Source: a virus. From it: 34,275 nucleotides of DNA. This document shows positions 1 through 34,275 of this stretch, in pieces. The stretch spans positions 1-34,275 of IMG/VR virus record IMGVR_UViG_3300005821_000006. The stretch is one strand, 5' to 3'. The stretch's first letter is position 1, and each line of letters opens with the position of its first letter. The position numbers and the translations under genes are program-made. The notes under the pieces are model-generated. The model saw nothing but the letters and a program-made list of their open reading frames with translations, was not told where the DNA came from and ran no database searches.

Positions 1-1
1 C

Positions 2-3000
2 ACCTTCCCGCAGGACTATTGGGAGCGCTGGGACGCTACAACTTCAAGTGGCATGTCCTTCCTTACTGACGAAGCTACCGGCGACTGTAATGGTTGGTTA
101 GGAGAGACAGGCAACGTTTGGCTTGTAGGCTCTCCTGGAACGAACTACCCAGTATGGACACCAGGCAAGATGACCTTTGCTGGCTCTGGAGACAAAGCCC
201 TGTACACCCCTGTTGTCACGGGCGTCTTCTCTGGCAACCCCCGCGCCGTGTTCTGTGCAGGACAACTCAACACCGCCTCCCCCGCCAACGGCTCCTTCTT
301 CGCAGGGCCTACCGCCTATATTCGTTTTGAAGACCTCACTGATGAGATGAACTTCGCCTACAACGATGGCACCGCGAATAACGACGCCCCTACGAACTCC
401 CTTATTGACTCCCCTATCGCGGTTGGTTACTCCACCGATATGACCGACATTAACTGGTGGTGGGGCGGGAATAGCAAGCACACCGCCACGGTCAGCGGTG
501 GCTCCTTCAACGAGGCTCTAGCAAACCTCTATGTCGGGATGGCGAACGCCTCAGCCACAACCACGATGGACGGCGAGCTGTACGAAGTCATCGTCTACGA
601 CCGTCACGTCACGGACGCAGAGGCAGAGCAAATCCTCGCCTACCTCTCCGCCAAGTGGCAGGCTCAGAACGAGGACAGCGCATCAAGTGTTATAGCAACC
701 TACGATGGGCTGGGCCACACCTGGAAATCCGATGGGCCTGACCCACAGGGATTGCAGCTGGAAGGCTTCACCCCGGTCAACCACACAGTTACTCCGCTCC
801 GCAATGCAGACGCACCTAGGATCCAGAACCTTCTTCCCGAAGACTACGTCGGACGGTGGGATGCTACGACCTCAGACGGTATGACCTTCACCACGTCCGA
901 AGCTGTCGGGGACATTGCAACTTGGGTAGATGAAACAGGAACCTACACGTTCGACGACGCCCTCACAAATGACCCAGTATGGAACCCAGGGGAAGTTTAC
1001 TTCGACGGGGACTCTGGGCTACTTGAGGTTATCTCTGCTTACAACGCCGACGACATGACCGTCATATTCTGCGGTGGGCAAATCGACGGCGTATCAGGAT
1101 ATGACTACATCCTCAACACTCCGTTTGAAGCCTTCGCAGGGAACCAGGGCGGCACGGATGAGAAAATAGCGTTCGTCATGAATTCCGCAGGCTCCCCAAT
1201 ATACAAGACCACGAACGACCTTACCACTGTACCACTTGTCCTAGCCCTTACAAACACGCACAACGGCGTGGATGACAACGACAAGGCTGCCTACCTGGGC
1301 AACACGCTTCTGGGAACGTCACTTGCTAACAGCGACGTGCTCAGCGACGACAACACCCTAGCGGTCGGCTACAATACAGCAACGTCAAACGCCGCGACAG
1401 GTTACATGTACGAGCTTGTCGTGTACGACCGCGTGCTAAGTGCCCCGGAGCTTGCGGGCGCAATAGACTACCTCTCCCACAAGTGGCAGGCACAGAACGA
1501 GGACTCAGCAACGACCTCAGTCTCAACCGCCTCAACAGGCAGAGACCAGAACTTTGATGACAACCGCTACCCAGCCAACACCTGGGGCTCCCTCATTGCC
1601 TTCCACTTCGACGCAGCTCAGAGCGGAGACATGACTTTCGACACGGGTGACGCAACGAGCGGAGGCACCGTGTCAAGTTGGACCGACTTGACAGGCTCGG
1701 TCACGATGGACACAACGGTCTCGGGGGACACGGCACTTGACTACAACACGAACGTCAAAGGCTACCCCTCCCTCAGCGGTGGGGCTGGGCAAAGTCTAAG
1801 GAGCGCAACTGTTTCCTACTCCACCACGAACGGGCACCAACGCCTTCACTGGGCGGTCGGCTCCTTCGAGCAAGCATCAACGGATAACGCACCCTGCGCG
1901 CCCTTCGGCAACCGCATCTGGCTGGCGGCAGAGAGCAGCCACTACCAGGACCTCTACACTGGCGCGGGCGTGGCGTCCTCTTACATCAGTGGCACCCCCC
2001 AGACCTTTGTCCCACTGACGGTACGCGATGCGACCGAGGGGATCCACATCGTTGTGTGGCGAACCACCGTCAACGGCACGAACGGGGATGTGGAGAGCTG
2101 GGCGGCTGGGCTCAAGATGCCGCTTCGCGTTTCAACTACCGCTGACTCCGGCGCAGAAGCAGTAACCGCTTGTGCCAGCGCATCCTCGACCTTTCATTCA
2201 ACCGGAAGCTGCTACGAGATGGGCGGAGTGGACGGAGCGGGAACCCCCATCACGGACGGGGCGGTCGAGGGCCTCATCCAGCATCTGTGCAATAAATACG
2301 ACGTTGACTATATGCCTGACACGACTCCGATGGACATCGGGCTCCACGCGCGCAGCACGACTGCCCTTGCGGCTACCGACACATGCCTCTGGCACGAGCC
2401 GTCAACCATGACGCCAACCTCCTGGGCGCTTCATCCTTACTGCGCCGCACTCCATACCACTCCAGCGAACTTTGCGATGAGCCCAGCAGCTGGCGCAGTG
2501 CCGCTGGAGAAGAGAACAGGCACCCTTGGGAAACCAACTTTTCGCTCAACTGAGGGTATGACCCAGTTCATGGAGAGCGACAACTCCTACACCTCCACAG
2601 AGACCACAGACTTCCCAGCTGACACGCTAGGTATGAGCACTTTTGGTGTAATGAGGCTTGACCCAGCCACCGTCGCCGCATCAGGAGCACGCACAGGAAA
2701 CGGCATCTGCCACGTCAGGTTCAGCGGCACCAGCGATACCACCCTGCAGGTCCTTGCGAGCAACGTCTCAAAGAACTGGGCTAAAGCAAACGATTGGATT
2801 ATCATCGGAAACAGCTACGCCTATGACGACGACGGCACCGGCACTGAGGGCTACCCAGGCGCTACTGATGGAGGCCCCGGCGCATACTACTACTGTAATG
2901 ACGAGACGGTGCTGACCGCCGCTACTCCCGCAGCCACGAGCTACACCGTAGAGAACTGGGTCAACTGGGATGTCTCAGATGGGGTAGCCCATATGTCGGA

Positions 3001-3094
3001 GATAGTCGTCTTCAAACACCCCCTCACTATCGAAGAAATCAACGAGCTGAAGAAGTACTTCCAGTATAAGTACAACTACCTCTTCGACACCTAG
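2..3094 (+). CDS. Large virion adhesin / tail-fibre-like protein with LamG-type repeats (5' partial)
   Basis: The reading frame is open to the left edge, so the first in-window ATG (53) is internal: the codons before it (ending RWDATTSSGM) match a second copy further on (RWDATTSDGM). At least 1030 residues are visible. Two modules of about 276 residues each open with WDATTS and close with YE(V/L)(I/V)VYDR...YLS.KWQAQNED, the usual end of concanavalin-A/LamG-like jelly-roll domains in phage appendage proteins. A third, diverged module starts near base 1601 (FHFDAAQSGDMTF), and the C-terminus ends in a related motif (EIVVFKHPLTIEEINELKKY). Such domains bind glycans, so receptor binding at the virion surface is the likely role. 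It lies directly before the lysis block, as terminal tail genes often do. Structural class fairly sure; exact tail component unknown. Confidence 0.8.
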   Translation, partial: TFPQDYWERWDATTSSGMSFLTDEATGDCNGWLGETGNVWLVGSPGTNYPVWTPGKMTFAGSGDKALYTPVVTGVFSGNPRAVFCAGQLNTASPANGSFFAGPTAYIRFEDLTDEMNFAYNDGTANNDAPTNSLIDSPIAVGYSTDMTDINWWWGGNSKHTATVSGGSFNEALANLYVGMANASATTTMDGELYEVIVYDRHVTDAEAEQILAYLSAKWQAQNEDSASSVIATYDGLGHTWKSDGPDPQGLQLEGFTPVNHTVTPLRNADAPRIQNLLPEDYVGRWDATTSDGMTFTTSEAVGDIATWVDETGTYTFDDALTNDPVWNPGEVYFDGDSGLLEVISAYNADDMTVIFCGGQIDGVSGYDYILNTPFEAFAGNQGGTDEKIAFVMNSAGSPIYKTTNDLTTVPLVLALTNTHNGVDDNDKAAYLGNTLLGTSLANSDVLSDDNTLAVGYNTATSNAATGYMYELVVYDRVLSAPELAGAIDYLSHKWQAQNEDSATTSVSTASTGRDQNFDDNRYPANTWGSLIAFHFDAAQSGDMTFDTGDATSGGTVSSWTDLTGSVTMDTTVSGDTALDYNTNVKGYPSLSGGAGQSLRSATVSYSTTNGHQRLHWAVGSFEQASTDNAPCAPFGNRIWLAAESSHYQDLYTGAGVASSYISGTPQTFVPLTVRDATEGIHIVVWRTTVNGTNGDVESWAAGLKMPLRVSTTADSGAEAVTACASASSTFHSTGSCYEMGGVDGAGTPITDGAVEGLIQHLCNKYDVDYMPDTTPMDIGLHARSTTALAATDTCLWHEPSTMTPTSWALHPYCAALHTTPANFAMSPAAGAVPLEKRTGTLGKPTFRSTEGMTQFMESDNSYTSTETTDFPADTLGMSTFGVMRLDPATVAASGARTGNGICHVRFSGTSDTTLQVLASNVSKNWAKANDWIIIGNSYAYDDDGTGTEGYPGATDGGPGAYYYCNDETVLTAATPAATSYTVENWVNWDVSDGVAHMSEIVVFKHPLTIEEINELKKYFQYKYNYLFDT
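29..1504 (+). repeat. Tandem protein-domain repeat, period 828 bp
   Basis: The codons for the WDATTS motif start at 29 and again at 857. The codons for the KWQAQNED motif start at 653 and again at 1481. Both anchor pairs are exactly 828 bases apart (276 codons), and the DNA around them is still clearly similar (for example AAGTGGCAGGC at 653 and 1481). This indicates an in-frame tandem duplication of one domain with no net length change between these anchors. Confidence 0.8.
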
Positions 3095-3098
3095 GCCC

Positions 3099-3126
3099 TT
3101 GACAACCCCTCAGGGGTGGCTATCTT
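3099..3126 (+). promoter_or_regulatory. Sigma70-type promoter of the lysis block
   Basis: TTGACA at 3099-3104, 16-base spacer, TATCTT at 3121-3126. The spacer holds the dyad ACCCC-TCA-GGGGT (3105-3117). The start codon of the next gene (3134) lies 7 bases after the -10 box and has no Shine-Dalgarno sequence. Confidence 0.55.
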
Positions 3127-3133
3127 GTAGCTC

Positions 3134-3544
3134 ATGGACATAGTAAACAAGCTATTGGACCTATTTAGGTCTCTAAAAGGTGAGGGTAAAGATGGCAAGA
3201 AGAGTAAAGCCGGGATCATCCTTGCTGCCCTTACTGGTGCTGTTGCCCTTACTATTATCGGTATCCTCTCTTTCCGTGCTTGGAAGACGGGTAAGAAGCT
3301 GGCTAAGCTTCAGCACGAGAAAGCCGTAACCGACGAAAAGGCTGAACAAGCCGTCGCGGATGCGATGATAGCCGAGAGCGAAGAGGAGAAGCAAGCCGCT
3401 CAAGCTCAGATTGAAGAGGTTCGTAGGAAACTCCTAGCGCTGGCAGAGGCCATGCAAGAGGCGGAAACTACTTACGAGCAGGCCAAAGAGACGATCCACG
3501 AGATCAAGAACTGGGACGATTTTGATAAGTTGACGAGGGGATAA
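3134..3544 (+). CDS. Single-pass membrane protein with long coiled coil (inner-membrane spanin or holin-like candidate)
   Basis: 136 residues. A short amphipathic N-terminus (MDIVNKLLDLFRSL) and a Lys-rich patch are followed by one hydrophobic segment at about residues 27-47 (IILAALTGAVALTIIGIL). The rest is a highly charged Ala/Glu/Lys/Gln-rich helix predicted by eye as a coiled coil to about residue 125. This matches the layout of Rz-type inner-membrane spanins, though a structural or holin-related role is possible. It shares one base with the next gene and sits two genes before the amidase endolysin, which supports a lysis role. No Shine-Dalgarno is seen before the ATG; a promoter -10 box ends 7 bases upstream, so translation may be leaderless. 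Confidence 0.6.
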   Translation: MDIVNKLLDLFRSLKGEGKDGKKSKAGIILAALTGAVALTIIGILSFRAWKTGKKLAKLQHEKAVTDEKAEQAVADAMIAESEEEKQAAQAQIEEVRRKLLALAEAMQEAETTYEQAKETIHEIKNWDDFDKLTRG

Positions 3545-4044
3545 TGTTTAGAACAGCTATACTAGCGCTGGCACTTCTGGTGCCTGTTGGTGCTTTCGCA
3601 CAAGACCCACTAGAGGGTCTTCATGGCGACGGCACTATTGTCGTAGAGGAACTCAACGAAGGCTCTAAGCTCCCCGCAGGTATCCCCTGTGAGGTAGAGG
3701 GAACCCGCTACCAGTGCTTTACTCTGGACGAGATGAAGGACCTTCTCATGCTGGAGAACGAACTCCGGTACTTTGAGACGAACTACATCAACATGTTCCA
3801 GAAGGTCTCACTCCTGGAGGGTGAGAATCGCCTGTTAAAAGGCCAGCTCTTCTCGGTGGAAGAACAGCTCTCCGTTATGACCTTGGACAGAGAGCGTATA
3901 TTCTTGAAGTGGGAAGAGGAAAACAAGCTCCGTTTGCAGTTAGAAAACAAACCCAACTTCGGCAACCCGATCGCTTGGGGGATAGTTGGAGTAGAAGCCT
4001 CCGTTATAATTGGTTTGATCCTCGGTATGGTACTAGGCGGCTAA
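3544..4044 (+). CDS. Exported coiled-coil protein with C-terminal membrane anchor (lysis-block protein)
   Basis: 166 residues. The N-terminus MFRTAILALALLVPVGAFAQD is a typical signal peptide with a probable type I cleavage site after AFA; there is no lipobox cysteine. A central heptad-rich region (about residues 60-135) looks like a coiled coil. The C-terminus (about 144-165, IVGVEASVIIGLILGMVLGG) is a transmembrane helix. Signal peptide plus periplasmic coiled coil plus C-terminal anchor resembles a unimolecular spanin, except that those normally carry a lipobox. The start overlaps the previous stop by one base (TAATG), so the two are probably translated together. Lysis role inferred from layout and position next to the endolysin. 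Confidence 0.55.
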   Translation: MFRTAILALALLVPVGAFAQDPLEGLHGDGTIVVEELNEGSKLPAGIPCEVEGTRYQCFTLDEMKDLLMLENELRYFETNYINMFQKVSLLEGENRLLKGQLFSVEEQLSVMTLDRERIFLKWEEENKLRLQLENKPNFGNPIAWGIVGVEASVIIGLILGMVLGG

Positions 4045-4135
4045 ATCTTTCTTTCCCCATATGGGTGGACCGCAAGATAGGATTTTACGTGAGTATGGTC
4101 CGTATAGATGACGTGTATCACTTCACGTTCATAAT

Positions 4136-4150
4136 AAAGGGTTGGTAATG
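4136..4150 (+). promoter_or_regulatory. Ribosome binding site that sets the endolysin start
   Basis: AAAGGG at 4136-4141 lies six bases before ATG 4148. A possible upstream TTG at 4142 would directly abut this site, so ATG 4148 is the better start. Confidence 0.6.
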
Positions 4151-5059
4151 CAATACAACGATAAAGGCAGGAACGTAAGAGAGCTTCAGCTGCGCCTCAT
4201 CAGGGCAGGCTATGAGTTGCCTACGTTCGGCGCGGATGGTCACCTAGGCGAAGAGACCTGGGAAGCCCTAAAAGACTTCGCCCTAGACAACGAGTTTGTA
4301 TGGGCTCCTGAGATAGACGATTCTGTGATAGCCGCCATGGCCGCCCAGATGGCTCCTGTCACGACAGATGCTATTGCCAAGGTTCCCTACTACGACCTCA
4401 TCCACGAGCCTATCCCCTCCAGCGCCAGGCGCAAGTTCAACATACGTGCAGGCAGGGTTGTAAAGAGAGTGCCTACAGTTGTGGATGGCATTACAATCCA
4501 CCAGACAGGCATCAGGTTCGGGATAAACGAGAGGCAGATTGCCCGCGCCAATGGAGACGAGAAGCTGGCTTTGGCACAGAGAGCCAAGAAAGTAGCCTGC
4601 CACGCCCTCTCCTTTGACGGCTTCTACTCTAAGACATACCCCCTTGACTGGTACATCTACCACGGCAACGGGCTGAACAGAAAGACTTTGGGTCTTGAGA
4701 TTGACGGACTATATCCGGGGCTAAGGGACGACCCGCTTACCGTTGAACGAGAGGACCTCGCGACCTTGTGGGAGGGGACATCTACCACATTGTCAGACAG
4801 CCGTGTAAAGGCGGCTCGTGCCGCGTTGCGTTACTTAGTAGAGGAAGGCCGAAAGCTCGGCATGCCTATCAAATACATTTACGCACACCGGCAGTCTAGC
4901 TCCACCAGACGAAGCGACCCAGGCGAAGAGATCTGGCGTAAGGTCGTAACCGAATACGGAGTAGCCGTTCTGGGACTGGAGACCCGTACAGGGTTTACAA
5001 CAGGCATGGGACGCCCTATCCCTGATAACTGGGACGCAGACGGACGCGGCCCTTACTAA
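4148..5059 (+). CDS. Endolysin: peptidoglycan-binding domain plus zinc N-acetylmuramoyl-L-alanine amidase
   Basis: 303 residues from ATG 4148. Residues about 4-50 form a PG_binding_1 domain (GRNVRELQLRLIRAGYE..FGADGHLGEETWEALKDF). The catalytic part is an Amidase_2-like (PGRP/T7 lysozyme fold) domain. Its likely zinc ligands are His118 (TIHQTG), His247 (YAHRQS) and Asp257 (SDPG), and the conserved second-strand histidine is H152 (CHALSF). The enzyme would cut the amide bond between N-acetylmuramic acid and the stem peptide at the end of infection. No signal peptide is visible, so release should need a holin, consistent with the preceding membrane-protein genes. The domain order (binding N-terminal, enzyme C-terminal) is common in phages of Gram-negative hosts. 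Confidence 0.85.
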   Translation: MQYNDKGRNVRELQLRLIRAGYELPTFGADGHLGEETWEALKDFALDNEFVWAPEIDDSVIAAMAAQMAPVTTDAIAKVPYYDLIHEPIPSSARRKFNIRAGRVVKRVPTVVDGITIHQTGIRFGINERQIARANGDEKLALAQRAKKVACHALSFDGFYSKTYPLDWYIYHGNGLNRKTLGLEIDGLYPGLRDDPLTVEREDLATLWEGTSTTLSDSRVKAARAALRYLVEEGRKLGMPIKYIYAHRQSSSTRRSDPGEEIWRKVVTEYGVAVLGLETRTGFTTGMGRPIPDNWDADGRGPY

Positions 5060-5505
5060 TGACCACTAGACACCCAGTATCTTATTTCACGTTTCAAGAG
5101 AAGACGGCCTTCATTCCTTTGAAGTTCCTCTATCCTGAGTGCAAGGTTCTGATCGAAGACCAGCCTCAGATGTTCCCCTTGAAGTGCTTCCAAACAGACG
5201 GGTGTCCTGTGAATGCCAACTGTGGCGAAATCATCGTGCGCAGAGTCCACTATCTCTTTGAGCAAGTGGTGCCCCAGTCTGAGGTGCTAGTCTGCTACTA
5301 CAAATACCCTGACCGCCCGAAGTCCATAAGAGGCGCAGTTTTCAATAGAGACCTCCAGCCCCCAGCTATTAGCATCCTGAACCCCTTCGCATTGAAGAAG
5401 TTTATGAAGGGTGGAATCACCTACCAGTGGTTCCCCACAGACGAGTTCCTGTACATGGGCAGCGAGAAGCAGATAATACCCGTAGGTGGGCTAATCAAGC
5501 CATGA
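5059..5505 (+). CDS. Hypothetical protein
   Basis: 148 residues, soluble, no recognisable motif. The ATG overlaps the endolysin stop by one base, and its own stop overlaps the next start (ATGA), so it is translationally coupled on both sides and real. It has four cysteines (residues 29, 43, 49, 55), three of them clustered around CFQTDGCPVNANC, which could bind a metal, but no standard zinc pattern is clear. It lies between lysis and recombination genes, so context does not fix a role. Confidence 0.7.
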   Translation: MTTRHPVSYFTFQEKTAFIPLKFLYPECKVLIEDQPQMFPLKCFQTDGCPVNANCGEIIVRRVHYLFEQVVPQSEVLVCYYKYPDRPKSIRGAVFNRDLQPPAISILNPFALKKFMKGGITYQWFPTDEFLYMGSEKQIIPVGGLIKP

Positions 5506-6944
5506 AGGCCAAGATCACCATACACGGCTCTCAGTCGGTCCTGAAGGGGGACTACGACAAGAAAGAGATCCGTAAAGTAACATCATACCCGGTCCAGGGC
5601 TTCCAATATTCGAAGGCTTGGAAGTCTGGGAGGTGGGATGGCCGCAAGCACCTGTTCAGGCCCCGCAGTGGTGCCTTCCCAACAGGCCTTTGCGAGGCCG
5701 TGAAGGCCTCTCTCACGGCTTCCGGCGTCGAGGTGGGGGTAGAGGACCTACGTGTCCCACCAACCCCTACAGAAGCCGGTTTTGACCTCATAGGTATTAC
5801 TTACGACAGCCCCTATGAATACCAGTTAGAGGCCTGCCAGACCATGGTAGATGCCAAGCAGGGGGTCGTGAAGGCCGCTACGGGCTCCGGTAAGACCGAG
5901 ATAGCCTGCGCCGTGACCCAATACCTGGGCCTCAAGACCCTTTTCATGGTTCCCAGCCGCGAATTGATGTATCAGTCTCAGAAAAGGTTTATGAAGCGCC
6001 TAGGGCTCACCGAGGCTGAGATAGGGGTCGTGGGCGACGGAAAGTGGCTCCCAGGCAGCCTGGTGACAGTTGCCAGCATCGACACCCTAGAATCCCGCAT
6101 GAGCACCATCGAGTGCATGGACCTGATCAAGAGCACCGAAGTCCTGTTCCTTGACGAATGTCATGGCGTAGGAAGCGACACCTACTATACTGTGGCAACT
6201 TTGTGTCCTGCGTTCTATCGCTTCGGCCTTTCTGCCACACCCCTAGACCGCACAGACGGAGCTAATCTCATGCTCCTGGCAGCCACAGGGGAGATGATCA
6301 TAGATATCCCGCTCAAGCAGCTCGTGGAAAGCGGAGTGTGCGCCAAGGGCAAGATCATCTTCGATAAGATCACCGAGCCTGTGCTCAAGAAGAACATCCA
6401 ATACGCCACCGCCTACAAGCAGGGAGTGTCGGAGAACCCTCAGTTGTTGGGCAAGGTCATAGAGTGGACCGAGATATTCCACGACCTAGGCTTGGGCACG
6501 CTCATCCTGTGTGAGGAGATCCAGCACGGGAAGCTGATTGATGATGCCCTGTGGACAGAGGCCTCCAAGATGATCCCTCACCAGTTCATCCACGGGACAG
6601 AGGACATGGACGTTAGGAAGGCAGCCATTGAGAGCTTCGACAACCGAAACCTGCCCGTTCTGATCGCCTCTACCATCATGGACCAGGGTGTGGACGTGCA
6701 GACTATTGACGCCCTCATACTCGCTGGCAGCCGCAAATCTAAGATCCGCACCCTTCAGCGCCTGGGCCGAGGTCTCAGAGGAGAGAAGCTGATCGTGGTG
6801 GACTTCAGCACCTTCTGCCACAAGTATCTTTTAGAGCATTCCATGAAGCGGTTGAAAGACTACAAGGCTGAGGAGTGCTTTCCTATTTACGCTTCAGGAC
6901 CAGACGCCGAATTGGTGAAAAAGCTATGGAACGAAGACGATTGA
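5502..6944 (+). CDS. uvsW: UvsW-like SF2 DNA/RNA helicase
   Basis: 480 residues from ATG 5502, which overlaps the preceding stop (ATGA). The frame is open further upstream but overlaps the previous gene. The N-terminal ~70 residues (SYPVQGFQYSKAWKSGRWDG) resemble the small N-terminal domain of T4 UvsW. Helicase motifs follow in order: Walker A ATGSGKT at 126-132, DECH box at 218-221, SATP at 244-247, and C-terminal motifs including STIMDQGVDV and QRLGRGLRG. In T4, UvsW unwinds R-loops and branched DNA and promotes the switch from origin-dependent to recombination-dependent replication. RecA, SbcCD and SSB homologues downstream fit that role. It is shorter than T4 UvsW (587 residues). Confidence 0.85.
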   Translation: MKAKITIHGSQSVLKGDYDKKEIRKVTSYPVQGFQYSKAWKSGRWDGRKHLFRPRSGAFPTGLCEAVKASLTASGVEVGVEDLRVPPTPTEAGFDLIGITYDSPYEYQLEACQTMVDAKQGVVKAATGSGKTEIACAVTQYLGLKTLFMVPSRELMYQSQKRFMKRLGLTEAEIGVVGDGKWLPGSLVTVASIDTLESRMSTIECMDLIKSTEVLFLDECHGVGSDTYYTVATLCPAFYRFGLSATPLDRTDGANLMLLAATGEMIIDIPLKQLVESGVCAKGKIIFDKITEPVLKKNIQYATAYKQGVSENPQLLGKVIEWTEIFHDLGLGTLILCEEIQHGKLIDDALWTEASKMIPHQFIHGTEDMDVRKAAIESFDNRNLPVLIASTIMDQGVDVQTIDALILAGSRKSKIRTLQRLGRGLRGEKLIVVDFSTFCHKYLLEHSMKRLKDYKAEECFPIYASGPDAELVKKLWNEDD

Positions 6945-6946
6945 AG

Positions 6947-6955
6947 TGGTATACT
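6947..6955 (+). promoter_or_regulatory. Extended -10 promoter element
   Basis: TGGTATACT fits the extended -10 consensus TGnTATAAT. The -35 region is poor. ATG 6961 follows after five bases with no Shine-Dalgarno, so a transcript from here would be leaderless. Confidence 0.4.
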
Positions 6956-6960
6956 GAGTA

Positions 6961-7401
6961 ATGGCTAGAGCTATCCACATCGCGGACCTCGTTGCTGGCA
7001 ATGAGGTTTACGGTCAGATGCGGCTGGGATTGGCCATTGTAAAGATGCGCAGGGTTGACGGCTACCTTTATGGTGTTGTCCCCAGCAAACCACAAAAGGC
7101 AGGCCCTGACGATCTAACTCGTTGGCAGGGCACGGTTCTTGTGAATAACACAACAGAACAAGTACTAACCGTACAACTAACTAGAACAGATTCAATGATG
7201 CGAGCAATGAACCGAACTACTCTTATGACGGATTTGCACTATTCCGCCCTTACTCGTCTTAGGCTCATCAGCCAGATCAACCACCCACCACACGATTACA
7301 ATCTTACCTTCCCTGCTAACTTAGAGGATGCGGCGTTCAAGCCGTACAAAACGTTTACTGAGGTTCTTATCCCCAGTGGCGTTACAGGGTACAATGCATG
7401 A
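6961..7401 (+). CDS. Hypothetical protein
   Basis: 146 residues, no recognised domain, no membrane segment or signal peptide. The N-terminal half (VAGNEVYGQMRLGLAIVKMRRVDGYLYGVV) looks beta-rich, like small SH3/OB-type barrels, and could be a small binding domain; this is inference from pattern only. It ends in an ATGA overlap with the J-domain gene. The start lies just after a putative extended -10 box. Base composition and codon use are slightly more AT-rich than in the flanking helicase genes. Confidence 0.65.
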   Translation: MARAIHIADLVAGNEVYGQMRLGLAIVKMRRVDGYLYGVVPSKPQKAGPDDLTRWQGTVLVNNTTEQVLTVQLTRTDSMMRAMNRTTLMTDLHYSALTRLRLISQINHPPHDYNLTFPANLEDAAFKPYKTFTEVLIPSGVTGYNA

Positions 7402-7865
7402 TAGTGGTTCCTGGCCCTGGTGACTTTTTTCAACTCACCCAACTTCCTTCCCCAGCGAAGAGATGGGTGCGTTATGACATCCCCACTGAGTATCGTTACT
7501 ACGACTCAGAGGTAGGGTATTGGTTTGTTCACAAGAAACATTTGATGCAAGTCATTGAATTATCATATAAAGCCACCGGGCATGTTGACTGGTCAGCTCT
7601 TCCGCCTTATCTTCAAATAGAAGCAGCGCGAGAGAAGGAGAACTGGACTGTGAACAAAAAGACCGCTACCCCACCTCTTACCCCTAGCATGATTCTTAGG
7701 GATGCCTACACAACTCTACATCTCCTTCCTAGTGCTCCTGACAGTGTTTTGTCTGCTGTTTGGCGCAGCCTTGCCCGAGTATCCCACCCGGATCAAGGTG
7801 GCGATCCAGAGGACTTCCGCCGTTATAGTGAGGCGTATGACCTCATTAAGGAGAAGAAGAAGTGA
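7398..7865 (+). CDS. J-domain (DnaJ-like) protein
   Basis: 155 residues. The C-terminal ~55 residues form a J domain: DAYTTLHLLPSAPDSVLSAVWRSLA, then RVSHPDQGGD with the diagnostic HPD tripeptide at 130-132, then a last helix FRRYSEAYDLI. The N-terminal ~95 residues (FFQLTQLPSPAKRWVRYDIPTEYRYY, WFVHKK) are not recognised and have no G/F-rich or zinc region, so this is a type III J protein. J domains stimulate the ATPase of Hsp70 (DnaK) and direct it to a client. The gene is coupled by 4-base overlaps to both neighbours and lies one gene before the DnaB-type helicase. It may recruit host DnaK to load or remodel the phage replisome, as DnaJ/DnaK do for lambda P; that function is inference. Confidence 0.75.
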   Translation: MIVVPGPGDFFQLTQLPSPAKRWVRYDIPTEYRYYDSEVGYWFVHKKHLMQVIELSYKATGHVDWSALPPYLQIEAAREKENWTVNKKTATPPLTPSMILRDAYTTLHLLPSAPDSVLSAVWRSLARVSHPDQGGDPEDFRRYSEAYDLIKEKKK

Positions 7866-8494
7866 GCGACATCCAAGAGATTCTCAAGAAGAACCGTCTT
7901 CTCAAGATAAGCCGCAGTGAACGTTTCACAGAAAACCAGGAACAGGACGTTTCGAATAAAGCTTCTCATGTCAAGCGTATCCTCGGAGGCGAGGATAGTG
8001 GCGATGCAGCTCCTATTGCACTTACCCTTATAAAAGACACTTACTACAACATGCTCTCCACATACAAGGGCAAGTTCGTATCGCACCCCGTAGCCATGAA
8101 TAAGAAGAGCCTAGCTCTTTGGACCCGAGTAGAAAGCTGCAGAGCACAGGCTGACTGTGACGCAGACCGCTACTTGAAGGCACAGTTCGTATATTTCGAC
8201 AAGACCTTTGGGAAGGCTCCTGCAGTTGAGCAGCTTGCCACAGAGGGTGCTATCGACCGTGCGCTTGAGTTTACCGGCTCCACCAAGGGCCGAGTCCTGG
8301 GAAACATCCGTAAAGTTGATGTTTCTAAGGCAGATATGTTTCGCGAATGCGAGAAGACACTTCAGCGGATGATGGCGGCACAGGGCTGCAACCGAGAAGA
8401 GTTCTACCGCAGATTCGTATTGACAGGAATATTCGGCCTCCCTGACGACTTCTTGAGGGCAGATCCGACATACCAGAGGGTAAAAGCAGAGTAG
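7862..8494 (+). CDS. Hypothetical protein upstream of DnaB (helicase-loader candidate)
   Basis: 210 residues, GTG start overlapping the preceding stop (GTGA). Mostly helical and soluble with a basic N-terminus (ILKKNRLLKISRSERF). No P-loop is present, so it is not a DnaC/DnaI-type AAA+ loader. The middle (VESCRAQADCDADRYLKAQFVYFDKTFGKAP) and C-terminus (REEFYRRFVLTGIFGLPDDFL) give no family match that I recognise. Position directly before the replicative helicase and after a J-domain gene makes a helicase-loading or replication-accessory role worth testing, but nothing in the sequence proves it. Confidence 0.65.
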   Translation: MSDIQEILKKNRLLKISRSERFTENQEQDVSNKASHVKRILGGEDSGDAAPIALTLIKDTYYNMLSTYKGKFVSHPVAMNKKSLALWTRVESCRAQADCDADRYLKAQFVYFDKTFGKAPAVEQLATEGAIDRALEFTGSTKGRVLGNIRKVDVSKADMFRECEKTLQRMMAAQGCNREEFYRRFVLTGIFGLPDDFLRADPTYQRVKAE

Positions 8495-8498
8495 CCTC

Positions 8499-8526
8499 TT
8501 GCTTTTTGTGGAGAGGGACTTATAGT
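8499..8526 (+). promoter_or_regulatory. Sigma70-type promoter upstream of the replicative helicase
   Basis: TTGCTT at 8499-8504, 16-base spacer, TATAGT at 8521-8526, lying in the short gap before the helicase gene. The ATG at 8535 is eight bases after the -10 box; GAGGG (8527-8531) sits only three bases before the ATG, so the message may be nearly or fully leaderless. Confidence 0.5.
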
Positions 8527-8534
8527 GAGGGCAC

Positions 8535-9977
8535 ATGTCTGACGTAGAATTCGCGGTAACAGAAGATTACCAGTGCAAAGTGTTGGCCTACATGCTCCAG
8601 AACCCAGAGTTCTGTGACGTAGTGCGCGACCATATGCAGGTGGAGCATTTCAACAATAAGACGTTGCAGTGGTTCTTCACTGCAATTGCCCAGTCTGGGC
8701 ACCACCTCACCCCTGTAACTTTGCGGGAGGAGATGATTCGGGCTGCCAACGCCAAGTCCATAAAGCAAGAAGAGATTGGCAAATTCATACAGACCTTTGA
8801 TATTGTCAAAGAGCGTGTGCTTCCAGTAGAAGAGGACTACATCAAGGACAAGGTAGGCATGTTCATTCGTGCCCAGTCCGTGAAGCAGGCCCTCATGGAT
8901 TCCGTGGAGCTAGCCAAGGCTGAGCAATGGGACGATATTGTCGGCATGATGCAGGAAGCTGTGGCCGCAGGCATGAACCTGGATGACCAGGGCTACGACT
9001 ATCTTGGTGTGGTTGCAGAGCGGATCTATGACCGTGCCCATGAGCGTGTTCACCGTAAGATTCCTTCAGCCATTCCAGACCTAGACGCTCTCACCTTTGG
9101 TGGGATCAAGCAGGGGCAGATGGGCATGATCGTAGGCGGCACAGGGCGAGGTAAGTCTATCTTCTTACAGTGGCTAGCCAGTGCAGCTCTCCTTCTAAAT
9201 AAGAAGGTCGTGTACTTCACCTTCGAGCTAGGCAAGAGAGACATCGCAGACCGCTTTGACTCCATGTTCGCTGAGGTAAAGCCACAAGAGCTAAACGACT
9301 ACCAGACCCAGGTTCTCGAAAAGATAGAAAACCTCCACTCTACCTACGGCAAGAGTCTGCTTATTCAGCACTACCCTGCTGATACAGCCACCATCAACAC
9401 CCTCAAAGAGTTTTGTAGAGCCCGCTCACAGGAGGGCATCGTTCCAGACCTAATCATCATCGACTATCTGGATCTGATGAAGCCACACAGAGAGTACCAC
9501 TCCGAGCACGCCGAGATTGACGCCATCACTAAAGGCATCATTGGCTTCGCTGCGGAGTTTGATGTAGCCGTATGGACAGCTACACAGCTGAACCGAGCCG
9601 GAATGGTGTCAGAGACACCGGATGAGGCAGGCATGGCTGGTTACGTTGGTAAGCAGTACCACGCCGATATCGTGCTGTGGCTAGCCCAGACCAAGGAGGA
9701 GAAGGAAGAAGAACTCATGCGTATCTGGGTGTCCAAGAACCGTAACGGCCCATTTGGTCGCACGATTCATCTGGAAACCAACTACTCCTACATGAAGTTC
9801 TACGAGCGCTCTGTAGCGAAACCAGATGAAACCCAGGCAAAGGCAACCAAGGTACTCAAGAAGTCTACCAAGGAGGCTAAGGCCAAGAAGGCAGCTAAGG
9901 ACTCGGCTGCGGCTGCAGAAATCAAAGACGACCTAGCAACCGCTCTACTAAACGCAGTAGGAAAAGACGATGACTGA
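8535..9977 (+). CDS. dnaB: Replicative DNA helicase, DnaB family
   Basis: 480 residues. The N-terminal helical domain (residues ~1-110, DYQCKVLAYMLQNPEFCDVV) is the DnaB primase/loader-binding type. The RecA-like motor follows: Walker A GGTGRGKS at 201-208, FELGKRDIADR, Walker B LIIIDYLDLM, sensor WTATQLNR, and an arginine-finger region WVSKNRNGPFG. It is a hexameric 5'-3' helicase that unwinds the fork ahead of PolA and works with the separate primase encoded at 13421. The C-terminal ~45 residues form a Lys/Ala-rich then acidic tail (KKSTKEAKAKKAAKDS), probably disordered and outside the family core. The ATG is preceded by a putative promoter rather than by a well-spaced Shine-Dalgarno. Confidence 0.93.
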   Translation: MSDVEFAVTEDYQCKVLAYMLQNPEFCDVVRDHMQVEHFNNKTLQWFFTAIAQSGHHLTPVTLREEMIRAANAKSIKQEEIGKFIQTFDIVKERVLPVEEDYIKDKVGMFIRAQSVKQALMDSVELAKAEQWDDIVGMMQEAVAAGMNLDDQGYDYLGVVAERIYDRAHERVHRKIPSAIPDLDALTFGGIKQGQMGMIVGGTGRGKSIFLQWLASAALLLNKKVVYFTFELGKRDIADRFDSMFAEVKPQELNDYQTQVLEKIENLHSTYGKSLLIQHYPADTATINTLKEFCRARSQEGIVPDLIIIDYLDLMKPHREYHSEHAEIDAITKGIIGFAAEFDVAVWTATQLNRAGMVSETPDEAGMAGYVGKQYHADIVLWLAQTKEEKEEELMRIWVSKNRNGPFGRTIHLETNYSYMKFYERSVAKPDETQAKATKVLKKSTKEAKAKKAAKDSAAAAEIKDDLATALLNAVGKDDD

Positions 9978-10374
9978 CCTAACAGCACATAGCGAGAAGA
10001 TCGTATGCAGCTTCTGTCAGCAACCCAGTACTGTCCTCAATAAGGCAGTCCTCTCCGTAGAGACTGGTAAAGCTATATGTACGCAATGCCTCGCTATAGC
10101 GGAGCAAGCAAGCGATATGGTCCCTAAGGGTGCCGTGAAGTGCCTGTCGTGTAAGCACTACGATGGCGTAAGTGTTGAATATGACAAAGCAACTGTCCGA
10201 TGGGTATTCTCTGGGATAAACAAGGAAGGGACGGTAGGCTATCGAGTCACGGCAATAGCGGGATCCTGGGATCTCAATTCGATCCCGAAAAAAGCTACCT
10301 GCATCAAATGTTTCTGCTCCATACCTATTGCCAACCTCAAGTTGTCGCCTTATATAACACCTACGAGGAGATGA
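9970..10374 (+). CDS. Stand-alone ClpX-type C4 zinc-binding domain protein
   Basis: 134 residues. Residues ~10-50 (KIVCSFCQQPSTVL, then AICTQCLAIAEQ) follow the N-terminal zinc-binding domain of bacterial ClpX: CSFC, about 20 residues with the LI/VETG turn, then IC..C and a short helix. The AAA+ ATPase part is absent. A second CxxC pair (KCLSCKHYD) and a third (TCIKCFC) lie in the C-terminal half and may form another zinc ribbon. In ClpX this domain dimerises and docks adaptors and some substrates such as lambda O, so a free copy could compete with or redirect host ClpXP. The start overlaps the helicase gene by eight bases. Domain call good; function inferred. Confidence 0.65.
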   Translation: MTDLTAHSEKIVCSFCQQPSTVLNKAVLSVETGKAICTQCLAIAEQASDMVPKGAVKCLSCKHYDGVSVEYDKATVRWVFSGINKEGTVGYRVTAIAGSWDLNSIPKKATCIKCFCSIPIANLKLSPYITPTRR

Positions 10375-10379
10375 GTATG
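10365..10379 (+). promoter_or_regulatory. Ribosome binding site that decides the 10377 start
   Basis: GAGGAG at 10365-10370 directly abuts an in-frame ATG (10371) but is six bases from the next in-frame ATG (10377). Normal spacing favours 10377. Confidence 0.55.
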
Positions 10380-10988
10380 AGCAGGAATATGAAACACCGA
10401 AACCCCTGGCCCGATGAGCCTTTCCGAATTGACTACGGTTCCCCCGAGTTCACTCTTGAACATGGAGGTGAGCGCACGAAACGCGTCCTTCACGAGGCAC
10501 AAGCCGCTGGCTACTTCGACTGCCCCGACAACATGAAGGTTTCCATATGTCTGCGGGTCAGCTTCCAAGAGGCTGGTGAGTTCCAACATAATCGAACCGC
10601 CTGGCACTACGACAGGGCGTACCGTGGCTGGGTCTACATCGACGGAGAGAGCCCCGCAGAGGTCATGGTGGACGCTAAGGAAGGCCCCTTCACTGACACC
10701 CACAAGGACCCTGGCGGAGACCCGTTCAACATCGAGCCCATCCCCAAGGCTACGTGGGTCGGACATGCGCTGCTGTGGCACCGCTGTCCGGTACAAGCGA
10801 AAGCCGGTTGGCGATACTTCATCCGTGTCCTCTGGAGCCCCTCAAGCCCCTCCAACAAGCTCACGCAGGAGGTTGGTCCGGTGCCTCGTCGAGAGCCGCG
10901 AGAAGAAACGCTGAAAAAAGAGAACACACAGTGGGGCTACCCACTGGACGCGCCAGATAATGTCGCGGACCCACGGGTGAAGAAATGA
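10377..10988 (+). CDS. Possible Fe(II)/2-oxoglutarate-type oxygenase (double-stranded beta-helix) protein
   Basis: 203 residues from ATG 10377; the frame extends upstream but overlaps the previous gene. A His-x-Asp pair (H77-Y-D79 in AWHYDRAYRGW), a distal histidine 56 residues later (H135 in LLWHRCP) and basic residues R146/R150 (WRYFIRVLW) fit the HxD...H...R pattern of 2-oxoglutarate-dependent dioxygenases, a fold common in phages, where members modify DNA, nucleotides or proteins. The C-terminal ~45 residues are Pro/Glu/Arg-rich and probably disordered. I cannot assign a substrate. It could also be an unrelated cupin-like structural protein. It heads an island of accessory genes between helicase and primase. 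Confidence 0.4.
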   Translation: MSRNMKHRNPWPDEPFRIDYGSPEFTLEHGGERTKRVLHEAQAAGYFDCPDNMKVSICLRVSFQEAGEFQHNRTAWHYDRAYRGWVYIDGESPAEVMVDAKEGPFTDTHKDPGGDPFNIEPIPKATWVGHALLWHRCPVQAKAGWRYFIRVLWSPSSPSNKLTQEVGPVPRREPREETLKKENTQWGYPLDAPDNVADPRVKK

Positions 10989-11200
10989 AGAACTACGCAA
11001 GACCACTGGCAAACATATTCTTCGCGTGGCTTATAGGACTGGTTGTCCTTTCTATCATTGTCCTTGTGAGTGTTTTCGTCACCCTCCTGATTGTCCACAC
11101 CTTTGGTACGTCGGCGCCTGTGGCTGCAGGCGTATTCCTGGCGGCCAGCGCTGTGATTGCAGCGGTGTTCTACCAGCTGTTCTTTGACGGGGGGTTCTGA
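10985..11200 (+). CDS. Small two-helix membrane protein
   Basis: 71 residues with two hydrophobic helices (about residues 10-37 and 44-66) and a very short polar loop. The size and topology would fit a class II holin, a host-membrane modifier or a superinfection-exclusion protein, but it is far from the endolysin gene. ATGA overlap with the upstream gene and TGATG overlap with the downstream one show it is part of the same operon. Confidence 0.7.
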   Translation: MKNYARPLANIFFAWLIGLVVLSIIVLVSVFVTLLIVHTFGTSAPVAAGVFLAASAVIAAVFYQLFFDGGF

Positions 11201-11460
11201 TGGCTACCTATAGCGGAGAGACAGAGAAACGCAACGCGGCAACGGAAATGGGAATCGCGGAAGACCAAGTCTTCCTAAAGACCAAAGACGACGCTGGCTT
11301 CTCTAACACACTCTACATGTCGCCGGAATCCGCGCGGGAGATGGGGCGATACCTCATCGGACTCGCGGACCTCATGGACCCTATCAAGGACACAGGCCCC
11401 AAAGAGGGCGACCCGTGCTCCTCGGGGATGGGCATGGCTAGCAATAAGCGGGGGTTCTGA
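11200..11460 (+). CDS. Small hypothetical protein
   Basis: 86 residues, soluble, no recognised domain. The central part (QVFLKTKDDAGFSNTLYMSP) looks like a short beta-hairpin region, followed by an amphipathic helix (ESAREMGRYLIGLADLM). Both ends are coupled by one-base TGATG overlaps, and the 3' ends of this gene and the previous one share GGGGGTTCTGATG, which may be a repeated coupling signal (11189-11201 and 11450-11462). Confidence 0.6.
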   Translation: MATYSGETEKRNAATEMGIAEDQVFLKTKDDAGFSNTLYMSPESAREMGRYLIGLADLMDPIKDTGPKEGDPCSSGMGMASNKRGF

Positions 11461-11993
11461 TGTTTGAAGACAAGGATACACTACTACAGGCGTGCGGCGG
11501 GCGATGGGGGGACTACGAGATTTCGAAGACCCACCTCGGGCTGCATATCGTGTTTTTCTGGTCGTGGGCGCTGCCGCTCTATGGGGTGCTGTGGCTCTTG
11601 TCGAGACCATTCCACTACCTGGGGGAGCTGGCTGAGGTGGTTTTCCAGACCTGGAAGATGAACCAAGACCCACCACGTAGAGACTACGTACACGATTTTG
11701 ATGAGCTTTGGGGCTCTGCTGAGGGCTGCTGGGGGACCTGCTGTAAGGAAGACGAGGAACGATTCGACTCTGAGGAGTTGGCTGCGATGGTTTCGCAGGC
11801 CTACTACACGGACGAGGAGGGGGTAGACCATCGCCTCCACCGCTTCAGTAAAGGCGAGAGAGTCCTGTTCTTCGGTGAACTCTATGAGATCTATTGCTTG
11901 GACGAGCCCTCTTATATTTTGCGCAAGCCAGATGAGGGCGCTATGTCGAGTGTTTCGGCCTCGGAAAATGACCTGGAGATGGTCAATGACTGA
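11460..11993 (+). CDS. Hypothetical membrane-associated protein
   Basis: 177 residues. One hydrophobic stretch at about residues 27-48 (LHIVFFWSWALPLYGVLWLL) is probably a membrane anchor. The rest is acidic and soluble, with a Cys cluster (EGCWGTCCKED) and a C-terminal region (RFSKGERVLFFGELYEIYCLDEPSYIL) reminiscent of a small beta barrel. No family recognised. It overlaps the protease gene start by eight bases, so the two may be co-translated and could work together, for example anchor and secreted partner; that is speculation. Confidence 0.6.
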   Translation: MFEDKDTLLQACGGRWGDYEISKTHLGLHIVFFWSWALPLYGVLWLLSRPFHYLGELAEVVFQTWKMNQDPPRRDYVHDFDELWGSAEGCWGTCCKEDEERFDSEELAAMVSQAYYTDEEGVDHRLHRFSKGERVLFFGELYEIYCLDEPSYILRKPDEGAMSSVSASENDLEMVND

Positions 11994-12876
11994 TAACCTA
12001 CTGACTAAAATCATCATGGGAGTCCTTGGGTTGGCTCTCTTGGCGGCTTGTGTGGTGTTCGGGAATGGCTGCGGCGAGGACTGGGATCCAGGCTTCTTCT
12101 GTAAGGGAAGCGGGGACGAGCCTGTTCTCATGGCTGGTTCCCAGACCCAGTCGATAGTCAATGGAACTCCAAGCATCGACAGACGTGCCACGGTGCATGT
12201 CTCTACTGGCTGCTCTGGTGTCGCTATGGACCCTTATGTGGTGCTCACGGCTGCTCATTGTGTGTTTCCGGGGGAGATGACTGTAGGGCTTAGCCCCAGG
12301 GGCTACCGTATAGCGGTAGACGATATCTACGTCCACAGAGCCTACGAGGGGTGGCCTCACTGGGACATTGCTGTACTGCACCTAGCAGAGCCTATTGAGG
12401 GTCCGTTCCCTGTTGGGATCTACGACCCTGCTGAGGGTGGCTACGCTCCTGACCTTCGATACTATTGCTCTCACCTGGTCGCTCAGGGTTGGGGGAAAAC
12501 GGGAGACAATCCTCCTGGGCTCTACGAGCTAGAGTATGAGGTGGGCACCGCCACCTTGACCACTCTGGTTACTGCGGCATCAGACGACCCAGCTACCTCT
12601 GCTGTCTGTAATGGCGACTCTGGCGGCCCTCTGTATGCTTACACCTACGACCGAGAGGTTCCTGGCAAGATCAATATGTGGGTGGCTGGTATCGCAAGCA
12701 CGGGTAGTCCTGATGGCTGCGTAGGACGAGGGGAACATGTGTACCTTGAGAACATGTCTCCGTGGCTTAGAGAAGTACGCTACTGCCTGAATGGTGGAGA
12801 AGACCGTCTTTGGGACTTCTACGTTATTGGCGGAGGCGGCTACAGAGGCTCCAGTTGTGAGGAACTAAGGAAATGA
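11986..12876 (+). CDS. Secreted trypsin-fold (S1) serine protease, probable lipoprotein
   Basis: 296 residues from ATG 11986 (GGAG seven bases upstream); the frame is open further upstream but overlaps the previous gene. The N-terminus has a hydrophobic segment (9-25) with lipobox LAAC (Cys22; a second Cys at 29). The chymotrypsin-fold core follows: SIVNGT at 56-61 in the place of the zymogen activation site IVGG, catalytic His91 (TAAHC), Asp127 (DIAVL), GWGK at 168-171 and Ser212 (GDSGGP). The residue six before the serine, equivalent to trypsin Asp189, is Ala206, so classical Arg/Lys specificity is not expected. It should act in the periplasm or at the cell surface. Such proteases are rare in phage genomes; possible roles are receptor shaving, superinfection exclusion or envelope breakdown. 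Confidence 0.85.
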   Translation: MTDNLLTKIIMGVLGLALLAACVVFGNGCGEDWDPGFFCKGSGDEPVLMAGSQTQSIVNGTPSIDRRATVHVSTGCSGVAMDPYVVLTAAHCVFPGEMTVGLSPRGYRIAVDDIYVHRAYEGWPHWDIAVLHLAEPIEGPFPVGIYDPAEGGYAPDLRYYCSHLVAQGWGKTGDNPPGLYELEYEVGTATLTTLVTAASDDPATSAVCNGDSGGPLYAYTYDREVPGKINMWVAGIASTGSPDGCVGRGEHVYLENMSPWLREVRYCLNGGEDRLWDFYVIGGGGYRGSSCEELRK

Positions 12877-13001
12877 AAAGGCCTAAAGCAGAACCTGGAT
12901 TGCCCCCTTGCCCATCATGTGGTGCTGAGGAGCGCTACCGCTTGGGGACCAACTACGCCCGCTGCCTAGTCTGCGGGAAAACACATAAGGACGTAGAATA
13001 A
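12873..13001 (+). CDS. 42-residue zinc-ribbon protein
   Basis: A short ORF starting at an ATGA overlap with the protease stop and ending at a TAATG overlap with the next start, with AAGG just upstream. It has two CxxC knuckles 18 residues apart, CPSCG and CLVCG, that would hold one zinc ion. The length is normal for phage mini zinc ribbons, which commonly bind nucleic acid or a host protein. Function unknown. Confidence 0.65.
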   Translation: MKRPKAEPGLPPCPSCGAEERYRLGTNYARCLVCGKTHKDVE

Positions 13002-13240
13002 TGCCTTGCACATATTACTCGCCTGCGGAAGAGAGGGACATAGCTGATAAGAAGCTGGTCTCTACCACGAGGCGCATGAACAGGTACAAGCGAGAGCTTG
13101 ACAAGGTTACTCGACTTCTCTGTGAGATTGTCGGAGAAATAGAAGGCGATGGTTACACCTTCAACAAGGAAGTGACCGCATGGTGGGAGAAGCACCAGAA
13201 GATGGATGCTCTCCGAGAGAAGAAAGAGAAGAAGAAATGA
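13001..13240 (+). CDS. Small helical hypothetical protein
   Basis: 79 residues, highly charged, starting MPCTYYSPAEERD and ending in a Lys/Glu run. Two helices are likely (residues ~10-45 and 55-79), with heptad-like spacing in RMNRYKRELDKVTRLLCEI. No domain recognised. One-base overlap at the start and ATGA overlap at the end place it firmly in the operon. Confidence 0.6.
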   Translation: MPCTYYSPAEERDIADKKLVSTTRRMNRYKRELDKVTRLLCEIVGEIEGDGYTFNKEVTAWWEKHQKMDALREKKEKKK

Positions 13241-13335
13241 AAATACATAAGACAGAATACTTCGCAGCGTTTGGCTTCATCGCCGCGCTATCCTTAGGAC
13301 TCATGCTTGCTGCTTGGGCAGCGGCCTGTGGCTGA
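13237..13335 (+). CDS. 32-residue hydrophobic mini-protein
   Basis: Starts at an ATGA overlap with the previous gene. After a short polar head (MKIHKTEY) it is one hydrophobic helix ending in AAACG. The final Ala-Ala-Cys-Gly resembles a lipobox with no mature part, so it could be a bare membrane peptide. There is enough overlap structure to suspect a real gene, but it is too short to be sure. Confidence 0.45.
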   Translation: MKIHKTEYFAAFGFIAALSLGLMLAAWAAACG

Positions 13336-13420
13336 TACACTAAAGCATTTCAAGAGGCCCCAGGCTGAGACCATTCCTGGGTTCGCTCCTCCTACTAAGG
13401 AAGAGCAGAAGAAGACGTAA
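13328..13420 (+). CDS. Possible 30-residue ORF
   Basis: A GTG start inside the end of the preceding mini-gene, running to a TAA just before the primase ATG. The product is polar, Lys/Pro-rich (HFKRPQAETIPGFAPP). No Shine-Dalgarno is visible. It fills the only otherwise empty space before primase, but coding is uncertain. Confidence 0.25.
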   Translation: MADTLKHFKRPQAETIPGFAPPTKEEQKKT

Positions 13421-14503
13421 ATGTCAAGTAACATCCGCATCCTCCGTAAGGTTCGAGAGAGCTTTGACTACACGGACTACATAGAAGCCAACTGCCAGGT
13501 CAAGTACTCTGGTAACGGCGAGTTGCGGATAAACTGCCCTGACTGTGGGGACCAGAAGTTCAAGTTCTATATCAATGACGAGAAGAAGTATTTCAATTGC
13601 TTCAAATGCGATTTCAACTCTGGTTCAAAAGACGTATTCGATTTAGTGGCGGCCATAGAGGGTATCTCTAGGGCTGCTAGTATGATGAAGCTTTGCCGGG
13701 AATACTCAGAGACTGCCCCCAGCTGGCAGCACATCATTGAGCAGTGTAAGGTGCTTGAGGTAGAGGAGGAGGTGCCCAACACCCCCACTGACCTGAGATA
13801 CCTTAGGAACATGCCAGCGGGCACCTACCCCATGGAAGACCCCACAGACGCTACACAGGCCCCCTTCTGGGCCTACCTGAGAGACAGAGGGTTCACTGAC
13901 CAAGAGGTCAGAGACACCAAAGCACATTGCGTACCAGCCGAGAGCCTAAAGATACATGATAGAAACAGAAAGATGCGTGGAGACGTTGGACATCGAATCT
14001 TGTTCCCCGTATATGGAGGAGACCACAAGCTGGTTTCATGGCTCGGTCGTTCAACGGATGGCAGGGAGCCTAAGTATTTTAATGCTCCAGATAGCGAGGC
14101 TTCTCGTACTCTGTGGCCTTACGTCCCTTGCCGTGGTAATCGTGCCGTTGTTGTTGAGGGACTTATTGATGCACTGGCTGTTAGGCGACACGGACTAAGC
14201 TCCTACGCCACGCTGGGCAAGAAGATTTCCTATGACCAAATCGCCCTTCTAAAGAGCTGGAACGTCACGTCAGTCGTGTTGTTCTGGGACAAGAAGGACG
14301 CGAAGAGGGAGATGGTCAAAGCCATCGACACCCTCAAGACACATTTCGACGAGGTGCTGGTCCCAGACTTCTCTGGTTGGCCAACAGACAAAGACTCGGG
14401 CGATACGTTATCCTGGGAAGAGGGTTCACTTCTTCTCAAGGATATGTTGACTAACCATTTGATTGATGTAAACTCTATGGAGTTCGCAACCTGGCAATTG
14501 TAA
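13421..14503 (+). CDS. DNA primase (zinc ribbon plus Toprim)
   Basis: 360 residues. The N-terminal zinc ribbon has C39-x2-C42 (CPDCGD) and C60-x2-C63 (CFKC), as in phage and DnaG primases (CHC2 family). A middle region (GHRILFPVYGGDHKLVSWLGRS...PKYFNAP) is typical of the primase core, then Toprim with catalytic Glu246 (VVVEGLIDAL) and an acidic pair in VLFWDKKDAKREM (D290, D293). The Toprim pair is normally DxD; here two residues separate the aspartates. It makes RNA primers for lagging-strand synthesis with the DnaB-type helicase encoded upstream. No helicase domain is fused, so unlike T7 gp4 the two functions are split. Confidence 0.88.
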   Translation: MSSNIRILRKVRESFDYTDYIEANCQVKYSGNGELRINCPDCGDQKFKFYINDEKKYFNCFKCDFNSGSKDVFDLVAAIEGISRAASMMKLCREYSETAPSWQHIIEQCKVLEVEEEVPNTPTDLRYLRNMPAGTYPMEDPTDATQAPFWAYLRDRGFTDQEVRDTKAHCVPAESLKIHDRNRKMRGDVGHRILFPVYGGDHKLVSWLGRSTDGREPKYFNAPDSEASRTLWPYVPCRGNRAVVVEGLIDALAVRRHGLSSYATLGKKISYDQIALLKSWNVTSVVLFWDKKDAKREMVKAIDTLKTHFDEVLVPDFSGWPTDKDSGDTLSWEEGSLLLKDMLTNHLIDVNSMEFATWQL

Positions 14504-14515
14504 GAGGGAATATGA
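14501..14515 (+). promoter_or_regulatory. Translation initiation module, copy 1
   Basis: TAAGAGGGAATATGA contains a good Shine-Dalgarno (AGAGGGA) and the ATG at 14512. An identical 15-base module is at 24803-24817 before an unrelated gene. Confidence 0.5.
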
Positions 14516-14982
14516 AGAAGTTACTATTGATTGCGCTTTTAGTCGGCTGTGGGGGAAATGTTCCGCAGGCTACCACTACTCCTGACCCTGCTGAGCAGGT
14601 TGTTCAGGATGAGGAGAACAGTTACATCGGAGTGTTGGACGCGCTCTACGGGATCGTTGAAATGAACGTTGAGACGTTCGCTGCGTTCTGCACTGAGATT
14701 AACGGCATTTTCAACATATCTGATGAGTTCTCCACCTGTCTGGGGACGGATGGTTCGGGCTTCGCTCTCAGAACCGCTAATGGTGTATCCGTTGGTGCTG
14801 CTCTCCTTGTTCCTGCAGAGCACGGACAGGATCTGGCCGATGCTGTAGTGGAGGCCGTAGGCTCTCCTGAGGTCTACGAGGGTGCTGCTGTTTGGGATCT
14901 CACTGAGCACTCTTTGGTCATGGCACCTCTCCCTAACGGTATGTGGTTGTTGGTCTTGGAAAAGGCAGGAACGAGTTTGTAA
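14512..14982 (+). CDS. Putative lipoprotein
   Basis: 156 residues. The N-terminus MKKLLLIALLVGCGGN is a textbook lipoprotein signal with lipobox LVGC (Cys13), followed by a Thr/Pro/Glu-rich linker (ATTTPDPAEQVVQDEEN). The mature domain of ~120 residues looks alpha/beta and contains two cysteines (CTEINGIF.., TCLG) that could form a disulfide in the periplasm. No family recognised. Candidate roles are superinfection exclusion or envelope modification; it is oddly placed between primase and dUTPase. It ends in a one-base TAATG overlap with dUTPase. Confidence 0.65.
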   Translation: MKKLLLIALLVGCGGNVPQATTTPDPAEQVVQDEENSYIGVLDALYGIVEMNVETFAAFCTEINGIFNISDEFSTCLGTDGSGFALRTANGVSVGAALLVPAEHGQDLADAVVEAVGSPEVYEGAAVWDLTEHSLVMAPLPNGMWLLVLEKAGTSL

Positions 14983-15431
14983 TGGAGTTTACCCTACTGC
15001 CCACCATAAGGTTTATGAGAATCTCGGGACAGGCTGTCTTGCCTTCTAAGGCACACTTCGATGATGCGTGCTTTGATTTGTACGCATCTGAGAATAGGTC
15101 CATTTGGGGAGGCCGCACCGCGCTCGTATGTACTGGGTTCAATATAGCCATTCCCGAAGGGTATGTCGGTCTTGTGTGCTCCCGCTCTGGGATGTCTGCT
15201 AATAAGGCCATATTCGTGTTGAACGCTCCAGGAGTAATTGACGCGGGTTACCGAGGGGAGCTAAAGGTCATCCTCCACAACCTGCATGAGCGTCCTTTCG
15301 AGGTAGAGATTGGAGATCGCATTGGGCAGCTCATGCTACAGAAGGTGCCAGAGTGCATGGTACAGGAAGTGGAAAGCTTTGATGACACCACTCTTAGGGG
15401 AGAAGGCGGCTTCGGCTCAACAGGACAATGA
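14982..15431 (+). CDS. dut: dUTP diphosphatase (dUTPase)
   Basis: 149 residues from ATG 14982; the frame extends upstream but only into the lipoprotein gene. All five trimeric dUTPase motifs are visible in order: I DACFDLYA, II CSRSGMSANKAI, III GVIDAGYRGELKV (with the catalytic Asp), IV GDRIGQLML, V RGEGGFGSTG. It hydrolyses dUTP to dUMP and pyrophosphate, keeping uracil out of phage DNA and supplying dUMP for thymidylate synthesis. Length is normal for the family. It sits between primase and polymerase in the replication operon. Confidence 0.95.
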   Translation: MEFTLLPTIRFMRISGQAVLPSKAHFDDACFDLYASENRSIWGGRTALVCTGFNIAIPEGYVGLVCSRSGMSANKAIFVLNAPGVIDAGYRGELKVILHNLHERPFEVEIGDRIGQLMLQKVPECMVQEVESFDDTTLRGEGGFGSTGQ

Positions 15432-15874
15432 AAGAGTTAGACAAAGAGTGGAAACCCTATGATCGCCTAGGTCATATTGACGAGGATCGCTTGAGTGACA
15501 AGCTAGCTGCTCGGGCGCGTCTTGCCCTTCCAGGCGAACCTTTGCCTGCCAGGTGGGTATACAAGACTCCTGAAGACTTCTGTGAGAGGTTTGGGGACGA
15601 GCCCCGTTGGGCACTTACGAAGAGCTACCACTGCTATTTCGTCAGAGGCCAGCACATGTTCAGGATATGGACAAACGCAGACACGCCCTATGCGTGGATT
15701 GACCTATCCTCCATACTGCTAACGCCTTTGAGTCCATATCTGGACTACGAGGAGATTCCAGAGGGCAGTAGGTACAAATGTCGCCCACTTTGTTTCCGTG
15801 CGCGGTTGACAAGTGAGGGAGACGTGGATATATTAGTGAAGCTTATTCGCAGCCTGTACGGGCTGCACCAGTAG
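15428..15874 (+). CDS. Hypothetical protein
   Basis: 148 residues, ATGA overlap with the dUTPase gene. Soluble, mixed alpha/beta, rich in aromatic residues (HCYFVRGQHMFRIWTNADTPYAWIDLSS). No recognised domain or metal motif. The last 70 bases of the gene carry a near-consensus promoter pointing downstream (15806-15834). Replication-operon location only. Confidence 0.65.
   Translation: MKELDKEWKPYDRLGHIDEDRLSDKLAARARLALPGEPLPARWVYKTPEDFCERFGDEPRWALTKSYHCYFVRGQHMFRIWTNADTPYAWIDLSSILLTPLSPYLDYEEIPEGSRYKCRPLCFRARLTSEGDVDILVKLIRSLYGLHQ
15806..15834 (+). promoter_or_regulatory. Near-consensus sigma70 promoter inside a coding end
   Basis: TTGACA at 15806-15811, 17-base spacer, TATATT at 15829-15834. 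Transcription would start near 15841, about 40 bases before the FmdB-like gene, and continue into DNA polymerase. Confidence 0.55.
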
Positions 15875-15881
15875 GGGATTT

Positions 15882-16181
15882 ATGGGTTGGATAGTTAACA
15901 ACTTCAAGTGCAAAGCTTGTGGGCACGAGTTTGAAGAACTCTACAAGAAGGGTGAGGAGACGGACATCATTTGTCCTGAGTGCGAGTCTGATCAGATTAG
16001 GCCCCTGCTCTCCACCCCTAGACTGAGCACATACGAGATGGCAGACAAAGAGGGCAAGGCGGCTATACTCCGCAAGCGCTCCGCTGACCACACTAAAGCA
16101 CAAGTTATGAAGGACGCCGATCGGTTCGGCGGCCACGGTATGCAGCGTCGGCACGATTACAAGACTGGTAAAATCAAGTGA
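15882..16181 (+). CDS. FmdB-type zinc-ribbon protein
   Basis: 99 residues, AGGGGAT Shine-Dalgarno upstream. The N-terminus (KCKACGHEFEELYKKGEE...CPECESDQIRPLLSTP) is the FmdB/CXXC_CXXC zinc ribbon: two CxxC pairs ~20 residues apart, aromatic residues between, and a following basic/Pro segment. The C-terminal half is charged and helical (KEGKAAILRKRSADHTKAQVMKDADRFGG). FmdB-like ribbons occur in many phages as small presumed DNA- or protein-binding regulators; the actual function is not established. It lies 103 bases before the polymerase, with a mini-gene between. Confidence 0.75.
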   Translation: MGWIVNNFKCKACGHEFEELYKKGEETDIICPECESDQIRPLLSTPRLSTYEMADKEGKAAILRKRSADHTKAQVMKDADRFGGHGMQRRHDYKTGKIK

Positions 16182-16291
16182 ACCACCCAGCAGTAGGAAT
16201 AGTAGTTTTGTTGTTGACCAGTGGTGCTCTCTCTGGCCTTGCTTTCTATCTCGTAAAAGAGTGGAAAAACGGTACGTGGAAAGATGATTAA
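16178..16291 (+). CDS. 37-residue single-pass membrane mini-protein
   Basis: GTG start overlapping the previous stop (GTGA), and an eight-base overlap with the polymerase start at the other end. One hydrophobic helix (residues ~5-25, VGIVVLLLTSGALSGLAFYL) followed by a charged tail (KEWKNGTWKDD). Both junctions are of the kind used throughout this operon, which supports a real gene. Function unknown. Confidence 0.5.
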   Translation: MNHPAVGIVVLLLTSGALSGLAFYLVKEWKNGTWKDD

Positions 16292-18440
16292 GGGTTGGAA
16301 ATACGATGTGATCAACCAGGTTGCTTTCAGTAAGAAGGAAGGCCTGGACGACTCTAACTTGTATCTTGTCCACACTCCTGAGGAGTGGAAGGCTTTCTTT
16401 GAAGTCTTGATGAGCAAGAAGCAGGTTGCGTGTGACACAGAGACCAGCGGTTTCCGTTACTATGATAACGACCGCATCGTTGGTATGTCATTCGGCTGGG
16501 GCAAGGACCACTTCTACGCTCCTGTCAGGCACGTAGACAACTACCTAGTCGGCCCCCAACCGGACCAGCTGGATATGGACGTTATCCGTCCCGACCTACA
16601 GACCTTCTTCGCTCAGCAGGACAAGTTCACGATCTGGCACAACGCCAAGTTCGATATGCACTTCTACAAGGCTGATGGCATTGATGTCAAGACTCCGTTC
16701 CACGACACCATGTTCCTGTGGCATCTACACGACGAGAATGCCCCTGCAGCCCTGAAGAGTATCTCCTCCGGTTGGACGGACACCATGAAGCAGCGCCACA
16801 AGGGCTTGTTCGGCCCAGAGGCAGCGAGCATGGAGAAGAAGCTAAGCAAGTGGCGTGGTGAAGAGGCCAAGGTACACAGGGATCGCTTCCGGGCGCTTGT
16901 GATGTCTCGTGCAGACGCCCTGCAGACAGAGCTGGCCCACCAAGACAAGAAGCGTGCTGCTCTAAAGCGGTGGATTGTAGAGAACGAGCTAGCCAACCAC
17001 CCTGATAAACAAGTTCTGAAGGATGATATCCACTATGGGTTCGTTCCTATCGAGATGATGACAGAGTATGCAGCCACAGACACGTTCCTAACGCGGGCTC
17101 TGTACGATCACCTTATGAAGAACCTCGATATGACCCAGGCTCTTGCCAAGGTGTATATCAATGAGATCAAGCTCTGCAAGATGCTCTTCGAGGTTGAGGA
17201 ACAGGGCGCTCTGATTGACCGTTCGTACCTCAAGAACCTAGAAGAGGAGATCAAGACAGAGTGCGATGAGTCTCGCACCAAGATCCACGAGGTTCTAGGC
17301 CCTATCAACCTCGGGTCGGCTACGCAGCTGACAGAGGCGCTGGAAAGCCAGGGAGTTGTGCTTACCAAGCGCACCGGCTCTGGTAAGTTCTCCGTGGACA
17401 AGAGTGTTTTAAAGACCCTCGCCAAAGAGTACCCTATTGTGGACGACATTCTCTTCCTTCGTGGCTCAGAGAAGATTATGAATACCTACGCTATCGGTAT
17501 TCAGGATAAGTTGACGCAGGACAACCTTATCCACATGAACTTCAACCAGAACGTGACCACGGGGCGAATGAGCTGCCGTGAGCCCAACGTACAGAACATC
17601 CCGCGCGGTGATACACGTATTCGTAAGGCGTTCATCGTGCCTCCCGACCACTACTTCATCTTTGCTGACTATTCGCAGGTCGAGGTGCGCCTAACGGCCC
17701 ACTTCTCTGAGGATCCTCTCATGTTGGACGCCTATGCGAAGAATCAGGACGTTCACACACGTACAGCCTGCGAGATGTTCGACCTGGACTATGACGAGAC
17801 TATGCTTGTGCTAGCAGATGACGAGCATGAGCACTACAAACAGTTCAAAGAGTATCGTAACGTTGCTAAGACCATCAACTTCGCCATTATCTATGGTGCG
17901 GGCGCTCCTGGTCTAGCAGGGCAGATTCCCCGCCCAGAGCGCTACATCAACTCTCCAGAGAGCGTGTGGGTGGAAGCTTGCCAGGGTTTCATTGACCAGT
18001 ACTTCCACAAGTACCGAGGCGTGAAGCGTTTCGTGAACCGTTGCAGCCGTATTGCTGGTAGGCACGGTGAGATTCCCAACGCCTTCGGACGCATTCGGCA
18101 TTTGCCCCATGTGAACGCTGTCAAGATTATGGGAGAAGAGGGCAAGTGGATGGCTGGTCGAGCCAAGCGCCAGGCCCCCAACTTCGTGGTTCAGTCCACC
18201 GCTGCGGACATTTTCAAGTTCGGTGCGGTCAGGGTTCACGAAGAAGTGTTCAAAAACACAAAAAGTTCGATTGTTAACCTTGTGCATGATGAGATTCAGT
18301 CTTATGTTCACAAAGAAGAATTACACCTACTAAATAAGAAGCGGGACGTGATGGAAGACTTTGACTTCCTAGTACCCCTAAAGGTAGAGTTTCAGTACTC
18401 AACTACAAGTTGGGCGGAGAAGAAGGACATCGCAGCATGA
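16284..18440 (+). CDS. polA: DNA polymerase, family A, with 3'-5' exonuclease
   Basis: 718 residues. The exonuclease motifs are intact: D51-x-E53 (CDTETSG), Exo II WHNAKFDMHF and Exo III YAATDTFLT, so proofreading should work. Polymerase motif A FADYSQVEVRLTAHFS (D462), motif B RNVAKTINFAIIYGA (K529, F533) and motif C VHDEIQ (H668-D669-E670) are all present. F533 corresponds to E. coli Pol I Phe762, a residue that affects fidelity, speed and dideoxy discrimination. There is no 5'-3' exonuclease domain. About 70 residues between exonuclease and polymerase (KQRHKGLFGPEAASMEKKLS...) resemble insertions in T7-like polymerases. This is the phage replicative polymerase. Confidence 0.96.
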   Translation: MIKGWKYDVINQVAFSKKEGLDDSNLYLVHTPEEWKAFFEVLMSKKQVACDTETSGFRYYDNDRIVGMSFGWGKDHFYAPVRHVDNYLVGPQPDQLDMDVIRPDLQTFFAQQDKFTIWHNAKFDMHFYKADGIDVKTPFHDTMFLWHLHDENAPAALKSISSGWTDTMKQRHKGLFGPEAASMEKKLSKWRGEEAKVHRDRFRALVMSRADALQTELAHQDKKRAALKRWIVENELANHPDKQVLKDDIHYGFVPIEMMTEYAATDTFLTRALYDHLMKNLDMTQALAKVYINEIKLCKMLFEVEEQGALIDRSYLKNLEEEIKTECDESRTKIHEVLGPINLGSATQLTEALESQGVVLTKRTGSGKFSVDKSVLKTLAKEYPIVDDILFLRGSEKIMNTYAIGIQDKLTQDNLIHMNFNQNVTTGRMSCREPNVQNIPRGDTRIRKAFIVPPDHYFIFADYSQVEVRLTAHFSEDPLMLDAYAKNQDVHTRTACEMFDLDYDETMLVLADDEHEHYKQFKEYRNVAKTINFAIIYGAGAPGLAGQIPRPERYINSPESVWVEACQGFIDQYFHKYRGVKRFVNRCSRIAGRHGEIPNAFGRIRHLPHVNAVKIMGEEGKWMAGRAKRQAPNFVVQSTAADIFKFGAVRVHEEVFKNTKSSIVNLVHDEIQSYVHKEELHLLNKKRDVMEDFDFLVPLKVEFQYSTTSWAEKKDIAA

Positions 18441-18450
18441 GGGACCCATT

Positions 18451-18936
18451 ATGGAAGACGTGACACCAGAGCTATTTGACGTATTTACGATTGGGGACAA
18501 TACTTTCCCTAATCACTCCAGGGAGCACCTGGATCTTCGGAGCAAGCCCATTCAGGACGCTTTCTTCGAGCAGGCAGAGCTGTACGCCTGGTACGCCACG
18601 GCCCAAGAACTGGCCATGGACGTAGAGGCTCGGCTCAAAGAGGAGGTCGCGCGGGTGTATGCTCGGCTGGACCACCACCACCGTTCGGCTGGTAAGGCGT
18701 CTGGGGTCAAGATGACCGAAAAGATGACCGAAAACAGCGTAATTACCGACCCACAGTACGTGAAAATCCATGGCGAATATTTGGATGCAAAGCGCAATAC
18801 AGGCTTGCTAAAGGCTTCGAAAGAAGCTATGATACATCGTAAGGATATGTTAATCCAGATGGGTGCGAATTACCGCGCTGAAGGACAATCGGATATATCC
18901 ATTAAACAAGCAATGATAACACAAGGAAACAAGTAA
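18451..18936 (+). CDS. Helical protein next to SSB (UvsY-like mediator candidate)
   Basis: 161 residues, GAGGGA Shine-Dalgarno. Almost fully helical: EQAELYAWYATAQELAMDVEARLKEE, then KMTEKMTEN..ITDPQYVKIHGEYLDAKRN, then LLKASKEAMIHRKDMLIQMGANYRAEG. This pattern (long helix, TE..I..DP.Y, then a helix carrying HRKDML and R) is shared by phage proteins encoded directly before SSB/RecA genes. Such neighbours are plausible analogues of T4 UvsY, which loads recombinase on SSB-coated DNA. That functional label is inference. A candidate promoter for the next gene lies in its 3' part. Confidence 0.6.
   Translation: MEDVTPELFDVFTIGDNTFPNHSREHLDLRSKPIQDAFFEQAELYAWYATAQELAMDVEARLKEEVARVYARLDHHHRSAGKASGVKMTEKMTENSVITDPQYVKIHGEYLDAKRNTGLLKASKEAMIHRKDMLIQMGANYRAEGQSDISIKQAMITQGNK
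18805..18833 (+). promoter_or_regulatory. Candidate promoter ahead of SSB with spacer dyad
   Basis: TTGCTA at 18805-18810, 17-base spacer, TATGAT at 18828-18833, inside the upstream gene. The spacer contains GCTTC-GAAA-GAAGC (18814-18827), which in readthrough RNA would form a GAAA-tetraloop hairpin. Confidence 0.4.
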
Positions 18937-18937
18937 A

Positions 18938-19807
18938 ATGTCAATTCTAGATAAAGTACGAGCACAAAAAGAACGAACTCAGGAACAGCTTTCAAGAGGA
19001 GGTGGCCGATCAGCCGCCCGATTCTGGCGACCAGAGAACGGGGACAACAAAGTTCGAGTGATGCCTCAATGGAAGGATGATCTCGATGGTCAGTTCTGGC
19101 GCGAAGTTGCCCAGCACTGGAATGTTGCAGATGACCAGAAGGGACCAGTTCTGTGTCCAAAGGAAACACCAGACCTTGAGGGGACTTGTCCCGTCTGTGA
19201 GTTGGTGCAGTCCTTACGTGCAGACAAGTCCAATACAGAAGCACAGAGGCTCGCTAAAGATATGCGCGCCAAGAAGACTTACTTTCTCAACGTGGTTGTT
19301 GAGAAGGATCCAGTCCACACGGCTCAGGACGTTGCTGAATTCAAGCAAAACCGTCCAGATGCCGATTGCCCTTTCAAGGTTGGTTCTCCTAAGATCCAGA
19401 TCTACGCTTGTCCTCTGACAATCTTCGATCAAATCCTTGGAATCATCCACTCGTCAGGTCAGGACATCACTGATTTGACAAACGGTCGCGGTATCCGTAT
19501 CAACAAGATCCCTAATAAGGATCGCTTGAAGACTCGCTACGAGGTCTACCCAGACCTTGATGCCTCCGACACGGGTTACACCGATCCAGTTCTTCCAGCA
19601 CTCGACAAGGTAGGGTTCACGCTCGACCGTGACGGGATGCTACAGCTACTTGACGGCGGACGTGCAGCTGAGTTTGTTCTCGGCGCAGGTCTCGGCACCG
19701 CTCTTCCTGCCTCTGTTCCTGCCCCAGCGGCAGCGCCAGAAGCAGAGAGCGCACCTGTCTCCTCTTCCGACTTGGAAGAGCAAATGCGACAGGGCCTTAG
19801 CAGTTAG
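18938..19807 (+). CDS. Single-stranded DNA-binding protein, T4 gp32-like
   Basis: 289 residues. The N-terminus is basic (KVRAQKERTQEQL), followed by SAARFWRPENGDNKVRVMPQW, the gp32-type OB-fold entry. A zinc site is likely in HWN...GPVLCPKE...TCPVCELV (His, three Cys). The OB core continues through KTYFLNVVVEKD and KIQIYACPLTIFDQILGII. The C-terminal ~45 residues are an Ala/Pro/Ser linker and a mildly acidic end (DLEEQMRQ), less acidic than in T4 gp32, where that tail recruits partner proteins. It coats ssDNA for the polymerase, primase and RecA encoded beside it. A 9-bp hairpin follows the stop codon. Confidence 0.85.
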   Translation: MSILDKVRAQKERTQEQLSRGGGRSAARFWRPENGDNKVRVMPQWKDDLDGQFWREVAQHWNVADDQKGPVLCPKETPDLEGTCPVCELVQSLRADKSNTEAQRLAKDMRAKKTYFLNVVVEKDPVHTAQDVAEFKQNRPDADCPFKVGSPKIQIYACPLTIFDQILGIIHSSGQDITDLTNGRGIRINKIPNKDRLKTRYEVYPDLDASDTGYTDPVLPALDKVGFTLDRDGMLQLLDGGRAAEFVLGAGLGTALPASVPAPAAAPEAESAPVSSSDLEEQMRQGLSS

Positions 19808-19822
19808 GTGAGGGGTCAGCAG

Positions 19823-19852
19823 GGGGCCGTCTTTCAGGTGAGAGGCGGTCCC
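19823..19852 (+). other. RNA hairpin between SSB and recA
   Basis: GGGGCCGTC (19823-19831) pairs with GGCGGTCCC (19844-19852): nine base pairs including two G-U, around a 12-base loop. There is no U tract, so it is not a classical terminator. It may slow readthrough, mark an RNase site or regulate translation between two genes needed in different amounts. Confidence 0.5.
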
Positions 19853-19863
19853 TACGCTGCGTT

Positions 19864-19877
19864 AGGAGGAAACTATG
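19864..19877 (+). promoter_or_regulatory. Perfect Shine-Dalgarno of recA
   Basis: AGGAGG at 19864-19869, five bases before ATG 19875. It is the strongest ribosome binding site I noticed in the window and implies high RecA synthesis. Confidence 0.7.
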
Positions 19878-20870
19878 GAACAAGCAGAAAAGCTTAAAGT
19901 CCGTGAGCAGCTTATGAAGAAGCTCAACAAGGACCACGGCAAAGGCACTATTGGTGTCTACAATCAGATGGTGCAGATTGGCGTAGAAGCTACGTCTACT
20001 GGCTCTCTGGGACTTGACGTTGCGCTCGGCGTAGGCGGATGGCCCAAGGGACGTATCGTAGAGATCTACGGAGCTGAGTCTTCTGGCAAAACAACGCTGA
20101 CCCTGCATGCTATTGCAGAGGCTCAAGCAGGAGGCGGCCTTGCAGCATTTATTGATGCAGAGCACGCTCTCGACCCCGCATACGCCGAATCTCTTGGCGT
20201 GAACATGGACGACCTTGTGCTGTCTCAGCCCGACAACGGCGAGCAGGCACTCAACATCGCAGCCGAACTGGTAGCCTCTAATGCTTTTGACATTGTGGTT
20301 ATCGACTCAGTTGCAGCGCTCACCCCTATCAAAGAGATTGAGGGAGAGGTCGGAGACTTCCACATTGGGTCGCAAGCCCGCATGATGAGCCAGGCTCTTC
20401 GTAAGCTTGCCAGCCCCGTGCATAAGTCAAAGACAACCCTGGTGTTCATCAACCAGACTCGCGTCAAGATTGGCGTCATGTTTGGGAACCCCAACACTAC
20501 TTCGGGTGGTAACGCTCTGAAGTTCTACGCCTCGTGTCGAGTGGAGATCGCTCGTACAGGTACGATGAAGAAGGGCGAAGACTCTCTTGGTTGCCGCACT
20601 CGTTGCAAGGTAGTCAAGAACAAGGTCGCTCCTCCCTTCAAAATCGCAGAGTTTGATATTGTCTTTGGTGAGGGTATCAACCGGGCCGGTGAGGTCTTGG
20701 ATGCTGCCATTGTGCTGAAGCTTGTAGACAAGGCAGGTGCTTGGTATTCCCATGATGGGAACAACATCGCTCAGGGCCGGGATGCTGCAGTAGTGTGGCT
20801 GAAGGAGAACCCTGAGATCTATGCCTCAATCGAGTCTACGGTGCGTAAAGAACTGGGATTGGTGAAATGA
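19875..20870 (+). CDS. recA: RecA recombinase (bacterial type)
   Basis: 331 residues. Walker [10 protein letters not shown] at 66-74 falls at the same residue numbers as in E. coli RecA. Walker B region [11 protein letters not shown], loop L1 [20 protein letters not shown] and loop L2 [20 protein letters not shown] are intact. The family usually reads FINQIRMKIG...PETTTGG, so the catalytic frame is conserved with a few swaps. The C-terminal tail is shorter and less acidic than in E. coli (353 residues), and such truncation usually raises DNA affinity. It forms filaments on ssDNA and drives strand exchange for recombination-dependent replication. The bacterial type, not UvsX type, suggests ancient capture from a host. 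Confidence 0.97.
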
Positions 20871-21082
20871 CCGAGGAAACTCCAGAACTGACAGAGAAAG
20901 AGGTTGAGGTTACTGCCTCATCCATTGCTCAGTCTATCAAAGACCTATGCGCGGATTCCACTAAGAGTGACCGCAACCAGACCCTTTCGAACCACAAAGC
21001 CACCTTGAAGATGTATGCTCAGCAGGAGCGTGCCCTCACCAAGAACTATGGCGTAATTAGAGTGGAGAAGAAAGATGACTGA
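20867..21082 (+). CDS. Small hypothetical protein
   Basis: 71 residues, charged, mostly helical ([41 protein letters not shown]). It overlaps recA by four bases (ATGA) and the SbcD-like gene by eight bases. No domain recognised; tight linkage suggests a partner of RecA or the SbcCD complex, without direct evidence. Confidence 0.6.
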
Positions 21083-22178
21083 GCCTTTTGAGTTTCTAGT
21101 CTTCTCAGACTTCCATGCCCATAACTTTCCTTATGGTGCAACTCGGACCCAGATTCCTGGGCTGGGAGGGCTTTACAACTCAAGGCTTGCCGATAGTGCG
21201 GCGGTTCTCGATGGAATACTAAAGCACGCTATAGACGCAGGCATAAAGAATGTCGTGTTCTGTGGCGACCTGTTCCATCGAAGAACCTCCGTGGCTACGG
21301 ATGTTCGCCATGTGGTAGTCGATAGGCTACACAAGTTTGCGGACGAAGATATTCACTTGCATATGATCCCAGGCAACCACGACATGGGAGACCGTAAGGG
21401 TAACTACCACAGTCTCGTGGGCCTTGGAGAGCTTAGCGAGTTCGTACATGTTCATACGAGCGTGTTCAAAACGTCTTCTGACGGGGCCGACTTCATCTTT
21501 GTCCCCTACACCGACAACAAAGAGGAAGCCAAGATTATGCTCCAGGCCGCTGGAGAACTGGCTGATACGAGTGCCCAGCCTGCTATCCTGTTCGCCCACC
21601 TAGGCATGCAGGGGGCAGTAGTAGGAAGTGACTATGTTCTCATCAACGAATCTGATATCCAGGTCCCTGATGTTCCTCACGATAAGTTTGCTGCCTGCTT
21701 CTTCGGGCACTTCCATGAGCACCAGCAGCTGTTCGCTAACGGTTGGTTCGTCGGAGCCACCCACCAGCACAATTGGGGAGATGCTTACGGAAGCCGAGGC
21801 TATTTGCATGTCAAGGTGAAAAAAGGTAGAGTAGATTTCCAGCAGATCCCGACTATGGCTCCCGATTTTGTAGTCACCAGAGACGGCAAGACTTCCAAGG
21901 GAGAGCTGTCAATGATGAAGCAGAACGACTTCGTCAAGAACATCACAAAAGAGAAGTATCTCGACCGTGAGGAGCTTAGAGTGAAGTGGGGACTTGACAA
22001 TCCTCCAGAAATTGTTATAGATACAGAAGAGGAAGAAACAGAGTTTACACTTGACGCTTCGCAGCTAAGTCCTGCGAATGTGATAGTGGAGTGGGTGAAT
22101 CGAAAGTTGCCCGAGGGATTAACAGAAGAAGAAGTGCTGCTTGAGGGCAGCGATATATTGAAAGAGGTTGGACTATGA
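21075..22178 (+). CDS. sbcD: SbcD/Mre11-like nuclease (T4 gp47-like)
   Basis: 367 residues. All metallophosphoesterase motifs are present: I SDFHAH, II CGDLFHRR, III PGNHDMGD, IV FAHLGMQG and V GHFHEHQ. The next ~120 residues form the capping and C-terminal region that binds the SbcC/Rad50 coiled-coil base. With the ATPase encoded at 22509 it forms the Mre11-Rad50-type complex that resects and trims DNA ends, feeding ssDNA to RecA, as gp46/gp47 do in T4. The two genes are separated by a short unknown gene. Confidence 0.9.
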   Translation: MTEPFEFLVFSDFHAHNFPYGATRTQIPGLGGLYNSRLADSAAVLDGILKHAIDAGIKNVVFCGDLFHRRTSVATDVRHVVVDRLHKFADEDIHLHMIPGNHDMGDRKGNYHSLVGLGELSEFVHVHTSVFKTSSDGADFIFVPYTDNKEEAKIMLQAAGELADTSAQPAILFAHLGMQGAVVGSDYVLINESDIQVPDVPHDKFAACFFGHFHEHQQLFANGWFVGATHQHNWGDAYGSRGYLHVKVKKGRVDFQQIPTMAPDFVVTRDGKTSKGELSMMKQNDFVKNITKEKYLDREELRVKWGLDNPPEIVIDTEEEETEFTLDASQLSPANVIVEWVNRKLPEGLTEEEVLLEGSDILKEVGL

Positions 22179-22537
22179 GCGGTAAAACAAATGGCGTAAG
22201 CCTATTAGTGTCAGATAACCACATCACCGTTAATGCTGATGTTGAGTTCGCAATTGAGGAGAGGGGCGACATTCCAGCTGCTCATATCTCCGATGTCATC
22301 TACCAGCTGATCCTGGACGGCCTGCGCAAGCACGAGAAGGCTGCCTTAGGTCCCGGTAGCTACAAAGCTATGCTCACGTTTGTAGCGTCCGGTATGCCTC
22401 AGGAGGCTCCCCAGGCGGCTATCCTTAGCGAGGAAGTTACTGTGGATGTTGTAGAGGACGTTACAGTAGAGGACCAAGCAGGAGATCTCGTAGACGAGAT
22501 GCTAAGCGATGTTGTTCCAAACACTGAAGATAAGTAA
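22175..22537 (+). CDS. Hypothetical acidic protein between SbcD and SbcC
   Basis: 120 residues. ATGA overlap with the sbcD-like gene, and 29-base overlap with the sbcC-like gene. The N-terminal ~70 residues are mixed alpha/beta (VSLLVSDNHITVNADVEFAI, VIYQLILDGLRKHEKAAL). The C-terminal 50 are strongly acidic (EEVTVDVVEDVTVEDQAGDLVDEM). It could be an accessory of the nuclease complex; no family recognised. Confidence 0.6.
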   Translation: MSGKTNGVSLLVSDNHITVNADVEFAIEERGDIPAAHISDVIYQLILDGLRKHEKAALGPGSYKAMLTFVASGMPQEAPQAAILSEEVTVDVVEDVTVEDQAGDLVDEMLSDVVPNTEDK

Positions 22538-24428
22538 CTTCGGTAGCATAGGGGAGATGGAACTCCCCCTCGCGGACCAGGGGCTAGCGCTCATCATGGG
22601 CAGGAACGAGGACGCACCAAAAGCTGATAGCAATGGTGCGGGCAAGTCCTTGCCTTTGGATGCGTTCACCTGGGCGCTGTGGGGGAATACCGTGCGAGGG
22701 TTCGGCTCTGACGAGGTTGTAAACAACCGGGTAGGGAAGAACTGCAAGGTCACAGTTACACTCTCTGAAGGGAAGAACCAGTATGAGGTCACTCGTTATA
22801 GGCGTAACCAAGAGGACAAGGAACACAAGCCCAACGACCTAATCCTCCTGTCCAACGGAGAAGAGGTTTCTGGCGCGTCTATGTCTGACACCCAGACCAT
22901 GATAGAGGAGATCCTAGGGCTCGACTTCATTACGTTCTGTGCCATGATGCCTGGGGCTGGGATCAACGTAGCAACCATGACGGATGCTGAGGTGAAGTCC
23001 CTGCTGGAGAAGCTGCTGCGCACTGAGGCGCTAGGAAAGGCCTCTGAAGAGGCCAGGAAGCGTCACAGAGAGGCCGAGAAGGGCCTAACGGTAGCAACTA
23101 CCAAGCAGACATCCTTGCTGAACGGTCTCTTAGACTCTAAGAGACGTATCGAGGACCTGGAGGGACGAGAGAAGGACTATGATGAGGACCAAGAGGGCAA
23201 AATCTCCGAGGTTGAAGGCAACCTGAGGATATTCGAGGCCAACAAGGCTGACTGGGTGAAGATGGCCGACACTGAGCCCGCTGCTCTAGCCCGTAAGGGT
23301 GAGATTATGACAGCCATGGGGGGCTGTGAGGACCTAGTTCAAGGCTACGTAGTCTCTATAAAGAAGACAGATACCCACTACCAGGAAAAGCTCAACAGGC
23401 TAAGAGACGACTTGGTGGAGGTTGCCACACATCTAAAAACCGCCCAAGCTGCTGTATGCTCTATTGAAGGGCTCGCCGCTATTTGTGGCTGCTGCTACCA
23501 GAGCGTTGATGAGGTTCACACCAAGAAGGTGCGGGACGATTGGAAGAGTAAGGAGCGCCGCCATATAATCAAGCAGGGCTTGATCGAGGAGAGCCAAGCG
23601 ACGACCCGCGAGAAGTGGCGTCAAGAGAAAGCAGAGTTCCAGGCCCTTGTGGACGAGCAGACAGCCATCAAGACTAAGTTTGGGGCAGAACTGGCCACAG
23701 CAGAGTCTGAGCTGAGGGCTGCCCAAGAAGCTAAGGCCGAGGTCAGTCGCTTCAACGAGCGCATCGCCACGCTGACAGCTCAGTTGGACGCCCTAAAGGA
23801 CGAGACCAACCCCTACCTAGGCTTGTTGGAGGCAGAGGAAGTGTCTTTCATCAATAAGCAACAGGAACATGATAAACTAAAGAGCGAAATAGATGATCAG
23901 CGTAAGTACGAGCAAATACTCAGCTTTTGGGTGGACAGCTTCTCACCACAAGGCATTCGCAGTTTCATGCTGGAGCATGTTACGCCTCTTCTCAACCAAT
24001 TCGCCAAGAAGTACGCCGACCTGTTAACGGATGGCGAGATGGAGATAACGTTCCACACTAAGGACACCCTCAAGAGCGGTAAGAGTAAGGAGCGGTTCAA
24101 TATACAGGTTTCTCAGAAGCATGGCGGCAGTTCTTATGCCTCCAACTCCTCTGGGGAGCGTGCTAGGGCCAATCTCATCATCGCTTTGGCGCTTGGGGAG
24201 CTGGCAGCGCTCAGAGCCGAGAAAGCTATCCCATTCCGCTTCCTTGATGAGCCATTTGAGTCCATCGACGAGGCAGGGACCGAGGCTATCGTCACTCTGC
24301 TCAATCAGCAGCGTGAGAAATACAATACTGTGTACGTGATTACGCACCAGGACCATTTCAAGCAGCTATTCCCGAATAAGAAGACTATTGTGAAAAAGGG
24401 CGGGTTCAGCTCGCTAGAGGAAGACTAA
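22509..24428 (+). CDS. sbcC: SbcC/Rad50-like ATPase (T4 gp46-like)
   Basis: 639 residues. The N-terminal lobe starts LKISNFGSIGEMELPL with Walker A ending in DSNGAGKS and a Q-loop region. A coiled coil (~185-480) carries a zinc hook C326-G-C-C329 (ICGCCYQSV) near its middle. The C-terminal lobe has signature SGERARANLIIALALGE and Walker B FRFLDEPFESID. This is the full Rad50 plan with a short coiled coil (about 140 residues each way, against several hundred in E. coli SbcC), similar in size to T4 gp46. It powers the SbcD-like nuclease. The start at ATG 22509 gives the conserved first strand directly. Confidence 0.92.
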   Translation: MLFQTLKISNFGSIGEMELPLADQGLALIMGRNEDAPKADSNGAGKSLPLDAFTWALWGNTVRGFGSDEVVNNRVGKNCKVTVTLSEGKNQYEVTRYRRNQEDKEHKPNDLILLSNGEEVSGASMSDTQTMIEEILGLDFITFCAMMPGAGINVATMTDAEVKSLLEKLLRTEALGKASEEARKRHREAEKGLTVATTKQTSLLNGLLDSKRRIEDLEGREKDYDEDQEGKISEVEGNLRIFEANKADWVKMADTEPAALARKGEIMTAMGGCEDLVQGYVVSIKKTDTHYQEKLNRLRDDLVEVATHLKTAQAAVCSIEGLAAICGCCYQSVDEVHTKKVRDDWKSKERRHIIKQGLIEESQATTREKWRQEKAEFQALVDEQTAIKTKFGAELATAESELRAAQEAKAEVSRFNERIATLTAQLDALKDETNPYLGLLEAEEVSFINKQQEHDKLKSEIDDQRKYEQILSFWVDSFSPQGIRSFMLEHVTPLLNQFAKKYADLLTDGEMEITFHTKDTLKSGKSKERFNIQVSQKHGGSSYASNSSGERARANLIIALALGELAALRAEKAIPFRFLDEPFESIDEAGTEAIVTLLNQQREKYNTVYVITHQDHFKQLFPNKKTIVKKGGFSSLEED

Positions 24429-24805
24429 TGCCAGCCAAACCAGAACTACGAGAGACTACACAAACATTTATGCTGTCTGGTTCAGATATCCAGTCAGCTC
24501 TTGGTAATCGTGCAAAACAGCACGATGAAGAGACCAAAAAGTGTTTGACCAAGATCTCTAAGATCTTCACAGACAAGGCCGATGGGGACTATGCTAGATT
24601 AGCCCAAATAGCCACCGCAGCCATGCTTGCGCTTGTCCAAAACGTTCATTTGGCTTCAGATGCCGTCGAGGTAAAAGCACAGTTGGAGCGAGCCGCCTAC
24701 TTGACACAAGAGAGACTAGACTTATTGTGTATTCAGAGAAACTTGACAGGAAGCGTATTTTACAAAGTTAGTTTAGAAGAGGCCAAGAGATACGGCCTAG
24801 TCTAA
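24428..24805 (+). CDS. Hypothetical helical protein
   Basis: 125 residues, one-base overlap with the sbcC-like gene. Helical throughout (TKISKIFTDKADGDYARLAQIATAAMLALVQNVHLASDAVEVKAQLERAAYL), no motif recognised. Base composition is more AT-rich at its 3' end than in the neighbours. Context is the recombination/nucleotide block. Confidence 0.6.
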   Translation: MPAKPELRETTQTFMLSGSDIQSALGNRAKQHDEETKKCLTKISKIFTDKADGDYARLAQIATAAMLALVQNVHLASDAVEVKAQLERAAYLTQERLDLLCIQRNLTGSVFYKVSLEEAKRYGLV

Positions 24806-24817
24806 GAGGGAATATGA
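24803..24817 (+). promoter_or_regulatory. Translation initiation module, copy 2
   Basis: TAAGAGGGAATATGA, identical over 15 bases to 14501-14515. Here it includes the stop codon of the preceding gene and the ATG at 24814. Confidence 0.5.
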
Positions 24818-25083
24818 GTGAAAACAGAACGATACCTAAGAACTCAGTAGCGCTGATTATCAGCCGAGAGCGTGGAGCCGAAGAGGAAGACTATATGTTG
24901 GATCTCCAGGTTATCCCACCAGAGGCTGACATCACGGATGGCTATCTTACGAGTGTAGCCAACCTAGCCGTCAATCTTCTCGAACAGGCAATGTTTGGGG
25001 GAGACGACGAGGGCGATGAGGAGGAGGACTTGGACTTGCTCCCTGGCTTCCTTGACGACATCGACCTTGAGGATGAAGAGTAA
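24814..25083 (+). CDS. Small acidic hypothetical protein
   Basis: 89 residues. The first 60 form a small alpha/beta unit (SVALIISRERGAEEEDYMLDLQVIPP); the last 30 are almost all Asp/Glu/Leu (GDDEGDEEEDLDLLPGF). Such acidic tails occur in DNA-mimic and chaperone-like phage proteins, but no family is recognised. One-base overlap with the kinase gene. Confidence 0.6.
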   Translation: MSENRTIPKNSVALIISRERGAEEEDYMLDLQVIPPEADITDGYLTSVANLAVNLLEQAMFGGDDEGDEEEDLDLLPGFLDDIDLEDEE

Positions 25084-25928
25084 TGCGTATCATAGGCGTT
25101 ACCGGTCAAGCCGGTTCTGGTAAGGATGAGATAGCAGGTCGTTTCGTGCAGAAGCACGACTACATGCAGCTATCTTTGGCTGACCCTATGAAGCGGTTCG
25201 GCCTCAATGTGTTTGGGTTTGACGTTATCCAGCTTTGGGGACCGTCTTCCGCCCGCAACATGTTCGACCCAGGCTTCAATGAGTGCGCCATTCGCTCTAG
25301 TCAAGTGACGTTCGAGCCAGGCTGCAGTATCGCTTCCGTGAAAAGACACTGCGATCCAGGTTGGGGAGATGCTGCTGCGCGCCTTGCTGATTATGGCGAG
25401 GGGTGGGTAAACTCCCTCCTGCGAGAGCCTGCAGCCAGAGTAGAAGCTTTGAATATGCTGTACTGGTGGTTTGGGTCTTTGGGACACCATTACAATCAGC
25501 TAAGCCCACGGATCATGCTTCAGAGCTTGGGAACCGAGTGGGGTCGAGTGGTGTGCGGAGACGATGTTTGGATCAACCAAGCCATCCACGCCGCAGAGCG
25601 CGTGTTGTGTGGTGAGGTCTACGAGCGTGAGGTAGGGTTCTTGAACGCAGAGCGTAGTCGTCCTCATACAGGGGTGGTGGTCTCGGATGTTCGGTTCCAT
25701 AACGAACTACATTGCATCCACGATGTGGGGGGTAAGGTTGTCAAAGTGACCCGAGAGTCCGCCGACAAGAAGTCTAAGAAGCTAGGAATCACTGGGCACG
25801 CCTCTGAAGCCGAGCAGAAGACCTTCACCCCAGACATGTTTGATGCTGTGCTAGCCAACGAGGGCACTCTGCCTGACTTGTACAAAGCTGTGGATGTTCT
25901 AGCTGCAGCGTATAAGGGGTTGAAGTGA
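25083..25928 (+). CDS. Deoxynucleoside monophosphate kinase
   Basis: 281 residues. P-loop at residues 5-16 (GVTGQAGSGKDE), then MQLSLADPMKRF, typical of phage dNMP kinases (T4 gp1 family), IMLQSLGTEWGR, WINQAI and VVSDVRFHNEL. It phosphorylates dNMPs, from host DNA breakdown or dUTPase, towards dNTPs. A ~60-residue segment (VIQLWGPSSARNMFDPGFNEC...CDPGWGDAAARL) is longer than the equivalent in T4 and contains several Cys/Trp residues. With dUTPase it is the only nucleotide metabolism gene in this window. Confidence 0.85.
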   Translation: MRIIGVTGQAGSGKDEIAGRFVQKHDYMQLSLADPMKRFGLNVFGFDVIQLWGPSSARNMFDPGFNECAIRSSQVTFEPGCSIASVKRHCDPGWGDAAARLADYGEGWVNSLLREPAARVEALNMLYWWFGSLGHHYNQLSPRIMLQSLGTEWGRVVCGDDVWINQAIHAAERVLCGEVYEREVGFLNAERSRPHTGVVVSDVRFHNELHCIHDVGGKVVKVTRESADKKSKKLGITGHASEAEQKTFTPDMFDAVLANEGTLPDLYKAVDVLAAAYKGLK

Positions 25929-26230
25929 ACATAAAACAACTATTCAACATGGCGCTCATTAGTAGGCTCACAAGCTTGCTATGCCTGGGCATATGCTTTT
26001 ACTGCTACTATGAGGGGCTGGATAGAGTGACAACGCTGGCTCTTGCCTTTTCCTTTACTGGATGGATTCTTGGCTCTTTCTTTCTGGGACTGTTTCACAG
26101 CGCCCAGGCCGTTGCGCTTGAGAACGAGCTTCAGACAGCCCTACACTCGACCCTAGAGGTTGTAAAAGATGTAACGGATGGGGAGGAAAAGCCCTCTCAT
26201 CCCCTTTTCAAGGACTATGACAATGAGTGA
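25925..26230 (+). CDS. Two-helix membrane protein
   Basis: 101 residues, GTG start overlapping the kinase stop (GTGA). Two hydrophobic helices at about 10-32 (ISRLTSLLCLGICFYCYY) and 38-60 (TLALAFSFTGWILGSFFLGLF), then a soluble C-terminal half. Could be a host-membrane modifier; no family recognised. Confidence 0.6.
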   Translation: MNIKQLFNMALISRLTSLLCLGICFYCYYEGLDRVTTLALAFSFTGWILGSFFLGLFHSAQAVALENELQTALHSTLEVVKDVTDGEEKPSHPLFKDYDNE

Positions 26231-26639
26231 AGAAGAGAACTTCGACAAGGACGGATTAGGCAACCCTATCATGTCCAGCGGGACGATAGCAAATGCTACG
26301 GACGAGCAGCTGGCAGGAGAGAAAGAAGAACTGGATCCCGAGCAGGTTGAGGCAGCTCAGCGTATGTACCTTTCCGAGGTCATGCGACAGCTCTCCACCT
26401 CTGAGCGGTTCAAGCGTTTCTTCGAGATCAACTATCAGGTACAGACGTACTTTGACAAGGAAAAGCAAACCTTCGACATTAGGCTCATTGAGCTTCCACC
26501 TGAGTTGGCCTCTAAGAGGCTTCACGAGTTGGCCACTAAGCATGTAGAAGCGCATACACCTATGGTGGAAACCGCCACTATGGCTGACGTAGCTGCTCTC
26601 AACGACTTCGAGAAGCGAAATCCCGAGGTAAAGAAGTAA
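26223..26639 (+). CDS. Hypothetical protein
   Basis: 138 residues from ATG 26223, which lies about 9 bases after AAGGA and overlaps the previous gene by eight bases; ATG 26217 is an alternative. The N-terminal 45 residues are acidic and flexible. The core is alpha/beta (YLSEVMRQLSTSERFKRFFEINYQVQTYFDKEKQTFDIRLIELP), ending in a helical tail. This layout is like short phage proteins of unknown function. Confidence 0.6.
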   Translation: MSEEENFDKDGLGNPIMSSGTIANATDEQLAGEKEELDPEQVEAAQRMYLSEVMRQLSTSERFKRFFEINYQVQTYFDKEKQTFDIRLIELPPELASKRLHELATKHVEAHTPMVETATMADVAALNDFEKRNPEVKK

Positions 26640-26854
26640 TGACCAAAACCGAGTTTGCAAACCTAGCCGAATGTGAAGGCTGGGAACACGTTCTAACGTC
26701 TGTTGGTCCTGGGCAACTCGATGATGCAGGCCTGGCCGAGGCTCTATCGGACGCTCAGGAAGCTTTCAAGATTCTTGTGGAAGCAACCCCAGAGGCAACA
26801 TACACTTTCTTTGATGACGATGAGGATGATTTAGAAGAATTGGATTTTGGCTAA
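26639..26854 (+). CDS. Small acidic hypothetical protein
   Basis: 71 residues, one-base overlap with the previous gene. Helical (LADAGLAEALSDAQEAF-like middle) with a C-terminal acidic stretch (FDDDEDDLEELDFG). No domain recognised. Its last codons are overlapped by the TTG start of the endonuclease-like gene. Confidence 0.55.
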   Translation: MTKTEFANLAECEGWEHVLTSVGPGQLDDAGLAEALSDAQEAFKILVEATPEATYTFFDDDEDDLEELDFG

Positions 26855-27509
26855 GACGAGTGTAATCAAAGTAGGACAAACCTACGGGTCGTGGCTGGTG
26901 TTGGAGGATCACGGACGCAAGTTCTATTGTGTCTGTACCGCCTGTGGGAAGACTAACAAGTTCCTTCCCGGCTACAACCTCACTTCTGGGAGAACCAGAA
27001 TGTGCAAAGCGTGCGCGACTAGGCTAAAGAGGGAAACTCACGGCATGTCGGACTCCCCAGAGTACAATACTTGGGTGCATATGAACCAACGCTGCCACAA
27101 TCCTAAGAACAAGGACTACCCGCAGTACGGAGGTCGAGGCATCACAGTTTACCCTCTGTGGAGAAACAGTTTTGAGGCTTTCTACATGATGATAGGGAAG
27201 CGCCCCCACATAGACGATACCATTGAGCGTATCGACTACAACAAAAGTTACGTGCCTGGGAATGTCAAATGGGCTTCTCGGCAGGAACAAGTGCTCAACA
27301 AGAGTGACAATGTGAATCTAGAGATAGATGGCGTTACTAAAACGGTATCCCAGTGGGCTGCAGACAGCCCCGTAAGTGGTTTTACCATATACAAGAGAAT
27401 CAAGAGAGGATGGCTAGAAACTTATGGCCCCTATAAAACAGTATTCGAGCCATCCGCAAAAACAGTGGAGTTGGCCCCCACCCCCGACGACGAAACCGAA
27501 GATGATTAG
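26847..27509 (+). CDS. Free-standing HNH/AP2-type homing-endonuclease-like protein
   Basis: 220 residues from TTG 26847, the only usable in-frame start. The N-terminal zinc ribbon (CVCTACGK..., MCKAC) is followed by THGMSDSPEYNTWVHMNQRC, YPQYGGRGITVYPLW, FEAF and IERIDYNKSYVPGNVKWAS. This string of motifs belongs to a common phage family annotated as HNH endonuclease or AP2-domain protein. The C-terminal WAADSPVSGFTIYKRIKRGW is a NUMOD-like DNA-recognition helix unit. Such genes are usually selfish elements that cut related phages lacking them. Motif match good; cutting activity not shown. Confidence 0.7.
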   Translation: MAKTSVIKVGQTYGSWLVLEDHGRKFYCVCTACGKTNKFLPGYNLTSGRTRMCKACATRLKRETHGMSDSPEYNTWVHMNQRCHNPKNKDYPQYGGRGITVYPLWRNSFEAFYMMIGKRPHIDDTIERIDYNKSYVPGNVKWASRQEQVLNKSDNVNLEIDGVTKTVSQWAADSPVSGFTIYKRIKRGWLETYGPYKTVFEPSAKTVELAPTPDDETEDD

Positions 27510-27948
27510 GAAGGCCGAGACCGTGGTATGCTATGAATGTGGAAACTACTTCACTCCGACCGGCCTCAGTATGCACGAGGGAAGCGAGAAGTGTCGCCTG
27601 ACCAAGCTAGCCAAGCCCCTGAAGGTGGAGACTCTTGAAGAACAAGCACGAATGCAGGCCAAAGGAAAGGCTTGTATCGCCAAGAACGTAGCCAAGGCTA
27701 TACACTCCAGAAACCTATCGGAGATGTGCGGCCTGGAAAAGGCCAAGACAAAGCTTTTACACACTGACATGGATTGCGCGGTACTCGAAGAGTATTGGGT
27801 CCATGAGTGGGTGTTTCGTATTTGGGAAGTACAAAACAGGACCGGGTATACCAGGACGGCTTACTCTCTACTAGAAAACCTCAACAATATGCCTAAGGAC
27901 GAGCGTGAAAGCGAAATCGGCCTAATCATGTTAGGAATGTACGCCTGA
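27502..27948 (+). CDS. Zinc-finger protein of unknown function
   Basis: 148 residues from ATG 27502, overlapping the previous stop by eight bases; the frame is open upstream only within the previous gene. The N-terminus CYECGNYFTPTGLSMHEGSEKC is a C2HC-type finger (two Cys, His, Cys), a nucleic-acid-binding pattern. The remaining ~110 residues are helical (EEQARMQAKGKACIAKNVAKAIHSRNL...VHEWVFRIWEVQNRTG). Possibly a regulator of transcription; not a recognised family. Confidence 0.6.
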   Translation: MIRKAETVVCYECGNYFTPTGLSMHEGSEKCRLTKLAKPLKVETLEEQARMQAKGKACIAKNVAKAIHSRNLSEMCGLEKAKTKLLHTDMDCAVLEEYWVHEWVFRIWEVQNRTGYTRTAYSLLENLNNMPKDERESEIGLIMLGMYA

Positions 27949-28451
27949 TGGCTAGAGCAGGAATCAACTCCCGTGACAAGGGCGCTAGAGGCGAAGGCCA
28001 AGTTTGTGCTCTCCTAAAGAAGTGGTGGGGCTCTGACTTTGCGAGAACTCCCAGCTCCGGTGGGTTCAAAACCAAGAAGTTCCGAGAGGACTGGAATGCC
28101 GAGGGCGATGTTGTCACGCCTGACGAGACGTTTCCGTTCTCAGTGGAAGTGAAGTGGCAGGAGGATTGGACCCTAGACCAGCTTCTGACAGCGCCCAAGA
28201 ATAAGATCTGGGACTGGTGGGAACAGGCTAAGCGAGAGACAGCCTCAGACAAGCTGCCCTTGTTGGTGTTCAAGAAGAATCGACACCCCTGGTTCGTTAT
28301 GATGACAGAGAACGGTATAGCCACCGCTCCACAAACAGACTTTATGAAAAGCTCAATGATACGAGTTACCGACAGGCAAGGCCAGACAGCCTATATCAGG
28401 TTGTTTGACGACTTGCTGAAAGAGCACAAGAAGCTCTGGGAGCGAACATGA
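27948..28451 (+). CDS. PDDEXK nuclease (Holliday-junction-resolvase-like)
   Basis: 167 residues, one-base overlap with the previous gene. The N-terminus NSRDKGARGEGQVCALLKKW has the conserved Glu16; RTPSSGG follows; then D54 (EGDVV) and E67-x-K69 (SVEVKW), the full E...D...ExK catalytic set of Hjc/PDDEXK enzymes. After that come a hydrophobic strand LLVFKKN and a Trp-rich region. In a phage with RecA, UvsW and SbcCD a junction resolvase is expected for clearing branches before packaging. It could instead be another PDDEXK DNase. Confidence 0.7.
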   Translation: MARAGINSRDKGARGEGQVCALLKKWWGSDFARTPSSGGFKTKKFREDWNAEGDVVTPDETFPFSVEVKWQEDWTLDQLLTAPKNKIWDWWEQAKRETASDKLPLLVFKKNRHPWFVMMTENGIATAPQTDFMKSSMIRVTDRQGQTAYIRLFDDLLKEHKKLWERT

Positions 28452-28558
28452 CCAAGAAGAAGTCAAAGAAGCAAATGGAAGAAGAACTTCCCCGGTGCAA
28501 AGAGTGCGGGAAGATCATCCTAGTCTGTATTTGTGAGAAGAACGAGCTGAAGAAGTGA
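28448..28558 (+). CDS. 36-residue Cys-containing mini-protein
   Basis: ATGA overlap with the nuclease stop and GTGA overlap with the next start. Basic N-terminus (MTKKKSKKQ), then CKECGK and CIC, a possible minimal zinc knuckle. Coupled junctions at both ends support coding. Function unknown. Confidence 0.5.
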   Translation: MTKKKSKKQMEEELPRCKECGKIILVCICEKNELKK

Positions 28559-29340
28559 GCACAAAGGGGCGTACAAAGTTTGTTGTGGCGGGATCGCATC
28601 CCCTGCTTGGGTTGGTGAGGAATCACTTTATCCAGAAGGGGCTTGCCCTAGTCCCGTGGGATGACGAGCCAGACTTCTGTCTGATCGGAGCAGGATTGGA
28701 GAATGAGGAACATCCACCTCTTGCCCAGCTGGAACTCCAGAAGATGCAGGTGGAGAACCTGCCTGTGCTCCTACTGTCTGTCTCTGATATCTGCCTTCTG
28801 GGGGAGGAGCCTAGGGAGGAAAACGCAGTGGGCTATCCTATGTACCTGCCAGCTGAAGATAGAAGCGCTTTCCTTTATGCTATGGCAGCTGAGCACTTAT
28901 TCTTGGAGAGGGATGGCCGCTCCATCGTGGTTCGCCCCTTCAATGTCTACGGCCCTGATATTACTGGGGACCTGGTACACGAGTCTCTTGCCCTGTCCCG
29001 AAAGAGCGCGGTTCTGGTGAATCCCAAGGGAAAGTGGACATCCACCTCCTTTATACACCAGGAGGACTTTCTCAAGTGCCTGGACCTGCTCCTAGCCAAG
29101 AAAGCCGATGGAATCTTCAATGTAGGCTCTCCTGAGTCCGTTACTTACGTGAACCTCCTCAGAAACGTTTGGAAGTTCGTAAATGGGGGAGGTTCGGAGC
29201 CTCATATTGCCCAGGCACCGTCTAAGGGCGATATGGAGAATGAAGCACCCAGCGTATTAAAGCTCCACAAGACCATAGGCTGGCTTCCTAGCACCTCTCT
29301 GAGATCCAGGATATTCAAAATGGTGGAAGACGGCAAATAG
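28555..29340 (+). CDS. NAD-dependent epimerase/dehydratase-like protein, catalytic residues lost
   Basis: 261 residues, GTG start. The C-terminal half is clearly extended SDR: VVRPFNVYGPD, TSTSFIHQEDFLKCLDLLL, GIFNVGSPESVTYVNLL, LHKTIGWLPST. In the N-terminal half the Rossmann glycine motif is degenerate (FVVAGSHPLLGLV instead of GGxGxxG), and a stretch of ~50 residues is missing compared with normal ~310-340-residue enzymes. The catalytic YxxxK is absent: the aligned segment reads AFLYAMAAEHL, with no Lys. It may bind a nucleotide sugar or serve as a structural or regulatory protein rather than an enzyme. Its position at the end of the replication operon gives no sugar-pathway partner. Confidence 0.75.
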   Translation: MSTKGRTKFVVAGSHPLLGLVRNHFIQKGLALVPWDDEPDFCLIGAGLENEEHPPLAQLELQKMQVENLPVLLLSVSDICLLGEEPREENAVGYPMYLPAEDRSAFLYAMAAEHLFLERDGRSIVVRPFNVYGPDITGDLVHESLALSRKSAVLVNPKGKWTSTSFIHQEDFLKCLDLLLAKKADGIFNVGSPESVTYVNLLRNVWKFVNGGGSEPHIAQAPSKGDMENEAPSVLKLHKTIGWLPSTSLRSRIFKMVEDGK

Positions 29341-29353
29341 ATAGGCGTATTAC

Positions 29354-29382
29354 TTGTTTATTACACCTTCTCATGGTAAACT
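29354..29382 (+). promoter_or_regulatory. Promoter with extended -10
   Basis: TTGTTT at 29354-29359, 17-base spacer ending TGG, TAAACT at 29377-29382. It drives the short gene at 29401 and probably the structural block. Confidence 0.5.
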
Positions 29383-29400
29383 ATAGAAGGTTCTATACCA

Positions 29401-29637
29401 GTGATATACTTCTATAGAGAGTTTAGGAGCGAAGTCCTGTCAGACCCTATGGGTTTTACACATGCTGATTTAGAAGCTAGAGAACTCAGCAGGACCAATG
29501 CCTCCGGTTTATCGGAGATGGTTACGTACCAAGATGGCACTTTGTTCGTGGTTGCTACCTATCTTAGGGGCACGAAACGATACCAGGGTCTCAAATCAAA
29601 CCAAGCGGCAAAGAATAACTTGCCTCCCACGGCGTAA
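29401..29637 (+). CDS. Small hypothetical protein before the structural block
   Basis: 78 residues, GTG start with AGAAGG ten bases upstream. Polar, short alpha/beta (VIYFYREFRSEVLSDPMGFTH, MVTYQDGTLFVVATYLRG). It stands apart from its neighbours, preceded by one promoter and overlapping the next at its 3' end. No domain recognised; it might be a late-gene regulator, but only its position hints at that. Confidence 0.55.
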   Translation: MIYFYREFRSEVLSDPMGFTHADLEARELSRTNASGLSEMVTYQDGTLFVVATYLRGTKRYQGLKSNQAAKNNLPPTA

Positions 29638-29648
29638 AGCCGTATAAT
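29620..29648 (+). promoter_or_regulatory. Strong sigma70 promoter of the structural block
   Basis: TTGCCT at 29620-29625, 17-base spacer, perfect TATAAT at 29643-29648. The spacer carries the dyad ACGGC-GTAAA-GCCGT (29629-29643). Transcription should begin near 29655, about 70 bases before the structural gene. Confidence 0.65.
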
Positions 29649-29653
29649 TACAA

Positions 29654-29691
29654 GCAGTTGCAGCCCAACGTATAAGCGGCAAGGCAACTGC
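29654..29691 (+). other. Leader RNA hairpin
   Basis: GCAGTTGC (29654-29661) and GCAACTGC (29684-29691) are perfect complements with a 22-base loop; A-A/T-T flanks could extend the stem past a one-base bulge. It lies at the very 5' end of the expected structural mRNA and could protect it from decay or attenuate it. Confidence 0.5.
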
Positions 29692-29727
29692 CTTTATATA
29701 GCCCGATAAAGATAAGGACATTTTACT

Positions 29728-31896
29728 ATGGCAATGGTAGACGCAGACTGGAGCATTGACCGTGCGACAGGCAATATTAGATACATCGGAGATGACCACA
29801 CCTTGGATGGTGGCTCCCCTTCCTACGCTACAGTAATTCAGTTTCACCGTTGGGTCCAGGACTTCGCGGATAACGAGGCTTACGACTCTGGCGGAGCTGA
29901 TACAGATAACATCGAAGTCGATATCATCGACAAGAACCCATCTAACAGATCTACGGATAACATTATCACGTTGGTCAATGGGTTCAATGTGGATGCAACA
30001 GCTATTGAGCACCTTTATGATGGAACGATCATTCAGGGCTCTGGTCCAACCGAGGAACGATGGGACGGTATCGTTAACTTTGGTCAGCCTAGCGCGCACA
30101 TTCAGCTTCTTCAGGACGGCTCTGTCCTTTCTGATGACTACTGGAACTATGGTTTTGCACAGGGCAATGCCACAACTCCGGGCAGCGCCACTGTACTGAC
30201 TGACACCGGGCTTTCGCTGACAGTTGATGAGTTTGTTGGATACACCATCAAGAATATCACTGATGGCTCTCGCGGAATCATCACCTCGAACACAGCTAAT
30301 ACCGTTACTGTTGCTGAGCTTTACGGCGGCACGCTTGACACTTGGACGATAGCAGACGCCTACCACATCGCAGTTCCTCTTAACGGCGACTCTGGTGCTG
30401 GTATTTCCCACCGCTTCATGGTGAAGACTCGCGAGTTCGGTGTGGACATTGACCGTAGACGATTGGTCGGTACGACTCGTCGTTACGGCAACACTTACGG
30501 TGAGTTCAAGATCAACGGTACATCGCAGGGCAACAACGTTCTGGCTTTGTCCGACTCTGGCGACTTGAATAACACCACATCGTGGGCAACTATTGACGCC
30601 CTTGTTGACATCACCAATACAGAAGGCTTGCGCCTGATTGATATTTCCGGTGATGGCACTGACGAGGAATACTACTCTGAGTGGGACCGTGGCGGTAACA
30701 CCATTAACGTATTCTACGAGTACCTGAAGCTGATGTCCGCTGACGCAACAGCAGAGACTCTACAGGGCGAGAATGGTGAACTACATCGTGGTGTAACACA
30801 CTCGGTGCCTTACGACCTTGAGACAGGTGTCCCAACTACGGCTACCAACGACAAGCATGTCTATGGTACGTTGATTAATACCGGCGCTGTCGGAACTGGT
30901 CCTTTCGTTGTTGGTGAGGCAGTCCATGAGGACACGGATCCTCCAGTATGGAAGGGTCGAGTACTTGGCGTTGACACGGTTGGCCCTTCGCTCATCGTTG
31001 ATATCGAGTTCGGTACAGTCGGCACGGAAGCATTCACCGGACAAACCTCCGGTGCTACAGCTACAGCCACAACGAGCACAGCTCAGCTATCTGCTGGTGA
31101 AATGAAGGTCTTGGCCTTTGATGACCAGGGAACTTCTGGTGTCTTCTACCCACAGGTTACAAAGGGCATTGCTCCTCTTGATAACACGCTTGTATATGAC
31201 GCAACGGATCACACGGACTTCTACACGCTGAGTGCAAACGCAACTGAGCGAGCGGTATCCACCCCATTCGTTGGTGCTTCCACAGGCTCGGCACTGATTG
31301 GTGCTTACGGTCTTGGTCTTGAAGCAGCAGATACTGCAGCTGCAGATACGTACTTCGATCTTTCGAACACGGCTATTACGCCTCCTAACACGGTTACCTT
31401 CACCGTGTCTGGATTCATCTCCGGTGACTACGTGCTCTGCACTGAGGATAACGGCGGTGATATCAACTTCACGCAGATGACTTCTGATGGAACATCCCTT
31501 ACGGGTGCTGCAGTTGATACTGTTGGTGTTGTTGCAATCCCATCCGACACTCCTCTCACGGCTGGCACTAAGGGTGGCATTCGTATCGAGCGTGCTGATG
31601 GCCTTTACAGCCTTCACAGGTATACATCTCTTGACCTTACCCTGGACGAGTTCACGATCCCATCGTTCGACTTCTCGAGCAACAACGCAACTCACCCCTT
31701 CAATGTGTTCGTGTCCTACCTGGACCTCGTAACTGCATTGACTTCGGAGAACTTCGCCTACGTTTACAGCTCTGACAGAACTCACTTTGTTCGAGTACGA
31801 GACGGAGGAGCCACACCTATTAAGACCGCAGAAGCAACAGGTACAATGACCAACACAGGCGGTGTTGCTTCGGTCAACCGTATTGATGATGTCTAA
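29728..31896 (+). CDS. Virion structural protein (fibre/appendage-like)
   Basis: 722 residues, TAAGGA Shine-Dalgarno ten bases upstream. Almost entirely beta-rich and Thr/Asp/Gly/Ser-rich, with few Cys or Lys. Recognisable phage-virion modules are VGYTIKNITDGSRGIITSNTA..VTVAELYGGT (30237-30350), INVFYEYLKLM...ETLQGENGELHRGVTH (about 30703-30800) and KGRVLGVDTVGPSLIVDIEFGTV. The C-terminus holds more jelly-roll-like strands. It has no signal peptide. As first gene behind the strongest promoter it is probably abundant. Which virion part it forms is not evident. Confidence 0.7.
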   Translation: MAMVDADWSIDRATGNIRYIGDDHTLDGGSPSYATVIQFHRWVQDFADNEAYDSGGADTDNIEVDIIDKNPSNRSTDNIITLVNGFNVDATAIEHLYDGTIIQGSGPTEERWDGIVNFGQPSAHIQLLQDGSVLSDDYWNYGFAQGNATTPGSATVLTDTGLSLTVDEFVGYTIKNITDGSRGIITSNTANTVTVAELYGGTLDTWTIADAYHIAVPLNGDSGAGISHRFMVKTREFGVDIDRRRLVGTTRRYGNTYGEFKINGTSQGNNVLALSDSGDLNNTTSWATIDALVDITNTEGLRLIDISGDGTDEEYYSEWDRGGNTINVFYEYLKLMSADATAETLQGENGELHRGVTHSVPYDLETGVPTTATNDKHVYGTLINTGAVGTGPFVVGEAVHEDTDPPVWKGRVLGVDTVGPSLIVDIEFGTVGTEAFTGQTSGATATATTSTAQLSAGEMKVLAFDDQGTSGVFYPQVTKGIAPLDNTLVYDATDHTDFYTLSANATERAVSTPFVGASTGSALIGAYGLGLEAADTAAADTYFDLSNTAITPPNTVTFTVSGFISGDYVLCTEDNGGDINFTQMTSDGTSLTGAAVDTVGVVAIPSDTPLTAGTKGGIRIERADGLYSLHRYTSLDLTLDEFTIPSFDFSSNNATHPFNVFVSYLDLVTALTSENFAYVYSSDRTHFVRVRDGGATPIKTAEATGTMTNTGGVASVNRIDDV

Positions 31897-31908
31897 TGTT
31901 GCGGCCCG

Positions 31909-31934
31909 AGGATAGGACATTAGCTGCCTATTCT
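31909..31934 (+). other. Hairpin between two structural genes
   Basis: AGGATAGG (31909-31916) pairs with CCTATTCT (31927-31934), eight pairs with one G-U, ten-base loop. No U tract follows, so it is more likely a processing or stability element than a terminator. Confidence 0.4.
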
Positions 31935-31960
31935 AAAGGCGGTGAATGGGTTGAAGCATA

Positions 31961-33817
31961 ATGGCAGTTCCAACTTATGGCACTGATCTAGCCCTTATTG
32001 ATGATGCACAGGCTGTAGGCTCCTACTCGGCAACGGGTGGAGGTGCGGCTGCGCTCAATGATGAGACTGATTACTTCATCAACAACACGCAGTGTATCTC
32101 GAAGAATGGTTTCACGGCTACAACGAAGGGCATCATCCACGATGACGTAGCCGCGCCGACTATTACTGCGGGCGATTGCGTCTTTATATGGGCTCGTCAG
32201 GCGAACCGCAACATCTTGGACACCATCGCCAATAGCGGTGGTGCGGTTATCATGGGGACCTCCAATGCGAACTACGACTTTTGGAACGTAGACGGTTCTA
32301 ACGCCGAAGGTTCTAACCTTCTCTCGTGGATCACGTATGCAGTAGACCCCACGGCTACCGCAGACGGAACGGTCGGTACTCCGGGTACCTACGATCACTT
32401 CGGATTCCGTTGGAAGATTCTTGGTTCGGGCTCTCTGAAGGGCGCACCCAACGCAGTAGGTGTCTCGCGACACGGTCGCGAGCTGACTGTCATTGATGGG
32501 CAGGCCGCAAACTATGGCACCTTCCTGGGCGCGGGTACCTTCGACTCTGACATTACTCGACGATGGGGCATCCTCACTCCCGTTTCGGGTGGTTACTGGT
32601 TCCACGGCGCTTTCGTTATGGGAACGGTCGCAACATCGGTTGACTTCCGCGACTCTGACAGAAACATAAACGTCCTAGACGACCCACACGCACCTACAGG
32701 ATTCAACGAGTTCGAGATTAGGAATGCGTCGAGTAACGTCGAGTGGACGAACATTGTTATCAAGCACCTTGGAGCGAACACGAACCCTTCGCTTCTCACC
32801 CTCAACGTTGGCACGTTCACCGGCTTGCTTTGCCAGTTTGATGGAATGTCAACTACTACGTTCTCCTCCACACAGAGCTGTACCTTTTCCACATGGTCGA
32901 ACAGCGACCGCATCAACTTGAACGAGGCCGACATCTCTGGGTCGAGCATCCTCACCCCGACCGTCGCAGCGGACGAGGGCGCGGTTTTTGACGACCGCAC
33001 GACTACCGGCGCAACGAACATCTCTGAGCTTGATAACTGCGAGTTCTCTATAGGAACCAACTCTCATCACGCCATCCGATTTGGTACAGGCGTGGATGAT
33101 GATATTACTCTCACAGGTATTGAGTTCACAGGCTTCTCTGCTACAGCAGACGCTACAAACGCTACTCTTCGTTTCGATGCCACCACAGGCACGATGAACG
33201 TCAACTTGGTTGACTGCACAGTAGATGGCAACCCTGCAACTACAGCTAACGTTGGTGTGGATGATGCAGCTGGTATTGTAGTAACCCTTGTCGTTGACCC
33301 CAAGACCACTAAACTCACCATCACAGAGGCTGATGGCACTTTCATTGAGAATGCCAGAGTGTTCTTGGAGACCGCTGACAACGGTGGAGGCTCCGGTTTC
33401 CCTTACGAAGCTGCAGTTTCCACCTTGACACAAGCTGCAGGCGTGGCTACATTAACAGCGAGTGCGGCACATGGATTGGATACGGGCGACAAGGTTGTCG
33501 TTCGTGGAGCAGCTGAGCAGCCGTACAACGCTGTTGCATCTATCACTGTCACAAGCACAACTGTATTCACTTATGCAGTTGATTCAGGAGCTACAACACC
33601 TGCTGGTGGAACACCAGTATTCTCATACGTCCCTATTCAGGGACTAACTAACGCAAGCGGCGTAATCCAGTCCTCAAAGACATGGCCCGCTTCACAGTCC
33701 CTAAAAGGCTATGCGCGCAAGAGTTCAGCTTCACCTTACTTTAAACAATCAGCGATTAGTATTGCCGATGCCAGTGGTGGCACCGACTTACAAGTTGCAT
33801 TACAACCGGACGAATAA
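31961..33817 (+). CDS. Virion structural protein with beta-helix-like body
   Basis: 618 residues. No good Shine-Dalgarno before ATG 31961, which follows the previous gene by 64 bases. The body (~40-420) is a series of short Thr/Asn/Ser-rich strands (FEIRNASSNVEWTNIVIKHLG, LDNCEFSIGTNSHHAIRFGT, VNLVDCTVDGNPATTANVGV), suggesting a parallel beta-helix as in tailspike or fibre proteins. Near the end, GVATLTASAAHGLDTGDKVVVRGA..YNAVASITVTSTTVFTYAV is a module often inserted in phage virion proteins. No signal peptide. Surface appendage likely; the exact role is not shown. Confidence 0.7.
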   Translation: MAVPTYGTDLALIDDAQAVGSYSATGGGAAALNDETDYFINNTQCISKNGFTATTKGIIHDDVAAPTITAGDCVFIWARQANRNILDTIANSGGAVIMGTSNANYDFWNVDGSNAEGSNLLSWITYAVDPTATADGTVGTPGTYDHFGFRWKILGSGSLKGAPNAVGVSRHGRELTVIDGQAANYGTFLGAGTFDSDITRRWGILTPVSGGYWFHGAFVMGTVATSVDFRDSDRNINVLDDPHAPTGFNEFEIRNASSNVEWTNIVIKHLGANTNPSLLTLNVGTFTGLLCQFDGMSTTTFSSTQSCTFSTWSNSDRINLNEADISGSSILTPTVAADEGAVFDDRTTTGATNISELDNCEFSIGTNSHHAIRFGTGVDDDITLTGIEFTGFSATADATNATLRFDATTGTMNVNLVDCTVDGNPATTANVGVDDAAGIVVTLVVDPKTTKLTITEADGTFIENARVFLETADNGGGSGFPYEAAVSTLTQAAGVATLTASAAHGLDTGDKVVVRGAAEQPYNAVASITVTSTTVFTYAVDSGATTPAGGTPVFSYVPIQGLTNASGVIQSSKTWPASQSLKGYARKSSASPYFKQSAISIADASGGTDLQVALQPDE

Positions 33818-33819
33818 CA

Positions 33820-34146
33820 ATGACCATTGGATCCACTAGCGGAAAAGAACCAGATCACATCGAAGACGGCGACCTCAAGACGCTGGACGAGATGAGAGGT
33901 GCCATGAAGGACCTGCACAAGGCTAAGCTCTCTCTTAACGAGAAGGCCACTGTCGAAGGTGTCATGGTTCAGATAGACGTGCTGAGGCAGCAGATGGAAA
34001 TGCAGGGCGAGCAGATGAATAGGCTCATCGGCATGTACACCACACTAAAGAACCAGTTCGACCAATACCAGGCCCAGCGTGTCATCGAGCTGCAGTCTTG
34101 GCTAGCTAATGGCGGGTCTACTACACCCGAAGATATGGAGAAGTAA
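33820..34146 (+). CDS. Coiled-coil protein of the structural block
   Basis: 108 residues, two bases after the previous stop. A disordered polar N-terminus is followed by a long amphipathic helix (LDEMRGAMKDLHKAKLSLNE, QIDVLRQQMEMQGEQMNRLI) with heptad spacing, likely oligomeric. Possible chaperone or trimerisation partner for the neighbouring fibre-like proteins; not a recognised family. Confidence 0.65.
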   Translation: MTIGSTSGKEPDHIEDGDLKTLDEMRGAMKDLHKAKLSLNEKATVEGVMVQIDVLRQQMEMQGEQMNRLIGMYTTLKNQFDQYQAQRVIELQSWLANGGSTTPEDMEK

Positions 34147-34152
34147 ACTCCC

Positions 34153-34275
34153 GTGGCTCTCAGTCTCAATCCAGCAACAAAGGTGATTACGATTCCGCAA
34201 GCAGATTTGACGTTTGTGTCGGGAACGTTGTACGAGCTGGATACTAATGCTTTTCGCCTAAATGTGTTAGCGTTG
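34153..34275 (+). CDS. Structural-block gene, 3' truncated by window
   Basis: GTG at 34153, two codons after the in-frame TAA at 34144, is the first start in this frame; GGAG lies about 12 bases upstream. The 41 codons read SLNPATKVITIPQADLTFVS then GTLYELDTNAFRLNV and stay open to the edge. This N-terminus resembles short phage proteins of structural clusters, where it is followed by beta-rich sequence. Function not assignable from this part. Confidence 0.7.
   Translation, partial: MALSLNPATKVITIPQADLTFVSGTLYELDTNAFRLNVLAL

Follow-up and report, generated by a model that had tools for sequence, protein, structure and literature searches.

Phages are known to alter the surface of the cells they infect mostly by means of small binding proteins or sugar-modifying enzymes. 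The superinfection-exclusion lipoprotein Llp of phage T5 blocks FhuA from the periplasmic side by binding and without proteolysis (PMC9586334). An exported phage protease of the S1A type is encoded in an accessory region of Rhodococcus phage Shagrat (gp109, 'serine protease', OQ938576). Furthermore, a trypsin-like selenoprotein family was predicted in 2008 from marine reads, comprising 9 Sec and 128 Cys sequences of no assigned source (PMC2398784); a review of 2022 gives no accession for it (PMC9312934).

We have analyzed the window, i.e. the whole stretch of 34,275 nucleotides of the IMG/VR virus record IMGVR_UViG_3300005821_000006, and the protein P0001 encoded therein at 11986-12876 on the plus strand. 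This protein of 296 amino acids is predicted to be an exported and membrane-tethered S1A (chymotrypsin-fold) protease. It shares with peptidase S1A (PF00089; COG5640, secreted trypsin-like) the catalytic triad, the GDSGGP motif, the IVNG N-terminus, the fold, and the equivalents of Cys42-58 and Cys191-220; it differs in being phage-borne, in its export and tether segment, in having Ala instead of Asp at position 189, and in lacking the Cys168-182 pair. Like Llp and the T1-type Cor proteins, P0001 is phage-encoded with predicted export, and it is predicted to act in the envelope of the infected cell. Llp and Cor, however, are small non-enzymes which bind the receptor, whereas P0001 has an S1A catalytic domain and does not belong to this type of lipoprotein. 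Shagrat gp109 has a signal peptide without a lipobox and is located on another branch of the tree. The trypsin-like selenoprotein of the Global Ocean Sampling (GOS) survey (PMC2398784) has the S1A domain in common with its distant relative P0001, which is itself no selenoprotein of this type: Cys245, corresponding to chymotrypsin Cys220, is encoded by TGC (12718-12720, plus strand) and not by an in-frame TGA, so that this codon is no Sec codon in the window phage. A trypsin-like domain is also common to the LmuA and Avs1b proteases of anti-phage systems, but P0001 is found without partner genes and in a different architecture; assignment to Lamassu LmuA was rejected, as only residues 67-139 matched (PADLOC, 20 bits, profile positions 9-85 of 425).

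Protease domain and N-terminal segment

The search with Pfam family Trypsin (PF00089), proposed in an earlier note on this DNA, yielded 59.2 bits for P0001 (E=6.7e-16; gathering cut-off 20.6 bits), and matches among PDB sequences (phmmer) were chymotrypsin C, elastase, and kallikreins. An AlphaFold2 model of moderate confidence (pLDDT 71, pTM 0.68) consisted of a helix at residues 3-27 followed by a beta-rich body. S1A structures ranked first when this model was compared to the PDB with Foldseek (E about 1e-11); matches in a viral library were S1-type proteins mostly from eukaryotic viruses, and no phage was named among the best 50. The similarity is far beyond chance, and P0001 is almost certainly an S1A protease.

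The earlier note had described an intact triad, an activation-like IVNGT site, and an Ala residue at the position of trypsin 189, and all three were recovered. By translation, His91 (LTAAHC, 12256-12258), Asp127 (12364-12366), and Ser212 (GDSGGP, 12619-12621; all plus strand) form the triad, which is invariant in an alignment of P0001 with 19 other S1A proteins. The activation-like site is I57-V-N-G60 (12154-12165, plus strand; translation and alignments), Ile57 being equivalent to Ile16, and Asp211 is present as well. A Ser residue precedes IVNG in place of an Arg/Lys site; therefore, an activation cut other than a trypsin-like one would be needed. The base of the S1 pocket is formed by Ala206 (12601-12603, plus strand; translation and PDB matches), hence P0001 was not assigned to the trypsin specificity subgroup, which is defined by Asp189, and specificity for Arg/Lys is not expected. 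With Ala at position 189 and apparently His at position 226 (hand alignment), the cleavage specificity appears unpredictable from sequence.

The N-terminal export segment (11986-12072, plus strand), delineated by the AlphaFold2 model, a motif test, and alignment, contains the hydrophobic helix of residues 3-27 and two candidate lipid-bearing residues, Cys22 (12049-12051) and Cys29 (12070-12072). It had been claimed that P0001 carries an export signal with a lipobox LAAC; the export segment held up, and the lipobox turned out to be less clear. Tested against a pattern modelled on PROSITE PS51257, Cys22 (LLAAC) fits only the core of the lipoprotein motif, the first seven residues are free of Lys and Arg, and the hydrophobic helix extends beyond this cysteine. 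Cys29-Gly30 is invariant among P0001 and its three closest relatives, where it takes the position of their GC-G or AC-G lipobox; Cys29 itself has Asn at position -2. Neither cysteine sits in a canonical lipobox. Cys22 is a plausible lipid-bearing residue, Cys29 rather than Cys22 may be lipidated, or the N-terminal segment may be an uncleaved anchor; each of these arrangements places the enzyme in the envelope. Membrane tethering of P0001 is considered likely, and an envelope location together with proteolysis is strongly predicted.

According to the alignment, residues 30-56 form a putative propeptide (12073-12153, plus strand) containing Cys39. Both Cys39 and Cys161 are present in P0001 and in the related phage proteins L151 and L152, and both are absent from the relative L117. 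This pattern suggests a Cys39-Cys161 disulfide which, like the propeptide link of chymotrypsinogen, would keep the activated domain tethered.

We propose that the infected cell exports the protease, with either an N-terminal lipid-modified cysteine or an uncleaved hydrophobic segment as the anchor. After export, the zymogen would be cut before Ile57, the disulfide may tie the active domain to the anchored propeptide, and the tethered enzyme would, in the course of infection, cleave a protein of the host envelope or cell surface. The altered surface would then bar later phages from adsorption or injection, i.e. cause superinfection exclusion by receptor shaving. For the explanation as a whole, an exported, envelope-anchored S1A protease altering the infected-cell surface, our doubts slightly outweigh our confidence; receptor shaving, the most likely benefit among those considered, is put forward tentatively as the specific role.

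Genomic setting and possible roles

The window is a phage contig with genes for DnaB, primase, PolA, UvsX, SbcCD, a gp32-like SSB, a UvsW-like helicase, and an amidase endolysin (4142-5059). A second contig represents the same phage (99.96% identity over 21,108 bp) and contains the same protease gene. Immediately 5' of the protease ORF a Shine-Dalgarno-like GGAG is located, its start overlaps the preceding gene, and its stop overlaps the following start (ATGA); the gene is therefore part of a tight operon. The preceding gene (11460-11993) encodes a protein of 177 amino acids with a hydrophobic segment, for which no homologue was found outside the window phage, and the following one (12873-13001) a 42-amino-acid CxxC/CxxC protein. 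Further upstream, genes for proteins of 205 amino acids (10371-10988; weak match to phrog_1843) and 71 amino acids (10985-11200; two apparent membrane helices) are located; all four are on the plus strand and lineage-specific. Codon usage of the protease gene is within the range of the phage core genes and gave no sign of recent import. Both an accident of assembly and a recent import are made less likely by the overlaps at the two gene ends and the core-like codon usage.

Related phages, with PolA 62-78% identical to that of the window, keep dnaB and primase and usually a zinc-finger gene and a 79-amino-acid gene, with a variable gap in between; in L016 and L017, dnaB immediately precedes primase. 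The protease gene and the flanking genes for 205, 71, 177, and 42 amino acids are absent from the five loci spanning the dnaB-primase gap (L006, L014, L016, L017, L126) and from L007 and L010, which cover part of it. Because the gaps of the relatives are without these genes and the core genes are conserved, the protease is, judged by gene content, lineage-specific cargo in a variable, replication-proximal gap. A lipoprotein-like gene of the window (LVGC-G; 14512-14982, plus strand), located between primase and dUTPase, is shared with the closest strains, L004 and L005, and is absent from the other relatives.

Variable replication-proximal gaps often house host-takeover and anti-defence genes, and P0001 could accordingly destroy an exported or membrane-bound host anti-phage protein. 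We regard such counter-defence as improbable, given that no defence partner or target was identified and that the weak match to LmuA reflects the shared trypsin domain only.

We prefer superinfection exclusion because the location of the gene is with replication genes and not with those for lysis or structure, because the enzyme is apparently tethered and not released, and because exported lipoproteins are a known tool of exclusion. The assumption that P0001 is made early with replication genes stands as far as the location is concerned; its timing is deduced from position, and a scan for promoters and terminators returned nothing above chance.

A role in lysis or a benefit for the host would fit nearly as well. 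As a lysis helper, the tethered protease would act late in infection, cutting proteins of the outer membrane, the periplasm, or the S-layer and thereby aiding endolysin and spanin in opening the cell. The amidase endolysin of the window phage is in line with this, as are the second, different S1-type lipoprotease of contig G055, located near tail and lysis-like genes, and the small membrane proteins adjoining the S1A gene in L048. However, the protease gene of the window belongs to the replication block, at a distance of about 7 kb from the endolysin gene, and marine T4-like phages also have their lipoprotease beside replication genes; we consider this function unlikely. A virion component, e.g. 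a tail-borne protease digesting surface layers at entry, is far less probable still: phage entry enzymes exist, and a frame-broken S1A relic adjoins the tail genes of another phage contig (L056:7965-9169), but the protease gene is distant from structural genes, and P0001 and its relatives possess an export segment. Prohead maturation proteases belong to folds other than S1A and have no export segment; this assignment was rejected.

S1A proteases in other phages

A tblastn search of 50,697 GenBank phage records with P0001 and three other phage lipoproteases gave no match, and the same search with queries of the marine family and a Streptomyces trypsin gave one S1A match, Rhodococcus phage Shagrat. 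Pattern scans of IMG/VR revealed that several unrelated phage groups carry S1A genes, most of them with a lipobox-like start; these scans used short peptide patterns, so that all counts are lower bounds, and some contigs may include cellular DNA. Hence, the statement of the earlier note that S1 proteases of this secreted type are unusual in phages applies to the GenBank phages with their single match, whereas IMG/VR has several unrelated groups of lipoprotein type.

The closest relatives of P0001 are the phage proteins L151 (38% identity) and L152 (36%), followed by L117 (28%); they share with it the GC-G, the [IV]V-N/Q-G, and the triad. Other groups comprise marine T4-like phages (L061-L092), neighbours of RuvC-like genes (L153, L157-L164), and scattered others. 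In a maximum-likelihood tree, whose long terminal branches leave the deeper order unresolved, P0001, L151, and L152 form a clade with support of 98/92, and of 94/96 with inclusion of L117. Marine and RuvC-side groups are separate clades; Shagrat is joined to an actinobacterial protease (96/81). Since these branches are separate, S1A genes were likely acquired by phages several times independently. A scan of genome contigs with P0001 plus the Streptomyces trypsin yielded only three matches, all actinobacterial, and a plasmid search only distant Streptomyces and Photobacterium proteases.

The sporadic, cargo-like distribution of S1A lipoproteases, some of which look host-derived as in the pairing of Shagrat with an actinobacterial protease, would agree with an ecological function, namely an extracellular protease that feeds the infected cell or repels predators and competitors during phage replication. 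Such a contribution to host fitness is rather improbable; no integrase is among the identified genes of the window, and little benefit is expected within a short lytic infection.

Tethering itself looks selected, as S1A genes of the lipoprotein type are met repeatedly in phages that are not related to one another. If a tethered protease indeed alters the infected-cell surface, it would be a different, enzymatic route to surface change and could explain the loss of receptors on infected cells. With such genes occurring repeatedly among unrelated phages, the idea of a surface protease becomes testable in laboratory phages.

The contig G056 (34,384 bp), which carries L117, belongs to a strain of the window phage: positions 26103-34275 of the window and 1-8176 of G056 are 98.4% identical. 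The second contig of the window phage, G001, aligns to G056 over a further stretch at 98.7-99.5%; overall, the strain is 98.5% identical over 26 kb. The L117 gene encodes a lipoprotein S1A protease 28% identical to P0001 (L117:26-730, corresponding to G056:C1:33676-34359, minus strand). G001 ends before this gene, which is located about 25 kb to the right of the window. The window phage species thus probably encodes both proteases, which were seen on separate near-identical contigs and never on one. Contig G055 harbors two S1-type lipoproteases of different subfamilies (L167:10996-11736 and L169:675-1370, both minus strand), with a small lipoprotein gene overlapping the start of one of them.

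Marine phage lipoproteases with in-frame TGA

Among the marine T4-like lipoproteases, the codon of Cys220 was read as TGT at 14 loci and as TGA at 18 (L067, L069, L070, L072-L077, L080-L083, L085, L089-L092; e.g. L067:4048-4050), and the sequence following TGA is conserved. A hairpin formed by nucleotides 13-18 and 27-32 counted from TGA was 92.9% paired in 14 distinct TGA sequences; as compensatory changes, 5 cells were changed on both sides, as compared to 0 of 500 shuffles. No pairing excess was found at this position in 12 distinct TGT sequences. With random synonymous codons, 0 of 5000 trials reached the observed pairing in the TGA set, as compared to 1039 of 5000 in the TGT set. The marine TGA lipoproteases with their SECIS-like hairpin are therefore probable phage selenoproteins.

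G017, a marine phage contig of this group (113 kb) with TGT in its own protease gene, encodes a tRNA-Sec (RF01852, 69 bits) with the anticodon TCA (L119:1501-1595, corresponding to G017:C1:103633-103723). Furthermore, a thioredoxin gene with W-TGA-GPC is present in G017 (L146, TGA at 1597) and G025 (L147, TGA at 1597), and G025 contains both a TGA protease and a TGA thioredoxin. The TGA thioredoxin is a probable second phage selenoprotein. Almost every TGA/Cys match in a TGA scan of the marine phages was an antisense artefact, and only protease and thioredoxin remained on the coding strand. A search of twelve phage contigs for SelB was negative; the marine phages would therefore rely on that of the host.

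The marine phage lipoproteases match the description of the GOS trypsin-like selenoprotein (PMC2398784), and we propose here to attribute this family of 2008 to phages. No paper on phage selenoproteins was found in the literature searched, which covers the journals incompletely. With this branch, a marine selenoprotein family that had been known from reads alone since 2008 acquires a source, and phages appear to be both users and suppliers of selenocysteine decoding. More generally, envelope-tethered S1A proteases may be a recurring, largely undescribed phage cargo, acquired several times, sometimes with two per phage, and acting on the infected-cell surface, with selenocysteine in one marine branch and one phage supplying tRNA-Sec; we regard the case for this generalization as evenly balanced.

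Several marine phages have a probable gene for ribonucleotide reductase directly upstream of the lipoprotease gene or close to its upstream side (L049:5864-8618, L052:5581-9023, L098:2333-6197, L159:3772-6567). The Cys191-Cys220 pair, in which Sec substitutes Cys in the marine lipoproteases, is missing as a disulfide from three lipoproteases (L098:4965-6197, L157:5848-6606, L160:5845-6606), which show HGDSGGP and WFGDSGGP motifs.
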